From contig NZ_AFNV02000004.1 of the NCBI RefSeq assembly GCF_000215955.2, positions 62,001 to 126,000 on the forward strand: 64,000 nucleotides of DNA, read 5' to 3'. The position numbers and the translations under genes were made by a program. Positions 1-64,000 of this stretch are shown in pieces (the stretch's first letter is position 1; each line of letters starts with the position of its first letter). The notes below the pieces were generated by a model. The model saw only the letters and a list, made by a program, of their open reading frames with translations, did no database searches and was not told the DNA's origin. Origin of the DNA: Salinisphaera shabanensis E1L3A (lineage in GTDB: Bacteria > Pseudomonadota > Gammaproteobacteria > Nevskiales > Salinisphaeraceae).

Positions 1-582
1 ATCTTCGGCGCGTCAGGCCATGTGGCGCGGCCCGGTCTGGTGGAACTGCCGCTGGGCACCAAGCTATCGGATCTGCTGGATCATTTCGGCGGTATTCGCG
101 GCGGGCGCAAGCTCAAGGCGTTGCTGCCGGGCGGTGGTTCCACGCCGCTGCTCACTGACGAGCATCTGAATACGCCCATGGACTACGAAGGCGTGGGCGC
201 GGTCGGCAGCCGTCTGGGCACGGGCACCATGGTGGTCATGGACGACCAAACCCCGATCGTGGGCGTGCTCAAGAACCTCGAGCATTTCTATGCACAGGAA
301 TCCTGTGGCTGGTGTACGCCTTGTCGCGACGGCCTGCCCTGGGTCGAGCGTATTCTCACCAATCTGGAAGCCGGCCACGGCAAGCCGGGGGATATCGAGC
401 TGCTGGATCTGCACGTCAAACTGCTCGGCCCGGGCAAGACGTTCTGTGCCCATGCGCCCGGCGCCATGGGCCCGCTCGAATCCGGTCTCAAGTATTTCCG
501 CGATGAACTGGCGGCGCTTATTCCGCCGGACGCAGAAACGCTTGAGCTGACCCAGCCGGCCAACGCCGCCTCGAACAACTAG
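1..582 (+). CDS. nuoF: NADH-quinone oxidoreductase subunit F, 3' part (cut by the window edge)
   Basis: This is the C-terminal portion of NuoF, the FMN- and NADH-binding subunit of respiratory complex I, which takes electrons from NADH in the cytoplasmic peripheral arm. The frame is open from base 1, so the true start lies outside the window and the in-frame GTG at 22 is not the start. The visible part carries the N3 [4Fe-4S] ligands: a CGWCTPC motif followed about 45 residues later by the fourth cysteine in TFCAHAPG. The end lies 14 bp before nuoG, in the same operon. NuoE and the upstream subunits are presumably just outside. Confidence 0.97.
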   Translation: MFGASGHVARPGLVELPLGTKLSDLLDHFGGIRGGRKLKALLPGGGSTPLLTDEHLNTPMDYEGVGAVGSRLGTGTMVVMDDQTPIVGVLKNLEHFYAQESCGWCTPCRDGLPWVERILTNLEAGHGKPGDIELLDLHVKLLGPGKTFCAHAPGAMGPLESGLKYFRDELAALIPPDAETLELTQPANAASNN

Positions 583-596
583 GGCACGGTTTAGCG

Positions 597-3281
597 ATGG
601 CAACGATCAAGATCGACGGCAAGCAGTTCGAGGTGGACGACACCGACAACCTGCTCAAGGTCGCGCTCTCCAAGGGCTTCGACCTGCCTTATTTCTGCTG
701 GCACCCCGAACTGCACTCGGTCGGGGCCTGTCGCCAGTGCGCGGTCAAGCAATACAAGAACGAGGACGACACCGAAGGTCAGATCGTGATGGCCTGCATG
801 ACGCCGGCCTCGGACGGCGGCTGCTTCTCGATCGCCGATCAGGAAGCCAGCGACTTCCGCGCGCAGGTCATCGAATGGCTGATGATCAACCATCCGCACG
901 ACTGCCCGGTTTGCGAAGAAGGCGGCGAATGCCATCTGCAGGATATGACCCTGATGACCGGGCATACGCGCCGACGCTATCGCGGCCCCAAGCGTACCCA
1001 TCGCAATCAGGACCTCGGCCCGTTCATCAATCACGAGATGAACCGCTGTATCGCCTGCTATCGCTGCGTGCGCTACTACCGCGATTATGCCGATGGCGAC
1101 GATTTGCGCGTGCTCGGCTCGCATTCCAACGTCTACTTCGGGCGTGAAGCCGACGGCGCTTTCAACAGCGAATTTTCGGGCAATCTCGTCGAGGTGTGCC
1201 CGACTGGCGTGTTTACCGACAAAACGCTCGGCGCCCACTACAACCGCAAGTGGGATATGCAGAATGCCCCCGGCATTTGCACGCACTGCTCACTGGGCTG
1301 CAATACCAGCCCCGGTTCGCGTCAGGGCATTCTGAAACGTATTCAGAACCGCTATCACGGCGAGATCAACCACTACTTCCTGTGCGATCGCGGGCGTTTC
1401 GGTGCCGGCTTCGTCAATCGCGAAGACCGTCCGCGCCAGCCGCTGGTGCGCGCCGATAACGGCGTGCTCGAACCTCAGGATATGGACGTCATCCTGTCGT
1501 CGCTCAAGAGCGTGCTCGCCGAGGCCAAGGGCCTGGTCGGCATTGGCTCGCCACGCGCCTCGCTCGAAGACAACTTCGCGCTGCGCCATCTGGTCGGCGC
1601 CAACAACTTCTATAACGGCATGAGCGGGCCGGAAAGCCACGCCAGCCTGGCTGCCTTGGCCTTGTTACAGGAACATGCCGGACGCCTGCCGACGCTGCGC
1701 GATGTGGAATCCTGCGACGCGGTGTTCGTGCTTGGCGAAGACGTCACCCAGTTCGCGCCGCGTTTGGCGCTGTCGCTGCGGCAAGCGGTACGAAACGAAC
1801 ATCATGTACTCGCCGAAGCCGCCAACATACCGAAATGGCACGCCCGCGCGGTGCGCGACGAGGGCCAGCATTTCTACAGCCCGCTGTTCATGGCGGTACC
1901 GGCCGCTACGCGCCTGGACGACGTGGCGACCGAGCTGTTCCATCTGCGCCCGGCCCGTATTGCGGAGCTCGGCTTCGCAGTTGCGGCGATGCTCGACGAT
2001 ACCGCGCCCATGCCGGCCAATATCGACGACGAGACGCGTGCGCACGCCGAAACCATCGCGACCGCGCTCAGGAAAGCCAAGAAGCCCTTGGTTGTGGCTG
2101 GCACCAGTCTCGGCAGCGAAGCCGTGCTTACCGCAGCCGGCAATGTGATGCGTGCGCTCGAGTCGGTGCACGACGACGCGGGCCTGTTCGTCACCTTGAA
2201 CGAAGCCAACAGCCTCGGCATGGCGATGATGAGCGACCGCGATGTGGACCACGCGTTCGAAGCGATAACCAGTCGGCGTGCGGATACGCTGGTCGTCATG
2301 CAGAACGATCTCTACGAGCGTGCGCAGCACGGCAAGGTCGATGCCGCGATCAAGGCCGCGAAGAACCTGATCGTGCTTGATCACAGCATGACCGCGACCA
2401 TCGCCAAAGCCGACTATGTGCTGCCGGCTGGCAGCTTTGCCGAAGCCGACGGTACGCTGGTCAACAACGAAGGCCGTGCCCAGCGTTTCTTCCAGGTCTT
2501 CATTCCGGAAGCGCCGCTACAGGAAGGCTGGCGCTGGTGTGCGGATCTCAATAGCGCCATCGGCAAACCGGTCGACTGGCTGGGCATGGACGACCTTATC
2601 GATGCCATCGAAGCGGCCTGTCCGCAGTTCGTGGGCATCAAATCGGCCGCGCCGAGCACGAGCTTTCGCAAGGCCGGCATGCGCTTTCCGCGCAGCCCAC
2701 ATCGATATTCCGGCCGTACCGCGCTGTATGCCAATGTCGATGTGCGCGAGAAACGACCGGAAGTCGACGTCGACTCCGCACTCTCCTATTCGATGGAGGG
2801 CTACCACGGCACCGATCAGCCGCCGGCTCTGATGGCCTATGCCTGGACGCCCGGCTGGGATTCCAACCAGGCCGCCATCACCCGTTTTCAGGACGAGGTC
2901 GGTGGCCATCTCAAAGGCGGCGATCCGGGCACGCGACTGCTCAAGGTCGATCCGAACGTACCCGAATATGCGCCGGCCGAGCCCAAGCTGGTTCAGGGCT
3001 GGCAGGCGATCCCGCGTTATCACATCTTCGGCAGCGAGTCGCAGTCGGCCAAGGCGCCGGCTATTCAGGAACGCATGCCGCGTGCGTGGTTCACGCTCAA
3101 CGAAGCCGGCGCCAAGGCGCTCGGTCTGGCCGCCGCGGATACGTTGCGCCTGACCATCGATGGCGAGATTCATGCGCTGCCGGTCACCATTGATCCCAGC
3201 CTGCCCGACAAGACCATTGGTGTGCCGGTTGGCGCGCATGGTTTGATGGGCGTGCGTCTGCCTGCAGCGGTGTCGCCCTGA
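597..3281 (+). CDS. nuoG: NADH-quinone oxidoreductase subunit G
   Basis: NuoG is the large iron-sulfur subunit of the complex I peripheral arm and passes electrons from NuoF towards NuoB/I. The 894-residue protein is close to E. coli NuoG in length. Ligands visible in order: C34, C45, C48, C67 for the N1b [2Fe-2S] cluster; H99, C103, C106, C112 for N5; C151, C154, C157 plus a later CPTG cysteine for N4; and a CTHCSLGC motif with a distal FLC cysteine, the N7 cluster kept in only some bacteria. The remainder is a molybdopterin-oxidoreductase-like fold that has lost its cofactor role in complex I. It overlaps nuoH by one base. Confidence 0.97.
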
Positions 3282-4258
3282 TGTTCGGCTTCAGTACAGA
3301 AACACTGATCGATTTTGCGCTGACCGCGTTTGAAACCATTGCCATTCTGCTGGCCGTGGTCATCGCGGCCGCGCTACTGATCTGGGTCGAACGCCGGCTG
3401 TTGGGCGTCTGGCAGGATCGCTACGGCCCGAATCGCGTGGGCCCGTTCGGCATCCTTCAGGTCGCCGCGGACATGATCAAGATCTTCTTCAAGGAAGACT
3501 GGATCCCGCCGTTCGCCGATAAGGCCGTGTTCGTGATCGCGCCCGGCATCATCATGTTCACGACGCTCATGGCGTTCGCGGTCGTGCCGTTCACCGAAAC
3601 CATCGGCGTGGTCGATCTGAACATCGGCGTTCTGTTCGTACTTGCCATGAGTTCACTGGGCGTGTACTCGGTCATCCTGGCGGGCTGGTCTTCCGATAAT
3701 AAATACGCCCTGCTCGGCGGCATGCGTACAGCCGCGCAGATGATTTCCTATGAAGTCTTCATGGGCCTGAGCCTGCTGGGCGTGGTACTGCTTGCCGGCA
3801 GCTTCGACATGCGCGCTATCGTCGAATCGCAGGCGGGGATGTGGAACGTGATTCCGCAGTTCCCGGCGTTCGTCATATTCTTCATTGCCGGCATCGCCGA
3901 AATCCATCGCGCGCCCTTCGATCTGCCCGAAGCGGAGCAGGAACTCACGGCCGGCTATCACACCGAATATTCCGGCATGAAATTCGGCATGTTCTTCGTG
4001 GGTGAGTACCTGGGCATCGTGCTGATCTCGTGCCTGACCACAGTGCTGTTTTTTGGCGGATGGCTCGGCCCGATCCTGCCCGGCTTCGTCTGGTTCGCGC
4101 TCAAGGCCGGTTTCTTCATCTGCTTCTTCGTGCTCCTGCGTGCGGCCACCGTGCGCCCACGCTACGACCAACTCATGGCGTTCGGCTGGAAGATCCTGCT
4201 GCCCATCGCGCTGGTCAACGTTGCGATCACGGGCGCTGTCGTGGTGGCCATGGCATGA
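3281..4258 (+). CDS. nuoH: NADH-quinone oxidoreductase subunit H
   Basis: NuoH is the membrane subunit that joins the peripheral arm to the membrane arm and forms part of the quinone chamber. The 325-residue product is highly hydrophobic with about eight membrane segments. It carries the family's conserved loop regions: [18 protein letters not shown] after the first helix, and [16 protein letters not shown] in the loop facing the quinone site. Its ATG overlaps the nuoG TGA (TGATG), suggesting translational coupling. The length matches the family. Confidence 0.97.
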
Positions 4259-4304
4259 GCACCTCGTACTCTTTACTCGATTTAACCGGTTACGCGAGTC
4301 ACCT

Positions 4305-4820
4305 ATGCTGAGTGTTCTGCGCACCATCTGGATGACCCTGATGCACACCTTTCGCAAACGCGATACGGTGCTGTATCCGGAAGAAAAGCCTTATCTGCCG
4401 CCGCGTTATCGCGGGCGTATCGTGCTTACGCGCGATCCGGACGGCGCCGAGCGCTGCGTGGCCTGTAATCTGTGCAGTGTGGCCTGCCCGGTGGACTGCA
4501 TCAGCGTGGTAAAGGCCGAGGATGAAAGCGGGCGCTGGTATCCGGAAACCTTCCGCATCAATTTCTCGCGCTGCATCTATTGCGGCTATTGCGAGGAAGC
4601 CTGCCCGACCTATGCGATCCAGCTCACCCCGGATTTCGAGATGGGCGAGTTCGATCGCCAGAACATGGTCTACGAAAAATCCGACCTGACCATTGCCGGC
4701 GTCGGCAAGCGGCCCGGCTACAATTTCTATCGCGTCGCCGGCATGGCCGTGGGCGGCAAGGACAAGGGCGAGGCCGAGAACGAGGCTGCGCCCATCGACG
4801 TCAAAACCCTTCTCCCTTAA
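4305..4820 (+). CDS. nuoI: NADH-quinone oxidoreductase subunit I
   Basis: NuoI is the ferredoxin-like subunit that holds clusters N6a and N6b on the path to N2. The 171-residue protein has two CxxCxxCxxxC motifs, [12 protein letters not shown] and [12 protein letters not shown], for two [4Fe-4S] clusters. The open frame extends upstream into nuoH (to 4053), but that part is antiparallel-arm coding shadow; the ATG at 4305 gives the expected family N-terminus and length. A 46-bp gap separates it from nuoH, one of the few spacers in the operon. Confidence 0.96.
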
Positions 4821-4829
4821 GGGCCGGTC

Positions 4830-5387
4830 ATGGAAATCGCTTTCTATCTCGCTGCCATCGTCGCCGTTGCCGCCACAGCCCGGGTGATCAGCTGTGCCAA
4901 CGCCGTGCACGCGCTGCTGTATCTGATCGTATCGCTGCTATCGGTTGCGATCGTGTTCTATACCTTGGGCGCGCCGTTTGCGGCAGCGCTCGAGGTAATC
5001 GTCTACGCCGGCGCGATCATGGTGCTGTTCGTGTTCGTGATCATGATGCTCAACCTCAATCACGAAACCGTGGCCCGCGAGCGCAGTTGGCTCGCCGCCA
5101 AGGTCTGGATCGGGCCGGGCGTGCTCGGCGTCGTGCTTCTAGGTGTTTTGGCGGTCGCGCTGGCCAGCGGTGGTTCGATGGGCAACGTCGATAGCACGCC
5201 GCTCATGGCCGAGCGTATCGGCATGACCATGTTCGGCCCTTATGTGCTGATCGTGGAGCTTGCGGCCTTCGTGCTGCTGGCCGCACTCGTGGTCGCTGCC
5301 CACCTGGGCCGCGATGATCGCGACGTCGCCGAAGAAAAGCGTATCGCCGCGGCACGCGGGCGTCGCCACCCGGGAGGCGAACAATGA
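4830..5387 (+). CDS. nuoJ: NADH-quinone oxidoreductase subunit J
   Basis: NuoJ is a small membrane subunit of the complex I proton-pumping arm, next to NuoK and NuoH. The 185-residue product has about five membrane segments, including the conserved [20 protein letters not shown] segment that contains the family's pi-bulge helix. The cytoplasmic tail is charged. It overlaps nuoK by four bases (ATGA), so the two are probably translationally coupled. Confidence 0.95.
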
Positions 5388-5692
5388 ACGGTATCCCCAT
5401 GGAGCACGGGCTGGTGCTTGCCGCCCTGCTGTTCACGCTTGGCCTGGTTGGCCTGGTGGTACGGCGCAACACGCTGTTCATTCTCATGTGCCTGGAAATC
5501 ATGCTCAATTCGGCTGGGCTGGCGTTTATCGTCGCTGGCGCGGCCCATGGCGCGCCTGATGGCCAGGTGATGTTTATTCTGGTGATCACCCTCGCCGCTG
5601 CCGAAGCCAGCATTGGCCTTGGACTGCTGCTGCAGCTGCATCGCCGATTCAAGACCATTGACATCGACGCCGCCAGCGAGATGCAAGGATGA
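5384..5692 (+). CDS. nuoK: NADH-quinone oxidoreductase subunit K
   Basis: NuoK is an MrpC-like membrane subunit with three helices that contributes to proton translocation. The 102-residue length is typical. The two membrane glutamates expected in this family are visible, one in [10 protein letters not shown] and one in [12 protein letters not shown] purine-rich site (GGGAGG) sits a few bases ahead of the ATG at 5384, supporting this start over the in-frame ATG at 5399. The gene overlaps nuoJ upstream and nuoL downstream by four bases each. Confidence 0.96.
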
Positions 5693-7539
5693 ATTTGCTA
5701 GCCCTGACCATTGTTTTCCCGCTTGCCGGCAGCCTGGCGCTGTCGTTCTTTCCGCGCATGCCCGATCGCGCCGCGGCGACTATAGGAGCTGGTTCGGTCG
5801 GTCTGTCGGCGCTGGTTTCGGCGCTACTGATCTATACGTTCGTCACAGGCGACGGCGCGGCCTACACGCAAACGCTCTGGACCTGGGTTTCGGTCGGCAA
5901 CTTCACCCCGGCGTTCGCGCTTTATTTCGATGGCCTGGCGGCCACCATGTTGGGCGTTATCACCGGCGTGGGTTTTCTGATCCACCTGTTCGCCGGCTGG
6001 TACATGAAGCACGACCTGGAAGGCGGGCCGGGCATGGGCCGCTTTTTCGCTTACATGAACCTGTTCATCGTCGCCATGCTGCTGCTGGTGCTCGGCGACA
6101 ACCTGTTTTTGCTGTTCCTGGGCTGGGAAGGTGTAGGCCTGTGCAGCTATCTGCTGATCGGCTACTACTACAAGGATGAGGCCAACGCCTGGGCTGCCTT
6201 CAAGGCGTTCCTGATTACGCGTATCGGTGACGTATTCCTGGCGATCGGCCTGTTCCTGCTATTCGCGACCTTCGGCACGCTCGATATCCAGACGCTGCTC
6301 GAACAGGCGCCCCAGGCATGGGCCGAGGGCGACACCATGGCCAGCGTTGCGGCCCTACTGCTGCTCGGCGGCGCGGTCGGCAAATCCGCCCAGCTGCCGC
6401 TACAGACCTGGCTACCCGACGCCATGGCCGGCCCCACGCCGGTTTCAGCCCTGATTCACGCCGCCACCATGGTCACCGCGGGCGTATATCTGATCGCGCG
6501 CATGCACGTCGTGTTCGAACTGGCGCCGGCCGTGCTTGCACTGGTGGGCGTGGTCGGCGCCGTTACACTGCTGCTCGCCGGCTTCGCCGCTCTGTGCCAG
6601 ACCGATATCAAACGCGTCCTCGCCTATTCGACGATGAGCCAGATCGGCTACATGTTCCTCGCGCTCGGCGTTAGCGCGTGGGATGCGGCGATCTTTCATC
6701 TGATGATCCATGCCTTCTTCAAGGCGCTGCTGTTCCTGGCCTCGGGCTCGGTGATCATCGCCTGCCATCACGAGCAGAACATCTTCAAGATGGGCGGGCT
6801 GCGCAAGAGCCTGCCGCTAGACTACGGTGTGTTCATCATCGGCGGCGCGGCCCTGGCTGCCCTGCCACTGGTGACTGCCGGCTTCTACTCCAAGGATGAA
6901 ATCCTGTGGCTGTCGTTCGCCAACGGCCATTACGTGCTCTGGTTCGCCGGTCTTGCCGGCGCGTTCCTGACCGCGCTGTATACCTTCCGCATGATCTTCA
7001 TCGCTTTCCATGGCGAAGCCCAGATCAAGGCGCATGCGGGTACGGGCATCGCCCATCACCTGCCGCTGATCGTGCTGGCGATTCTTTCCACGTTCCTGGG
7101 CGCCTGGATCCATCCGCCTCTGGCCGACGTGCTGCCCGTTCATGAAGGTGGCGATCACGGCACCACGAAACTCGTGGTGGAAATTCTGTCGGCCGCAGTG
7201 GCCGTAGTCGGCCTCGGCGTGGCTGCAGCGTTGTTCCTGGGCAACCGGCAGACGGCTGAAAAGCTGGCCGCCAACCCGCTCGGTCGTAGCCTGTGGCAGC
7301 TCTGGCATAACGCTTGGGGCTTCGACACGCTTTACGACCGTGTGTTCGTGCGCCCGTACCTGCTGCTGACTCGTCTGCATCGGCGTGACTGGATCAACTC
7401 GACCGTCAATGCCGCGCCACAGTTCGCGCTCATGCTCAACAGCGCGCTGGTCACGACCCAGAGCGGCCGGCTGCGTTGGTATGCCCTATCGTTGTTCGCC
7501 GGCGCCGCCCTGCTGCTGGTCGCGCTGCTGTTCGGTTGA
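5689..7539 (+). CDS. nuoL: NADH-quinone oxidoreductase subunit L
   Basis: NuoL is the distal antiporter-like proton-pumping subunit of complex I and carries the long lateral helix at its C terminus. The 616-residue protein has about sixteen membrane segments. The conserved core motifs are present: [39 protein letters not shown], and the H/K-bearing segment around [15 protein letters not shown]. It starts within the end of nuoK (ATGA overlap). A 70-bp spacer follows before nuoM. Confidence 0.97.
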
Positions 7540-7609
7540 TGCGTATGAACACACACGATAACGGCGTGACACTTGCGCGCTCATTCACAGGTCCCAAGGA
7601 ACGCTTTCA

Positions 7610-9139
7610 ATGATCCTGTGCTGGCTTTTATTCGTTCCCTTCATCGGCGGCCTGCTGTGCTGGCAGCTGGAAAGCCGCCATGCGCCGTCGCAGGCGCCGC
7701 GCTGGATCGCGTTGCTGACCATGCTGCTCGTGGTCGGTCTCGCGCTCTGGCTATGGCTGACGGGCGACTATTCGCTGGCCGGCGGCGTGGTGGGCGACGC
7801 GCCGAACTGGGCGCACGAAATCCGGTTGTCCTGGATCGATCGCTTCGGTATTTCGTTCCATCTGGCGCTGGATGGCCTGTCGCTGATCATGATCATGCTG
7901 ACCGGCTTTCTCGGTGTGCTCGCCGTGGTGTGCTCCTGGCAGGAAATCACCAACCGGATCGGCTTCTTTCATCTGAACCTGCTGTGGATCATCGGCGGCG
8001 TGGTCGGCGTGTTCCTGGCCGTGGATCTTTTCCTGTTCTTCTTCTTCTGGGAAATGATGCTGGTGCCGATGTATTTCCTGATCGCGCTGTGGGGACACAG
8101 CGGCTCGAAAGGCAATACCCGTATCGGCGCGGCGATCAAGTTTTTCATTTACACCCAGGCCAGTGGCCTGTTGATGCTGGTTTCGATCCTTGGGCTGGTG
8201 TTCGCGCACTATAGCCAGACCGGCACGTTCACCTTCGACTATATGGTGCTGCGTGAAACACCGCTGACCGGCACGATTGCCTATGTATTGATGCTGGGCT
8301 TCTTCATTGCCTTTGCGGTCAAACTGCCGGTGGTACCGCTGCACGGCTGGCTGCCGGACGCCCATGCGCAGGCGCCGACCGCGGGTTCCGTCGATCTGGC
8401 CGGTATTCTGCTCAAGACCGCGGCCTACGGCATGCTGCGTTTCGCGATTCCGCTGTTCCCGGAAGCCTCGGCTCAATTCGCGCCGGTCGCGATGGCACTT
8501 GGACTGTTCGGTATCTATTACGGTGCCTTGCTCGCGTTTTCACAGACCGACGTCAAGCGTCTGATTGCCTGTTCGAGCATCTCGCACATGGGCTTCGTAC
8601 TCATCGGCATCTATTCCGGCACGCTCTTGGCGCTGCAGGGCGTGATCGTGCAGATGGTGGCGCATGCCTTCTCGGCCGCCGGCCTGTTCATCATTTCCGG
8701 TCAGATCTACGAGCGTATCCATACCCGTGACATGCGTCAGATGGGCGGCCTGTTCGGGCGTATGGGTGCGCTGCCCGGCTTTGCGCTGGTGTTCGTCATG
8801 GCCTCGCTGGGCATGCCCGGGACCGGCAACTTCATTGGCGAATTCCTGATCCTGTTCGGCGCTTTCGATACCGTGCCGTGGGTGGTGGTTGCCGCCAGCG
8901 GCGGACTGGTCATGGCAGCGATTTATTCGCTCGTGCTCATGCACCGGGTTTACTGGGGCACACCCAAGTCGGAAGCTTCGCTCGGCGGGCTCGATCCGCG
9001 CGAATACAGCATGATGCTGCTATTGCTCGTGCTCACGCTCTGGCTCGGGCTGTTCCCGAATACCGTGCTCGATATCTCGCATACGGCGATGACCGAAGTC
9101 ACCGACTGGTTCGCCGTTGCTCCGTTGCCGACTAGTTAA
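7610..9139 (+). CDS. nuoM: NADH-quinone oxidoreductase subunit M
   Basis: NuoM is the second antiporter-like proton-pumping subunit of the membrane arm. The 509-residue product has about fourteen membrane helices. Characteristic segments are FFFFWEMMLVPMYFLIALWG with the essential membrane glutamate, KLPVVPLHGWLPDAHAQAPT, and FSQTDVKRLIACSSISHMG. An AAGGAA ribosome-binding site lies nine bases before the ATG. The 12-bp spacing to nuoN shows co-transcription. Confidence 0.97.
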   Translation: MILCWLLFVPFIGGLLCWQLESRHAPSQAPRWIALLTMLLVVGLALWLWLTGDYSLAGGVVGDAPNWAHEIRLSWIDRFGISFHLALDGLSLIMIMLTGFLGVLAVVCSWQEITNRIGFFHLNLLWIIGGVVGVFLAVDLFLFFFFWEMMLVPMYFLIALWGHSGSKGNTRIGAAIKFFIYTQASGLLMLVSILGLVFAHYSQTGTFTFDYMVLRETPLTGTIAYVLMLGFFIAFAVKLPVVPLHGWLPDAHAQAPTAGSVDLAGILLKTAAYGMLRFAIPLFPEASAQFAPVAMALGLFGIYYGALLAFSQTDVKRLIACSSISHMGFVLIGIYSGTLLALQGVIVQMVAHAFSAAGLFIISGQIYERIHTRDMRQMGGLFGRMGALPGFALVFVMASLGMPGTGNFIGEFLILFGAFDTVPWVVVAASGGLVMAAIYSLVLMHRVYWGTPKSEASLGGLDPREYSMMLLLLVLTLWLGLFPNTVLDISHTAMTEVTDWFAVAPLPTS

Positions 9140-9151
9140 GCGAAAGGCGTC

Positions 9152-10606
9152 ATGACCGACTTCTCTACTCATCTGCTCGCCCTGGCGCCTCTGGTCATCC
9201 TCTGTGCGACCGTCGTTGGCGTGATGCTGTCGATCGCGGTGCGCCGTAACCACTTCACCGCGGCCACGATGACTGTCGTCGGTTTGAACGCCGCGCTGTT
9301 GTCGCTGCTGGGCGTTCTCCAGATCACGCCGATCCAGGTCACGCCGCTGTTCATCATCGATGACTATTCGCTGTTGTTCGGTGCCATCGTGCTGGTGGCA
9401 TCGCTCGCCTGTACGACGCTTGCGCATGCCTATCTGGAAACGCTGCCGGATCGGCGCGAAGAGTTCTATATCCTGCTGCTCTGTTCGGCCGGCGGCGCGC
9501 TCGCGCTGATCGCGAGCCGGCATTTTGCCTCGCTTTTCATCGGCCTTGAGCTGCTGTCGGTCCCGCTTTACGGCATGGTCGCCTACGCTTATCGCGACCG
9601 TATCTCGCTGGAAGCCGGCCTGAAGTACATGGTGCTATCCGGCGCGGCCTCGGCGTTTTTGCTGTTCGGCATGGCCCTACTCTATGCCGCGTCCGGCACC
9701 CTCGAGTACGCCGGGCTCGCAGACACACTGGCCAATGGCAGCGACAGTCAGTCCTGGCTGCTTGTCGGCGTGGGCATGATGGTCGTGGCCTTGGCCTTCA
9801 AGCTGTCGCTGGTACCTTTCCACATCTGGACACCGGACGTTTACGAAGGCGCGCCGGGGCCTGTATCGGCATTTCTGGCTACCGTCAGCAAGGTCGCTGT
9901 GTTCGCCTTGCTACTGCGCTTTTTCACGCTCGCGCCGCCGGCGTCAGATGGCTGGCTGCTGACGCTGATGGGCGTTATCGCGTTTGCTTCGATGATGATC
10001 GGTAACCTGCTCGCACTACGCCAACGCAACGTCAAGCGTCTGCTCGGTTATTCCTCGATCGCGCATCTGGGTTATCTGATGACCGCGATTGTCGCCGGCG
10101 GCACGTTCAGCATCGAGACTGTGGGCATTTATCTGGCGACCTACGTCGCCACCACGCTGGGTGCGTTCGGCGTGGTCACGCTCGTATCGAGCCCGTACTC
10201 GGGCACCGATGCCGGCGCCCTGCACCACTACCGCGGGCTGTTCTGGCGCCGGCCGTACCTGGCTGCAGTGTTCACGATCATGATGCTGTCGCTGGCTGGC
10301 ATCCCGATGACCGCTGGGTTTCTCGGCAAGTTCTATGTAATCGCCATCGCCGTACAGTCCGGCCTGTGGTCGCTGGTTGCCGGCATCGTCCTCGGCAGCG
10401 CCATCGGCCTGTATTACTACCTGCGCATGATGGTTATCCTGTTTCTCGACGAGCCCGGCGAAAGCCGTCGCGATGCGGTCTCCGGCTGGGGTCAACAGTC
10501 GGGCGGCATCATGGTGCTGTTGCTGGCAGCGGCGGTGATCTTTTTCGGCATCTACCCGCAGCCGTTGATTGCGCTGGTTAGCGCTACCGGCATGGCAGGC
10601 GGCTGA
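9152..10606 (+). CDS. nuoN: NADH-quinone oxidoreductase subunit N
   Basis: NuoN is the third antiporter-like proton-pumping subunit, located next to NuoK. The 484-residue protein has about fourteen membrane segments with the family motifs FIGLELLSVPLYGMVAY, FKLSLVPFHIWTPDVYEGAP and RQRNVKRLLGYSSIAHLGY. It is the last nuo gene; the order G-H-I-J-K-L-M-N is the standard one. Only seven bases separate it from the small lipoprotein that follows, which may share its transcript. Confidence 0.97.
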   Translation: MTDFSTHLLALAPLVILCATVVGVMLSIAVRRNHFTAATMTVVGLNAALLSLLGVLQITPIQVTPLFIIDDYSLLFGAIVLVASLACTTLAHAYLETLPDRREEFYILLLCSAGGALALIASRHFASLFIGLELLSVPLYGMVAYAYRDRISLEAGLKYMVLSGAASAFLLFGMALLYAASGTLEYAGLADTLANGSDSQSWLLVGVGMMVVALAFKLSLVPFHIWTPDVYEGAPGPVSAFLATVSKVAVFALLLRFFTLAPPASDGWLLTLMGVIAFASMMIGNLLALRQRNVKRLLGYSSIAHLGYLMTAIVAGGTFSIETVGIYLATYVATTLGAFGVVTLVSSPYSGTDAGALHHYRGLFWRRPYLAAVFTIMMLSLAGIPMTAGFLGKFYVIAIAVQSGLWSLVAGIVLGSAIGLYYYLRMMVILFLDEPGESRRDAVSGWGQQSGGIMVLLLAAAVIFFGIYPQPLIALVSATGMAGG

Positions 10607-10613
10607 TTCATTC

Positions 10614-11051
10614 GTGGCAGCGTGGCACAGGGCAGCGTTCGGCGGCTTATTACTCGCCGCATTGATGCTAGCTGCCACCGGTTGCGCGACGCAGCCGCCC
10701 CACGTACAAAGCGACGCCAGCTTCGATAACGTGGCCCGCTCATGGCTGGGGCTGGTCGACAGCGGCGAATATGCACGCAGCTGGCAGCAGGCTTCCGCCT
10801 TGTTCAAAGGCGGGATCAGCGAGGCGAAGTGGGTCGACGCGATTGAAAACGCAAGAGAACGAGCCGGCCGGCTGGAACAACGTGCGCTGATCTCGGTCGC
10901 TCAAACCCGCAACCTACCGAACGTCCCGGAAAACGACTACGTCGTGATCGTCTACGCCAGCCGTTTCGATAAAACGGCAACCATGCAGGAAACGGTGACC
11001 CTGGTTCGTGAAGACGATGCCCTCAAACCGGCGGGATACTTCATCCGCTAG
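10614..11051 (+). CDS. DUF4019-type lipoprotein
   Basis: This is a predicted lipoprotein of 145 residues from a GTG start at 10614. A longer frame back to a TTG at 10569 would overlap the end of nuoN; the GTG start is preferred because it gives a compact signal peptide with a hydrophobic core and a lipobox ending ATGC at about residue 24. The mature part (ARSWLGLVDSGEYARSWQ..., later FDKTATMQETVTLVREDD) resembles DUF4019 proteins, whose function is unknown. It follows nuoN by seven bases, but no role in complex I is implied by the sequence. Confidence 0.8.
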   Translation: MAAWHRAAFGGLLLAALMLAATGCATQPPHVQSDASFDNVARSWLGLVDSGEYARSWQQASALFKGGISEAKWVDAIENARERAGRLEQRALISVAQTRNLPNVPENDYVVIVYASRFDKTATMQETVTLVREDDALKPAGYFIR

Positions 11052-11069
11052 CAGTGAATCGCGAACGGT

Positions 11070-12485
11070 TTAATCCGACGCGACCACGGCCCCCGGGTTC
11101 AAGCGATTATCGGGATCGAGTGCTGTCTTGATCGCCCGCATCATGTCGCGCTCGACTTCGGATTTATACCGGTCGAGCGCGGCAACCTTGAGCCGGCCGA
11201 TACCGTGTTCGGCCGCAATCGAGCCGCCCATCTCGGCGACGATGTCGTGCACCACGGCATGGGCCGCCCCTGCCTGGGCGAGAAACGCGGGACCGTGGGC
11301 GTTCACGGGCTGGGACAGATTGAAATGCAGGTTGCCGTCGCCCACATGCCCGAACGGGCACGGCCGGACGCCGGGCAGCGCTTCGCGAATCGCGGTCAGC
11401 GCCCGCTCGAGAAAAGCTGGCAGTTTCGATACGGGCAGCGAGATATCGTGCTTGATCGAGGCGCCTTCGGCGACCTGGGCCGGCGGTAACGACTCGCGCA
11501 GATGCCATAGGCGACGGCTCATCTCGACATCGTGGGCGACGATCACATCCACCCATTCATGCTCTCGGCGCGCTCGCTCCACCACGCTCGAGATCGCATC
11601 GAGCAGCCAATGGCCTTCGGCCGAGCTGGCCAATTCGACCAGCAGATACCACTCGTGATCGATATCGAACGGTTCTTCGCAGCCGTCGATATGCGTACAG
11701 GCAAGTTCTACCGCCTGACGCGACATAAGCTCGCAACCGGTCAGATTATGCCCCGAGGCCGCGGTCAGCCGGCGTTGCAGGCGCACCGCCTGCGCCGGAG
11801 ACTCCAGCGCAAAGAGCGCGCTTACCTGCTGGACGACCGGCTCGTAGAGTTTCAATACTGCAGCGGTGATGATGCCCAGCGCGCCTTCGCTGCCGATGAA
11901 TAAATCATCGAGATCGAAACCGCTGTTGTCCTTCCGTAGGCCGGTGAGGTTGTTCCACACGCGCCCATCGGCGAGCACGACTTCAAGCCCGAGCGCGAGA
12001 TCGCGCATATTGCCGTAGCGCACCACGTTCAGCCCGCCGGCGTTGGTGGCCAGATTGCCGCCGATACGACAGCGATCGCGCGACGCCAGCGTCAGCGGAA
12101 AGAACAGGCCGGCATCGACGGCCGCCTGCTGCACGTCGGACAGAATACAGCCGGCCTCGACGGTAATCGTGGCATTGTCGGCATCGACTGCACGTATGCG
12201 GTTCATGCGCTCGAGATTGACGATCACGTGCCGTTGCGCATCGTTCGCGGCCGCGCCGCCGACCAGCCCCGTGTTACCCGACTGGGCAATTACGGCACAC
12301 CCGGCGTTCGCACAGGCCACGATCACGTCCGCCACTTGCTGCGTATCCGCCGGTCGCACGACCGCGAGGGCCGTCGGTCGAAATGCACCGCGCCATTCCA
12401 CCAGATAGGCGGACGCGGCCTGCGCCTGCAGAACGTCATCGGTACCGACGATATCGCGCAGCGTGGCAATCAGCGCATCGGTCAT
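11070..12485 (-). CDS. FAD-linked 2-hydroxyacid oxidase/dehydrogenase (GlcD / D-2-hydroxyglutarate dehydrogenase type)
   Basis: This 471-residue cytoplasmic flavoprotein belongs to the VAO/GlcD family, which oxidises D-2-hydroxyacids such as D-lactate, glycolate or D-2-hydroxyglutarate and passes electrons to a quinone or ETF-like acceptor. The N-terminal FAD-binding half has IAQSGNTGLVGGA and IGGNLATNAGGLNVVRYGNM. The C-terminal half has the metal-binding GHVGDGNLHFN, the AEHGIG motif and a terminal DPDNRLNPG. The substrate cannot be told from sequence; the single-polypeptide form without a separate iron-sulfur partner favours a D-2-hydroxyglutarate or D-lactate enzyme. Its ATG directly follows the TGA of the epimerase gene, so the two are co-transcribed. 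Confidence 0.88.
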   Translation of the reverse strand: MTDALIATLRDIVGTDDVLQAQAASAYLVEWRGAFRPTALAVVRPADTQQVADVIVACANAGCAVIAQSGNTGLVGGAAANDAQRHVIVNLERMNRIRAVDADNATITVEAGCILSDVQQAAVDAGLFFPLTLASRDRCRIGGNLATNAGGLNVVRYGNMRDLALGLEVVLADGRVWNNLTGLRKDNSGFDLDDLFIGSEGALGIITAAVLKLYEPVVQQVSALFALESPAQAVRLQRRLTAASGHNLTGCELMSRQAVELACTHIDGCEEPFDIDHEWYLLVELASSAEGHWLLDAISSVVERARREHEWVDVIVAHDVEMSRRLWHLRESLPPAQVAEGASIKHDISLPVSKLPAFLERALTAIREALPGVRPCPFGHVGDGNLHFNLSQPVNAHGPAFLAQAGAAHAVVHDIVAEMGGSIAAEHGIGRLKVAALDRYKSEVERDMMRAIKTALDPDNRLNPGAVVASD

Positions 12486-13382
12486 TCAGCGGTCTCCGAG
12501 CAGATCTTCCAACGCCGGCTGCAGCCGACGGAATTCGAACGTGAAACCGGCTTTCTCGAGCGCGCTTGGGACGGCGCGCTGGCCGGTGAGCAGCAAGTGT
12601 GCCATCTCGCCCACCATCAACTTGAGCGCCGGGCCGGGCACCCACGCAAAGTTGGGCCGGTGCAGCACACGCGCGAGCGTGGTCGTGAACTCGCGATTCG
12701 TCGCCGGTTCGGGCGCGGTCAGATTGAACGCACCGCTACAGTCCCGCTTATCGATAAGAAAGCGAATCGCCCGGACCTCGTCGCGGATATGAATCCACGG
12801 CATGTATTGCGTGCCGGTGCCGAAATGACCACCCAGCCCGAACTTGAATGGCGTGATCATCTGCGCCAGCGCGCCGTCCTCGGCGCCCAGCACGATACCG
12901 GTACGCACACGGCATACCCGAATACTGGCAGCTTCGGCACGCCGGGCAGCCTGTTCCCAAGCCACACACAGCTCGGACTGGAATTCGTCGCCGGGCGGTT
13001 CGCTTTCATCGAGCACATCGTCGCCACGCGCGCCGTAATAACCGACCGCGGAGCCACTGACCAGGACCTGCGGCGCATCCTCCCACTCGCCGAGCGCTTC
13101 GGTGAGTTCACGCGTAATCCGTAGGCGGCTTTCCAGCATTTCGCGCTTGCGCGCTTCGGTCCAACGACCGTCGGCCAGATTTTCGCCAGCGAGATTGATG
13201 ACCGCATCGGCCGGTGCTGCGGTCTTGATATCGGCGACCGGCACCACGCCGGCCGGCAGCACCTTGGCCGCAGCCGCAGTATCGCGGGTGATCACCTGGA
13301 CGGCCCAGCCATCTGCCAACAGCGACTCGCAAAGATGCCGGCCGATAAAACCGGTGCCGCCGGTCACCAACGCCTTATTCAT
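12486..13382 (-). CDS. NAD-dependent epimerase, TIGR01777/YfcH family
   Basis: This 298-residue protein is an atypical short-chain dehydrogenase of the TIGR01777 (YfcH, plastid SulA-like) family. The N-terminus has the Rossmann motif VTGGTGFIGRHL. The middle has the family signature SGSAVGYYG and the C-terminal region (LPSALEKAGFTF-like, here VPSALEKAGFTFEF) corresponds to the DUF1731 tail. The biochemical substrate of this family is not established. It is the first gene of a two-gene minus-strand unit, ending exactly where the FAD-linked oxidase starts. Confidence 0.88.
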   Translation of the reverse strand: MNKALVTGGTGFIGRHLCESLLADGWAVQVITRDTAAAAKVLPAGVVPVADIKTAAPADAVINLAGENLADGRWTEARKREMLESRLRITRELTEALGEWEDAPQVLVSGSAVGYYGARGDDVLDESEPPGDEFQSELCVAWEQAARRAEAASIRVCRVRTGIVLGAEDGALAQMITPFKFGLGGHFGTGTQYMPWIHIRDEVRAIRFLIDKRDCSGAFNLTAPEPATNREFTTTLARVLHRPNFAWVPGPALKLMVGEMAHLLLTGQRAVPSALEKAGFTFEFRRLQPALEDLLGDR

Positions 13383-13567
13383 GCCACCGCTCCCGCGACT
13401 GAAAGTCTATGGAAAAATGAGAGGTTACAGACTAGAACGCCGATACGCGCCGTACCAGCCCTACCCGAATGCTTTTATTACAATACGCCGATCGCCAATG
13501 CTGCGTTGCATCGTTTTTATCTGCCTATTGCAAAAACGCGACAGATCGCGTTAGCTGTGCGGGTGTG

Positions 13568-13643
13568 GCGGCGGTAGCTCAGTTGGTAGAGCGCGACCCT
13601 CCCACGGTCGAGGTCGCGAGTTCGAATCTCGTCCGCCGCTCCA
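13568..13643 (+). tRNA. tRNA-Gly (CCC)
   Basis: A 76-nt cloverleaf: a 7-bp acceptor stem (GCGGCGG with CCGCCGC), D arm GCTC/GAGC, an anticodon stem CGACC/GGTCG around the loop CTCCCAC, giving anticodon CCC, a T arm with TTCGAAT loop, discriminator T and an encoded CCA. A weak sigma-70-like pair (TTGCAA at 13528 and TTAGCT at 13551, 17 bp apart) lies just upstream. Confidence 0.97.
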
Positions 13644-13673
13644 CTCTTTTGCGAGTGTCGATGCGTCCACGCC

Positions 13674-14240
13674 CTATCGCTGGTAAAGAAGCGATTCTTT
13701 CTTGAGTGCGGAAACGATCCGGCGGGCCAACTCGTCAGCCTGTTTCGCGACCGATTGGCGCGCGCCGGATGCGTTGTCGAACGCAAACTGCGCGGTCACT
13801 TGCTGAGCGGCATTGTCGATCACGCGCACGTTGTAGGCCGCCCGCCCGTGGCCGATCACCTGCCGCGAGACGCTATCCATATCGGTCAGTTCGATGACGA
13901 TGCTGGCCTGGGCACCGCTCGTCTGGCTGGCAGCATGGCGGCTGGCCGCATCCTGTTCGCGCGTGGGCGGCGCGGCCTTGAGCATGGGCGTACAGGCATG
14001 CCCGGCCTGAAACAGCCGATCGCAGAGCGCGCGTTCGAAAGCGGCTTCGATCGCCAGATCGGCAAAGGCCGCATAGGCGAGAAAACCATCGTAACGACTG
14101 TCTTCGTGGGCCGGATCGACGAATCGATAAGCTGGCGCACTCGCGCAACCGAGCAAGGCAGTCGCTAGCGCTACACAGGTGGCAGCCAGCGCGGGGATAC
14201 GGCGCAGATCGGGCAAGAGGGGTTCTCGAAGACGGGACAA
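13674..14240 (-). CDS. Predicted lipoprotein of unknown function
   Basis: The product (188 residues from a TTG at 14240) has a hydrophobic signal segment with a lipobox ending LLGC at about residue 32, followed by SAPAYRF. The mature region is alpha/beta with alanine-rich helices and a strand-like RAAYNVRVIDNAAQQVTAQFAF, and it contains two extra cysteines. I do not recognise a family with confidence; the layout recalls secreted DUF4136-like proteins. It starts four bases after the carboxylase alpha-subunit gene ends, so it is probably the last gene of that operon. No ATG is available near the signal peptide, so the exact start is uncertain. Confidence 0.65.
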   Translation of the reverse strand: MSRLREPLLPDLRRIPALAATCVALATALLGCASAPAYRFVDPAHEDSRYDGFLAYAAFADLAIEAAFERALCDRLFQAGHACTPMLKAAPPTREQDAASRHAASQTSGAQASIVIELTDMDSVSRQVIGHGRAAYNVRVIDNAAQQVTAQFAFDNASGARQSVAKQADELARRIVSALKKESLLYQR

Positions 14241-14244
14241 GGCC

Positions 14245-16227
14245 TTAAAGATTATCCGCCGCGATCACGGCCAACAACTGGCGTGCCGCGACCTGGTCGC
14301 CCGCGGCGCAGCCCAGGCTTTCGATCTCGCCTTCGATATCCGCCGTGATCGTAAACTCCATCTTCATGGCCTCGAGCACGAGCAACGTGTCACCCACGGC
14401 AACGCGATCCCCCACGGCAATATCGACGCGCTGGATCTTGCCGTCCATGCGGGCCAGCACACGCCCATCGCCGGCGCCGTCGGCCGCTGCGGGTGGCAGG
14501 CGCAGTACATCGGTATAGACCGCGGTGTGGCCCTGCGCACAGAGCCACAGCTGAGCGCCGCGACATAACACGTCGGCACGCGCGGCCACACCGTTCAATA
14601 CATAATCGAAACGCGTCCCGCTCATGGGCCCGATCTGGATATCCACGCGGATATCGTCGACTGCCACCTCGTAGCACGTGCCGTCGTGGCGCAGCCTGAG
14701 TTCGTAGCGGTTGTCCTCGTGGCCCAAGACTAGCGGCGTGTCGTTGGTGCCGGAACTTCGCCAGCCGGCAAGCGCGTTCGCCAGGCCTGCCTGCTCGGCC
14801 AACGCCGCCGCGTCGCGGGCATGACAGGCGGCCGCGGCCAGTGCCAGATGCGCAGGCGTGGGGGCGTCGGCTCCCAGCGCCTGCTGCATATGGGTGCCCA
14901 CAAACCCGATATCGAAGTCGCCGGACACAAACGCGGGATGCGCCAGAATGCGGGCCAGAAAATCGCGATTGCTGGTCGGGCCGAACAACAACGTATCGTT
15001 TACCGCTGCAGCAAGGCGGCGGCGCGCGATATCCCGTGTTTCGCCCCAGGCGATGATCTTGGCGACCATGGAATCGTAATGCGGGCTGACGATCTGCCCT
15101 TCCAGCAGCCCGTGGTCGACACGAATACCCGGGCCTTGTGGCACGCGCCATGCGGCCACGACACCGGTTTGCGGCATGAAGTCCTGGGTGACGTCTTCCA
15201 GGCACAGCCGCACTTCAATGGCATGTCCGTTGAAGTGCACATCGTGCTGTGCCAGCGCGAGCGGCTCGCCGGCGGCGATACGCAGCTGCCAGGCGACCAA
15301 GTCGAGCCCGGTCACCAGCTCGGTGACCGGGTGTTCGACCTGCAGGCGCGTATTCATTTCCATGAAATAGAACGCACCACCGGCATCGAGCAGGAATTCC
15401 ACCGTGCCGGCGCCGCGATAACCGATGGCGGCGGCCGCATCGACCGCGGCCTGACCCATACGGGCACGCAGCTCGGCGTCGACGGCCGGCGACGGCGCTT
15501 CTTCGACCACTTTCTGATGACGCCGCTGTACCGAACAGTCGCGCTCGCCGAGGTGGATGACATGGCCGTGTTGATCGGCCAGCACCTGAATTTCGACATG
15601 GCGCGCGCCGAGCACGGCTTTTTCCAGAATCAGCTCATCCGAGCCGAACGCGCTTGCTGCTTCCGAACGCGCGCCGCGAATCGCGTCGTGCAGATCGGCT
15701 TGTTGCTCGACCAGCCGCATGCCGCGCCCGCCGCCACCGGCCGAGGCCTTGACCATGAGCGGAAAACCGATCCGTTCGCCTTCGCCGATCAGCACCTCGT
15801 CGCTTTGATCGGCGCCTTCATAGCCCGGCACGCAGGGTACGCCGGCTTCGATCATGCGCTGCTTGGCTTCACGCTTGCGCCCCATCAGATCGATGGCTTC
15901 GGCGCTGGGGCCAATGAACACCAGCCCGGCGGCCTCGACGGCCCGGGCAAAATCCGCGTTTTCCGCGAGAAAACCGTAACCGGGATGAATCGCCTGGGCA
16001 CCGCTGGCTTTGGCCGCGGCGATGAGCTTGTCGATCGCGAGATAGGACTCGGACGCCGGCGCGGCGCCGATCGCCACCGCCTCGTCGGCCTCTTGGACAT
16101 GGCGTGCGTCGGCATCCGCACTCGAATATACCGCCACGCTGCGACAACCCACCGCACGCGCGCCGCGCGCGATCCGCACCGCGATCTCGCCGCGGTTGGC
16201 AATCAGGATCTTGTCGAATTCGGTCAT
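14245..16227 (-). CDS. atuF: Geranyl-CoA carboxylase alpha subunit (biotin carboxylase + biotin carrier), AtuF-like
   Basis: This 660-residue subunit carboxylates its covalently bound biotin with ATP and bicarbonate and delivers the carboxyl group to the beta subunit. The biotin carboxylase domain begins FDKILIANRGEIAVRIARGA and includes the ATP-grasp loop SAGGGGRGM and the ERDCSVQRRHQK region. The C-terminal biotinyl domain has EAMKMEF with the biotinylated lysine at about residue 622. The ATG at 16227 overlaps the hydratase TGA (ATGA), which is preferred over an upstream start at 16302. Alone it cannot be told from methylcrotonyl-CoA carboxylase alpha; the AtuA, AtuD-like and AtuC-like neighbours decide the name. 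Confidence 0.85.
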   Translation of the reverse strand: MTEFDKILIANRGEIAVRIARGARAVGCRSVAVYSSADADARHVQEADEAVAIGAAPASESYLAIDKLIAAAKASGAQAIHPGYGFLAENADFARAVEAAGLVFIGPSAEAIDLMGRKREAKQRMIEAGVPCVPGYEGADQSDEVLIGEGERIGFPLMVKASAGGGGRGMRLVEQQADLHDAIRGARSEAASAFGSDELILEKAVLGARHVEIQVLADQHGHVIHLGERDCSVQRRHQKVVEEAPSPAVDAELRARMGQAAVDAAAAIGYRGAGTVEFLLDAGGAFYFMEMNTRLQVEHPVTELVTGLDLVAWQLRIAAGEPLALAQHDVHFNGHAIEVRLCLEDVTQDFMPQTGVVAAWRVPQGPGIRVDHGLLEGQIVSPHYDSMVAKIIAWGETRDIARRRLAAAVNDTLLFGPTSNRDFLARILAHPAFVSGDFDIGFVGTHMQQALGADAPTPAHLALAAAACHARDAAALAEQAGLANALAGWRSSGTNDTPLVLGHEDNRYELRLRHDGTCYEVAVDDIRVDIQIGPMSGTRFDYVLNGVAARADVLCRGAQLWLCAQGHTAVYTDVLRLPPAAADGAGDGRVLARMDGKIQRVDIAVGDRVAVGDTLLVLEAMKMEFTITADIEGEIESLGCAAGDQVAARQLLAVIAADNL

Positions 16228-17024
16228 TTGTTCGCCCATTGGGGTGCACGTTTTTCGCGAAACGCCTGGGTGCCTTCGGCCCCTTCCGCGCTGAGCAGAC
16301 AATCGGCAAAGGCTTCCGCGGCGGCATCGGCGAGCGCGTCCATCGATCGGCCATCGAGTGCGGCCAGAAGCCGTTTGCTTGCTGCATTGGCGCCCGGCGC
16401 GCAGGCACGAATATCCGTAATGACCTTCTCCAGCGCAGCATCGGCCGCAGCCAGGTCGTCGACCAGTTCATGCGCCACGCCGAGTCGATACGCCTCGGCG
16501 CCGTCAAAGCGCAGCCCGCAGACGGCGATGCGCCGGGTGACGGTGATGCCGATACGTTTCACCGCAAACGGCATGATCTGGGCGGCGGGCAGGCCCAGCC
16601 GCGTTTCCGGCATGCCCGTGACGGCATCGCGGGTGAGGATGGTGATATCGGCCACACAGAGCAGGCCGAAACCACCGCCCAGGGCCGCGCCGTGGGCCAC
16701 GACCACGACTGCCTGCGGCGCGCGATCAATCTGGGCCAGCACCTCGCCGAAGCGGCGGTTGAATGCAATGACTGCCGCGTGCGGATCATCGCCCGAGACA
16801 GCGCCGATTGATTTCAGATCCGCGCCGGCACAGAAATGCCGGCCGGCGCCGCGCAACACGATCGCACGCACCTCGCGATCGTCGCTAACCGCTGCAAAGG
16901 TCGCGGCCAGCTCTTCTACCATGTCGATATTGAGCGCGTTCGAGACATCGGCCCGGTCGAAAGTGACGACCAGCACGCCGTCGGTCTGATCGAGCGCCAG
17001 GTGTTGTGTTTCAGGTAGCGACAT
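16224..17024 (-). CDS. atuE: Enoyl-CoA hydratase family protein, AtuE-like (isohexenylglutaconyl-CoA hydratase candidate)
   Basis: This 266-residue crotonase-fold protein would hydrate the carboxylated acyl-CoA: isohexenylglutaconyl-CoA in the Atu pathway, or methylglutaconyl-CoA in leucine breakdown. The oxyanion-hole segments are visible: GAGRHFCAGADLKSIG and AHGAALGGGFGLLCVADI. It sits between the second acyl-CoA dehydrogenase (14 bp upstream) and the carboxylase alpha gene, with which it overlaps by four bases. The specific substrate is inferred from context only. Confidence 0.8.
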   Translation of the reverse strand: MSLPETQHLALDQTDGVLVVTFDRADVSNALNIDMVEELAATFAAVSDDREVRAIVLRGAGRHFCAGADLKSIGAVSGDDPHAAVIAFNRRFGEVLAQIDRAPQAVVVVAHGAALGGGFGLLCVADITILTRDAVTGMPETRLGLPAAQIMPFAVKRIGITVTRRIAVCGLRFDGAEAYRLGVAHELVDDLAAADAALEKVITDIRACAPGANAASKRLLAALDGRSMDALADAAAEAFADCLLSAEGAEGTQAFREKRAPQWANK

Positions 17025-17038
17025 GGATATTCCTGCCC

Positions 17039-18196
17039 TCAGAGCGAGCGCAGATCGAGGCGCTTGGCAATGATCTGGAGCATGATCTCGTCCGCGCCGC
17101 CACCGATCGAATGCAGACGCAGATCGCGATAGAACTGGGCCGTGGTCGATTCGGCCATGTAGCCCTGCCCGCCCCAGAACTGCAGACAGGTATCGGTGAG
17201 CTGGCGGGCCAGGCGGCTGGTCTTGAGCTTGGCCATCGACGCATTGAGGGTCACATCGCGCCCGGCGACCAGATCGGACGTGGCCTGATAGGTGAGCGCG
17301 CGGGCGGCTTCCAGCTCGGTGGCGAGCTCGGCGAGCGTGAACTGCACATACTGGTTGTCGATCACGCCGCGCCCAAAGGCCTTGCGTTCGCGGGTGTAGG
17401 CCACCGTATCGTCGAACACCCGTTGCATGGCCTCGAGAATACTGGCCGCCAGAAACAGGCGTTCTTCCTGGAACTGCTGCATCTGGTAGGTGAAGCCCTG
17501 GCCTTCTTCACCAATGAGATTGCGCGCGGGCACGCGTACGTTGTCGAAGAAGATGATGGCCGTATCCGAGCTGCGCTGGCCGAGCTTGTCGAGCTTGGTT
17601 TCGCGGTTCACGCCCGGCGCGTCCAGCGGCACGACGATCAGCGACTTGTTCGTATGTTTTCCCTTGTCATCGTTTGGGCCGCCGGTCACGCACAGCAGGC
17701 AGACCCAGTCGCCCTGGGTGCCGTTGGTGATCCACATCTTCTGACCGTTGATGATGTAGTCATCGCCGTCGCGCTTGGCCGTGGTGGTAATGCCAGCCAC
17801 GTCCGAACCCGCCCCCGGCTCGGATACGCCGATACAGGCCACCTGGTCGCCGGCGATCGCCGGCGCCAGGAAGTCGCGCTTGAGTTCATCGCTGCCATAG
17901 CGCGCCAGCGCGGGCGTGGCCATATCGGTCTGTACGCCCACGGCCATGGGAATACCGCCGCAGGTCATGCGCCCCAGACTTTGGGCAAACGCGACCTGAT
18001 AGGAATAATCCAGGCCGAGCCCGCCGTATTCTTCCGGCTTGGTAATGCCCAGTAGACCCAGATCGCCCAGGCCCTTGAACAGCTCGTGGGCCGGAAACAC
18101 GCCCGCCTTTTCCCATTCGAGCACGTGCGGATTGACCTGTTCTTCGATATAGCGCTCGGTTGTGCGGCGTATCTCTTCGTGTTCATGGGTAAACAT
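17039..18196 (-). CDS. Acyl-CoA dehydrogenase, second AtuD-like paralogue
   Basis: This 385-residue FAD enzyme would introduce the alpha,beta double bond in a branched acyl-CoA and pass electrons to ETF. It has the N-terminal alpha domain, the middle beta domain with IGVSEPGAGSDVAGI and KMWITNG, and the C-terminal helices with the FAD-contact QFWGGQGYM and the IGGGADEIM signature. It is clearly related to the dehydrogenase at 19847-21013, but it is not identical. The P. aeruginosa atu operon has one such gene as I recall it, so this is an extra copy, possibly for a different chain length. Confidence 0.85.
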   Translation of the reverse strand: MFTHEHEEIRRTTERYIEEQVNPHVLEWEKAGVFPAHELFKGLGDLGLLGITKPEEYGGLGLDYSYQVAFAQSLGRMTCGGIPMAVGVQTDMATPALARYGSDELKRDFLAPAIAGDQVACIGVSEPGAGSDVAGITTTAKRDGDDYIINGQKMWITNGTQGDWVCLLCVTGGPNDDKGKHTNKSLIVVPLDAPGVNRETKLDKLGQRSSDTAIIFFDNVRVPARNLIGEEGQGFTYQMQQFQEERLFLAASILEAMQRVFDDTVAYTRERKAFGRGVIDNQYVQFTLAELATELEAARALTYQATSDLVAGRDVTLNASMAKLKTSRLARQLTDTCLQFWGGQGYMAESTTAQFYRDLRLHSIGGGADEIMLQIIAKRLDLRSL

Positions 18197-18220
18197 TCGA
18201 ATTCTCCTGGCAGCGAGGCC

Positions 18221-19837
18221 TTAGAAACGGGCGACGCCGAAGTCGTTGGGCCGCACATCGCGCTGGCGCGCGTCACGGCACACGGATAGCGTGAGCGCGA
18301 GCACACGGCGGGTATCGCGCGGATCGATCAGGCCGTCGTCGAACAGGCGGGCGCTGCCGTAAAAGGCATGGCCCTGTTGCTCGAACTTGGTGGTGATCTG
18401 CTCGTACATCTTGTCGAGCATGCCCTCGGGCGGGGCTTCTCCGCGGCCCTTGTATTTGGCCTCGGTGACGATCTGCATCACGCCCGCGGCCTGTTCGCCG
18501 CCCATGACCGCGGTACGCGCGTTCGGCCACGCAAAAATGAAATCCGGCGAAAAACCGCGCCCGCACATGCCGTAGTTGCCAGCCCCGAAGGAGCCGCCGA
18601 TCACGAAGGTGATCTTGGGCACATGGGCATTGGCCACGGCCTGGATCATCTTCGAGCCGTGCTTGACCATGCCGGCCTGCTCGGCATCCTTGCCAACCAT
18701 ATAGCCGGTGATGTTCTGTAGGAATACCAGCGGAATATCGGCCTGGCAGCACAGCTGGATAAACTGGGCGGCCTTGTTCGCGCCCTGGGTGGTGATGGGG
18801 CCGTTGTTGCCGATCACACCGACCGTGCGCCCTTCGACCGCGGCATGGCCGCAGACGAGCTGGGCATCGAAATCGGCCTTGAATTCGTCGAAGTCGGAAT
18901 CGTCCACCAACCGCGCGATCACTTCGCGGCAGTCGTAGGGCTTTTTATGGTCGGCCGAGACGATGCCGCACAGCTCGTCGATGTCGTAGCGCGGCGGGCC
19001 AAACGCCCGCAGGTCGGCCTTCGGCGCGCGCGCGTTCCAGTCCAGCCGCGCCATGACTTCGCGTGCCTGGCGGATGCCATCGGCATCGTCGGCGGCCAGA
19101 TATTCGCAGGTGCCGGCGGTGCCTGCATGCATGTCCGCGCCGCCGAGTTCTTCGTCCTCGGCGATTTCGCCGGTGGCTGCCTTGAGCAACGGCGGGCCGG
19201 CTAGAAACACCTTGGCCCGGCCGCGCACCATGATTACGTAGTCGGACAGCCCTGGCATGTAGGCGCCACCCGCGGTCGACGAGCCGTGCACGACGGTGAT
19301 CTGGGGCAATCCCTGCGCCGACAGACGCGCCTGATTGGCAAAGGTCCGCCCGCCTTCGATGAACATCTCGTCCTGATAAAGCAGATTGGCGCCGCCGGAT
19401 TCGATCAGCGACACGATCGGCAGCTTCTGCTGCCGCGCGATCTCCTGGATACGCAGGGTTTTCTGCACACCCCAGGGCGTCATCGTGCCGCCCTTGATCG
19501 CGCTGTTGGAGGCATTGACCATGCAGCGCACGCCGGACACATAGCCGATACCACAAATACTGTTGCCACCAGCGAGCGAACCGTCGGTGTCGTCGTGACA
19601 GCCATAGCCGCACAGCGTCGACAACTCCAGAAACGGCGAGCCGCGGTCGAGCAACAGGTTGACGCGATCGCGTGGCAGCAGCTGCTCGCGTTTTCGATAG
19701 CGCTCGGCCTTGCTCTGCTCGGTGGCATGCACGCTCGCTTCGATATCGCGCAGCGCCTGCACGGCCGCAAGCATGCCTTCGCGGTTACGCTGGAAACTCT
19801 CGGCATGGCAATCCACGCCTGTCGCTAGAACGGCCAT
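18221..19837 (-). CDS. atuC: Geranyl-CoA carboxylase beta subunit (carboxyltransferase), AtuC-like
   Basis: This 538-residue subunit transfers the carboxyl group from biotin to the gamma-methyl carbon of a branched enoyl-CoA. N and C carboxyltransferase halves are both present, with SSTAGGAYMPGLSDY, LAGPPLLKAATGE and the C-terminal GSFGAGNYGMCGRGF. Where methylcrotonyl-CoA carboxylases have a phenylalanine in an HFGRIF-type segment, this protein reads EGGRTF, putting Gly162 in that place. From memory, the same Phe-to-Gly change enlarges the pocket in geranyl-CoA carboxylase. It lies between the two acyl-CoA dehydrogenase genes in the operon. Confidence 0.86.
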   Translation of the reverse strand: MAVLATGVDCHAESFQRNREGMLAAVQALRDIEASVHATEQSKAERYRKREQLLPRDRVNLLLDRGSPFLELSTLCGYGCHDDTDGSLAGGNSICGIGYVSGVRCMVNASNSAIKGGTMTPWGVQKTLRIQEIARQQKLPIVSLIESGGANLLYQDEMFIEGGRTFANQARLSAQGLPQITVVHGSSTAGGAYMPGLSDYVIMVRGRAKVFLAGPPLLKAATGEIAEDEELGGADMHAGTAGTCEYLAADDADGIRQAREVMARLDWNARAPKADLRAFGPPRYDIDELCGIVSADHKKPYDCREVIARLVDDSDFDEFKADFDAQLVCGHAAVEGRTVGVIGNNGPITTQGANKAAQFIQLCCQADIPLVFLQNITGYMVGKDAEQAGMVKHGSKMIQAVANAHVPKITFVIGGSFGAGNYGMCGRGFSPDFIFAWPNARTAVMGGEQAAGVMQIVTEAKYKGRGEAPPEGMLDKMYEQITTKFEQQGHAFYGSARLFDDGLIDPRDTRRVLALTLSVCRDARQRDVRPNDFGVARF

Positions 19838-19846
19838 AAGAAACCT

Positions 19847-21013
19847 CTAACCTCGCTGGCCGGGCAGAATGCCCATGGTCTTGCAGATAATGCCGAGCAT
19901 GACTTCGTCCGCGCCGCCGCCGATCGACACCAGGCGCGTATCGCGAAACGCCCGTGCGACCTCGGCTTCCCACATATAACCCTGGCCGCCCCAATATTGC
20001 AGACAGGCATCGGTGACTTCGCGTACCAGCCGGCCCGTCTTGAGCTTGGCCATCGAGGCCAGCTGCAGCACGCCCTTGTCGTTGGGGTCGGCGATATAGC
20101 GTTCGCAGCAGCGATAGGTCAGCGAGCGCAGCGCCTCGATCTCGGTCTGCAGCTCCGCAAGACGAAAATGCACGACCTGGTTATGGAGGATCGGCATACC
20201 GAATGTCTGGCGGTCCGAGGTGTATTCGATCGTCGCCTGGACGATGTTCTCCAGCCCCTTGAGCGCCGAGGCGGCGGCGAAAATGCGTTCTTCCTGGAAC
20301 TGCTGCATCTGCATGGTGAAACCCATGCCTTCGTTGCCGATGCGATTACGCTGCGGCACCCGCACGTCGTCGAAGAACAGCTGCGCGGTATCCGACGACC
20401 ACATGCCGAGCTTGTGCAGCTTGCGGGCGCGCTCCACGCCGGGCGTATCCAGCGGCACGACGATCAACGACTTGTTCTTGTGGGCCGGCCCGTCCGAGGT
20501 GTTGGCCAGCAGGCAGATCCAGTCGGCCTTCATGCCGTTGGTGATCCACATCTTCGAGCCGTTGATGACGTAGTCGTCGCCCTCTTTTCTGGCGGTGGTT
20601 TTCAGCTGGGCCACGTCGGAGCCGGCCTGCGGCTCGGACACGCCGATCGCAGCCACCTGGTCGCCGGCGATGGCCGGGGCCAGAAACTCGCGACGCAGTG
20701 CGTCGCTGCCGTAGCGCGCCAGCGCGGGCGTGGCCATATCGGTTTGGACGCCGATGGCCATGGGTACGCCGCCACATTTGATACGGCCCAGTTCTTCGGC
20801 TGCGACCATGGCATAAGAGTAGTCGAGGCCCATGCCGCCATACGCCTCGGGTTTATGGATACCCAGCAGGCCGAGATCGCCCATCTTCTTGAACAGCGCG
20901 TGCGACGGGAACTGCTGGGCTTCTTCCCAAGCCTCGACGTAGGGATTGATCTCGCCATCGACGAAACGGGCGATGGTGTCGCGCAGGGCGTCGTGTTCGG
21001 TGGTGAATTGCAT
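19847..21013 (-). CDS. atuD: Citronellyl-CoA dehydrogenase-like acyl-CoA dehydrogenase
   Basis: This 388-residue FAD enzyme closely resembles my recollection of P. aeruginosa AtuD, which converts citronellyl-CoA to geranyl-CoA. Shared segments include LGLLGIHKPEAYGGMGLDYSY, CGGVPMAIGVQTDM, and the C-terminal VSIGGGADEVMLGIICK followed by MGILPG. The general family landmarks KMWITNG and QYWGGQGYMW are present. It is located between atuA and the carboxyltransferase gene, ten bases from the latter. Electrons would go to ETF and then to the quinone pool. Confidence 0.87.
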   Translation of the reverse strand: MQFTTEHDALRDTIARFVDGEINPYVEAWEEAQQFPSHALFKKMGDLGLLGIHKPEAYGGMGLDYSYAMVAAEELGRIKCGGVPMAIGVQTDMATPALARYGSDALRREFLAPAIAGDQVAAIGVSEPQAGSDVAQLKTTARKEGDDYVINGSKMWITNGMKADWICLLANTSDGPAHKNKSLIVVPLDTPGVERARKLHKLGMWSSDTAQLFFDDVRVPQRNRIGNEGMGFTMQMQQFQEERIFAAASALKGLENIVQATIEYTSDRQTFGMPILHNQVVHFRLAELQTEIEALRSLTYRCCERYIADPNDKGVLQLASMAKLKTGRLVREVTDACLQYWGGQGYMWEAEVARAFRDTRLVSIGGGADEVMLGIICKTMGILPGQRG

Positions 21014-21025
21014 GGTCGACTCTCG

Positions 21026-22822
21026 TTATTCGGTCTCGATTCGCGCCGCGATGTCCGGTGATACAGGCACCGGAAAATCGAGCAGTATCTGACCCAGGCA
21101 CTTGCCCTGGGCATCGGCACGCAGCGACGCGATGCCGCCGCCACCCAACACGCGGGTGAGCAGGAAATTCATCGAGTGCGTGCCCGGTAGTTCCCAGTGG
21201 CACACCTCGCCTTCGAGCACATGGGCAAACCAGGCGGCTACAGCCTCATCGGTGAGCGCGGCGCGCAGCCAGGGCAGATACGCCGGATCGCGGGCGATCA
21301 CACCGATATTGGCCGCATCGCCCTTGTCGCCACTGCGGGCGAGCGCCAGACGGATCAAGGGCACGCATACGCTGTTCTCCAGATCGGTCGCGCCGGCCGA
21401 GCCATGGGTTGGCGCCAGCCCGCGGGGATCGAAACCGCCGGCTGTAGCGACCGCGACTTCGCGGCGCGTGCCCTCGACATCCACCGCCACAGCGACGGCT
21501 TGTTTGGGCACGAAACAGGAATAAAGCCGTATGACCGGGCTCACACTCGGCCGCCCGCCGAAGAAACCGGTCACCCCCGGCACCATGCCGGTGGCAGCCT
21601 GTGCGAGTTCGCGGGTGAACAGGGTCAGCGCGTCTTTCGATTCGTGGCGCACGGAGAGTTTGAGCACCACCTCGCGGCTGTGCGCGGCCCCGGCATGGGC
21701 ATGCGCGCCGTACATGGCTTCTGTGCCGAGCACGGCTATATCGTGATCGACATAGGGCGCAAGACCTTTTTCCGAGAACTGTCGTTCGGTCTTGGCGAGG
21801 ATTGCGGCAGCGGCATGGCGGGCTTTGTCGCCGGCTTCGATACCGCCAACCACGAACACGGCGGTACAGCGATAGCCGTCCATATAGGTCGCCGAAATCT
21901 TGTAGTCGGCGTTGGGTGCCTGCCCACGCGCACCGGCGACCGCCACACGATTTTCACCCACCTGTTCCAGCGTCACGCCGGTGAAATCGCAGGCGACATC
22001 CGGCAGCAGATAGGCACGCGGATCGCCGATCTCGTAGAGCATCTGTTCGGCGACGGTATGGCAGCTCACCAGGCCGCCGGTGCCAGCCGGTTTGGTCACC
22101 ACGAAGGCGCCCTCACGCTCGACTTCGACGATAGGAAAACCCATGTCGGCATAGCCATCGGCCACGAGATGCCAGTCGGTGAAATTACCGCCGGTGCACT
22201 GGCAACCGCATTCGATGATATGGCCGGCCAGGCTGCCGGCCGCCAGACGGTCGTAGTCGTGCCAGCCCCAACCGAACTCATGCACGAGCGGGGCAAGTAC
22301 GACCGCGCTATCGACACAGCGGCCGGTGATCACGATATCGGCGCCGGCATCGAGTGCCGCGACAATACCGGGCGCGCCCAGGTACGCATTCATGCTGACC
22401 GGCGATTGCGGCGCGGCGCCCGCGCCGGCCATGGGTTCGATCGAGCCGGCCAGGCGATCGCGTTCGGGCATGAGGTCATCGCCGGTGACGATAGCGATCT
22501 TGAACTCGACGCCGGCTTCGGCTGCAGCAGCCGCCAGCGCATCACGACAGGCAGCCGGGTTGATACCGCCCGCATTGCTGATTACACGAATGCCTTGCTG
22601 CTTGATCCGGACAAGTACGGGCTTGAGCGCGTAAGCCACGAAATCCTCGGCATAGCCGGCGCCGGGATCACGCCGGCGTTTGGCTGCCAGAATCGACATG
22701 GTGATTTCCGACAGATAGTCGAAAACCAGGTAGTCGAGTTCGCCGTGTTCGACAAGCTGGGCGGCTGCGGTATTGGTATCACCCCAGAACGCCGACGCAC
22801 AGCCGATACGCACCGAATCCAC
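21026..22822 (-). CDS. atuA: AtuA-family protein (DUF1446 with C-terminal ferredoxin-like domain)
   Basis: AtuA is required for growth on acyclic terpenes in Pseudomonas, but its reaction is unknown. The 598-residue product starts with [13 protein letters not shown] and the DUF1446 core ([35 protein letters not shown]), and ends with the small C-terminal domain that begins near [22 protein letters not shown] place the start at a GTG (22822), because an AGGAGA site lies eight bases before it; the frame is open to 22891 but without a better signal. It is the first gene of the operon and the marker that separates an atu cluster from a leucine (liu) cluster. Confidence 0.87.
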
Positions 22823-23010
22823 GGTATGGGTCTCCTGCCGAAAGGCGGGCCGACGGTCACGAGCGATTTTTATGCCCGTGCCACGGCTCATTGGTTCTAA
22901 ACGACCTGTTTGAATGGAGATTGCAGCGCTCTCGATCTTAAGTCAAGTCGAGTGGCTCACCTTTGGGATGGTTACGTTAAACTGGCCTCCTGACCTTTTC
23001 AGGAAAGCCC
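22823..23010. promoter_or_regulatory. Divergent promoter region between atuA and tetR
   Basis: This 188-bp spacer separates the minus-strand atu operon from the plus-strand regulator, the usual place for shared operators. It contains CCGTG-C-CACGG (22876-22886), an imperfect TTCTAAAC/GTTTGAA repeat (22895-22914), and a CCTGA/TCAGG repeat (22989-23003) that touches the AGGAAAG ribosome-binding site of tetR. The core promoters could not be assigned with confidence. Confidence 0.5.
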
Positions 23011-23646
23011 ATGGCCCGCGCGAGTCCGGCCGCTGCCTACCATCGCCAGATCTCTGCCGAGAAGCGCGACGCTATTCTCGATGCCGCGCTCGAGTGTTTT
23101 CTCGAACGCGGCTTTGCCGGCACCAGCCTCAACCGCATCGCCAAGGCCGCCGATGTATCGACGGCCACGCTTTACCGGCATTTTCCGAGCAAGGACGAGC
23201 TGTTCGCCCAGATCATCGAGCGGCCGTTTCTCGACGGCTCGCCGGAATCGATCGAGACGCTGCCCTCGGGCGAACCCGAGCGCGTGCTCCACGACATTGC
23301 CGACCGTTACGCGCGGCTGATCCTCACGCCCTATTTCCATCCGCTGGTGCGGGCCTTGATCGCAGAAGCGATACGGCTGCCGCAGATGGGGCATGCGCTG
23401 GAGCAACGCGGCCACGGGCCGTTTCTGGCCGCGGTCAAAGGCTATTTCGAGCGCGAGCATCAGCTCGGCACACTGGCGGTGCCCGATGCCGGCCTGGCCG
23501 CCGAGCAATTTCTGGGCATGATCTCCAGCGTGGTGTTCTGGCCGCGCATGCTCAACGACGAGCGCCGCCCCTCGGCGGCCAAGGTACAACGCACCTGCGA
23601 TGCCGCGGTTGCCACGTTTCTGGCGCGATACGCCGCGCGCGAATAA
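23011..23646 (+). CDS. TetR/AcrR-family transcriptional regulator (AtuR candidate)
   Basis: This 211-residue protein has the N-terminal TetR helix-turn-helix: AILDAALECFLERGFAGTSL, then IAKAADVSTATLYRHFPSKDELF. The C-terminal two thirds is the variable ligand-binding helical domain. An AGGAAAG ribosome-binding site precedes the ATG. It is transcribed divergently from atuA, so it is a reasonable candidate for the AtuR-type repressor of the terpene operon with an acyl-CoA effector. It may also control the quinone oxidoreductase gene 190 bp downstream through the palindrome at 23754-23779. Confidence 0.85.
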   Translation: MARASPAAAYHRQISAEKRDAILDAALECFLERGFAGTSLNRIAKAADVSTATLYRHFPSKDELFAQIIERPFLDGSPESIETLPSGEPERVLHDIADRYARLILTPYFHPLVRALIAEAIRLPQMGHALEQRGHGPFLAAVKGYFEREHQLGTLAVPDAGLAAEQFLGMISSVVFWPRMLNDERRPSAAKVQRTCDAAVATFLARYAARE

Positions 23647-23753
23647 AGCGCGTCGCGGCGGCATCGCCGCCGGCGATTGCCACCCGGCCCGCCCGGCAGG
23701 CCCGATTTGTACGAATGCTTTCGAAAAGCGACGATCGGAAGCGCTTCAGGCAG

Positions 23754-23779
23754 AATGGACGAACGAACGTCCGTTCATT
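23754..23779. promoter_or_regulatory. TetR-type operator candidate
   Basis: An imperfect 26-bp palindrome in which 20 of 26 positions are symmetric; its core reads GAACGAACGTCCGTTC. The GAACGnnCGTTC-like form is typical of operators bound by TetR-family dimers. It lies 57 bp ahead of the quinone oxidoreductase ATG and just downstream of tetR. Confidence 0.55.
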
Positions 23780-23836
23780 GCTTCGCTGTAAAGCGGCGCT
23801 CGGTCCATACAGTCGTCAAAAAAAGAGGAGACCCCT

Positions 23837-24817
23837 ATGCGAGCATTGCTCTGCAAACAGTTCGGCCCGCCGGAAACACTGGTCGTCGAAGAACAGCCCA
23901 CGCCCGAAGTCGGCCCCAAGCAGGTACTCATCGACGTGCAGGCCGCGGCGGTGAACTTCCCCGACAGCCTGATCATCGAAGACAAGTACCAGCTCAAGCC
24001 GGAACTGCCCTTCTCGCCAGGCGGCGAACTCGCCGGCGTGGTCAACACCGTCGGGAACGAGGTCAAGCATCTCAAGGCCGGCGACAACGTGATCGCGTTT
24101 ACCGGCTATGGCGCCATGGCCGAACAGATCGCCACCGATGCCAACCGCGTGATCCCGATGCCTGACGGCGTGGATCATGTCACCGCCAGCGCGTTCGTGA
24201 TGACCTATGGCACCACCTATCACGCACTGGCCGATCGCGCGGCACTTAAGTCTGGCGAAACGCTGTTGGTGCTCGGTGCCGCCGGCGGCGTCGGCCTGGC
24301 CGCGATCGAGCTGGGCAAGGCGCTGGGCGCGCATGTGATCGCGGCGGCCTCCAGCGAAGAAAAACTGGCGGTCTGCCGCGAACACGGCGCAGACGAAACC
24401 ATCAACTACGTCGAAGAAGACCTCAAGGACGCGATCAAGGCCCGCACCGACGGGCGCGGTGTGGACGTGGTCTATGACCCGGTCGGCGGTGACATGACAG
24501 AAAAAGCCCTGCGTGGCACGGCCTGGCGCGGACGTCTGCTGGTGATCGGCTTCGCCGCCGGCGAGATCCCCAAGCCGCCGCTGAATCTCGCCCTGCTCAA
24601 GGGCTGCTCGATCGTAGGCGTGTTCTGGGGCTCGTTCACCCAGCGCGAACCGCAGGAAAACCAGAAACAGCTCAAGCAGATCTTCACTTGGCTGGCCGAA
24701 GGAAAGCTGCGCCCGCACGTCTCGGGCACCTACCCGCTCGAACGCGGCGGCGAAGCGATCACCGTGCTTGCCTCGCGCAAGGCAGCCGGCAAGCTGGTCA
24801 TCAAACCGCAGGAATAA
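23837..24817 (+). CDS. Zinc-independent MDR-type NADPH:quinone oxidoreductase
   Basis: This 326-residue protein belongs to the medium-chain dehydrogenase/reductase superfamily, quinone oxidoreductase branch, which reduces quinones or enones with NADPH in the cytoplasm. The N-terminal GroES-like domain lacks the zinc ligands of alcohol dehydrogenases. The cofactor site has LVLGAAGGVGLAAIELGKALGA. A strong AGAGGAGA ribosome-binding site precedes the ATG. Its position after tetR and a TetR-like palindrome suggests control by that regulator; a role in processing enoyl or carbonyl intermediates of terpene breakdown is possible but unproven. Confidence 0.88.
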   Translation: MRALLCKQFGPPETLVVEEQPTPEVGPKQVLIDVQAAAVNFPDSLIIEDKYQLKPELPFSPGGELAGVVNTVGNEVKHLKAGDNVIAFTGYGAMAEQIATDANRVIPMPDGVDHVTASAFVMTYGTTYHALADRAALKSGETLLVLGAAGGVGLAAIELGKALGAHVIAAASSEEKLAVCREHGADETINYVEEDLKDAIKARTDGRGVDVVYDPVGGDMTEKALRGTAWRGRLLVIGFAAGEIPKPPLNLALLKGCSIVGVFWGSFTQREPQENQKQLKQIFTWLAEGKLRPHVSGTYPLERGGEAITVLASRKAAGKLVIKPQE

Positions 24818-24904
24818 ACGGTTTCTGTGGCCCGGTCTGGTGGTGGCCGACCGGGCCGCACCGCGTTCGGCTAACGCGAATGAGATAACGACAACGCGGC
24901 GAGG

Positions 24905-24933
24905 CTGTCATTGAAACGACATCGCCGTGTCAT
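24905..24933 (+). promoter_or_regulatory. Pho-box-like direct repeats
   Basis: Three heptamers lie at an 11-bp period: CTGTCAT (24905-24911, a perfect match to the PhoB half-site), ACGACAT (24916-24922, four of seven) and GTGTCAT (24927-24933, six of seven), each separated by four bases. This is the geometry of PhoB-binding Pho boxes. The site lies about 85 bp before the glycosyltransferase ATG. A clear -10 element was not found. Confidence 0.55.
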
Positions 24934-24979
24934 CCTGGCGTTATCTGTGCAACCCACACTGCGCTCCAGTGCAAGCCTG

Positions 24980-24997
24980 TTGTCATGGTGATGACAA
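24980..24997. repeat. Perfect inverted repeat upstream of the sulfolipid genes
   Basis: TTGTCAT (24980-24986) and ATGACAA (24991-24997) form 7-bp arms around GGTG. The arm resembles a Pho half-site, so this could be an additional regulator site or a leader hairpin 20 bp ahead of the glycosyltransferase start. No T-run follows, so it is not a typical terminator. Confidence 0.5.
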
Positions 24998-25016
24998 GGC
25001 AGCAACGAGGAGACGC

Positions 25017-26063
25017 ATGCGTATCGCATTGCTCACCGACGCGTGGAAACCGCAGGTCAACGGTGTCGTCACCGCGCTGACCGCCCTGGTTCGCGAACTG
25101 GAAGTCGCCGGCCACGAAGTACAGGTCATCCATCCCGGGCTGTTCGTGACCGTGCCCTGCCCGACGTACGCCGAAATCCGGCTGGCGGCCGCACCGTTGC
25201 CCGGTGTCGCCCGTCGCTTGCAACGCTTCCAGCCCGACGCCGTACATATCGCCACCGAGGGCAGTGTGGGCCTGGCCGGCTGGCTTTACTGCCGCCTGCG
25301 GGGCTGGCGCTTCACCACCTCTTTCCATACCCGCTTTCCCGAGTACATCAATGCACGCTGGCCGATGGTGCCGGTGGGGCTGGGTTATCAGGTGCTCAAT
25401 CTGTTTCACCGGCGCAGCGTACGCACGATGGTGAGCACGCGCCCGCTGGCCGATTATCTGCAAGACCGTGGTTTTTCGCGCTTGGCCCTGTGGGGTCGCG
25501 GCGTCGACACCCGGCTGTTTCGGCCGGTCGAGCCCATGCCGCTCGATCTGCCCGGGCCGGTATTCATGTACTTCGGTCGCGTCGCACCGGAAAAGAACGT
25601 CGAGGCGTTTTTGCAGCTCGACCTGCCCGGCAGCAAGCTCGTGGTGGGCGACGGCCCGGCCCGTGCCGAACTGGAACGCCGCTATCCCGACGCCTGTTTC
25701 GTGGGCATGCACCTCGGCGAAGAATTGATTCGCCATATCTGTGTCGCCGACTGCATGGTCTTTCCCAGCAGGACCGACACGCTCGGGCTGGTCCTCATGG
25801 AAGCCATGGCCTGTGGTGTGCCGGTCGCGGCCTATCCGGTGACCGGCCCACTGCAGGTCGTCGAGCACGGCGTTACGGGCGTGCTCGACAACGACCTGCA
25901 GGCCGCCGCCCTGGCCGCGCTCGAACTCGACGGCGAAGCCGGCATCGCCTATGCCCGCGCCAACAGCTGGGCAGCCTCGGCTGCCCAGTTCGCCACCCAG
26001 CTGGCGCCGGCACGTCGCCCCAACCTGCGCTTTGCGCCCCCGGCATTGGAGAACGCACGATGA
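25017..26063 (+). CDS. GT4-family glycosyltransferase, candidate SqdX-like glycolipid synthase
   Basis: This 348-residue glycosyltransferase has the GT-B fold of family GT4. The N-terminus MRIALLTDAWKPQVNGV is typical of bacterial enzymes that glycosylate diacylglycerol. The C-terminal donor-binding half has YFGRVAPEKNVEAF, VGDGPARAELE and the E-x7-E region FPSRTDTLGLVLMEAMACG. The ATG at 25017 follows a GAGGAGA site and is preferred over the frame's upstream extension to 24927. It overlaps the UDP-sulfoquinovose synthase gene by four bases, so the simplest job is transfer of sulfoquinovose to diacylglycerol; transfer of another sugar cannot be excluded. Confidence 0.78.
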   Translation: MRIALLTDAWKPQVNGVVTALTALVRELEVAGHEVQVIHPGLFVTVPCPTYAEIRLAAAPLPGVARRLQRFQPDAVHIATEGSVGLAGWLYCRLRGWRFTTSFHTRFPEYINARWPMVPVGLGYQVLNLFHRRSVRTMVSTRPLADYLQDRGFSRLALWGRGVDTRLFRPVEPMPLDLPGPVFMYFGRVAPEKNVEAFLQLDLPGSKLVVGDGPARAELERRYPDACFVGMHLGEELIRHICVADCMVFPSRTDTLGLVLMEAMACGVPVAAYPVTGPLQVVEHGVTGVLDNDLQAAALAALELDGEAGIAYARANSWAASAAQFATQLAPARRPNLRFAPPALENAR

Positions 26064-27253
26064 AAGTCCTCATACTTGGCGGCGACGGTTTCTGTGGCTG
26101 GCCCACGGCATTGCATCTGTCGGTTCAAGGCCACGATGTCACCCTCATCGACAATCTGTCGCGTCGGCATATCGATAACGAACTGGGGGTGAGTTCGCTC
26201 ACGCCGATCTCGCCTCTCGATATCCGGCTGGCGGCCTGGAAAGATCTGACCGGGCGCACGATTGCCGCGCTGCATATGGATGTGGCGCGCGAGTATGACC
26301 GCCTGGAAGCAACTATCGAGCGTCTCGCCCCGGATGCCATCGTGCACTTCGCCGAACAGCGCTCGGCGCCCTATTCCATGAAGCATGCACGGGCCAAGCG
26401 TTACACCGTCGAAAACAATCTCGCGGCGACCCAGAACGTGCTCTGCGCGATGGTCGAAACCGGCATCGACGCGCATCTGGTGCACCTGGGCACCATGGGC
26501 GTGTACGGCTACGGCGGCGGCCTGCGTATCCCCGAGGGCTATCTGACGGTCGAAGTCGACGACAGCGACGGCGCGCGTACCCAGCGCGAGATCCTGTTTC
26601 CGCCGGATCCGGGCAGCATCTACCACATGACCAAGACGCAGGATCAGCTGCTGTTCTATTTCTATAACAAGAACGACGGCTTGCGGATTACCGATCTGCA
26701 CCAGGGCGTGGTCTGGGGCACCCAGACTCGCGAGACGCGTCTGGACGAGCGCCTGATCAACCGCTTCGACTACGACGGCGATTACGGCACGGTGCTCAAT
26801 CGTTTCCTGATGCAGGCGGCGGTCGGCCACGATCTGACCGTACACGGCAGCGGCGGCCAGACCCGTGCATTCATCCATATTCAGGACACGGTGCGCTGTA
26901 TCGAGATGGCGATCGGCAACGCGCCGGCGGCCGGCGAGCGCGTGCGTATCTACAATCAGATGACCGAGACCTGGCGGGTCGGGGAGCTGGCCAAACTCGT
27001 CGCTCGCATGACCGGCGCGAACATCGCCAACCTGCCCAACCCCCGTCGCGAGGCGCCCGAAAACGATCTGTGCGTGGACAACGCCTGCCTGCTCGATCTC
27101 GGGCTCGACCCAACCACGCTGCGCGACAATCTGCTCAGTGAGATCATCGATGTAGCCCAGCTTTACGCCCATCGCTGCGATGAAAGCCGGATCCTGTCCA
27201 CGTCGCCGTGGGTACGACCACGTCCGAGCCACGCAGAGGCGATTGCATCCTGA
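26060..27253 (+). CDS. sqdB: UDP-sulfoquinovose synthase (SQD1/SqdB)
   Basis: This 397-residue enzyme makes UDP-sulfoquinovose from UDP-glucose and sulfite, the head-group donor of the sulfolipid SQDG. It is an extended short-chain dehydrogenase with an NAD motif GGDGFCG and the family-specific segments ELGVSSLTPISP, HFAEQRSAPYSM, HLGTMGVYG, the catalytic YHMTK and TDLHQGVVWGTQT. The length equals that of plant and cyanobacterial SQD1 proteins. The start at 26060 overlaps the glycosyltransferase stop (ATGA); the frame is open further upstream but only as shadow of that gene. Confidence 0.9.
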   Translation: MKVLILGGDGFCGWPTALHLSVQGHDVTLIDNLSRRHIDNELGVSSLTPISPLDIRLAAWKDLTGRTIAALHMDVAREYDRLEATIERLAPDAIVHFAEQRSAPYSMKHARAKRYTVENNLAATQNVLCAMVETGIDAHLVHLGTMGVYGYGGGLRIPEGYLTVEVDDSDGARTQREILFPPDPGSIYHMTKTQDQLLFYFYNKNDGLRITDLHQGVVWGTQTRETRLDERLINRFDYDGDYGTVLNRFLMQAAVGHDLTVHGSGGQTRAFIHIQDTVRCIEMAIGNAPAAGERVRIYNQMTETWRVGELAKLVARMTGANIANLPNPRREAPENDLCVDNACLLDLGLDPTTLRDNLLSEIIDVAQLYAHRCDESRILSTSPWVRPRPSHAEAIAS

Positions 27254-27277
27254 TTGCGCAAGACGGATTGCGTTCAA

Positions 27278-27305
27278 TTGAGTTGCGCGACAGCTGACCT
27301 ATAAT
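27278..27305 (+). promoter_or_regulatory. Sigma-70-type promoter
   Basis: TTGAGT (27278-27283) and a perfect TATAAT (27300-27305) are separated by 16 bp. It drives the membrane-protein gene at 27337, giving a short leader of roughly 25 bases. Confidence 0.65.
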
Positions 27306-27306
27306 T

Positions 27307-27325
27307 CGGGTTCGTCTCGAACCCG
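27307..27325 (+). repeat. Perfect inverted repeat at the predicted transcription start
   Basis: CGGGTTCG (27307-27314) and CGAACCCG (27318-27325) flank TCT. It begins directly after the -10 box, so it may be an operator or a hairpin at the very 5' end of the mRNA. Confidence 0.6.
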
Positions 27326-27336
27326 GTACGCCGCCT

Positions 27337-28371
27337 GTGCAAACCGATGGTCGCTGGACCCTCGCTGCGTTGACTACCGCGCTGCTTGTACTCTATTTCA
27401 CGCCATGGCTGACCCTGGGCCATGGCATGGAACTGTCCGGCTTCAAGCTGGCATTCGGCCTGCCGGCGCTGCTACAGCCGATCGACCGATTCGGCATCGG
27501 CGACTACATCGCTCCGCTGCTGGGCTGGGCGATACCCCTGCTCGGGTTGATCGGCGTCGTACAAAGCGCCCGCGGCAAAGTCAGCGTGTGCGCGATCACG
27601 CTGGCGCTCATCGTCTGCGGGCTACTCGGTCTCGGATTATGGTTGTCACCCTGGCAACACGCGCCGACGTTCGCAACACTGCCGTTGACGCCTGCCGGCT
27701 TATTCGTGCTCGCTAGCGTAGCGCTGACGTTGGGCTTGAATGCGGTATCCGCTATGTGGGCCCACCGTGTCGAAGAACGACTGGGCATCACCGAGCGCCG
27801 CCGCCATAACGGCACCGTTGCCATCGACGTCCACGCGCCGCGCTGGCGCCCGCTCGCGCAACTGCTCTATATCGTCGCCAACGCCGCGATCGTGTATGCC
27901 GCCTTGCTGTTCTGGGCTCATTATTATCTGCTCGGCATGGCCGATGCATTCATGGTGCCGGTCACGGTAAGTTTGATCGTGCTGGTTTCGATGGCGCTAT
28001 TCATGGTCGTGCGATCGGCGCTACGCCACCCGGCGCTGGCCCGCATCGTCATCGGTTACGAATCGCTGCGCGTGATCTCGGGTGGCGACCGCGGCCGCTA
28101 CCAGCGTGGCCATATCGGCGGGCTTTATGTGCCCGAACAGGCGCAGGCAAACGTTCGTAACTATTACGACGAGGCGCTCGACGAGAACACGTTGACCCTA
28201 CCGGTCGCGACCCAGGCCACCGGCACACCGCCCGCCGGTACATTGCTCTGCGTGCCGCGAACGCATGTCATGATGCGACTGCGTCATCGTACCGTTGCGC
28301 TCGCGCACCACTTGAGCCCTGCTCAGGCCAAGGAACTCGTACGTCGGATCACCATTCGCCTGCTGGATTGA
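27337..28371 (+). CDS. Multi-pass membrane protein of unknown function
   Basis: The 344-residue product starts at a GTG shortly after the promoter. It has about six hydrophobic segments: around residues 7-25, 65-80, 85-105, 125-145, 185-205 and 215-235. After the last one a soluble C-terminal region of about 100 residues follows. This tail is basic and ends in the helix-like SPAQAKELVRRITIRLLD. I do not recognise the family. No convincing ribosome-binding site is visible, which fits the hairpin in the leader or a leaderless-like start. The gene is monocistronic, convergent with the ArsA-like gene. Confidence 0.7.
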   Translation: MQTDGRWTLAALTTALLVLYFTPWLTLGHGMELSGFKLAFGLPALLQPIDRFGIGDYIAPLLGWAIPLLGLIGVVQSARGKVSVCAITLALIVCGLLGLGLWLSPWQHAPTFATLPLTPAGLFVLASVALTLGLNAVSAMWAHRVEERLGITERRRHNGTVAIDVHAPRWRPLAQLLYIVANAAIVYAALLFWAHYYLLGMADAFMVPVTVSLIVLVSMALFMVVRSALRHPALARIVIGYESLRVISGGDRGRYQRGHIGGLYVPEQAQANVRNYYDEALDENTLTLPVATQATGTPPAGTLLCVPRTHVMMRLRHRTVALAHHLSPAQAKELVRRITIRLLD

Positions 28372-28410
28372 CGCACCCTTGAGCGTGAATCGCGCGGCTC
28401 GAGCGTTACG

Positions 28411-29379
28411 CTAACCGGCAGACGGCGCACTCAAACGAGCCGCCAGCGCGTCGAGCTGGGCGCGACCGACGATATCGCGTGCGCTCTGGGCGACTTCGAT
28501 CAACTCGTGGCGGGCAAAACGCTCCCGAATCTCGGCCAGATATTCGTTTTGCTGGGCCACGCGCTCGGTGACGAACGCGCTGCTTTCATCGGCCGGCCAT
28601 AGCCGGTTCACATACAACGCGCCTACGGGGATATGCGTATCGCGCAGCTGTTCGATCACGCGCGCGGTCTCTTCGATCGGCAGCCGTTCCGCCTGTAATA
28701 CCGGATGAAATACCGATTCGTCGTGCAGCCGGTGGCGGGCCTGGGCAAAGCGTTCAGCGCGCTGGCGCAGGCGGGTCAGCACCCGGTCCTCGCGCTCGGG
28801 TTCACGCACACCGGCCATCGAGCGCCACATGCCCTGCAGTTTATTCACCTTGGCGCGCTGGGCCTGCAGACCTTCCACCCAGGCACCCAGCATCGAAGGC
28901 AGGGTAAGCAGGCGCAGCGTATGGCCGCTGGGCGCGGTATCGAACACGATGCGGTCGAAGCGTTGCGGACACCATTCCATGATGCGGGTAAACCGATCGA
29001 ACAAGGCCGATTCCGCCGTACCCGGCGCCTGTACAGCCAGTTTCAGGTGCCGATCGAGCGCTGGCAGCACCGCTTTCGAAACCGCGGCTTGCGCATCTTC
29101 GCGGATACCTTCGACATAAGCCTGGGCATCGGCCTGCGGATCGATTTCCATCGCCCAGAGATTCTCGCCCGCGGCGGTGGGCTCGGCGCCCAGTCGTGCT
29201 TCCAGCAGATCGGATACCGAATGGGCCGGATCGGTCGACACCAGCAGCGTACGCTCGCCGGCCGCGGCCAGCCGCAGCGCGTTGGCTGCCGCGAGCGTGG
29301 TCTTGCCGACCCCGCCCTTGCCACCGAACAGATAGAACCGGGTGGGCAGATCATGATGATGTGCGTGGTCGTGCGCCAT
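28411..29379 (-). CDS. ArsA/GET3-family ATPase
   Basis: This 322-residue protein is a single-domain ArsA/GET3-type P-loop ATPase with the deviant Walker A FGGKGGVGKTT, a STDPAHSVSDLL switch I region and the DTAPSGHTLRLL switch motif. The N-terminus is histidine-rich (AHDHAHHHD), a possible metal-binding tail. ArsA proteins energise arsenite efflux, but no arsB, arsC or arsR gene is nearby. It is the last gene of a four-gene minus-strand unit with CstA, a thioredoxin-fold protein and a cory-CC-star protein, so it more likely serves that transporter or assembles it. Confidence 0.86.
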   Translation of the reverse strand: MAHDHAHHHDLPTRFYLFGGKGGVGKTTLAAANALRLAAAGERTLLVSTDPAHSVSDLLEARLGAEPTAAGENLWAMEIDPQADAQAYVEGIREDAQAAVSKAVLPALDRHLKLAVQAPGTAESALFDRFTRIMEWCPQRFDRIVFDTAPSGHTLRLLTLPSMLGAWVEGLQAQRAKVNKLQGMWRSMAGVREPEREDRVLTRLRQRAERFAQARHRLHDESVFHPVLQAERLPIEETARVIEQLRDTHIPVGALYVNRLWPADESSAFVTERVAQQNEYLAEIRERFARHELIEVAQSARDIVGRAQLDALAARLSAPSAG

Positions 29380-29477
29380 GGGCCTGGTCTGTCAGTGGGT
29401 ACAAGCGTGAATGTGCGAACAACACGGCATACGCGCACGTTGAAGTGCGTCGCGTGGCCGCCCTCAGCGTGCTCGGC

Positions 29478-29738
29478 TCAACAGCACACGCCCGCCTCGG
29501 GAAACGTCTCCATGCCCATGCGCTGGTGCCAGCGATGAAACGCCTCGATCAGGTCGGGGTAGAGCTCCAGGGCATAGTAGTCTGCCGGCCCTGGAATACC
29601 GAGCGCTTCCAGAAATAACAACGCGACCAATGCGTCCTCTTCCGAGCGTGCCTCGCGGGCAATACCGGCCCGCCACGGCGCCATGAACAGCTCGTCGTGA
29701 TAATCGGAGAAACGCTGCCAGAGGCTCTTATCTGTCAT
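29478..29738 (-). CDS. Cory-CC-star family small protein
   Basis: This 86-residue acidic protein ends in Cys-Cys directly before the stop codon (GVCC), the feature that names the cory-CC-star family. It has no signal peptide or membrane segment and is mostly helical, with aromatic residues (FSDYHDELFMAPW, PADYYALELYPDL). The function is unknown. YbdD-type partners of CstA in enterobacteria also end in Cys-Cys as I recall, so this may be the functional counterpart here. It lies 30 bp after the thioredoxin-fold gene and 98 bp ahead of the ArsA-like gene. Confidence 0.8.
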   Translation of the reverse strand: MTDKSLWQRFSDYHDELFMAPWRAGIAREARSEEDALVALLFLEALGIPGPADYYALELYPDLIEAFHRWHQRMGMETFPEAGVCC

Positions 29739-29768
29739 TGAGGTGTCCGATCGAAAAACAATAGGACG

Positions 29769-30236
29769 TTATGCGTTGAGTGGACGTGCCGTCCAGGCAA
29801 GCACTCTATCGACGACGACCTGTGCGCTCGGCAGGCGGCCCGAATACAGCGTCTTGCCATCCACGACCACAGCGACCGGCGCGCCCGCGCGTGCCATGGC
29901 TCGACAGGCTGAAAACGCCGTGCTGCCGTTGGCACGGGCCGCGCGCCATACCGCCGGGTAAAGCCAGATCAGGTTACGTGGATCGGCTATCACCAGTTCG
30001 AGATCGGGTGCGGCTTGCGCCAGCGCCCGATAGATCTCGCCGATCTGTTCCATACGTGCTCGGCTCTGGCTGAAATCGGCCGCCGCGCCCAGCGCGGTAT
30101 GGCGTTCGCCCAGCCGGCCACAACAGCCGGAACCGCTATGCTGGGCATCCTGCTCGCGCACCAGAATCACCTGATGCGAACGCCTGCCCCTAGCCTGGCC
30201 GCGCGAGGCCGGGCCGACGGCAGACGTCGAACTCAC
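29769..30236 (-). CDS. Cysteine-bearing thioredoxin-fold protein, ArsD-like
   Basis: The 155-residue product starts at a GTG whose last bases overlap the CstA stop (GTGA), so it is translationally coupled to cstA. After a basic leader, a strand (VILVREQD) is followed by a vicinal Cys-Cys pair in SGSGCCGRLGE. The C-terminal part, APVAVVVDGKTLYSGRLPS, matches the cis-proline and final hairpin layout of ArsD, the metallochaperone of ArsA, though the rest is diverged. A third cysteine is in FSACRAM. The ArsD comparison is mine and rests on pattern and on the ArsA-like gene in the same operon. Confidence 0.62.
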   Translation of the reverse strand: MSSTSAVGPASRGQARGRRSHQVILVREQDAQHSGSGCCGRLGERHTALGAAADFSQSRARMEQIGEIYRALAQAAPDLELVIADPRNLIWLYPAVWRAARANGSTAFSACRAMARAGAPVAVVVDGKTLYSGRLPSAQVVVDRVLAWTARPLNA

Positions 30237-31939
30237 GACTCTTCGGCGGCAGCGCTCGGGTTGCGACGTTCACGATTGAAGGCCGTGAACGCCTCCACCG
30301 CGAGCCAGGCTGCGAGCACAAAGATCGCGGCATCCATGACCAAGAGCAGCCAGTCGCCCTTGGCGAAGAAGTCGCCGAGGTTGAGCAACAACGCCCAGGT
30401 GGTCATGAACAACAGGAACACCAGCGGAATGAGTGCCGCCAGCGGATTGCGATTACGCGCCAGCAGCCAGACGCCGATGATCGACAACGCCAGACCTGCC
30501 GTGAGCTGATTGGTCGTACCGAACAATGTCCATAGCCGGCCGAAGGCAAAGCCCTTGCCGCCGGCGCTGTCGCCGCCGGGCACCAGCGCCAGACCGAGCG
30601 GAATGAGCACTGCCAGCGTGGTCAGCAGATTCACGCGTCCGACCAGCGACTTGATACCGGCCAGTTCCGAAATTTCTTCGAGAATGTAGCGCTGCAGGCG
30701 TACGCCGGTATCCATGGTTGTACCCGCGAAGGTGATGACCACTACCGCCGCAAACGTGGCACCCAAGGTTGCCGGAATGCCGAGATTGCTCAGGAAATGA
30801 CCGGTACCGTTGACGAAGTGGCCCAACGCCCCGCCGGACGCCGCGCCAAAATCGGCATAGGCCGTATTCCAGTCGCCCGCTGCACCGAGACCGGCCGTAC
30901 AGGCCAGAATCGCGGCCAGCGCCAGCGCGCCCTCGCCCAGCGCACCGCCGTAGCCGACGAAGCGCGCCTCGGTTTCGTTGCCGAGCTGCTTGGACGTGGT
31001 GCCGGACGCGACCAGACTATGAAAGCCCGAGATCGCACCACAGGCCACGGTGATGAACAGATACGGGAACCAGTGCGGCGAATTCGGGGCGACCTCGTTA
31101 ACCGCCGGCGCGCTGATCGTATCCCAGCCAATGAGGACACCCAGGAATATCACCACCAGTGCCACGATCAGCTGCTGACCGTTGATGTAGTCGCGCGGTT
31201 GCAGCAGCACCCAGACCGGCAGGCGTGAGGCAATCCAGGTATAGGCAAAGATCAGAATGATCCAGGTCGTACGTACCGACAGACCCACCGCCTCGGCCAG
31301 ACCATCGACATAGATCGGATAGGCCTGACCCACCGGAATCGCCACATAGAGCAGCAACAGACCCAGTATTGATGGAATGACGATCGACCGGCCCATCCGG
31401 TAGGCCCATTGGCCGATGAACACCGCAATCGGAATCACGATGAGCGCCGGAATGACCGCGCCCGGATTACTTTCGAACAGTATCGCCATGACCACGCCAA
31501 ACACGGCGTTCACGAGCGTAAGCAAGAAGAAGATGATCAGCAGGAACAGCGTACTCGCCCGTGCCGACACGACCTTGCCGGACAAGGTGCCGATGTTCTG
31601 GCCGCGGTTGCGGGCTGATACCACGATGGAACCGAAATCATGTACGCCCGCGGCGAATATCGTGCCCAGAACCACCCAGGTGAGCGCCGGCAACCAGCCC
31701 CAGTAGACAGCAATGGCCGGGCCCACAATAGGCGCTGCCCCCGCCACGGAGGTGAAGTGGTGACCGAGCAGCACATGCTTGTGGGTGGGCACGAAATCCA
31801 CGCCGTCGCGCATTGCATGGGCGGGCGTGACGAAATTGGGATCGAGCCGATAGACCTTTTCAGCCAGATAGCGCGAATAGAACTTGTAAGCGAAATAAAA
31901 CGCGACGAGCGTAATCACGATTAGAAGAAAGGCTGGCAT
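30233..31939 (-). CDS. cstA: Carbon starvation protein CstA family transporter
   Basis: CstA-family proteins are inner-membrane transporters linked to uptake of peptides or pyruvate during carbon limitation. The 568-residue product has about sixteen membrane segments and the family landmarks HHFTSVAGAAPIVGPAIA, FGSIVVSARNRGQ, SGFHSLVASGTTSKQ and FAGTTMDTGVRLQRY. It is shorter than E. coli CstA (about 700 residues), as in many non-enteric homologues. A GGGGAGACGAG site precedes the ATG. It is the first gene of the operon with the ArsD-like, cory-CC-star and ArsA-like genes, instead of the usual single YbdD partner. Confidence 0.93.
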   Translation of the reverse strand: MPAFLLIVITLVAFYFAYKFYSRYLAEKVYRLDPNFVTPAHAMRDGVDFVPTHKHVLLGHHFTSVAGAAPIVGPAIAVYWGWLPALTWVVLGTIFAAGVHDFGSIVVSARNRGQNIGTLSGKVVSARASTLFLLIIFFLLTLVNAVFGVVMAILFESNPGAVIPALIVIPIAVFIGQWAYRMGRSIVIPSILGLLLLYVAIPVGQAYPIYVDGLAEAVGLSVRTTWIILIFAYTWIASRLPVWVLLQPRDYINGQQLIVALVVIFLGVLIGWDTISAPAVNEVAPNSPHWFPYLFITVACGAISGFHSLVASGTTSKQLGNETEARFVGYGGALGEGALALAAILACTAGLGAAGDWNTAYADFGAASGGALGHFVNGTGHFLSNLGIPATLGATFAAVVVITFAGTTMDTGVRLQRYILEEISELAGIKSLVGRVNLLTTLAVLIPLGLALVPGGDSAGGKGFAFGRLWTLFGTTNQLTAGLALSIIGVWLLARNRNPLAALIPLVFLLFMTTWALLLNLGDFFAKGDWLLLVMDAAIFVLAAWLAVEAFTAFNRERRNPSAAAEES

Positions 31940-32082
31940 CTCGTCTCCCCACGCTGTCGCGCCCTGAACGGCTTGGCGCTGTGTAATCGGCGAATGCTAG
32001 CAATGGCATCCGAAACGCCGCTAGTCGACTATCGTCGATCGCATCGATACCAAAAGCCGGATGGAACTGCGTATCGCCCGCC

Positions 32083-33186
32083 TCAGGCGGTACCGCAGAC
32101 CACACAGTGCGGCTCGGCCGGTATCTGCAGACTGCGCCAGCGGTGCGTCCGGGCGTCGAGTGTAAGCACCCGCGCGCTGAGCGTATCCGCCATGCCGACG
32201 ATCAGCTTGATGGCTTCCAGGGCCTGCAGCGTGCCCACCAGGCCCGGCACCACGCCCAGCACACCGGCCTCGGCACAGGTCGGCGCGGACCCCGCTGGCG
32301 GCGCGCTGGCGAAGAGGCAGCGATAACACGGCTGGCCGCCGGCCGGGAATACGCCGACCTGGCCGGAAAAACGCTCGACCGCACCATAGACCAGCGCGAT
32401 TTTTGCCGCCACACAGGCATCGTTGATGGCATAGCGGGCCGTGAAATTGTCGCTGCCGTCGACCACCAGATCATAGCCGGCCACCAGGTCGGCGGCGTTG
32501 TCGGCACTCACGCGGTTTTCAATGGGCCGTATATCGATACTCGGATTGAGCGCGGTGAGCGTGGCCATGGCCGAGCGCACCTTGGGCTGGCCGACGCTGG
32601 CATCGCGATGCAGGATCTGGCGATGCAGGTTGGAGCGATCGACCACATCGTGATCGACGATGCCGATATGCCCTACCCCGGCCGCGGCCAGATAATACGC
32701 TGCCGGCGAGCCGAGCCCGCCGGCGCCAATCACCAGCACCCGCGCATCGCGCAGCTTGGTCTGGCCGGCTTCGCCGACCTCCGGCAGGGTGAGCTGGCGC
32801 GCATAGCGGGCACGATCGGCGGTATCGAGCATGGCCGGCGTTTCGAATGCCAGCCCCGCGTCCTTCCAGGCGTCGAAGCCGCCTTCGACCGAGCGCACAT
32901 CGGCATAACCCAGCCGCGAAAGCTGATCTGCAGCCAGCAGCGAGCGCGAACCCGACGCGCACAGCAGCAGAATGGTCTGGTTCGGATCGCTGACCTGCTG
33001 TTCGATACGCATTTCCAGAAAACCACGGCCCAATGGCTTGGCGCCCACCGGCGTGCCTTCGGCAATCTCGTCGGCCTCGCGAATATCCACAAGCAGCGCG
33101 CCCTCGCGCGCGAGTTCAGCCGCACGCGCGGCGCTCACCGGCGGGATGCGCTCACGCAAGGCAGCGAGTTGATCTTTAAGACTCAT
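32083..33186 (-). CDS. Rhodanese-ThiF/MoeB fusion (sulfur-carrier adenylyltransferase/sulfurtransferase)
   Basis: The 367-residue product has a rhodanese domain (about 1-115) with the active-site loop CASGSRS, then a ThiF/MoeB E1-like domain with the nucleotide motif GAGGLGSPAAYYL, DRSNLHRQI and two CxxC zinc motifs (CYRC and CVVC). Such proteins activate the C-terminus of a sulfur-carrier protein (MoaD, ThiS or a cysteine-biosynthesis carrier) by adenylation and then transfer sulfur. In MoeZ the rhodanese is C-terminal; here the order is reversed. Its ATG overlaps the rmuC stop by four bases. Confidence 0.88.
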   Translation of the reverse strand: MSLKDQLAALRERIPPVSAARAAELAREGALLVDIREADEIAEGTPVGAKPLGRGFLEMRIEQQVSDPNQTILLLCASGSRSLLAADQLSRLGYADVRSVEGGFDAWKDAGLAFETPAMLDTADRARYARQLTLPEVGEAGQTKLRDARVLVIGAGGLGSPAAYYLAAAGVGHIGIVDHDVVDRSNLHRQILHRDASVGQPKVRSAMATLTALNPSIDIRPIENRVSADNAADLVAGYDLVVDGSDNFTARYAINDACVAAKIALVYGAVERFSGQVGVFPAGGQPCYRCLFASAPPAGSAPTCAEAGVLGVVPGLVGTLQALEAIKLIVGMADTLSARVLTLDARTHRWRSLQIPAEPHCVVCGTA

Positions 33187-34550
33187 GGGGTCGATCCCGC
33201 GTCGTCATTGTCGTTATCACTATCGTCTTCTGGGCTTTCTAGTGCGTCTTCGGCGTCGGCCCCCAGTTCGGCCTGGCGTGTCCACGCCGCACCGATGGAC
33301 TTGCTGGTATTCGCGCCCATTTTCTTGAGCTGTTCGCTGCGCCGCACGATATTGCCGCGCCCGCTCACCAGCTTGTTGCGGGCGGAATCGAAGGCCTTGT
33401 TGGCGGTATCCATGGCCCGGCCGAGCTTGTCCAGATCGTCCACGAAGCCCACGAACTTGTCGTAGAGCGCGCCGGCCTTGTTGGCGATTTCGGCCGCGTT
33501 TTCTTCCTGCTGCTGGAGTTTCCACAGGTTGGCGATCGCCCGCAGCATGGGCATGAGCGTGGTCGGCGACACCAGCGCGATGTTGGCATCCAGCGCTTCG
33601 CGCTGCAGATCGAAATCGCCGCGCAGTGCCTCCACATAGGCCGCTTCCGAAGGGATGAACATGAACACGTAGTCGAGTGTTTCGATCCGGTCGATGTTCT
33701 GATAATTCTTGGCCGACAAGCCTTTCAGATGACGCCGCACCGAGGCCACGTGATCGGCCAGGGCCGCACGACGCGTGGTTTCGTCTTCGGCCTCATGCAC
33801 GCGCAGATAGGCGGTCAGCGATACCTTGGCATCGACTACGATGCTGCGCTGTTCGGGCAGATGCACCACCGCGTCGGGCAGCTGGCGATTGCCGTCTTCG
33901 GTGGTCGCGGCAAACTGGGTTTCGTACTGCACGCCTTTTTCCAGCCCCGAGCGCTCGAGCACGGTTTCCAGAATCATTTCGCCCCAGTTGCCCTGGGTCT
34001 TGGATTCGCCGCGTAGCGCATTGGCGAGATTGGTGGCGTCTTCGGCGATGGCCTTGTTGGACTGTTCGAGCAGGCGCACCTGCTCGGCCAGGGCCGAGCG
34101 CTGACGGTTTTCCTGATCGTAGGCCTCACGAACCTGTTTTTCGAAGCGGCCGATATGCTCGCGCAGCGGGTTGATCAGTGGTTCCAGGCTGGCCTTGTTC
34201 TGTTCGGTGAAGGCACGACTTTTTTCTTCCAGAATTTCCTGCGAAAGCGTTTTGAACTGATGCGTCAGCGCTTCCCGGGCTTCGGTCAGCGTCTTGAGCT
34301 TGTCCTCGGCGTGGCGGCGCTCGGCGTCCAGACGGGTTTCCAGCCGCGCATTTTCTGCACGCGCCTCGTCCAGCGCAGCGCGGGTGTCCGCGATTTCTGT
34401 AGCCCGCGTTTCGGCTTCGCGCAGCGCGCTGCTGCGCTCCGCGGCCAGCTGTGCCTGTTTCGAGCGCGCCCAGAGCAGCACGAACACACCGCCCAGCAGC
34501 GCGCCGGCCAGTAACGCACAGGCGATATAGAGTGTTGTATCGGATGCCAT
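33183..34550 (-). CDS. rmuC: DNA recombination protein RmuC
   Basis: RmuC limits recombination between short inverted repeats, probably as a nuclease. The 455-residue protein has an N-terminal membrane anchor (residues about 5-27), a long coiled coil rich in Ala, Glu and Arg (about 30-150), and the RmuC catalytic domain with GNWGEMILETVLERSGL and the acidic DAVVHLPEQRSIVVDAKVSL, the PD-(D/E)xK-like core. The C-terminal tail is very acidic. It is the upstream partner of the rhodanese-ThiF gene and is divergent from uup. Confidence 0.93.
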   Translation of the reverse strand: MASDTTLYIACALLAGALLGGVFVLLWARSKQAQLAAERSSALREAETRATEIADTRAALDEARAENARLETRLDAERRHAEDKLKTLTEAREALTHQFKTLSQEILEEKSRAFTEQNKASLEPLINPLREHIGRFEKQVREAYDQENRQRSALAEQVRLLEQSNKAIAEDATNLANALRGESKTQGNWGEMILETVLERSGLEKGVQYETQFAATTEDGNRQLPDAVVHLPEQRSIVVDAKVSLTAYLRVHEAEDETTRRAALADHVASVRRHLKGLSAKNYQNIDRIETLDYVFMFIPSEAAYVEALRGDFDLQREALDANIALVSPTTLMPMLRAIANLWKLQQQEENAAEIANKAGALYDKFVGFVDDLDKLGRAMDTANKAFDSARNKLVSGRGNIVRRSEQLKKMGANTSKSIGAAWTRQAELGADAEDALESPEDDSDNDNDDAGSTP

Positions 34551-34688
34551 CGCGAAATCGATGCTCTTGCAGGTTGGGCGTTAGTTTAAACCGCGGCGTC
34601 GAGCCCCCAGGTGCCCACCACAACGAGCGGGCCTGCCAACGCGTACAATACGCGCTTCGTTTTCCCAGCTCGCGATGTGGTCGCGCCC

Positions 34689-36599
34689 ATGATTCTGCAA
34701 CTGCGCAACCTGCGTCTGGCCTATGGCACCCACCCGCTGCTCGACGACGCCGAACTGAGCATCGACCGCGGCGAACGTGTCGCCCTGGTCGGCCGTAACG
34801 GCACCGGCAAGTCCACGCTCATGCGGATCGTCTCGCGCGAAATCGAGCCGGACGAAGTCATTCGCGAACAAAAGCCGGATCTGCGTATCGCGCGCCTCGA
34901 ACAGGAAGTGCCGGCCGGTACGTCAGGCGCCGTATTCGACGTCGTCGCCGGCGGCCTCGGCGATGTCGGCGCAGCGCTGGCACGTTTTCATGAATTGACC
35001 GCGCGCCTGTCGGCCGGCGAGGACGTCATGGACGCTTTCTCCCAGGCCCAGGCCCAGGTCGAGGCCATGGACGGCTGGACGCTCGCGCCGCAGGTCGAGT
35101 CCACGTTGTCGCGGCTCAATCTGGATGCCGACTGGCAGTTCGAAGCCCTGTCCGGCGGGCAGAAACGCCGCGTGCTGCTCGCCCGCGCGCTGGTACAGGA
35201 ACCGGACCTGCTGCTGCTCGACGAGCCGACCAACCATCTCGATATCAGCGCGATTGCCCAGCTCGAAGAAATGCTGCTGGCCTGGAACGGCGCGCTGCTG
35301 TTCATTACCCATGACCGCGCCTTTCTGAAGAATCTGGCCACACGCATCATCGATCTGGATCGCGGCAAGCTCACCTCCTGGCCCGGTGATTACGACACGT
35401 TTACCGAAGGCAAGGAAAAGATGCTGGCCGACGAGGAGAAGGCCAACGCCTTGTTCGACAAGCGCCTTGCCCAGGAAGAGGTCTGGATTCGCCAGGGCAT
35501 CAAGGCCCGGCGTACCCGCAACGAAGGCCGCGTACGCGCATTGAAAGCCATGCGTGCTGAACGCGCCGAACGCCGTGAACGTGGCGGCAACGCCAATATC
35601 ATCACCCAGGACGCCGCGCGATCCGGCAAGCACGTGATCGTGGCCGAAAACCTGGCCTATACCTGGCGCGACGGCAACAACGAAAAACCGATCGTCAATA
35701 ATCTGTCGACGGTGATCCAGCGCGGCGACAAGGTCGGCATCATCGGCCCCAACGGCTGTGGCAAGACCACGCTCATCAACCTGTTGCTTGGCCGTATCGA
35801 GCCCGATGCCGGCACCATCAAGCTCGGTACCAATCTCGATATCGCCCATTTCGATCAGCACCGCGCCGCGCTCGACGACTCCATCAGCGTGCTCGACAAC
35901 GTGGCGCAGGGACGCTCCTCGATCACCATCAACGGCCAGGATCGGCACGTGATGAGTTATCTGCAGGACTTTCTATTCTCGCCCAAGCGCGCCCGCAGCC
36001 CTACGCACGTGCTCTCCGGCGGTGAACGCAACCGTCTGCTGCTGGCCAAGCTGTTCACCCGCCCGGCCAACCTGCTGATCATGGACGAGCCCACCAACGA
36101 TCTCGACGTGGAAACCCTGGAGCTGCTCGAAGAACGGCTGATGAGCTACGAAGGCACTCTGCTGCTCGTTTCTCATGACCGTGCCTTTTTGGACAACGTG
36201 GTCACCAGCAGCCTCGTGTTCGAAGGCAATGGCGAGGTCAACGACTATGTGGGCGGGTATACCGACTGGCTGCGCCAGCGTCCGCGTAGCGCCGAGCCCA
36301 CCCCAGCGCCGGCTGGCAAGAAGAGCAAGCCCGCGCCCCAGCCAGCGCCGGCCGCATCCAAACCCAAGCCAGCCAATCCGCTAAGCAGCAACGAGCGCAA
36401 GGAACTGCGTTCCCTGCCCGATACGATCGAAAAGCTTGAGAAAACGATAGCGGGCTACGAGGCCGAGTTCGGCAAGGCGGGCTTCTATGACAAGCCGGCG
36501 GACGAAATCAAACGCAAGACCGAAGCGCTGGGCAAGGCACAGAGCGAGCTCGAGGAGGCGTTGGTGCGTTGGGAAGCGTTGGAGGCGCGTCAGGGCTGA
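34689..36599 (+). CDS. uup: ABC-F family ATPase Uup
   Basis: Uup is a soluble ABC-F protein that acts on the ribosome or in replication-linked genome stability. The 636-residue product matches E. coli Uup in length from the ATG at 34689; the frame is open to 34611 but the extension has no homology. Two ABC modules are present: Walker A VGRNGTGKST and IGPNGCGKTT, signatures LSGGQKR and LSGGERN, Walker B LLLLDEPTNHLD and LLIMDEPTNDLD. A proline/alanine/lysine-rich linker (about 560-590) leads to the C-terminal coiled coil that binds DNA in the E. coli protein. Confidence 0.95.
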   Translation: MILQLRNLRLAYGTHPLLDDAELSIDRGERVALVGRNGTGKSTLMRIVSREIEPDEVIREQKPDLRIARLEQEVPAGTSGAVFDVVAGGLGDVGAALARFHELTARLSAGEDVMDAFSQAQAQVEAMDGWTLAPQVESTLSRLNLDADWQFEALSGGQKRRVLLARALVQEPDLLLLDEPTNHLDISAIAQLEEMLLAWNGALLFITHDRAFLKNLATRIIDLDRGKLTSWPGDYDTFTEGKEKMLADEEKANALFDKRLAQEEVWIRQGIKARRTRNEGRVRALKAMRAERAERRERGGNANIITQDAARSGKHVIVAENLAYTWRDGNNEKPIVNNLSTVIQRGDKVGIIGPNGCGKTTLINLLLGRIEPDAGTIKLGTNLDIAHFDQHRAALDDSISVLDNVAQGRSSITINGQDRHVMSYLQDFLFSPKRARSPTHVLSGGERNRLLLAKLFTRPANLLIMDEPTNDLDVETLELLEERLMSYEGTLLLVSHDRAFLDNVVTSSLVFEGNGEVNDYVGGYTDWLRQRPRSAEPTPAPAGKKSKPAPQPAPAASKPKPANPLSSNERKELRSLPDTIEKLEKTIAGYEAEFGKAGFYDKPADEIKRKTEALGKAQSELEEALVRWEALEARQG

Positions 36600-36693
36600 T
36601 TCGGTCGGGCGCTGAACCGAGCATTCGCTCACGCTCCACGCGTGTGTTCGTCATGCTCTCCCACGCCGAAACTTTTCGGCCCGAGCCTCAAGC

Positions 36694-36725
36694 AAAAAAA
36701 ACCGGCGGCTCTTTCAAGCCACCGG
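36694..36725 (-). terminator. Rho-independent terminator of yceI
   Basis: On the minus strand, CCGGTGGCT and AGCCGCCGG pair through one G-U wobble around a 6-nt loop and run into eight T residues (the A-run at 36694-36701 on the plus strand). It lies 22 bp after the YceI stop. Confidence 0.9.
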
Positions 36726-36746
36726 CTTTGTACGAGCTGCGCTAAC

Positions 36747-37340
36747 TCAGCTCTTATCGTTCGGCCGATTGGCCTCGACCTCGATCTGAATATCGACTTC
36801 GTCAGCGACCATCGGTACGTACTTGTCCATACCGAACTCGCTGCGCTTGATCTCGGTTTCAGCCGAGAAGCCGCAGGTGTATTTCTTCTCGTCCATCGGA
36901 TTGGTCTTGCAGACGATGTCATCGACATCGAGCGTAACCGGCTTGGTCGTACCATGCATGGTCAGATCGCCTTCTACCGTGGCTTCATCGTCGCCATCGA
37001 ACGTCACGCGCGTCGACTTGAAACGCATCTCCGGATATTTGTCGACTTCGAAAAAGCCTTCCGTGTCACGCAGGTGTTCGTCGCGCTTGTCGTGACCGGT
37101 ATCCACCGTGGCCGGATCGAGCGTCACGTTCACGCTGCTGGTATCGCCCTCGCGATCCATCACGATTTCGCCGCCGGTTACGTCGATACGGCCGTGCATG
37201 GTGGATAGGCCCATATGGCCGATCTCGAAATTACCGTAGGTATGCGATGGATCGACCGTGTAGGTTTCAGCTGCGTTGGCACTCATGGCCGTCGCGGCGA
37301 GCATGCCAGTCGCGGCCAGACCGATAATGGTTTTATTCAT
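36747..37340 (-). CDS. YceI-family periplasmic lipid-binding protein
   Basis: This is a 197-residue secreted protein with a signal peptide cleaved after SANA and a lipocalin-like YceI barrel that binds polyisoprenoid-type amphiphiles. Family landmarks: YTVDPSHTYGNFEIGHMGLS, the repeated VDTGHDKRDEHLR and FFEVDKYPEMRFKS, and DLTMHGTTKPVTL. Two cysteines in CKTN and YTCGF could form a disulfide. I use the ATG at 37340; a GTG three codons earlier is also possible. It is convergent with uup and has its own terminator. Confidence 0.92.
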   Translation of the reverse strand: MNKTIIGLAATGMLAATAMSANAAETYTVDPSHTYGNFEIGHMGLSTMHGRIDVTGGEIVMDREGDTSSVNVTLDPATVDTGHDKRDEHLRDTEGFFEVDKYPEMRFKSTRVTFDGDDEATVEGDLTMHGTTKPVTLDVDDIVCKTNPMDEKKYTCGFSAETEIKRSEFGMDKYVPMVADEVDIQIEVEANRPNDKS

Positions 37341-37459
37341 ACGATTCACTTGCTTGCGGTTTTGGGTTTTGATGGCTGCATCCGAGTCTATCGGATTTTA
37401 AGTAGATGCTGATTTACCCGAGCCTAGCGCCTCTCCACATAAGCCAAACTGAACGACGA

Positions 37460-38305
37460 ATGCCCGAAGGCCCTGAAATACGACGCATGGTGGACGACAT
37501 CGAGGCCGCGATCGGCGGCCGTGATGCCGACACGGTATTTTTCGCCTTCGAACGCTACAAGGGTTTCGAGTCGGCGCTGGGCGGGCGCCGGGTCACCGCC
37601 GTCGAGGCACGCGGCAAGGCGGTACTGGTGTTTTTCGCCGCGCGCGGCGACGACGCGCCCTGGTGTGTCTATAGCCATAACCAGCTGTATGGCCAGTGGC
37701 GCATCGGCCGATCCAATGCCTTACCCACCACCAGGCGCCAGCTGCGATTCGCGGTAACCGCCGAACCGCGCGCCGCCCGGTTGTATAGCGCATCCGATAT
37801 CCGGCTCATACGCCCGGATGCACTCGATGAAGTGCCTTATCTCGCCAAGCTCGGCCCGGACTTGCTGAACGATGCGGACGTGGACGATGACCGATTGGCG
37901 CAACAGCTCAACGAGGCGCGTTTCGCCGGCCGAGCGCTGGGCGGCCTCTTGCTCGACCAGGGGTTCATCGCAGGCGTCGGCAATTACCTACGCTCCGAAA
38001 TCCTGTTCGTGGCCGGCCTGCACCCGGCACGCAAGCCGAAATCGTTGACCGGCGACGAACGCGCCCGATTGATCGCGGCGACGCGCTGCATGATCGAACG
38101 CGCCTACCGACTCAAAGGGATAACCAACGACCCACAGCGTGCGCAACACCTCAAAACCCAAGGCAAGCGCTTCGGCGCGCGCCGGCATATGGTCTTCGGC
38201 CGAGCCGGCCAAGGCTGCTACGACTGCGGAGCGGGCATCGAAAAATCCACCGTCGCCAGTCGTCGGCTATACCGCTGTCCGCATTGTCAGCCGGTGCCTA
38301 GTTGA
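37460..38305 (+). CDS. nei: Endonuclease VIII (Nei), Fpg/Nei-family DNA glycosylase
   Basis: Nei removes oxidised pyrimidines from DNA and cleaves the abasic site. The 281-residue enzyme begins MPEGPEIRR, in which Pro2 and Glu3 are the catalytic residues. The helix-two-turn-helix segment (LLDQGFIAGVGNYLRSEILF) and the C-terminal zinc finger (CYDC...CPHC) are complete. The start at 37460 is fixed by the need for a processed N-terminal proline; the frame's upstream extension to 37406 is ignored. It converges on the ExoD-family gene ten bases away. Confidence 0.93.
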   Translation: MPEGPEIRRMVDDIEAAIGGRDADTVFFAFERYKGFESALGGRRVTAVEARGKAVLVFFAARGDDAPWCVYSHNQLYGQWRIGRSNALPTTRRQLRFAVTAEPRAARLYSASDIRLIRPDALDEVPYLAKLGPDLLNDADVDDDRLAQQLNEARFAGRALGGLLLDQGFIAGVGNYLRSEILFVAGLHPARKPKSLTGDERARLIAATRCMIERAYRLKGITNDPQRAQHLKTQGKRFGARRHMVFGRAGQGCYDCGAGIEKSTVASRRLYRCPHCQPVPS

Positions 38306-38314
38306 TCCCCGCGC

Positions 38315-38929
38315 TTAGCTGATCAAGGTATAGAGGAAATAGCCGGCAAGACCCGCCGGCACGAGCCCCGCCAGCACCCAGAAGCCGTCGCGCCCGGTCA
38401 GCCCCAGCCCCATGAACGCGATGGCGAAGGCAGGTGCCGCCGCGGCAAAGGGAATGATCTCGAGCGGTACCATGCACAGCCCGAGCACGACACAGGCCAG
38501 ACCGATCAGACGTGTGCCCGCCCCCTGCACGAGCACGGTCAGACGCGGCCGGACAAGCCGGTCGATACGCCGGGTCCAGGGCGTGAGTCGGCGCGAGACT
38601 TGGCGATAGCGATGCCGCTCGATCGATAGCTGTCGCAGGCGCTTGGGCAACCAGGGATGCGCCTTGCCAAAAATCAGCTGCGTGGATACCAGCGCGATCG
38701 ATATGCCGCAGACACTGGGAATGCCCGGCACGGCCCCTGTAGGCAGCGCGGCGATCAACGCGAGAATGAGCACCAGCGGGCCATAGCCACGCTCGCCGAT
38801 AACCTGCAGCACTTCACCGATCGAGAGTCGATCGGCGGCGCTGTTGCTTTCGGCTTTGGCGTCGGCGCTGGAATCCAGCGATTCCAGCAGCCCGGTAAGG
38901 GTCGGCTGTTGGCCCATTGGGGCATTCAT
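38315..38929 (-). CDS. ExoD-family membrane protein
   Basis: This 204-residue inner-membrane protein belongs to the ExoD family, named after a Rhizobium protein linked to exopolysaccharide production and alkali tolerance. The hydrophilic N-terminus (about 45 residues) is followed by LSIGEVLQVIGERGYGPLVLI and about four to five membrane segments, with the charged loop HPWLPKRLRQLSI-type in the middle. The biochemical role is unknown. It is convergent with nei and divergent from the aldo/keto reductase gene. Confidence 0.85.
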   Translation of the reverse strand: MNAPMGQQPTLTGLLESLDSSADAKAESNSAADRLSIGEVLQVIGERGYGPLVLILALIAALPTGAVPGIPSVCGISIALVSTQLIFGKAHPWLPKRLRQLSIERHRYRQVSRRLTPWTRRIDRLVRPRLTVLVQGAGTRLIGLACVVLGLCMVPLEIIPFAAAAPAFAIAFMGLGLTGRDGFWVLAGLVPAGLAGYFLYTLIS

Positions 38930-39033
38930 TGCAGGGTGCGGATGCCCCTCAGATTAGCATGGGAGTCGCCGGTTACAGAGTGACGCGTCCTGCTTTATTG
39001 TATGAGGCATCGATTCTTCAAAGTACGGCATCA

Positions 39034-40017
39034 ATGCAATACAAACGTCTCGGCAGCACCGGTACGAAAGTCTCGCCGCTATGCCTCGGCACCATGACCT
39101 ATGGCACGCCCGAATGGCGCGAATGGGTGCTCGACGAACAGGCCAGTCGTCCGTTCATCAAACAGGCGCTGGACGCCGGCATCAATTTTTTCGATACCGC
39201 GGATATGTATTCACGCGGCGAGTCGGAACGCGTGGTCGGCAAGGCCCTGACCGACTACGCCCAACGCGACGATTTCGTACTCGCCACCAAGGTTTTCATG
39301 CCCATGGGCAACGGGCCGAACGACCGTGGGCTCTCACGCAAGCACATCATGAGCGCGATCGATGGCTCACTCGAACGGCTGGGCACCGATCACGTGGATC
39401 TCTATCAAATTCATCGCTGGGATTACGACACGCCCATCGAGGAGACGATGGAGGCACTGCATGACGTGGTGAAAGCCGGCAAGGCGCGCCATATCGGCGC
39501 CTCGTCGATGTACGCATGGCAATTCGCCAAGGCGCAGCAGGTGGCGGAACGTAATGGCTGGACGCCGTTCGTGACCATGCAACCCATGTACAACCTCGTC
39601 TATCGCGAAGAAGAACGCGAGATGCTGCCGCTATGTGCCGATCAGGGCGTGGGCGTGATTCCCTGGAGCCCGCTGGCGCGCGGCGTGCTGGCCGGCAAGA
39701 CAACGCAGGGCGAAGGCGGCGAGTCCACGCGCGCTCAGACCGACGAGAACACGCGCAAATGGCAGCTCGGCGGCGAAATCGACGCGCCGGTGATCGATGC
39801 GCTACGTGAAGTGGCCGAAGCCCGCGATGTGTCGATGGCCCAGATCGCGCTGGCCTGGGTAGCGTCCAATCCGATGGTCACAGCGCCGATCGTCGGCGCC
39901 AGCAAGTCGCATCATCTCGAGCAGGCGATCCAGGCGATCGATATCGAACTGTCGGCGGATGAAAAAGAAACACTGGAAGCGCCCTACGTTCCGCACCCGA
40001 TCGCCGGGCACAACTAA
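39034..40017 (+). CDS. Aldo/keto reductase
   Basis: This 327-residue NADPH-dependent oxidoreductase has the (beta/alpha)8 fold of the aldo/keto reductase superfamily (YajO/YeaE-like branch). The catalytic tetrad residues are visible in FFDTADMYSRGESE (Asp, Tyr), FVLATKVF (Lys) and YQIHRWD (His). The C-terminal cofactor-binding loop is PIVGASKSHHLEQA. The ATG at 39034 gives the standard N-terminus MQYKRLGSTGTKVS; the frame extends upstream to 38917 without homology. A strong terminator follows. Confidence 0.92.
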   Translation: MQYKRLGSTGTKVSPLCLGTMTYGTPEWREWVLDEQASRPFIKQALDAGINFFDTADMYSRGESERVVGKALTDYAQRDDFVLATKVFMPMGNGPNDRGLSRKHIMSAIDGSLERLGTDHVDLYQIHRWDYDTPIEETMEALHDVVKAGKARHIGASSMYAWQFAKAQQVAERNGWTPFVTMQPMYNLVYREEEREMLPLCADQGVGVIPWSPLARGVLAGKTTQGEGGESTRAQTDENTRKWQLGGEIDAPVIDALREVAEARDVSMAQIALAWVASNPMVTAPIVGASKSHHLEQAIQAIDIELSADEKETLEAPYVPHPIAGHN

Positions 40018-40040
40018 GCGACGGCGTACACCGCCATGCA

Positions 40041-40068
40041 AAGCCGGGCCGAACGCCCGGCTTTTTTT
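40041..40068 (+). terminator. Rho-independent terminator of the aldo/keto reductase gene
   Basis: AAGCCGGGC and GCCCGGCTT pair around CGAAC and continue into a run of T residues. It starts 24 bp after the stop codon. The opposite strand has only a short T-run, so it mainly ends plus-strand transcripts. Confidence 0.92.
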
Positions 40069-40069
40069 A

Positions 40070-41401
40070 TCAGCCCGCGACCGCGCGAATCCGGCGCAAT
40101 AGCTCGTGTGTCGGGTAGCCGTCTGCGGTCAGGCCATTGGCACGCTGGAAGGCCCGCAGTCCCGCACGGGTATTCGGCCCCATGATGCCGTCCGGCGTGC
40201 CGGTGCCATAGCCGAGTTCGTTGAGCAGGCGCTGCATATCCTTGATTTCGGTGCGTGAGAGGTTGGCCAGCGTCCGCGGCCAATCGCCATAAACGCCCGA
40301 TGCCCCTGCGAGCCGATCGGAAAGCAGGCCGACCGCCAGCGCATAGCTGGTGGCGTTGTTGTAGCGCAGAATGGTACGAAAATTCGGCCCCACCATGAAT
40401 GCCGGGCCATGCGCGCCGGCCGGGGCGATGATCGAAGCTGCGGGAAATGACGGCAAGCCGCGGCTATCCACCGCGCGAACGCCGGCACTCTGCCATTGCG
40501 ACGTGCTACGTCGCGTATCCAGTTCGGCCTGGGCGTAGTCGAAGTTCGGGGGCAAAACCACTTCGCGGCCCCAGGTCTGGCCGCGCTGCCAACCGTTTTT
40601 CTGCAGATAGTTGGCGGTCGAGCCCATGACATCGGCGATGCTCGCCCAGATGTCGCGGCGACCATCACCGTCTTCATCGACCGCATAGGCCAGGAAACTG
40701 GTGGGGATGAACTGGGTGTGGCCCATCGCGCCCGCCCAGGAGCCACGCATGCGATCGCGGTCGATATCGCCATTTTCGAGAATCTTGAGCGCAGCATAGA
40801 GCTGCTCTTCGGCAAACCCCGTGCGTCGGCCGTCGTATCCGAGCGTCGACAAGGCATCGATGGTTTCGTAATTGCCGAAGTTGCTGCCGTAGTTGCTTTC
40901 TACCCCCCAGATCGCGCCGATGATCGTGCCAGGCACGCCGTAACGATTCTCGGCCTCGCGCGCCTCCTCGGCATAGGTGCCCAGCTGCTCGCGGCCCTGG
41001 CGGACGCGCGTATCGGACACGGCGCTGTCGAGATAATCCCAAATAGCGCGAGAAAACTCCGGCTGGCGGCGGTCCAGCTCGACAATACGCGGCACGAATT
41101 CGGCCCCGTCGAACGCCTCGTCGAGCGTGCGACTGGATACGCCGCGCGCGGCGGCACGCTGACGAAAATCCGCGATCCAGCGTTCGAAGCCTGCCGTGTC
41201 GCGTACCGGCTCCGCCGACGCGGTCGCAACAGCCGGGGGCGCCGACATGCGCATATCGGCGGCCACATCGGCGGACCCGCTTAGTGCGGTATCCGACGAT
41301 TGTGCCGTTTCCACGGACTGCGATGCACAGGCGGCAAGTGTGAGCACGCCCAGTGGCAGCAGAAGGTCACGCAACTTGCTCGACACGAACCGTATCCGCA
41401 T
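40070..41401 (-). CDS. Lytic murein transglycosylase (MltB/SltB family) with peptidoglycan-binding domain
   Basis: This is an outer-membrane or periplasmic lipoprotein (443 residues) that cleaves peptidoglycan glycan strands with 1,6-anhydro ring formation. The lipobox is TLAAC. After a Ser/Ala-rich linker, the catalytic domain has GAIWGVESNYGSNFG, where the glutamate is the catalytic acid, and GAMGHTQFIPTSF. A C-terminal peptidoglycan-binding domain (MQRLLNELGYGTGTPDGIMG) completes it. The ATG at 41401 has an AAAGGG site 9 bases upstream and is preferred over a TTG three codons earlier. Confidence 0.92.
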   Translation of the reverse strand: MRIRFVSSKLRDLLLPLGVLTLAACASQSVETAQSSDTALSGSADVAADMRMSAPPAVATASAEPVRDTAGFERWIADFRQRAAARGVSSRTLDEAFDGAEFVPRIVELDRRQPEFSRAIWDYLDSAVSDTRVRQGREQLGTYAEEAREAENRYGVPGTIIGAIWGVESNYGSNFGNYETIDALSTLGYDGRRTGFAEEQLYAALKILENGDIDRDRMRGSWAGAMGHTQFIPTSFLAYAVDEDGDGRRDIWASIADVMGSTANYLQKNGWQRGQTWGREVVLPPNFDYAQAELDTRRSTSQWQSAGVRAVDSRGLPSFPAASIIAPAGAHGPAFMVGPNFRTILRYNNATSYALAVGLLSDRLAGASGVYGDWPRTLANLSRTEIKDMQRLLNELGYGTGTPDGIMGPNTRAGLRAFQRANGLTADGYPTHELLRRIRAVAG

Positions 41402-41428
41402 AAAAACCAACCCTTTGGAAAGAGAGCC

Positions 41429-42622
41429 CTAGACTACCTCGCCTGCCGCCTTCGCGGACGCCCAGGCCCATTGAAAATTGTGCCCGCCGAGATGGCCGGT
41501 CACATCGACCACCTCACCGATGAAGTACAGGCCGTCCACGTTCTTTACGGCCAATGTGGCCGAGGACAGCACATTCGTATCGACACCGCCGAGTGTAACC
41601 TCCGCCGTGCGATAGCCTTCCGTAGCGTCGGGGGTGAACGGCCATGCGGAAAGTTCTCCGACAAGCGCTGAAGTCTTGGCTTCGTCCAACTGCTTGAGCC
41701 GCGCGTTGCCCGGCGTACAGCGCTCGGCCAGCCAGTTCGCCAGTCGACGCGGAAAACGTTTTGCGAGCGCGCTTGCCAGGCGAGCGTTCGGGCGCGCTGC
41801 GCGCTCCCCGTCGAGCCAACCGCCGACCGGCTCGCCTGCAAACCAGTCGATTGCCACCGTATCGCCCGGCTGCCAGTACGAAGACACCTGCAACATGGCC
41901 GGCCCACTCAAGCCGCGATGGGTGAACAGCAACCCGGCCTCGAACATGCCGTCGTTGCAGGCGGCTTCCACGGTGGTCCCGATCCCCGAGAGCTCGGCGA
42001 ATGCCGAGCGCGCCGAGCCGTCGACGGTGAACGGGACAAGCCCTGCACGAGTCGCATGAACCGGCAGACCGAAATCGCGGGCTATGCGATAGCCGATATC
42101 ACTCGCCCCCATCTTAGGGATCGACAAGCCGCCGGTCGCCACGACCACGCTCTCGGCATGCAGCGTGACTGCAGACGTGGTGACTTCGAAGCCGCCCTGC
42201 GCAGGACGGGTCACGCGCTCGATCGGCTCATTTACGCGAATCTCCACACCCGCCGACGCGCATTCATCGAGCAGCATGGCTACGATCTGCTTGGACGACT
42301 CGTCGCAGAAAAGCTGACCGCGTTCTTTTTCGTGGTAGGCAATGCCGTGCGCTTCGACCAGTGCAATGAAATCCGCTGGCGTATAGCGCGCCAGCGCCGA
42401 CTTGCAGAAATGCGGGTTCGCGGAAAGGAAATTCTCCGGGCCGCTGTACAGATTGGTGAAATTGCAGCGCCCGCCGCCGGACATGAGAATCTTTTTACCG
42501 CAGCGCTTGCTGCCCTCGATCACGACCACTCGTCGGCCGCGCGCGCCAGCCACCGCTGCGCACATCAGCCCGGCTGCGCCGCCGCCGAGCACGATCACGT
42601 CTGTCGATCGATTGACGTTCAT
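41429..42622 (-). CDS. HI0933/YhiN-family FAD-dependent oxidoreductase
   Basis: This 397-residue flavoprotein belongs to the HI0933-like (BaiN/YhiN) family. The N-terminal FAD site has VIVLGGGAAGLMCA and the family motif KILMSGGGRCNFTN. The C-terminus has the second dinucleotide segment GLYFIGEVVDVTGHLGGHNFQWAWASA. Related enzymes reduce a double bond in bile-acid intermediates, but the substrate in free-living bacteria is unknown. The ATG at 42622 fits the usual N-terminus; the frame extends to 42664 without support. Confidence 0.9.
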   Translation of the reverse strand: MNVNRSTDVIVLGGGAAGLMCAAVAGARGRRVVVIEGSKRCGKKILMSGGGRCNFTNLYSGPENFLSANPHFCKSALARYTPADFIALVEAHGIAYHEKERGQLFCDESSKQIVAMLLDECASAGVEIRVNEPIERVTRPAQGGFEVTTSAVTLHAESVVVATGGLSIPKMGASDIGYRIARDFGLPVHATRAGLVPFTVDGSARSAFAELSGIGTTVEAACNDGMFEAGLLFTHRGLSGPAMLQVSSYWQPGDTVAIDWFAGEPVGGWLDGERAARPNARLASALAKRFPRRLANWLAERCTPGNARLKQLDEAKTSALVGELSAWPFTPDATEGYRTAEVTLGGVDTNVLSSATLAVKNVDGLYFIGEVVDVTGHLGGHNFQWAWASAKAAGEVV

Positions 42623-42972
42623 CCTACCGCCATGGTCTCTAGAAACAGCGCCCCGAACTGACACGAAACGCGTATGAATCCGGGCTTTTCAGCAGGTGAT
42701 TGTCGCACGAGCGCGGGCGCCGTCGGGAGGCTGATCGAACGCGTACGCTGCGCCCTGCTTTCGATGAAACTTGGTTTCGGCCCGCGTAAAAGATATATTT
42801 TCCGAACTGCCCGTGGCGTTGTGGTCATCGATGTCGGATATTGATCGCAGTCCATGACGGCATGCACCGCTGGACCCCATGCGCCAACGGCACGACAAAA
42901 AGACGGCTTAGCCGCAGCACGCGTGGTGCGAGAACGTAAGACTTACAACAATACGTAGGAGGCTTAAACGCC
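42623..42972. other. 350-bp intergenic region upstream of the TRAP-like operon
   Basis: This gap separates a minus-strand flavoprotein gene from the plus-strand transporter genes. A sigma-70-like promoter (TTGGTT at 42771-42776, 17 bp, TATATT at 42794-42799) points to the transporter operon, leaving a leader of about 165 bases. A TAGGAGG ribosome-binding site sits ahead of the ATG at 42973. I see no RNA gene or convincing ORF in it. Confidence 0.5.
42771..42799 (+). promoter_or_regulatory. Sigma-70-type promoter of the TRAP-like operon
   Basis: TTGGTT and TATATT with an optimal 17-bp spacer, in the local AT-rich part of the intergenic region. The match at -10 is five of six; at -35 three of six. 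Confidence 0.45.
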
Positions 42973-43992
42973 ATGCTGAAGAGACTCTCGCTGCCCCTCG
43001 TGGCAGGCCTCGTCGTTGGTTTGAGTGGCTGCGGCCTCATCTACAAGCCCACCGGGCACGTGCTCGCGCATTATTCGCAGGACGAAGTCGTACCGTATGT
43101 GATCGGCAGCGGTGATCTGGACCTGGCCGCTTGCGGTACCGGCATGGGGCAGCATCAGTTTCTTTCCTCCTTCAGCCGTGTCATCGGTCGGCCCTCCAAC
43201 GTGTTGCTGAATACCAGCCTGCTCGCCGGCCTGTGCGCTGAAGCCGAGGCCCAGGAAGCACAGCTGCGCTTCGCACGAGCGCTGCGCGAAGGCAATACCG
43301 AAGAAGCACGCGATGCGCGTATCGAATCCCAACGCCTGTTCCGGCGTACTGCGCTGCGCCGCTATGCGGTTTATCGCGATACGGTGGATGCCTTCGGCGA
43401 ACTGGGCAACGGCGAATGTCCTTCGCTGGGCAACGACACCGAAGAATTCGAGTACATGGCAGGCACGTTGACCTCGATTCAGGCACTGCTGAGCGATATT
43501 CAAGCCTCGAGCAGCGTAGGCGTACCGCAGGATGTCGCCGCGCGGGCCGGGCGTGCAACGACATGCATGGACAACGAAAAATGGTGGGGCGTGCCGAATG
43601 CCCTGCAAGCCGTCGTGTGGCTCAGCGTTCCCGGCACCATGCCGGAAGGCAAGGACCCTTGGGCGCAGCTCAAGGAAGCCGCCGACTATGGTGAAACCAA
43701 GGGCATGCCGATGGCCGCCATGCTGTATGCGGTGGCCGGCTATGGGCAGTCCGACGACGCCCGCGAGAAAGAAGGAATTCGCCAGGTTGCCAAGATCTAC
43801 AATGCCGGCGACGGGCCGGAAGATTATCTGATTCTCAGCGAAGTGGCCTACGCACAAGCGCTTTATCTGTCCGATCGCATCTGGACACGCGAAACCGGTC
43901 AGCGCACACCGTTTCTCGCGCTCGGCGATTTCCCCGGCGAAGATAGCAGCGACTCGGATTCGGACTTCGACGCGGACAGCTTTCTTAACTGA
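42973..43992 (+). CDS. Lipoprotein, possible TatT-like component of a TRAP transporter
   Basis: The 339-residue product has a short signal peptide and lipobox LSGC (cysteine at about 20). The mature protein is predicted helical with repeated alanine-rich amphipathic helices (AEAEAQEAQLRFARALREG, RRTALRRYAVYRDTVDAFG) and ends in an acidic Ser/Asp tail. Four or more cysteines in the mature part could form disulfides. This helical layout recalls TatT, the TPR-like lipoprotein found with some TRAP transporters; the assignment rests on pattern and on the adjacent permease, whose ATG overlaps the last base here. An AGGAGG site precedes the start. Confidence 0.6.
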   Translation: MLKRLSLPLVAGLVVGLSGCGLIYKPTGHVLAHYSQDEVVPYVIGSGDLDLAACGTGMGQHQFLSSFSRVIGRPSNVLLNTSLLAGLCAEAEAQEAQLRFARALREGNTEEARDARIESQRLFRRTALRRYAVYRDTVDAFGELGNGECPSLGNDTEEFEYMAGTLTSIQALLSDIQASSSVGVPQDVAARAGRATTCMDNEKWWGVPNALQAVVWLSVPGTMPEGKDPWAQLKEAADYGETKGMPMAAMLYAVAGYGQSDDAREKEGIRQVAKIYNAGDGPEDYLILSEVAYAQALYLSDRIWTRETGQRTPFLALGDFPGEDSSDSDSDFDADSFLN

Positions 43993-46130
43993 TGACTAAT
44001 CAAAATCATGGTGGCGGATCGGCCCCGGTCGATCCGCATAGCGACGATCTGTCCACGACATACAGTGCAGGCCGTAACTGGCTGATTACATTGCCCATCG
44101 CGGCATTGCTGCTGTTGGCGATCCTGTTCGGCACGAGTGCGTTCATTCACGGCCAGCTGCTCAGCCTTGGCGGCGATATCTGGCAGAACTACAACATGTT
44201 ACGCGTCGACATGGCCGAGCCGGCCTGCGACCCGGACATGGATATCGACGCCCGCGTAGCCCAGAGCCAGTCCAGCGCTTCAGCCGCACCCGATGAGGAC
44301 AGCCTCTTCGACGCCGGACCGTCGGACCCGAAAGCGCTGCGCCGTTCGCTGGAGGCTCAACGCGGGCAGTGCCGTGAGAGCTACGAACGTTACGAATACA
44401 ACCAGCAGACGACCTCGACGTCGACGCTGCGTGCCTACCGTTCCCTCGAACTGGGCATGGGTCGTATCAACCAGATGGGCCAGGGCGTCCAGGCTTATAT
44501 TCTGGTACTGCTGATCATGCTGGGCGGGTTCATAGCGCTCGCGCTCAATGAACAGATCGCACTGCGCATGCCCAAGTCGCGACTGGACTACCGCGTCAGC
44601 GCTGGCGCCCAGGTGGCCGCCAATCTTGCAATGGCCGTGAGTGGCTTCGTCTGGCTGCGACTGGATTCGGGCGGTGACTTCGGCCTAAACCTCACCTGGC
44701 TCGTCGGCTTTCTGGCGCTCGCCGCCGTCGCCGCCTATCGCTTTTTCAAGGTGCCCGCAACCGCCACGCCCGGCGGCTCGATTCTGCGTGCACAGCTTGC
44801 TATACCGCTATATTGCTGGCTCGCGCTGGTGAGCCTGCTTTATTTTTTCATCAGCGAAGGCTATATCGCTGGGCCGGCCATCCAGCTCACCAAAATGATC
44901 CGTTTCGCGGATCTTTATACGGGCATCGGCCTGTACGTGTGGGTCGGCATGATGCTCAAACACACGCGCATCGCCGAGTTGCTGTTCGGCGTGTTCCGCT
45001 CCTGGGAGATGCGCCCCGAGTTCATCGTGATCATCGTGGTGATCGCCTCGGCCTGGCCCACGGCTTATACCGGCGCATCGGGCATCTTCGTGCTCGCGAT
45101 CGGCGCGGTGATCTATCAGGAGCTGCGTATTGCCGGCACCTATCGACAACTGGCCGTCGCCTCGACTGCGATGTCGGGCAGCATGGGCGTGGTGCTCAAC
45201 CCCTGTCTGATGGTGGTGATCATCGCCGCCCTCAACCGTCAGGTCACGACTGACCAGTTGTATGGCTGGGGCTTATACGTGTTCGCACTTACCGCACTGC
45301 TGTTCACGGCTTTCGTATACATGACGCGCAAGAGTCGCCCCCATCTGGCAACGCCCGACGATGCCCTGCCGGCCACACGCCGCGCCCTCGGGCCTATCAT
45401 TCCGTATGTGGTAATTGGCGTCGTCGTGGTGCTCATCTACGCGAAACTGCTCGGGCAGAGCTTCAACGAGTTCTCGGCGCCGGTCATTCTGCCGCTGATG
45501 ATGATCGCCCTGCTCGGCTACGACCGCTGGCGTGCCCGTCGTCTCTACGACAAGGCGATCTATGCTGCCGACCGCGGTCAGGCCAAGGCGCCCGATCACG
45601 AACCGGCCGGTTTCTGGAATGCGCTGCGTGCCTCAACCGCCGACACCTCGATGCTGCTTGGCGCACTGCTGATGCTGATGGTGCTTTCCATCGTATTCGG
45701 CGGCGTGATGGAGCGCTCCGGCATCATGGAGCTGTTCCCCGAAAACCTCGGCAGTGTCTGGTATGCCACCAGTATTCTGGTGGTGATGCTGGTGATCATC
45801 GGCATGATCATGGAGCCATACGGCGCCATCATTCTGGTCAGCGCCACGCTGGCGCCGTTGGCCTACGACAACGGCATCAATCCGGTGCATTTCTGGATGA
45901 TCGTGCTCGTGGCGTTCGAGCTGGGTTACCTGAGCCCGCCGGTCGCGCTCAACCAATTGTTGACACGTCAGGTGATCGGCGACGCCGAAATTCAGGCAGC
46001 GAAGGCCGAGGTCGCCAACGATCCGAGTTTCTGGCGACGCCACGAAGCAATGCTGCTGCCGATCACGGTGATGGGCTCCTCGCTACTGCTGGTGGCCTTC
46101 ATCCCGCTGATTTTCATGAAGCTGTTCTAG
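43992..46130 (+). CDS. TRAP-type transporter permease, large subunit with fused N-terminal region
   Basis: This 712-residue inner-membrane protein belongs to the DctM/ion-transporter superfamily of TRAP large permeases. An N-terminal helix (about 30-53) is followed by a periplasmic segment of about 110 residues with two cysteines, then helices at about 163-190, 205-222 and 230-250, then the M-type core (for example SAWPTAYTGASGIFVLAIG and MIMEPYGAIILVSATLAP, YLSPPVALNQLL). The first four helices may be a fused DctQ-like small subunit with an inserted periplasmic domain, since no separate small-subunit gene is present. The next gene encodes its likely binding protein. Confidence 0.82.
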   Translation: MTNQNHGGGSAPVDPHSDDLSTTYSAGRNWLITLPIAALLLLAILFGTSAFIHGQLLSLGGDIWQNYNMLRVDMAEPACDPDMDIDARVAQSQSSASAAPDEDSLFDAGPSDPKALRRSLEAQRGQCRESYERYEYNQQTTSTSTLRAYRSLELGMGRINQMGQGVQAYILVLLIMLGGFIALALNEQIALRMPKSRLDYRVSAGAQVAANLAMAVSGFVWLRLDSGGDFGLNLTWLVGFLALAAVAAYRFFKVPATATPGGSILRAQLAIPLYCWLALVSLLYFFISEGYIAGPAIQLTKMIRFADLYTGIGLYVWVGMMLKHTRIAELLFGVFRSWEMRPEFIVIIVVIASAWPTAYTGASGIFVLAIGAVIYQELRIAGTYRQLAVASTAMSGSMGVVLNPCLMVVIIAALNRQVTTDQLYGWGLYVFALTALLFTAFVYMTRKSRPHLATPDDALPATRRALGPIIPYVVIGVVVVLIYAKLLGQSFNEFSAPVILPLMMIALLGYDRWRARRLYDKAIYAADRGQAKAPDHEPAGFWNALRASTADTSMLLGALLMLMVLSIVFGGVMERSGIMELFPENLGSVWYATSILVVMLVIIGMIMEPYGAIILVSATLAPLAYDNGINPVHFWMIVLVAFELGYLSPPVALNQLLTRQVIGDAEIQAAKAEVANDPSFWRRHEAMLLPITVMGSSLLLVAFIPLIFMKLF

Positions 46131-46211
46131 CGTGTGCGCTGTGGCACCGCTCGTTCCTGCAACGAACGTCTTTGAGCCCGTACTAGAAGACAACTCCGGA
46201 GGATATGATCC

Positions 46212-47258
46212 ATGCTGTCCCGAAAAATGACCTCTTATCTGGGTGCAGCCGCGCTCGGCGCCGCGGCCCTGTTCGGCGGCGCACTACAAACTGCCAGCGC
46301 CCAGGAAACCCGTTCGCTTTGCGTCTACGACCCCATTGGCGCCAACGGCTTTATCTACCAATCGTTTCAGGATTACGTCGTACAGGCGCGTGAATGGGGC
46401 ATCAAGCTCAACACGCGTGCCTATACCGACGAAGCCGTGGCCGCGAACGACTTCAAGGCCGGCAAGTGCGATATGGTCGGCGTAACCGGCATCCGGGCGA
46501 TTCACTTCGTGAAATTCGCCGGTAGTCTCGATATGGCCGGGGGGCTGCAGACCTACGATCAGGAAAAGACGGCGATCAAGGTCATGTCCAGCCCCAAGGC
46601 GGCCGATCGTATGACCGAAGACGATTATGAAGTCGTCGGCGTGGTGCCGCTGGGCAAGGCGTTCCTGTTCTCGCGCGACAAGAGCTATCTGGAGAGCCTG
46701 GATACGGTGGCCGGCAAGAAGATCGCGGTCATGTCCTACGACAAGCAGGCATCCACGCTGGCCAATGTGGCCGGCGCCTCGCCGGTGGGTGCGTCGATCG
46801 CGTCCTTCGGGCCGATGTTCAACAACGGCAGCGTGGACCTGGCCTATGCGCCGTCCTTCGCCTATAACGCGCTCGAACTCTACAAAGGCCTCGGTGAACA
46901 GGGCGGCATTGCCGACTTTGTGCTCGGCATGCTGTCGGGCCAGTTGATCATTCATAAGGACAAGTTCGAGGACGGCTTCGGGCAGAAGTCGCGCGAATGG
47001 GTATTCAACAACATGTATGACTCGACCATGCGTCGGGTAAAAAACGCTGACCAGGAGATTCCGGACAAGTACTGGGTACATATCTCCGGCGAACGCGATG
47101 CGAACTATCGTGAGATGTTCCGCAACACGCGCCAGAAACTCTGGGACGACAACTGGTACGACCACGACATGCAGCACATGCTCAAAAAGATCCGTTGCTC
47201 GACCGATGCCGGCCTGGCCGAATGCAGTCAGCCCAGCGAGGGTGGCGCGATCAACTGA
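46212..47258 (+). CDS. DUF6091-type putative solute-binding protein
   Basis: This is a 348-residue periplasmic protein with a signal peptide cleaved after TASA. The mature protein begins with SLCVYDPIGANGF and has a two-lobed binding-protein character (GVTGIRAIHFVKFAGSLDM, KIAVMSYDKQASTLANVAG), in the style of the DUF6091 putative solute-binding family. Cysteines near both ends (SLCVYD, GKCDMV, IRCSTDAGLAEC) suggest disulfides. It follows the permease by 81 bp with a GGAGGA site and is closed by a strong terminator. The ligand cannot be inferred; TRAP systems usually carry organic acids. Confidence 0.8.
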   Translation: MLSRKMTSYLGAAALGAAALFGGALQTASAQETRSLCVYDPIGANGFIYQSFQDYVVQAREWGIKLNTRAYTDEAVAANDFKAGKCDMVGVTGIRAIHFVKFAGSLDMAGGLQTYDQEKTAIKVMSSPKAADRMTEDDYEVVGVVPLGKAFLFSRDKSYLESLDTVAGKKIAVMSYDKQASTLANVAGASPVGASIASFGPMFNNGSVDLAYAPSFAYNALELYKGLGEQGGIADFVLGMLSGQLIIHKDKFEDGFGQKSREWVFNNMYDSTMRRVKNADQEIPDKYWVHISGERDANYREMFRNTRQKLWDDNWYDHDMQHMLKKIRCSTDAGLAECSQPSEGGAIN

Positions 47259-47277
47259 TCCTCGCCTGCGGTTCCAG

Positions 47278-47313
47278 CCCGTCGCATGCCCAGGCATGCG
47301 ACGGGTTTTTTTT
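47278..47313 (+). terminator. Rho-independent terminator of the TRAP-like operon
   Basis: CCCGTCGCATG (47278-47288) and CATGCGACGGG (47295-47305) form a perfect 11-bp stem with a 6-nt loop followed by eight T residues. Confidence 0.95.
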
Positions 47314-47555
47314 GGACTTCATGTGCACAATCCAAAGCGGTTGTAAATTTCCGACAGTCCGACTAATCGCTCTCTAGCGTTCATCTTGTAGCGGGCGTAG
47401 GCTCGATCGAAACGCTGGGGTGAAAGCGTTTAGCCAACACTCAAGACATCTTGCGAGTACAGCTGGCGTAACAATTGCTTTAGTGCACCACGCGGCGAAG
47501 CGTGATGGCACGCCATACGCTCGCCTATCCGAACGGCATACAGGGGAACTCAATA

Positions 47556-49016
47556 ATGGAATTCGTTGAAACGCTGCGCGGCGCGATCTACGCCGTGATG
47601 ACGCCGGTTAGCGACTTTGTCTGGACATACATCCTGTTCTATCTCCTATTCGGCGCCGGCGTGGTGTTCACGGTGGCCACGCGGTTCATGCAGTTTCGAA
47701 TGCTCGGGCACATGATCCGAATCACATTCGATAGCCGCAGCAGCGATCAGGGCGTGAGTTCCTTTCAGGCCTTGGCGACCTCGCTGGCCGCCCGGGTAGG
47801 CACCGGCAATCTGGCTGGTGTGGCCCTGGCCCTCTGGGTCGGCGGCCCGGGCGCCGTGTTCTGGATGTGGATGACCGCGCTTGTCGGTCTCGCGACGACA
47901 TTCATCGAATGCACGCTGGGGCAGGTATACAAGATTCACTACGCCGACGGCGTGTATCGCGGCGGGCCCGCCTATTACATCGAACGTGCCCTCGGCCAGC
48001 GCTGGATGAGCATCATCTTTGCGGTGTTCTTGATCATCGCCTACGGCTTCGCGTTCTCGGGCGCTCAGGCCAATACCATCGCCAAAGGCATGGAAGGCGC
48101 ATTTGATATCCCGACCTGGGCGACCGGTATTACGCTGGTGGTACTCGCCGGTATCGTTGTTTACGGCGGTCTGCGCTCGATTGCCAAGACCGCCGAGAAG
48201 ATCGTGCCGCTCATGGCCATCGCTTATTTTCTGGTCGCAGTCTATATTCTTATCGCGAACTACGAGCAGGTTCCGGGCATGCTCTGGCTGATCGTTCAGA
48301 GTGCCTTCGGCTTCGGTCCGGCCGTAGGTGGCGCCGTGGGCTATACCATCAAGGTTGCCATGGAGAATGGCGTCAAACGCGGATTGTTCTCCAACGAAGC
48401 CGGCATGGGCTCGACCCCGAACGCCGCCGCGACTGCAGAGGTCAATCACCCCGCCGCGCAGGGGCTGGTGCAATCATTCGGCGTGATCGTCGATACGCTG
48501 ATCATCTGCAGCTGTACTGCAGTCGTGATTCTCTTGTCCGGTGTCTACGACCAGATGCTGGCAACCCAGACCGGCGATGATTCGATGCAGGGCATTCAGC
48601 TCACGCAGGACGCCATGGCCGACCACTTGGGCAGCTTCGGCGTCGGCTTCATCGCGATCGCTATCTTCTTCTTCGCCTATACCTCGATTCTGGCGAACTT
48701 TGCCTACACCGAGATCAATCTGGAATATCTGGCGGGCAAACATCACAAAAAAGCCGTCACAATTCTACGACCGCTGATTCTGGCCATGGTCATGATCGGC
48801 TCGATGGCCACACTGACTTTCGTATGGGACTTCGCCGATCTGGCGATGGGCTTGATGGCAACGACCAACCTGATCGCCATTCTGCTGCTGTTACCGATCG
48901 CGTTACGCGTGCTCAAGGACTATGAGCGCCAACGCGCCGAAGGCATCGAAGAGCCGGTATTCCACCGCGCCGTACTGAAGAACCCGGATCAGGTCGAACC
49001 GGGCATCTGGGATTGA
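47556..49016 (+). CDS. Sodium:alanine symporter family protein (AGCS)
   Basis: This 486-residue inner-membrane protein couples sodium influx to uptake of alanine or glycine. It has about eleven membrane segments. The family signature around residues 280-300 is RGLFSNEAGMGSTPNAAATA, and SLAARVGTGNLAGVALAL near the first helices is also characteristic. The ATG at 47556 has an AGGGGA site eight bases upstream, so the frame's extension to 47502 is not used. It stands alone between a terminator and a long inverted repeat. Sodium-coupled uptake fits a marine organism. Confidence 0.93.
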   Translation: MEFVETLRGAIYAVMTPVSDFVWTYILFYLLFGAGVVFTVATRFMQFRMLGHMIRITFDSRSSDQGVSSFQALATSLAARVGTGNLAGVALALWVGGPGAVFWMWMTALVGLATTFIECTLGQVYKIHYADGVYRGGPAYYIERALGQRWMSIIFAVFLIIAYGFAFSGAQANTIAKGMEGAFDIPTWATGITLVVLAGIVVYGGLRSIAKTAEKIVPLMAIAYFLVAVYILIANYEQVPGMLWLIVQSAFGFGPAVGGAVGYTIKVAMENGVKRGLFSNEAGMGSTPNAAATAEVNHPAAQGLVQSFGVIVDTLIICSCTAVVILLSGVYDQMLATQTGDDSMQGIQLTQDAMADHLGSFGVGFIAIAIFFFAYTSILANFAYTEINLEYLAGKHHKKAVTILRPLILAMVMIGSMATLTFVWDFADLAMGLMATTNLIAILLLLPIALRVLKDYERQRAEGIEEPVFHRAVLKNPDQVEPGIWD

Positions 49017-49053
49017 AATTCACGGCGTAGCGCAAGCCGCGCAATGAAAATGG

Positions 49054-49088
49054 TGCGGGCCTGTCGACCAAGAATCGGCAGGCCCGCA
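49054..49088. terminator. Long inverted repeat between convergent genes (probable bidirectional terminator)
   Basis: TGCGGGCCTG (49054-49063) and CAGGCCCGCA (49079-49088) form a perfect 10-bp stem around a 15-nt loop that can pair further (CGA/TCG). It sits between the AGCS gene and the small minus-strand gene. A short T-rich stretch follows only on the minus strand. Confidence 0.6.
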
Positions 49089-49110
49089 TTCAGTCCACGC
49101 AGATGACCCG

Positions 49111-49317
49111 CTAGAGAATCTGCCGGCCCTGCCATTTCAGCGAGGCATCTTTGTCTTTAGCGCGTTCACGGGCACGCGCTATAAGCGAGTCGAAATCCTC
49201 GGGGTTTTCGAGCGTCTCCTCGATCCTGTCAGGATCGTCACCTTGCTGATCGGCGATCGCCTGCAGTATTTCGACGCTGGTATCGGTCTTCTCGCTGAGT
49301 TCGTTCAGGTCCGTCAT
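49111..49317 (-). CDS. Small acidic protein of unknown function
   Basis: A 68-residue hydrophilic product beginning MTDLNELSEKTDTSVEILQA, without signal peptide or membrane segment. It is acidic in the first two thirds and ends with a basic GRQIL tail. The ATG at 49317 has an AAAGAG site about ten bases upstream; a longer frame to 49419 is less likely. It lies downstream of the quorum-sensing synthase gene in the opposite order (its start is 105 bp before the cqsA stop end), so it may be transcribed on the same strand from cqsA read-through. I do not recognise the family. Confidence 0.6.
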   Translation of the reverse strand: MTDLNELSEKTDTSVEILQAIADQQGDDPDRIEETLENPEDFDSLIARARERAKDKDASLKWQGRQIL

Positions 49318-49422
49318 AGTTTCGCACTCTTTCGTCATGTCTCGGTTTCGACAAACACTGGCGCGAATCATTCCCGAGAGAGGCTCCGTACATATACGGG
49401 CCGACACACATGCACACATCGT

Positions 49423-50688
49423 TCACGCCGCGTTAGCGCGTACCAGCGCAGGGCGCTTGCCGCCGCGCCGTGTCGACGGCCAGTTGGCCAGATCGACCTC
49501 ATTGCGAATATCGCGACAGACATCGATCACCCGATTGAGCTGAGAATAACTATGGTTGCAGTTGACAGACAGTCGGATCAACGAACGCTTCGTCGCAGTA
49601 GCGGGCGCACAGAACACAGAGCCGAACACACCACGCGATTCCAGTGCGTCGCGCAATACGATGGTCTGCTCCTCCGGGCCTGACTCGAGCGCGATCATCT
49701 GCGCCTCGCCGCTATCGACGTTATAACCCAGTGCATCAAGATGGCGCCTTAGATAAGCGGCGTTCGCATGCAGCCGCTCGCGCTCGTGATTGGCGCCTTT
49801 GATCAGATCGAGCGTACGCGACAGCGCTGCAATATCGTGGGGCAACAGCGAGGAGCTGAAAATCGCCGGGAACGAGTTGTACTTGATGAACTGACGCAGT
49901 CGCTCGCTGCAGGCAATCAACCCTGCCCGACCGGCAAAGGCCTTGGCCAGACTCGCGGTCACGAAGTGCACTTGCGATTCCAGACCCAGCCCGGCTACCA
50001 GGCCGCGCCCCTGGTCGCCGTGCGTACCCAGGGAATGGGACTCATCGACGATCATCACACAGCCATGCCGATTGGCCACCGCGACGAGCTCCTTCAACGG
50101 CGCGATACTGCCCGTCGTGCTGTAGATCGAGTCCACCACGATGATGCCCGCGCCATTGCGCTTGATCATCGTTTCGAGGTGTGACGGGTCGTTGTGCCGG
50201 AACGGCTTCCATTCCAGTCCAGCACTGCGCACACCTTCCCAGAGAGAGGCATGGGCAAACATGTCGACATAGACTGGCGTACCCGGCGCGCCGATCGATT
50301 GAATCAACCCGACGTTCGCCGCATAACCCGACTGGCAAAGCAGGCTCGACTCCATACGCATCCAACGGGCCATACGCCGTTCCAGGTGTAGTTGCGGGCT
50401 GTCACCATGCAGATAGACGCCGGACATCACGACCGTATTGTCGGACGCACGCAGACAATCGATCTGTGCCTGAATGACTTCGGGATGATTGGCGAGGTCC
50501 AGATAGTCGTTAGTGACCATCAGAATCGAATTCGCATCGGGCTGGCGACCGTGCATGATATGCCCGCCCTTCCACGTCTTCTCGACGCGCTCACGAAAAT
50601 AGTGGTCCACGTGTCGCTTGAGAAACGTGGGTTCCGCGACTGACTTCGGCCGGAGGGAGGAATAGCTGGAAGCTTCAAATTCGTTCAT
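49423..50688 (-). CDS. cqsA: Alpha-hydroxyketone autoinducer synthase (CqsA/LqsA)
   Basis: This 421-residue PLP enzyme belongs to the alpha-oxoamine synthase family and matches CqsA of Vibrio and LqsA of Legionella rather than BioF or KBL. It would condense an acyl-CoA with an amino donor towards an alpha-hydroxyketone signal (CAI-1 or LAI-1 type). CqsA-typical segments: NDYLDLANHPEVI, QSGYAANVGLIQSI, MFAHASLWEGVRSAG, IIVVDSIYSTTGSIAPL, VDESHSLGTHG, SLAKAFAGRAG with the PLP lysine at about residue 249, and GVFGSVFCAPATATKRSLIRLS. The ATG at 50688 has a GAGG site six bases ahead; the frame is open to a TTG at 50742. Confidence 0.93.
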   Translation of the reverse strand: MNEFEASSYSSLRPKSVAEPTFLKRHVDHYFRERVEKTWKGGHIMHGRQPDANSILMVTNDYLDLANHPEVIQAQIDCLRASDNTVVMSGVYLHGDSPQLHLERRMARWMRMESSLLCQSGYAANVGLIQSIGAPGTPVYVDMFAHASLWEGVRSAGLEWKPFRHNDPSHLETMIKRNGAGIIVVDSIYSTTGSIAPLKELVAVANRHGCVMIVDESHSLGTHGDQGRGLVAGLGLESQVHFVTASLAKAFAGRAGLIACSERLRQFIKYNSFPAIFSSSLLPHDIAALSRTLDLIKGANHERERLHANAAYLRRHLDALGYNVDSGEAQMIALESGPEEQTIVLRDALESRGVFGSVFCAPATATKRSLIRLSVNCNHSYSQLNRVIDVCRDIRNEVDLANWPSTRRGGKRPALVRANAA

Positions 50689-50735
50689 GACAACCTCGTA
50701 TTGGTATTGATATGGCGGTTCATTGCTTTTTCGAT

Positions 50736-50752
50736 CTGACAATTTTTGTCAG
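50736..50752. repeat. Inverted repeat near the cqsA start, possible operator
   Basis: CTGACAA (50736-50742) and TTGTCAG (50746-50752) are perfect 7-bp arms around TTT, 48 bp before the cqsA ATG. The size and symmetry fit a dimeric regulator's operator between promoter and start. Confidence 0.55.
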
Positions 50753-50755
50753 TAA

Positions 50756-50834
50756 CGCAATTTTCTATTGAACTCTATTTATATTAAATATCTGCGCCAT
50801 ACAAAATTGCGAGGCGTCAATAGCACGCAATTTT
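50756..50834. repeat. Three copies of the 9-mer CGCAATTTT upstream of cqsA
   Basis: CGCAATTTT occurs at 50756-50764 and 50826-50834, and its complement AAAATTGCG at 50803-50811. The last two form an inverted pair 14 bp apart; the outer two are direct copies 70 bp apart. Three exact 9-mers in 79 bp of an otherwise GC-rich region suggest binding sites for a regulator of the synthase gene. Confidence 0.6.
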
Positions 50835-50877
50835 ATGTTTGCCGAGGCAATATCAGGATGTGTCCGAACGAATGTTT

Positions 50878-50901
50878 GAAAAGCGCACAGCCACGCTTTT
50901 C
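50878..50901. repeat. Stem-loop 1 downstream of lqsR
   Basis: GAAAAGCG (50878-50885) and CGCTTTTC (50894-50901) form a perfect 8-bp stem with an 8-nt loop. It could end or stabilise the lqsS-lqsR transcript, though no T-run follows. Confidence 0.5.
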
Positions 50902-50916
50902 CATGAATACCTCACC

Positions 50917-50940
50917 GGCTATCTATAACAGGCGATAGCC
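50917..50940. repeat. Stem-loop 2 downstream of lqsR
   Basis: GGCTATC (50917-50923) and GATAGCC (50934-50940) form a perfect 7-bp stem with a 10-nt loop, 62 bp after the response-regulator stop codon on the minus strand. It may act with the neighbouring stem-loop. Confidence 0.5.
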
Positions 50941-51002
50941 AAGCACGAATAAGGCCTCGCGTGGGCCAGCGCAACGATGCACAGGCAGGCGTATGCACGC
51001 GA

Positions 51003-52025
51003 CTACATCAGCGAATAACCCATCGTATCTAACCACTCGAGATAACGATTGAAGGTCGACCTTGGCCGCGACATCCCATGTTCACCGGGGTCCGATTCGA
51101 ACACCGCCCAGCGATAATTGCGCGCCCCATTTATGCACTCCGCCACCCGCATATGCGATTTCCAGTGACGGTACGCGTCAGATGTGACGTTCTGCGCACG
51201 ACTCATAAATGCCGGATCCAGCAAGTTTTCGCCAGAACGCAGCAATCGAACGCATTCCGCGGGCGCACCGAGCGCTGCGGCCTGATCGACAAGTGCCTGC
51301 TGCTCGAGTTCGTCGACTATGACCAGCCGGTAGAGCTCGCCGTCCCCATCAATCAACAGGAAACCGGCGGGATTGAACACCATGTAATATTCGACGAATT
51401 CGTATCTCGAACGCAGCGTCCCGAGCAGCTCCGCGATCGCCTCGTCGCCAAGCAACGGCGGCATTTCGATATCGAAGACGTCGATTGCTGTCTTGAATGT
51501 CTCCAGAATGTGCGCGTGCTGGAGTTCGCGAATCGTACGATTGAGGTGTTCGTAGACGTTGTGTTCGCTTTTACGGATGTAACGATCGATTACGCCGTCG
51601 TTGAACCCCTCCACCGCTTCCGTTTCCGTGGCTACGCCGGTAAACAGAATCTTTTTTATATGCGGATCGCGAATCCGTCGGCAGAACTCCAGCCCGTTCA
51701 TGCGCGGCATGGCGTAATCGATCATCGCGATCGATATGCGTGAGAAGCGGTTGGTGAAATGCATCTCGCGCGCAAGCGCGTCAGTATCGAGCGTTACATG
51801 CCGGCGCCCCTCCTGCTCGTCCTCCAAACGGAAGAACCGTTGCCGCGACGGCGACTCGTCGTCGCGATCATTGATATAGGCGAGCGCTTTTTCGGTGGAG
51901 TCGAACAACAGATACGGTAAATCCGCTTCCAACTGAAGGCTCAAATTGCCCAGAAAATCAATGTCGTCGTCGACAAGCACGATTTGAGTGGGATGAAAAT
52001 ACGGCGCTAAACGGGTTTTACTCAT
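51003..52025 (-). CDS. lqsR: LqsR-like response regulator
   Basis: The 340-residue protein starts with a receiver domain: acidic pocket VLVDDDIDF, phospho-accepting Asp at about 103 in MIDYAMPRMNG, Thr in ILFTGVATE and Lys in YIRKSEHN. Between the second strand and the phospho-Asp strand there is an insertion of about 35 charged residues. The C-terminal two thirds has no helix-turn-helix, GGDEF or other output domain I recognise, as in Legionella LqsR. It overlaps the sensor kinase gene by eight bases, so it is very probably that kinase's partner. The LqsR name rests on architecture and on the kinase and synthase neighbours. Confidence 0.8.
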   Translation of the reverse strand: MSKTRLAPYFHPTQIVLVDDDIDFLGNLSLQLEADLPYLLFDSTEKALAYINDRDDESPSRQRFFRLEDEQEGRRHVTLDTDALAREMHFTNRFSRISIAMIDYAMPRMNGLEFCRRIRDPHIKKILFTGVATETEAVEGFNDGVIDRYIRKSEHNVYEHLNRTIRELQHAHILETFKTAIDVFDIEMPPLLGDEAIAELLGTLRSRYEFVEYYMVFNPAGFLLIDGDGELYRLVIVDELEQQALVDQAAALGAPAECVRLLRSGENLLDPAFMSRAQNVTSDAYRHWKSHMRVAECINGARNYRWAVFESDPGEHGMSRPRSTFNRYLEWLDTMGYSLM

Positions 52026-53382
52026 CGCGGCCTACTGCGGGAAACAACATGACGAATTCGGTATAACGTCCAACAACGGAATGGCACCGAATATCGCCGC
52101 CAAAACTGGTCATCACCATACGCGCGAACGCCAGGCCGATGCCGGTGCCCTGGCCGTTTGGCATGGCTGAATAGAATCGCTCGAAAATACGCGGCAGCAC
52201 GTCCGGGTGTATACCGGGGCCGGTGTCGCGAAAATACAGCCGATGCGCACCGCCCGGCTCTCGCTCGGCCCAGATACGGATATCACCCGCATCCGCTCGT
52301 GCAAGAAAATAAAGCGCGTTCTTCAGCAAATTGAAAAGCACGTGCACCATCAGCAGCGGCGATCCATAGAAACGAAAGTCTGCGCTGGCATCCCAGTGCA
52401 CCAGTTCGCGTTCACGCACGGAATGAAACGGATACCGCTCGAGCGCGGTTTGCACGCATGCACCGACCGAACTGACCTCGAAGGACGTCTCGTCGATCGT
52501 GGTACGGCTCGAATTGACGAGCAGCATATCCAGGATGACGTTCGTATATTCCGCCTCAGTGTGGATGCGATCGAGTACCGAATGCATCTCGCGATAGTGG
52601 GCAGTGCGTATGCGTTTGACCGGTAGCCCATGTGCCCGCGCCATATCGAAGCCTTCGAAGATGGCCGGCAAATAATTCTGCAAACCGCGCGCACCGCTGC
52701 GAATCCCGAGCATTGGCGTGCGCAACTCGTGCGCCATCGTACCCACCGCCGAGGTGATCGCGGCCAGCTTCTCTCGCGCTACGAGCTCGGTTTTGTAGTT
52801 AAAAACGCTGCCGCCCAGCAAGGCGAACAGATAGGTCGGTACCAACTGGGCCAATGTGTCGGACTGCTCGCCCATATCGCCCCCGATCGCCACATAGGCC
52901 AGACATGCCGCGGCTGTGCCGATCAGCGCCATCAGCATGATCATCAGCCAGTCGAATACCAGCAGAACGAGAAATAACGAGGCTGCCATCGTCGACAGAG
53001 CCCAGACCGTGACGAAATGGTTCATCAACGCCATGAACACGAAGAAGAACGGCAACTGGTAGATCAGAATCAGGAACCAGTAGACGGTGATGCCGCGTCG
53101 CCACTCATCCGCGCGGAACAGGTAACGCTCAAAGAGCATGGGTAGCGCGACGATCACGCTGAAAGCGCGCAGCCACACACTCTCAAACCCTTGCGGCTGG
53201 AACTCCGTCCAATACACGTAAAAAAGCGGATGACAGACGACCGCAACGATCGCAAACATTCGCATGTTGGCCAGCGAATACGTCGCGCTTTGGTTCAACG
53301 ACGCTTTCAGGCGAACTCGCAAGCGTCGAACAATGCTCGGCACTTGAGCGGAGGACAATGTTATTGGACGCCGTAAAAACAC
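52018..53382 (-). CDS. lqsS: LqsS/CqsS-like sensor histidine kinase
   Basis: The 454-residue inner-membrane kinase has about six N-terminal membrane helices (about 40-205), as in CqsS and LqsS, and its segment FYVYWTEFQPQGFESVWLR resembles the start of the CqsS membrane domain as I recall it. The cytoplasmic part has an H-box MAHELRTPMLG (His about 217) and an ATPase domain with NLLKNALYFL, RDTGPGI and GTGIGLAFARMV. There is no fused receiver domain, unlike CqsS but like LqsS. It is the first gene of the lqsS-lqsR-cqsA set. The start is a GTG inside the palindrome ACGTTAACGT (53381-53390) and is not certain. Confidence 0.85.
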   Translation of the reverse strand: MFLRRPITLSSAQVPSIVRRLRVRLKASLNQSATYSLANMRMFAIVAVVCHPLFYVYWTEFQPQGFESVWLRAFSVIVALPMLFERYLFRADEWRRGITVYWFLILIYQLPFFFVFMALMNHFVTVWALSTMAASLFLVLLVFDWLMIMLMALIGTAAACLAYVAIGGDMGEQSDTLAQLVPTYLFALLGGSVFNYKTELVAREKLAAITSAVGTMAHELRTPMLGIRSGARGLQNYLPAIFEGFDMARAHGLPVKRIRTAHYREMHSVLDRIHTEAEYTNVILDMLLVNSSRTTIDETSFEVSSVGACVQTALERYPFHSVRERELVHWDASADFRFYGSPLLMVHVLFNLLKNALYFLARADAGDIRIWAEREPGGAHRLYFRDTGPGIHPDVLPRIFERFYSAMPNGQGTGIGLAFARMVMTSFGGDIRCHSVVGRYTEFVMLFPAVGRDE

Positions 53383-53644
53383 GTTAACGTCCCGTGTCCC
53401 GGTTTCGATTCGCAGGTCTTCGTTGATATAAATCGGCAGCCATCGCTACATCCTATACGTGGACCTTGAAAATTCGTAGCATCCCGGAACTAAAGGCAAC
53501 GCTACACAGTGGTTTTTCGTACTGTTTGCGCTATGATTCGAGCCTGCAAACGTCGATAGAGGCTATCGCAAAAGTTATGTTTTCCAATCGCCGCTTGCGC
53601 TTTTCGACTGATCGCCACTTTAATCTGCCCGGAACTCACCGGCC
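53383..53644. promoter_or_regulatory. Divergent promoter region between lqsS and the GGDEF-EAL gene
   Basis: This 262-bp spacer must hold the promoters of the quorum-sensing sensor (minus) and the c-di-GMP enzyme (plus). The perfect palindrome ACGTTAACGT overlaps the lqsS start, and a TATAAA occurs at 53427-53432. No -35/-10 pair stands out clearly enough to assign. Confidence 0.4.
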
Positions 53645-56080
53645 ATGAAGCTTGCGCCCCGCCGCCTCATTGCCATCGCGGTTGCACTCAGCGTAGTGCT
53701 TGCAACCCAGATCGTCGTACTGAGCGCGAGCTATCGAGCGGGCGCACTCGCAGGCATGACTACGCTCGGCCTGGCCTGTATCTCGATCCTCAGCACACTC
53801 CTACTTTGCTGGCTTGCGCTTAAGTCCACCCAATCAAATCGCGAGCAGACGCTCGCACCGCTGATCAGCTGGCTTGATCAGTCCGATATCGTCAGTGAAC
53901 GCGCATCACACCGCCCACCGGTCTTGACTGGCGCCAACGCTCGCCTTGTCGACGCCGTCGAAAATCTCGTGGGCCGGGTTCAAAGCTATCGCGACAAGCT
54001 GCTGGTACGCCACCAGCGCGTACAACGACTGTTGCGCAACGTGACCGATGTGCTCTACCACACCGACAACGAAGGTCGAATCAGCTGGATCACCGACACG
54101 GTGACGGACATGCTCGGCTACCGCCCGGGCGAATTGGAAGGCCGCCCCCTGCGGGACGTGCTTGCCAACGCACAAGACGAGCGCGTGCTGCTCGACAGTA
54201 CGCAACTGCATCGGCACCCCACCCGTGTTTATCGCCGCAGCGGCGAGATTGCCTGGCTGCTGATATCGTCTCGCCGTATCGACGACGCAGCCGGCAATGC
54301 GATCGGCAGCGAAGGCGTATGCCGAGACGGTACGCGCCTGATAGAAACGCAGCAGGCGCTCAATGAGGAGAAGGAGCGCGCCCAGGTCACGCTGGCTTCG
54401 ATAGGCGACGCGGTGATCACGACCAATGCCGCCGGGGCAGTCGATTATCTCAACCCGCGCGCGGAACAGATGCTTGGGGTTAATGTCGACGACGCCACGG
54501 GGCGGCATTTCGACAAGCTCTGCAATTTCGTCGATACCGAGCGCAACGTGGCGGTGAACGGGCTGGTTCATAAGTGCCTGGCCAGCGGCGCACTGCAGGA
54601 GCACGACGAAGACCTGACGCTCTACGACCGAGCACCCGAGAAAACCGGCCATACCGTCAAGGTCACCATCTCGCCGATCCGCGATAGCGATCAGGTGATA
54701 ACCGGCACCGTCATCGTGCTGCATGACATCACGCGGCTACAGCAGATATCGCGGGAAATGGCCTACCAGGCCAACCACGATCTGATTACGGATCTACCCA
54801 ACCGGCGTGCGTTCGAACAATCGCTTGATCAAGCGCTGGCCGTGGTCGACGAAAAACACAGTCATGTGTTGTGCTATATCGATCTCGATCAGTTCAAGCT
54901 GGTCAACGATACCTGCGGCCACAACGCCGGCGATGAGATGCTGCGTCAGATTGCCGCGCGATTGGGCAGTTGTATTCGTGCCAACGATACGCTAGCTCGT
55001 CTAGGCGGCGACGAATTCGGGCTGATCATGCGCGATATGTCCCCCAGTGACGCGCAAGCCAAGGCCGAGGAATTGCGCACGAAAATCGATCGCTTCCGTT
55101 TCCGTTGGGACGAAAAGCTCTTCCGACTGGGTGCCAGCGTGGGCGTTGCCTCCATCGACCGCGAGGCAATCGATGCCACCGAACTGTTGCGCCGGGCGGA
55201 TACGGCCTGTTATCTGGCCAAGGAAAAAGGCCGCAATCAAGTCTATGTCTACCACGGCGACAGTGACGAAACGCTCACCCGCCACGGCGACATGCAACGC
55301 ATGCAACAGATCAGCGAGGCGCTGGACAGCAACAGCTTCGAGCTATTTGCCCAGTTCATACAGCCGATCGACCGTCGCGAACACGAGCGTTGCGGGGTCG
55401 AACTGCTATTGCGCGTTCGCGACACGGACGGCTCGATTCTTTCGCCCCAGAACTTCTTGATTACCGCCGAACGCTACAATATCGCTCCGCGTATCGACCG
55501 CTGGGTACTGCACCGCGCGATCCGGCTGATCACCCAGGCCGGCGACGATCATGCGGCCATCGAGCACTACAGCATCAACATCTCCGGCCAATCGATCACC
55601 GACGAACACTTCGTGGACTACGCACGCGGTTTGATCGAGGCATCGAGCGTTGATCCACATCGGCTGGTCTTCGAGATCACCGAAACGGCCGCGGTCACCA
55701 ACACCCACCGCGCTGGCGAACTCATTCGTTCGCTGCGCGCGCTCGGTTGCCGCTTCTCACTGGATGATTTCGGTAGCGGCCTGAGCTCGTTTTCCTATCT
55801 CAAGAACCTGCCGTCGGATTTCATCAAGATCGATGGCAAGCTGGTATCGAACATCCTCACCGATCCGGTCGAGCGTTCCATAGTCGAGGCCATCAACCAG
55901 GTCGGCCAGGCGATGGGCTTGCTGACGGTGGCCGAACACGTGGAAACACGGGCCATGCTGGACGCGCTGCGCGCTATCGGCGTCGACTACGCCCAAGGCT
56001 ACTACGTGGCGCGTCCGATCCCCTTCGAAATGCTGTCGGCGGCACTGGGCACCCGTGAACGCGTCGTGCGCGCGCGCTGA
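53645..56080 (+). CDS. Membrane-anchored PAS-PAS-GGDEF-EAL protein (c-di-GMP turnover)
   Basis: The 811-residue protein would make and/or break the second messenger c-di-GMP. Two N-terminal membrane helices (about 8-60) are followed by two PAS domains (about 130-240 and 250-365), a GGDEF domain with an intact LGGDEF at about 453-458, and an EAL domain. The EAL motif reads ELLLR at about residue 585 rather than EALLR, but the catalytic glutamate is kept, as are NISGQSITDEHF, FEITETAAV, LDDFGSGLSSF and the distal HVET. Both activities are thus possible. It diverges from lqsS. Confidence 0.92.
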   Translation: MKLAPRRLIAIAVALSVVLATQIVVLSASYRAGALAGMTTLGLACISILSTLLLCWLALKSTQSNREQTLAPLISWLDQSDIVSERASHRPPVLTGANARLVDAVENLVGRVQSYRDKLLVRHQRVQRLLRNVTDVLYHTDNEGRISWITDTVTDMLGYRPGELEGRPLRDVLANAQDERVLLDSTQLHRHPTRVYRRSGEIAWLLISSRRIDDAAGNAIGSEGVCRDGTRLIETQQALNEEKERAQVTLASIGDAVITTNAAGAVDYLNPRAEQMLGVNVDDATGRHFDKLCNFVDTERNVAVNGLVHKCLASGALQEHDEDLTLYDRAPEKTGHTVKVTISPIRDSDQVITGTVIVLHDITRLQQISREMAYQANHDLITDLPNRRAFEQSLDQALAVVDEKHSHVLCYIDLDQFKLVNDTCGHNAGDEMLRQIAARLGSCIRANDTLARLGGDEFGLIMRDMSPSDAQAKAEELRTKIDRFRFRWDEKLFRLGASVGVASIDREAIDATELLRRADTACYLAKEKGRNQVYVYHGDSDETLTRHGDMQRMQQISEALDSNSFELFAQFIQPIDRREHERCGVELLLRVRDTDGSILSPQNFLITAERYNIAPRIDRWVLHRAIRLITQAGDDHAAIEHYSINISGQSITDEHFVDYARGLIEASSVDPHRLVFEITETAAVTNTHRAGELIRSLRALGCRFSLDDFGSGLSSFSYLKNLPSDFIKIDGKLVSNILTDPVERSIVEAINQVGQAMGLLTVAEHVETRAMLDALRAIGVDYAQGYYVARPIPFEMLSAALGTRERVVRAR

Positions 56081-56154
56081 TTTGTCGACCGGCGGAATCC
56101 ACGGCCCGCATATCGCGCGTATCATCGAAACAATCTCGATAACGACACGTTCCG

Positions 56155-56706
56155 ATGACAGCTCTCCAGAAGTTCACTGTTCTGCTTGCGCCGTTTTTGC
56201 TGGCCGCTTGCAGCCTGATGCCGCCCGCTGATTTCCCGGTCGAGGAGCAGGTCGATATCGACCGCTATATGGGCAAGTGGTATGTCATTGCCCATATTCC
56301 GCCGAGTGCGACGGAAAATGCCTACAACTCGATCGAGCGCTACGAGCAGACCGAACCCGGCAAGATCGAAACGACATTCACCTACCGCGAAGGCGGTTTC
56401 GACGGCGAACAGAAGACCATGCACCCGGTGGGCAGCGTGCTCGACGACACGAACAACGCCATCTGGGCGATGCGCTTCTACTGGGTACTGCGCATGCAGT
56501 ACGTCATCTCGTATGTCGACGACGCCTACGAAACCACGATCGTGGCGCGCGACAAGCGCGACTATGTATGGATCATGGCGCGCACCCCGCAGATCGACGA
56601 CGCAACCTACGATTCGCTCGTACAAAAAGTCGGCGACTACGGCTACGACACGTCCAAACTGCGCAAGGTGCCGCAACAGCCGCTCGACCAGCGCAACGAC
56701 GGCTAG
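56155..56706 (+). CDS. blc: Bacterial lipocalin (Blc family) lipoprotein
   Basis: This is a 183-residue outer-membrane lipoprotein of the lipocalin family that binds lipids or other hydrophobic ligands. The lipobox is LLAAC. The first barrel strand has the lipocalin GxW motif in RYMGKWYVIAHIP; later segments (NSIERYEQTEPGKIETTFTY, YVWIMARTP) match Blc-type proteins. E. coli Blc is induced by membrane stress and starvation. It precedes an ABC exporter gene by 72 bp, with a GC-rich stem-loop in between. Confidence 0.9.
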   Translation: MTALQKFTVLLAPFLLAACSLMPPADFPVEEQVDIDRYMGKWYVIAHIPPSATENAYNSIERYEQTEPGKIETTFTYREGGFDGEQKTMHPVGSVLDDTNNAIWAMRFYWVLRMQYVISYVDDAYETTIVARDKRDYVWIMARTPQIDDATYDSLVQKVGDYGYDTSKLRKVPQQPLDQRNDG

Positions 56707-56735
56707 TTACAACAACCGCTCGAAGAAAACGAGAC

Positions 56736-56761
56736 CGGGCCGGCTGGGTGACGCCGGCCCG
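56736..56761 (+). terminator. Stem-loop after the lipocalin gene (possible terminator)
   Basis: CGGGCCGGC (56736-56744) and GCCGGCCCG (56753-56761) form a perfect 9-bp stem with an 8-nt loop, 30 bp after the blc stop. It is followed by TTCGCGTCT rather than a T-run, so it may only weaken transcription into the ABC gene. Confidence 0.5.
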
Positions 56762-56778
56762 TTCGCGTCTGGATTGAA

Positions 56779-58557
56779 TTGAAAAACGACTCGACCGAAA
56801 ACGAGGCGCCGCGCGACGAATGGCGCCGCCTGTCCAGGCTGTGGCCATACTTGTGGGAACATCGCGTGCGGGTCGCCGTGGCGCTGGTGTTTCTCATCGG
56901 CGCCAAGGGCGCGACAGTGCTGCTACCGATCGTACTCAAGCATATCGTCGATGCTCTGGATGCCAACGAAAGCGCACGTGTCGCACTGCCTGTGGTGCTA
57001 TTGCTGGCCTACGGCGCGTTGCGGCTTGCCTCGGTATTGTTCGGCCAACTGCGCGACCTGGTATTCGGCCGGGTGACCGAGCGCGCCATGCGGCGGATCG
57101 CGCTGACCGTATTCGAGCATCTGCACGCGCTCGATATGGACTTTCATCTGTCGCGGCGCACCGGCGGGCTATCGCGGGATATCGAACGCGGTATTGGGGG
57201 CATCAGCTTTCTGCTGCGCTTCATGCTGTTCAATATCATTCCCACGCTGCTCGAGATCGCGCTCGTGGCGGGCATTCTGCTGTTCTACTACAGCGCATGG
57301 TTTGCCGTGATCGTGGTAGTCAGCGTGGTCATATATATCGCCGCGACGACGTTACTGACCGAATGGCGCACCCGCCATGTGCGCGAATCCAACCGGCTCG
57401 ACGCACAGGCCAATACGCGTGCGGTCGACAGCCTGCTCAATTACGAAACGGTCAAATACTTCGGCAACGAACGCTATGAGGCCGACCGCTACGACCGCGA
57501 GCTGCGCGGCTGGGAAGCCGCCCTACGGCGTTCGCGGTTGTCGCTGGGTACGCTGAATACGATCCAGGCGACCGTGATCGCGATCGCTATCACGGCCATG
57601 ATGATGCTGGCCGGCTCGCGTGTGGTTTCCGGCAACATGACCATCGGCGACCTGGTCATGGTCAATGCTTACATGATCCAACTGTTCGTGCCGCTGAATT
57701 TTCTGGGCTTCGTCTATCGCGAACTCAAGAAATCACTGGCCGATACGGCCCGGATGTTTCGTCTGCTTGACGTCGAGGCCGCCGTCGACGACGCGCCCCA
57801 TGCCCAAGCGCTTGCCGCTACGCGCCCGGCCGTGCGTTTCGAGAACGTCCAGTTCGGCTATCACACCGAGCGCCAGATTCTGCGCGGTATCGATTTCACC
57901 ATCGCGCCAGGCCGCAAGTTGGCGGTCGTCGGCCAGTCCGGCGCCGGCAAGTCGACGCTCGCACGGCTATTGTTCCGGTTTTACGATGTCGACGCCGGCC
58001 GCATTACCGTGGACGGTCAGGATATTCGCGATCTGACGCTGGCCAGCCTGCGCGACGCCATCGGCGTGGTGCCCCAGGATACGGTGTTGTTCAACGACAC
58101 GATCGAATACAACATCGCCTACGGCCAACCGGACGCCGACCCAGAGGCGGTCGCGCGTGCAGCGCGTATGGCGCATCTGGACGGTCTGCTTGCACGGCTG
58201 CCGGACGGCATGAACACGCTCGTGGGCGAGCGCGGCCTCAAACTCTCCGGCGGTGAGAAACAGCGGATCGCCATCGCGCGTGCCATTCTCAAGAATCCGG
58301 CGATCCTGATTTTCGACGAGGCGACGTCGTCGCTCGACAGCCACGCCGAACAGGCCATCACATCCGCGCTGGCCGAACTGGCGGCCAACCACACCACACT
58401 GGTGATCGCCCATCGGCTGTCCACGGTCGTGGATGCCGACGAAATCGTGGTCATGGACGACGGCCGCATCATCGAACGCGGCCGTCATGCCGATCTGCTC
58501 GCCGCAGACGGCCACTACGCTGCAATGTGGCGGCTACAGCAACGCGAATCCGCCTAG
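56779..58557 (+). CDS. ABC exporter, ATM1-like, fused permease-ATPase
   Basis: This 592-residue half-transporter has six membrane helices (about 30-320) and a C-terminal nucleotide-binding domain: Walker A GQSGAGKST, Q-loop VPQDTVLF, signature LSGGEKQR, Walker B ILIFDEATSSLDS and H-loop IAHRLST. The helix-domain sequence (ALRLASVLFGQLRDLVFGRVTERAMRR, VDSLLNYETVKYFGNE) is typical of the ATM1/HMT1 branch, which exports glutathione-linked compounds or metals. The start appears to be a TTG at 56779, as no ATG or GTG is available near the first conserved residues. Confidence 0.9.
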   Translation: MKNDSTENEAPRDEWRRLSRLWPYLWEHRVRVAVALVFLIGAKGATVLLPIVLKHIVDALDANESARVALPVVLLLAYGALRLASVLFGQLRDLVFGRVTERAMRRIALTVFEHLHALDMDFHLSRRTGGLSRDIERGIGGISFLLRFMLFNIIPTLLEIALVAGILLFYYSAWFAVIVVVSVVIYIAATTLLTEWRTRHVRESNRLDAQANTRAVDSLLNYETVKYFGNERYEADRYDRELRGWEAALRRSRLSLGTLNTIQATVIAIAITAMMMLAGSRVVSGNMTIGDLVMVNAYMIQLFVPLNFLGFVYRELKKSLADTARMFRLLDVEAAVDDAPHAQALAATRPAVRFENVQFGYHTERQILRGIDFTIAPGRKLAVVGQSGAGKSTLARLLFRFYDVDAGRITVDGQDIRDLTLASLRDAIGVVPQDTVLFNDTIEYNIAYGQPDADPEAVARAARMAHLDGLLARLPDGMNTLVGERGLKLSGGEKQRIAIARAILKNPAILIFDEATSSLDSHAEQAITSALAELAANHTTLVIAHRLSTVVDADEIVVMDDGRIIERGRHADLLAADGHYAAMWRLQQRESA

Positions 58558-58577
58558 CACCTGCTGCCGAAAACCGA

Positions 58578-59762
58578 TCAATCCGATGCGCGACGACGAA
58601 TGATCAGACCCGCCAGTGCTGCTGCGGCCAGTACGGCGACCGCTATCGAGAAACCGATACCGGCCGCTCGCAGGCCCAACATTTGGGCAGCGAGGCCGAT
58701 ACCCACCACGGGAATCGAGATCGCGATATAGAGCACTACGAAAAACGTTGATGCGACTTCGCCGCGGCGCGCGGGCGGACTCGCGGCAGTCACAGCGCCC
58801 ATGCCGGCACGAAACGCCACGCCCTGGCCGATACCGGCCACGATCGCACCCGTGACCAGCACCATCAGCGACGACATGACGATAGCCATCGCAACCAGTG
58901 CGATGCCGATAATCAAGCCGATACAACCCAGCGGCAGGCGCCACTTTTGCGGCAACCGGGCCTGGCCGATCTGGCCCACCGTCGACGCCACGAACAGCAG
59001 GAATACCACCGCGCCGGTCAGGGCGTGGTTGTCATAGTTCAGGATCTTACCCATGAAAGCCGGAGCGATGGCGGTGAACAAACCGAGCACCGAAAATCCG
59101 GCGAAGCCGGCAATCGCAGCCGGTATGAAAACACCGCGCACTTCGGGCGGTACCTGTAAGGACTGGATTCGCAGGCGTGGCCGTGCCGGGCGTTCGGCCG
59201 TTTCCGGCACCAGCGCGATGGCCATACCGGCGATCGCGATCAGCACGAGATCGGCCACGAAGCAAAGCGTGAGCGGCGCGGGCAGATACTGCGACAACAC
59301 ACCGGCGAACAACGGCCCTAGCCCCAGGCCGCCCATATTCGCCGCCGTCGCGATCAGAGTAGCGCTGCCCGCCCAAGCCGCCGGCGCCAGCTCGACAACG
59401 GCCACGGTGGCCGTGCCGGTAAATATGCCCGCCGAAATGCCGGATAGCACACGCCCGAGCAACAGCGGCGCCAGACCACCGCCCCAGAGAAATGCACAGG
59501 CGCTCGCTGCCGAAAAAATGAGGCCAAGGGCTAGCATGGGCCGACGTCCGAGCTGATCCGACCAGCTGCCCGTGACAATCAGCGCGCTGATCACGCCCAC
59601 CGCATAAGCCGCGAAAATCACGGTGATGATCAGCTGCGAAAAACCCAGTTCTGCCTGATAAATCGGATAGAGCGGGGTCGGCAGCGTCGTGCCCATCATG
59701 GTGACGACGAACGTCATGGCCGCACCAAAAAAGAGCACTGCGGAGCGATTCGACTCGGTCAT
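58578..59762 (-). CDS. MFS transporter, probably drug or sugar efflux
   Basis: This 394-residue inner-membrane protein of the major facilitator superfamily has about twelve helices. The loop between helices 2 and 3 reads GSWSDQLGRRPML, the MFS A-motif. Basic loops and a short charged C-terminus (RRRASD) fit the usual topology. It most resembles efflux permeases of the YcaD/AraJ type, but the substrate is unknown. It is convergent with the ABC exporter gene 20 bp away. Confidence 0.85.
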   Translation of the reverse strand: MTESNRSAVLFFGAAMTFVVTMMGTTLPTPLYPIYQAELGFSQLIITVIFAAYAVGVISALIVTGSWSDQLGRRPMLALGLIFSAASACAFLWGGGLAPLLLGRVLSGISAGIFTGTATVAVVELAPAAWAGSATLIATAANMGGLGLGPLFAGVLSQYLPAPLTLCFVADLVLIAIAGMAIALVPETAERPARPRLRIQSLQVPPEVRGVFIPAAIAGFAGFSVLGLFTAIAPAFMGKILNYDNHALTGAVVFLLFVASTVGQIGQARLPQKWRLPLGCIGLIIGIALVAMAIVMSSLMVLVTGAIVAGIGQGVAFRAGMGAVTAASPPARRGEVASTFFVVLYIAISIPVVGIGLAAQMLGLRAAGIGFSIAVAVLAAAALAGLIIRRRASD

Positions 59763-59885
59763 TTAATCATCCTGTTCAATAAACCGCCAGCACGTGCCCC
59801 GTCGGCACGACGCCACCCGTAAACCAGGCGCGGAGGCTAACAGCCTTCATCATGCAACGACATCAATCGCCGACGAGCGCGCACG

Positions 59886-59911
59886 AAAAAGGCCCGGCAA
59901 TGCCGGGCCTT
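59886..59911 (-). terminator. Rho-independent terminator of the ProVWX operon
   Basis: On the minus strand AAGGCCCGGC and GCCGGGCCTT pair around ATT and run into T residues (A-run at 59886-59890 on the plus strand). It lies 26 bp after the proX stop. Confidence 0.9.
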
Positions 59912-59936
59912 CCTGAGCGATCGATTTACCGCAAGA

Positions 59937-60818
59937 TCAGCTTTGTTCGAACCAGCCTTCGATCTGCTCACCGTTTTCTTCGATATAGGTCTGGATGGCT
60001 TCTTCGTAGCTCGTTTTCTGGGCTTCATCCATCGCGGCCTGGAGATCTTCCAGGTTCAGCTTGTAGTTGCTCAGAAAAGCCGCGACTTCGGGATAGTCTT
60101 TCTTGAAGCCCTTACGCGCAATCACGTCGACATGCTGTGCTTCGCCGAGCGTGCCTTTCGGATCGTCGAGAAAACGCAGGTCCCAGCGGCCAAACATCCA
60201 GTGCGGCGTCCAACCGGTGACCACGATCCACTCGTCACGCTTTTCCGCGCGCGCCAAAGCCGCCGTCATGGCCGCACCACTGGCCGATACCAGGCGGTAG
60301 TCGCCGAGTCCGTATTCCTCCATCGTGTCATTCGACAGTTGCATCAGGCCGGCGCCCGGGTCGATGCCCTGGATCTTGCCATCGAGCTTTTCTTGGACCT
60401 CAGCTTTCTTGAGATCCTCGATCGATGCCACCTGATCTTCCGGCACATAGCTCGGTACGACCCAGCCTAAACGCGCGCCTTCGTACATCGTCCCCAGATT
60501 GTCGACATCGTCCTTGACGCGATCCATGTAGTCAGCGTGCGTATCCGGCAACCAGGCCATGAGCATGGCATCGAGATCGCCGTTGGCCACGCCCTGATAC
60601 TGCACGCCGATCGCCGACAGCGTGAGCTTGACGTTGTAATCGGTGTGCTCCTCGATGACCTGCTTGGCGAGCTTGGTGATGAACTCGGCGTCCGACCAGG
60701 CGGTCCAGCCGAATTCGATCGTATCGTCTGCGGCCTGGGCCGAGCCCATGGCGCCGAACGTTAGGCTCGCGGCCATCGCCGCGGTGCCCAGCCAGTGTTT
60801 GAATGAATGCTTATGCAT
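59937..60818 (-). CDS. proX: Glycine betaine/choline ABC transporter substrate-binding protein
   Basis: This 293-residue periplasmic binding protein (OpuAC/ProX family) has a signal peptide cleaved after AQA. Tryptophans and tyrosines that can form the aromatic cage for a quaternary ammonium ligand are present in FGWTAWSD, MAWLPDTHADY and VTGWTPHWMFGRWD. It is the last gene of the operon, 59 bp after the permease gene and closed by a terminator. The exact ligand (glycine betaine, proline betaine or choline) is not decided by sequence. Confidence 0.9.
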   Translation of the reverse strand: MHKHSFKHWLGTAAMAASLTFGAMGSAQAADDTIEFGWTAWSDAEFITKLAKQVIEEHTDYNVKLTLSAIGVQYQGVANGDLDAMLMAWLPDTHADYMDRVKDDVDNLGTMYEGARLGWVVPSYVPEDQVASIEDLKKAEVQEKLDGKIQGIDPGAGLMQLSNDTMEEYGLGDYRLVSASGAAMTAALARAEKRDEWIVVTGWTPHWMFGRWDLRFLDDPKGTLGEAQHVDVIARKGFKKDYPEVAAFLSNYKLNLEDLQAAMDEAQKTSYEEAIQTYIEENGEQIEGWFEQS

Positions 60819-60877
60819 GGTTGTGGTCTCCCTTCGAATGATTCATTGCCTGATAACACGCGCCCCCGCGCGTTATC

Positions 60878-61821
<944 letters not shown>

Positions 61822-61825
<4 letters not shown>

Positions 61826-63036
61826 GCTGCCCCTTTATCCGTACGATCGAGCGTATGCAGCAGCGTCGCTCGTGAAATCGAACCCTTGTAGCGCCCGTTT
61901 TCATCCACGACCGGCACCGGATACGCGCTTTCTGCGACCTGGGTCATGAGTTCGGTCAACGGGGTATCGGCAGACACCGGCTGGATGTCGTTTATAAAGG
62001 CATCTTCGATACGCCCTTCATCGCGCCGGCCCAGGCTGTCGATACAGGCCATAAGCGAATCGACGCTCACCACCCCTTGATAGGCGCGGCCGCGATCGTG
62101 CACCACGGCGGCCGAACCGTCGTACTCGCGCAAACGCTCCAGTGCTGCGCGCACGCTCACGCCCGGGCGTTCCATGACCGTGACCTGATCGCGGCGGGCC
62201 ACATCGGCCGCAGTGAACACATGACTGACATCGACCCCGCGAAAGAACGAGCGCACGTATTCATTAGCCGGTTCGCGCACGATTTCCTCGGGCGTACCCA
62301 CCTGAACAACCGTACCGCCCTGCATGATCGCTATGCGATCGCCCACACGCATGGCTTCGTCCAGATCGTGGGTGATAAACACGACGGTGCGTGCATGCTC
62401 CGACTGTAGCCGAAGCAGCTCATCCTGCATTTCGGTGCGGATCAACGGATCGAGCGCCGAAAATGCCTCGTCCATCAACAGAATGCCGGGATTGACCGCG
62501 AGCGCGCGCGCCAGGCCGACACGCTGTTTCATGCCACCGGAGAGCTCGTCGGGATAACTGTGGGCATTGGCCTTGAGGCCAACGGCATCCAGAGCCGCCA
62601 GCGCCGTTTCCTCGCGCTGTTCGCGCGCGACGCCAGCGACCGCCAACCCAAACGCGGTGTTTTCAAGCACGCTTTGGTGCGGCATGAGCGCAAACGATTG
62701 GAACACCATGCTGATCTCGCGACGACGCAGCGCGATAAGCTGCTTGTGCGTCATTCGCGTGATGTCCTGACCGTCGATACGAACCGAGCCTGCGGTGGGC
62801 TCGATCAGGCGGTTGAGCATTCGTACGAGCGTGGATTTGCCGGAGCCGGAGAGCCCCATGACCACGAATATCTCGCCTTCCTCAACGTCGAAGCTGGCAT
62901 CGGACACGCCCACCGTCATGCCGGTGGCGGCAAAGATCTCGTCCTTTGTCTGCCCTTTTTCGATGCGTTCCAGCGCGCGTTTCGGGTGCGCACCGAAAAC
63001 CTTATAGACATGCTCTACCGATAATTTAGTGTTCAA
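61822..63036 (-). CDS. proV: Glycine betaine ABC transporter ATP-binding protein with CBS domains
   Basis: This 404-residue ATPase drives betaine import in response to osmotic stress. The ABC domain has Walker [10 protein letters not shown], signature LSGGMKQR and Walker [13 protein letters not shown], with [14 protein letters not shown] after it. Two CBS domains (about 285-395) follow, which in OpuA-type importers sense ionic strength or c-di-AMP. It is the first gene of proVWX. Confidence 0.94.
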
Positions 63037-63144
63037 ACGCGTCCCCCCAACGCCTGCCGTGAAGCTGACCTTACCCTAACGCAAGTTTCACACCAGTGTC
63101 GCGAACACCGTCCGCGACCAGGCGACCGAGCCGGTCTGCGACGC

Positions 63145-63741
63145 TCAGTGGAGTGCGCGTATCCAAAAGGTCAGACGCTTATCGGTTTCTTCGCGCTGAT
63201 CGATATCGCGCCAACGATAAAACGCGTTGATATCGTCTCGACGCGCAAAACCGCGACGCTGCCAGAACGCATCCAGCGGCTGGTAGCCGGCCGGTCGCAA
63301 GGGGTGCTCTTCCGGCCGCTGAACCGCACAAAAACAGGCGTGCGAGAAATCGCCGGCCTGCTTTGCCCAAGCCTCGCGTTCGTCGAAAAACCGGTGCCCG
63401 AGCCCGTGCCCGCGGTAGTTCGACAACAACAACGATTCGCCGAAATAGAATACCCGTGCGACATCGAAGCCAGCATCGGCAAGCGGCTTTCGAAACGCAG
63501 GTTCTTCGTCTTGCAGCGGCAACGCAGTCGTCGCGCCCACGAGCTGACCGCTGTCGTGTACCAGAAATGCGAGCGAGCGCGATGAGTTCACGTAGGTGGC
63601 CAGATAATCGCGCTCGTAGTCGATATCGCCATCGTAGAGATAAGGGAAATCCCGAAACACGCGGATACGCAATGCCGCGAGTTCGTCCACATAGGGCTGA
63701 ATTTCGCTGCCGCTGCAGCGGGTCGTCGTCAGTTGCGTCAT
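63145..63741 (-). CDS. GNAT-family N-acetyltransferase
   Basis: This 198-residue cytoplasmic protein has the GNAT fold: a substrate-side N-terminus (ELAALRIRVFRDFPYLYDGD), beta strand FLVHDSGQLVGATTALP, and the acetyl-CoA loop YRGHGLGHRFFDEREAWAKQ, which fits the R/Q-x2-G-x-G/A motif. The C-terminal PLDAFWQRRGFARRDD is also typical. The acceptor substrate is unknown. It is a single-gene unit between proV and tRNA-Phe. Confidence 0.88.
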   Translation of the reverse strand: MTQLTTTRCSGSEIQPYVDELAALRIRVFRDFPYLYDGDIDYERDYLATYVNSSRSLAFLVHDSGQLVGATTALPLQDEEPAFRKPLADAGFDVARVFYFGESLLLSNYRGHGLGHRFFDEREAWAKQAGDFSHACFCAVQRPEEHPLRPAGYQPLDAFWQRRGFARRDDINAFYRWRDIDQREETDKRLTFWIRALH

Positions 63742-63885
63742 CGCGCCTGTGCCTGCCGGTTTACCTCAACGCGAGTGTAAAACGCCGGACAAGACACATC
63801 CACGCGAAAAGCTTCGGATGCCGCGATCGAATCGGCGGCATTGCGCTACGGCGCAATCGAGCCTTAACAACGAGGGGATGAAGAA

Positions 63886-63961
63886 TGGTGGCCGGAGGTG
63901 GAATCGAACCACCGACACTGCGATTTTCAGTCGCATGCTCTACCAACTGAGCTATCCGGCC
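63886..63961 (-). tRNA. tRNA-Phe (GAA)
   Basis: A 76-nt cloverleaf on the minus strand: acceptor GGCCGGA/TCCGGCC, D arm GCTC/GAGC, anticodon stem TGCGA/TCGCA with loop CTGAAAA giving anticodon GAA, T arm GGTGG/CCACC with TTCGATT loop, discriminator A and encoded CCA. Confidence 0.97.
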
Positions 63962-64000
63962 AGATCGTGCAAGGCGATCTTGAAGAGCGCGTATTAAACC

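What the first reader, a model, noticed from the sequence alone, without database searches (positions are those of the whole stretch)
49423..53382. Complete Cqs/Lqs-type alpha-hydroxyketone quorum-sensing system outside Vibrio and Legionella
Seen: a six-helix histidine kinase without receiver domain (lqsS-like), an overlapping response regulator with a large insertion and no DNA-binding domain (lqsR-like), and a CqsA-type PLP synthase, all on one strand in the order S-R-A. Known: CqsA/CqsS in Vibrio make and sense CAI-1; LqsA/LqsS/LqsR do so with LAI-1 in Legionella. Inference: this organism signals with an alpha-hydroxyketone through a Legionella-like circuit with a different gene order. The acyl chain and amino donor are unknown.
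Basis: partly seen in the sequence, partly recalled or inferred. Interest (0 to 1): 0.85.

Follow-up and report, generated by a model that had tools for sequence, protein, structure and literature searches.

The report
Known-type quorum-sensing genes in Salinisphaera
A salt-loving bacterium carries a complete set of genes of the known Cqs/Lqs type for making and sensing a fatty ketone signal; the set is real but of a widespread, already described kind, with one new hint that it is paired with a second-messenger enzyme.

Summary
On the minus strand of a Salinisphaera contig lie, in order, a membrane histidine kinase without receiver (S, 52018-53382), a response regulator overlapping it by 8 bp (R, 51003-52025) and a CqsA/LqsA-type synthase (A, 49423-50688 from the likely ATG). 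A scores 585 bits against NCBIfam's alpha-hydroxyketone autoinducer synthase model (cut-off 428) and separates from the host's two paralogues in a rooted tree. R matches Legionella LqsR over its whole length by sequence and by predicted fold (Z 30.3). The interpretation (an Lqs-like circuit) is well supported; its claim of novelty is not. Such clusters are in print for many proteobacteria, and a 2013 tree legend already lists the synthase of Salinisphaera shabanensis. S>R>A on one strand is found in 11 of 11 Salinisphaera loci (71 of 74 complete loci elsewhere are S>R> <A). What may be new: a divergent PAS-GGDEF-EAL gene beside S in these 11 loci, and GGDEF genes next to the cluster in some other lineages, suggesting a link to c-di-GMP. 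No signal molecule was shown; chain length and amino donor remain unknown, and a residue that sets tail-length preference in Vibrio CqsS varies (F, I, C) within the genus.

The parts
52018..53382 (-). S: membrane histidine kinase of the CqsS/LqsS type, no receiver domain; His218 phospho-acceptor box, W127/S130 and F194 at the places of V. cholerae CqsS W104/S107 and C170
51003..52025 (-). R: LqsR-family response regulator; receiver (D19-21, D103, T129, K152) with an insertion of roughly 40-50 residues before the phospho-acceptor strand (size by comparison with an ordinary receiver, recalled), then the LqsR C-terminal domain
49423..50688 (-). A: CqsA/LqsA-type alpha-hydroxyketone autoinducer synthase, from the ATG shared by 5 of 7 aligned Salinisphaera loci (ORF listed from TTG at 50742)
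53645..56080 (+). divergent PAS-GGDEF-EAL protein, beside S in the 11 Salinisphaera loci read; proposed partner, not shown
53383..53644 (.). intergenic region between the two divergent genes, partly conserved by eye in the four closest of 7 loci; presumed promoters
50737..50751 (.). inverted repeat TGACA-N5-TGTCA in the AT-rich stretch before A; possible operator

Best explanation
This is the Salinisphaera version of the Lqs-type alpha-hydroxyketone quorum-sensing system. A, a PLP enzyme, joins a medium-chain acyl-CoA to a small amino acid or SAM and so starts a CAI-1/LAI-1-like ketone; the signal leaves the cell and builds up with density. S, with its membrane helices, binds the signal, which changes its autophosphorylation on His218. 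S and R (overlapping genes) exchange phosphate at Asp103 of R. R then acts through its LqsR-type C-terminal domain, which is not a known DNA-binding domain. Shown here: presence, family membership, active-site residues, conserved gene order. Inferred from the characterised relatives: chemistry, ligand binding, direction of phosphate flow. Proposed only: that one output runs through the divergent PAS-GGDEF-EAL protein and c-di-GMP.
For: A: 585 bits against NF005526; next best BioF at 244 bits, under that model's cut-off; V. cholerae CqsA is the best PDB match at 371 bits, serine palmitoyltransferase next at 165; in a rooted tree of 52 rows the 50 CqsA-type rows split from the host's two paralogues (99% SH-aLRT), and the 11 Salinisphaera rows are one clade (100%) (48 of the 106 A proteins at hand were used, plus Vibrio campbellii and Cupriavidus). 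R: LqsR (6sy9) by profile, E 2.9e-115, by single sequence, E 3e-45, and by predicted fold, Z 30.3, rmsd 3.2, 306 residues; C-terminal part alone Z 10.1, rmsd 3.4, 145 residues. S: invariant H218, N351, N355, D386, G390, G414, G416, W127, S130 across 30 rows, five of them receiver-bearing kinases of the Vibrio type. A match is present in 11 of 14 Salinisphaera genomes (own included, E 1e-100 or better), all 11 S>R>A with overlapping S and R.
Against: No product, ligand or phosphotransfer was tested. Three of 14 genus members show no match (81%, 87% and 99% complete), so it is not universal in the genus. S is only 26-28% identical to the five aligned receiver-bearing kinases. L. pneumophila LqsA and LqsS were not compared; only LqsR was at hand, through the PDB. 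The tree was a quick one with very long outgroup branches.
Confidence: 0.9

Rival explanations
1. A sub-case rather than a true rival: the system signals, but with a related molecule, for example an amino-enone such as Ea-C8-CAI-1 (known from V. harveyi) as the active signal, with different tails in different Salinisphaera species.
For: The place of V. cholerae CqsS C170 (F in V. harveyi), which sets tail-length preference (PMC3285556, summary and passages), is F in 9, I in 1 and C in 1 of the 11 Salinisphaera loci. A Phe there goes with a shorter tail in Vibrio.
Against: S is under 30% identical to Vibrio-type kinases, so a single-residue rule may not carry over.
Confidence: 0.4
2. A is an ordinary alpha-oxoamine synthase (BioF, KBL or serine palmitoyltransferase) and the neighbours are an unrelated two-component system.
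For: Same fold superfamily; BioF model 244 bits, serine palmitoyltransferase model 227 bits.
Against: Those scores are far below the models' cut-offs (426 and 500 bits), while the autoinducer synthase model is passed; the genome has two other members of the superfamily, which fall outside the A clade; A lies with S and R in 85 loci with all three genes (11 + 7 + 67, many of them close kin).
Confidence: 0.02
3. R is an LqsR-family regulator serving another quorum system, as PhcX does in Ralstonia, and A-S is a separate circuit.
For: PhcX is an LqsR orthologue next to the phc genes (PMC10653808, passages); an LqsR-like gene stands on a Massilia plasmid without A or S among the annotated genes of the stretch read.
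Against: R overlaps S in the 11 Salinisphaera loci and is the next gene of the cluster after S in the 74 other complete loci.
Confidence: 0.05

Closest known systems
Lqs system of Legionella pneumophila (LqsA/LqsS/LqsR)
   Same: Separate kinase and regulator; R is LqsR over its whole length.
   Different: Legionella order lqsA-lqsR-hdeD-lqsS with own promoters, plus an orphan lqsT (PMC5289986, passages); here S>R>A, S and R overlap with nothing between them, and no second full-length S-like kinase was found.
Jqs cluster of Janthinobacterium (jqsA/jqsS/jqsR)
   Same: Three-gene environmental version of the same system (PMC3566124, section 22).
   Different: Different lineage; its gene orientation was not compared here.
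Cqs system of Vibrio (CqsA/CqsS)
   Same: Synthase family; kinase with the same W-x-x-S site.
   Different: The Vibrio-type S proteins are 681-700 aa and carry a receiver in the five rows aligned; no R gene was found beside them.
Lqs-type cluster of Salinisphaera shabanensis E1L3A (synthase in print)
   Same: Same genus, same synthase family (figure legend in PMC3566124).
   Different: The legend that I read gives only the synthase accession; that sequence was not compared here.

Membership tests
CqsA/LqsA autoinducer synthase | Scores over the curated model for the family, and under the cut-offs of BioF, KBL and SPT models | tested here: met
   585 bits, cut-off 428; the others under their cut-offs
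CqsA/LqsA autoinducer synthase | Groups with CqsA-type enzymes, not BioF-like ones, in a rooted tree | tested here: met
   outgroup = the two paralogues of the same genome (BioF and SPT-like by recall), on long branches
CqsA/LqsA autoinducer synthase | Makes an alpha-hydroxyketone or its amino precursor | not testable with these tools
   needs expression and LC-MS
CqsS/LqsS sensor kinase | Conserved signal-site residues followed by HisKA/HATPase | tested here: met
   W127 and S130 invariant in 30 rows, His218, HATPase 76 bits
CqsS/LqsS sensor kinase | Six membrane helices | tested here: inconclusive
   only a hydropathy plot, in which neighbouring segments run together
CqsS/LqsS sensor kinase | Binds an alpha-hydroxyketone | not testable with these tools
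   needs a ligand assay
LqsR response regulator | Receiver with phospho-acceptor Asp and LqsR C-terminal domain | tested here: met
   6sy9 over the full length: E 2.9e-115, Z 30.3; C-terminal part alone Z 10.1; D103 aligned with the DYAM motif of LqsR
GGDEF-like output domain (published view of LqsR) | Fold match of the C-terminal domain to diguanylate cyclase domains | tested here: inconclusive
   Foldseek E<=0.001 only for LqsR itself; the further rows shown are mostly kinase lobes at Z 5.3 and below

The most novel reading that the evidence does not exclude
In Salinisphaera the alpha-hydroxyketone circuit is a four-gene unit wired to c-di-GMP: the divergent PAS-GGDEF-EAL protein is the output partner of the LqsR-type regulator, and placing a GGDEF gene next to an Lqs cluster has happened several times (Salinisphaera, Alcanivoracaceae, part of Paraburkholderia, Nitrococcus).
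Probability: 0.3. Interest if true: 0.5.

Novelty: new member of a known kind. Interest (0 to 1): 0.27.

Why it matters
Salinisphaera would be an environmental, salt-loving host in which to study Lqs signalling away from infection. What LqsR does after phosphorylation is an open question; a conserved c-di-GMP enzyme beside the cluster would make one answer directly testable. The tail-length residue that varies inside one genus offers a natural set for testing signal specificity.

Tried and rejected
GGDEF neighbours as chance: of 63 non-Salinisphaera loci with enough flank on both sides (of 74 named ones), 19 have a GGDEF ORF within 1 kb of the cluster against 0.75 expected from GGDEF density; by genus or like group, 4 of 25 against 0.33; within 3 kb, 22 of 60 loci and 7 of 24 groups against 2.16 and 0.95. 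Densities come from 25 genomes, picked after I had seen (searched 27; the two Salinisphaera were not used), and the median for the rest. Weaknesses: the limits were chosen after seeing the data, the two Alcanivoracaceae groups are close kin, 12 of the 19 loci are one genus, 15 phylum loci (L039-L053) show no GGDEF within their flanks and were not in the count, and plain density is too kind a control: in the own genome two other two-component loci, of about 25 by my hand count, also lie within 2 kb of an unfused GGDEF domain. So I rate it a hint. Gap between the GGDEF gene and A in two Paraburkholderia and two Nitrococcus loci: no clear gene seen by eye.

The inverted repeat before A: exact form once in the window (expected 0.04). 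In the 146 loci then held, 12 match, all copies of five places, each at or just before the start of A. But with 10 or more of 12 positions, A leaders reach 6 of 99, S leaders 2 of 92 and control stretches 16 of 1000, some of which hold the same sites, and the spacing is shorter by two in two Salinisphaera loci. As an RNA hairpin the leader is no more stable than shuffles (z -0.57). Sigma-70 scan of 49050-53800: no hit. Rfam, 44000-60000: none. A stricter pattern found one palindromic site elsewhere in the genome, not followed. LuxI family: no match, but no control genome rang either, so absence is not shown.

Papers: none in the held library has both 'Salinisphaera' and 'autoinducer'; none of the 20 listed of 205 holds Salinisphaera. 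The Hornung 2013 legend abbreviates the genus, so such searches miss it. For a link of these clusters to diguanylate cyclases, one search listed 12 of 53 papers, three with all terms, which I did not read; so I do not claim that the GGDEF neighbour is unpublished.

C-terminal domain of R as GGDEF: not recovered among the rows shown.
Full report
What is there. The window is part of a 3.76-Mb assembly (G000:C38:62001-126000). The nearest relatives of its synthase that bear a genus name are Salinisphaera (five rows, 65-92% identity), and several unnamed genus members have contigs of exactly the lengths of these named records. One close row is labelled Endozoicomonas sp. G2_2 but has the contig length and place of genus member G008, so that label is doubtful. 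On the minus strand three genes follow each other: S (52018-53382), R (51003-52025) and A (ORF 49423-50742; likely ATG at 50688). Divergent from S runs a PAS-GGDEF-EAL gene, 53645-56080.

Synthase. NCBIfam's alpha-hydroxyketone-type autoinducer synthase model gives 585 bits (cut-off 428); BioF gives 244 (cut-off 426), serine palmitoyltransferase 227 (cut-off 500). In the PDB the best match is V. cholerae CqsA, 371 bits over residues 37-415. A tree of 52 rows (48 of the 106 A proteins at hand, two plasmid records and two outgroup rows), rooted on the two paralogues of the same genome, puts A with the 49 other CqsA-type enzymes (branch support 99%) and makes the 11 Salinisphaera rows one clade (100%). 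The outgroup branches are long and the method was the quick one, so only the main split should be trusted. L. pneumophila LqsA was not among the named rows.

Regulator. A profile of 43 R proteins from the window and named loci finds Legionella LqsR (PDB 6sy9) at E 2.9e-115 over the full length; the window protein alone finds it at E 3e-45. The predicted structure (mean pLDDT 88.8) matches 6sy9 with Z 30.3 over 306 residues; the other 49 rows shown align at most 135 residues. The C-terminal domain folded alone (pLDDT 90.7) matches LqsR at Z 10.1 and nothing else at Z over 5.3. A published reading sees a degenerate GGDEF-like fold there, without cyclase activity found (PMC10653808, passages, citing the LqsR structure paper, which I did not read). 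My fold search did not bring up GGDEF domains among the rows shown; that does not exclude it.

Kinase. S has the HATPase domain, His218, and, in 30 aligned relatives, invariant W127 and S130. In the V. campbellii kinase (read from L140) these are W100 and S103, and its His is 190. The offset of four to the V. cholerae residues W104 and S107 (named in PMC3376566, passage) puts C170 at 24 residues before the His, where V. campbellii has F, as the paper says of V. harveyi (PMC3285556; its number there is 175, so the published start must differ). At that place the window has F194; the 11 Salinisphaera loci have F nine times, I once, C once. The rule comes from Vibrio and may not hold here.

Distribution. 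The synthase family is in 11 of 14 genus members (own included) and in none of the 86 other relatives searched, at E 1e-100; in a draw of 398 genomes of the phylum, own included, 16 have it. All 11 Salinisphaera loci are S>R>A on one strand. Of 89 loci outside the genus, 74 have all three genes: 71 are S>R> <A, one (G250) is S>R>A, one A>S>R (Variovorax), one A<S>R>. So the order of the window is unusual but not unique. Of the other 15, eight have only A and S, and seven (short contigs among them) A alone or A and R. Six of the eight S proteins are 681-700 aa; the five of these that were aligned carry a receiver.

What is in print. The system is known: L. pneumophila lqsA-lqsR-hdeD-lqsS (PMC5289986, passages); clusters with or without lqsR in Nitrococcus, Burkholderia, Polaromonas and others (PMC3376566, passages); jqsA/S/R in Janthinobacterium, and in the same figure legend S. 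shabanensis E1L3A (PMC3566124, section 22; genus checked); a broad survey of lqs and phc clusters (PMC10653808, passages). I therefore file it as a new member of a known kind, in a genus already on record.

What may be new. The GGDEF-EAL gene is beside S in all 11 Salinisphaera loci (cut by a contig end in one), also in the four loci (L029, L030, L033, L035) where no relative of the sodium:alanine symporter gene of the A side was found within about 6 kb. Outside the genus, GGDEF ORFs of 384-422 aa lie 242-966 bp from A in the six Alcanivoracaceae loci with enough flank, in 12 of 27 Paraburkholderia and 1 of 2 Nitrococcus loci; most other groups show none. In L. pneumophila quorum sensing is linked to c-di-GMP through LvbR and Hnox1 (PMC10692735, passages). 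The statistics and their weakness are under Tried and rejected. I give the direct link a probability of 0.3.

Noticed in passing
   Followed up: partly
window 51003-51476: The C-terminal domain of R has weak fold similarity to N-terminal lobes of aminoglycoside-phosphotransferase-like and protein kinases (Z 5.3 and below) rather than to GGDEF domains, in the rows returned.
   Followed up: partly
window 49111-49419: Small ORF just after A, no Pfam match; a similar stretch lies after A in 6 of the 11 Salinisphaera loci, the window's own included.
   Followed up: no
L099: Nitrococcus MAG with the synthase and an upstream GGDEF gene, but no S or R match in the 3.8 kb downstream.
   Followed up: no
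L142: LqsR-like regulator on a Massilia violaceinigra plasmid next to a DUF4902 gene, without an annotated synthase or kinase in the stretch read.
   Followed up: no
   Followed up: no
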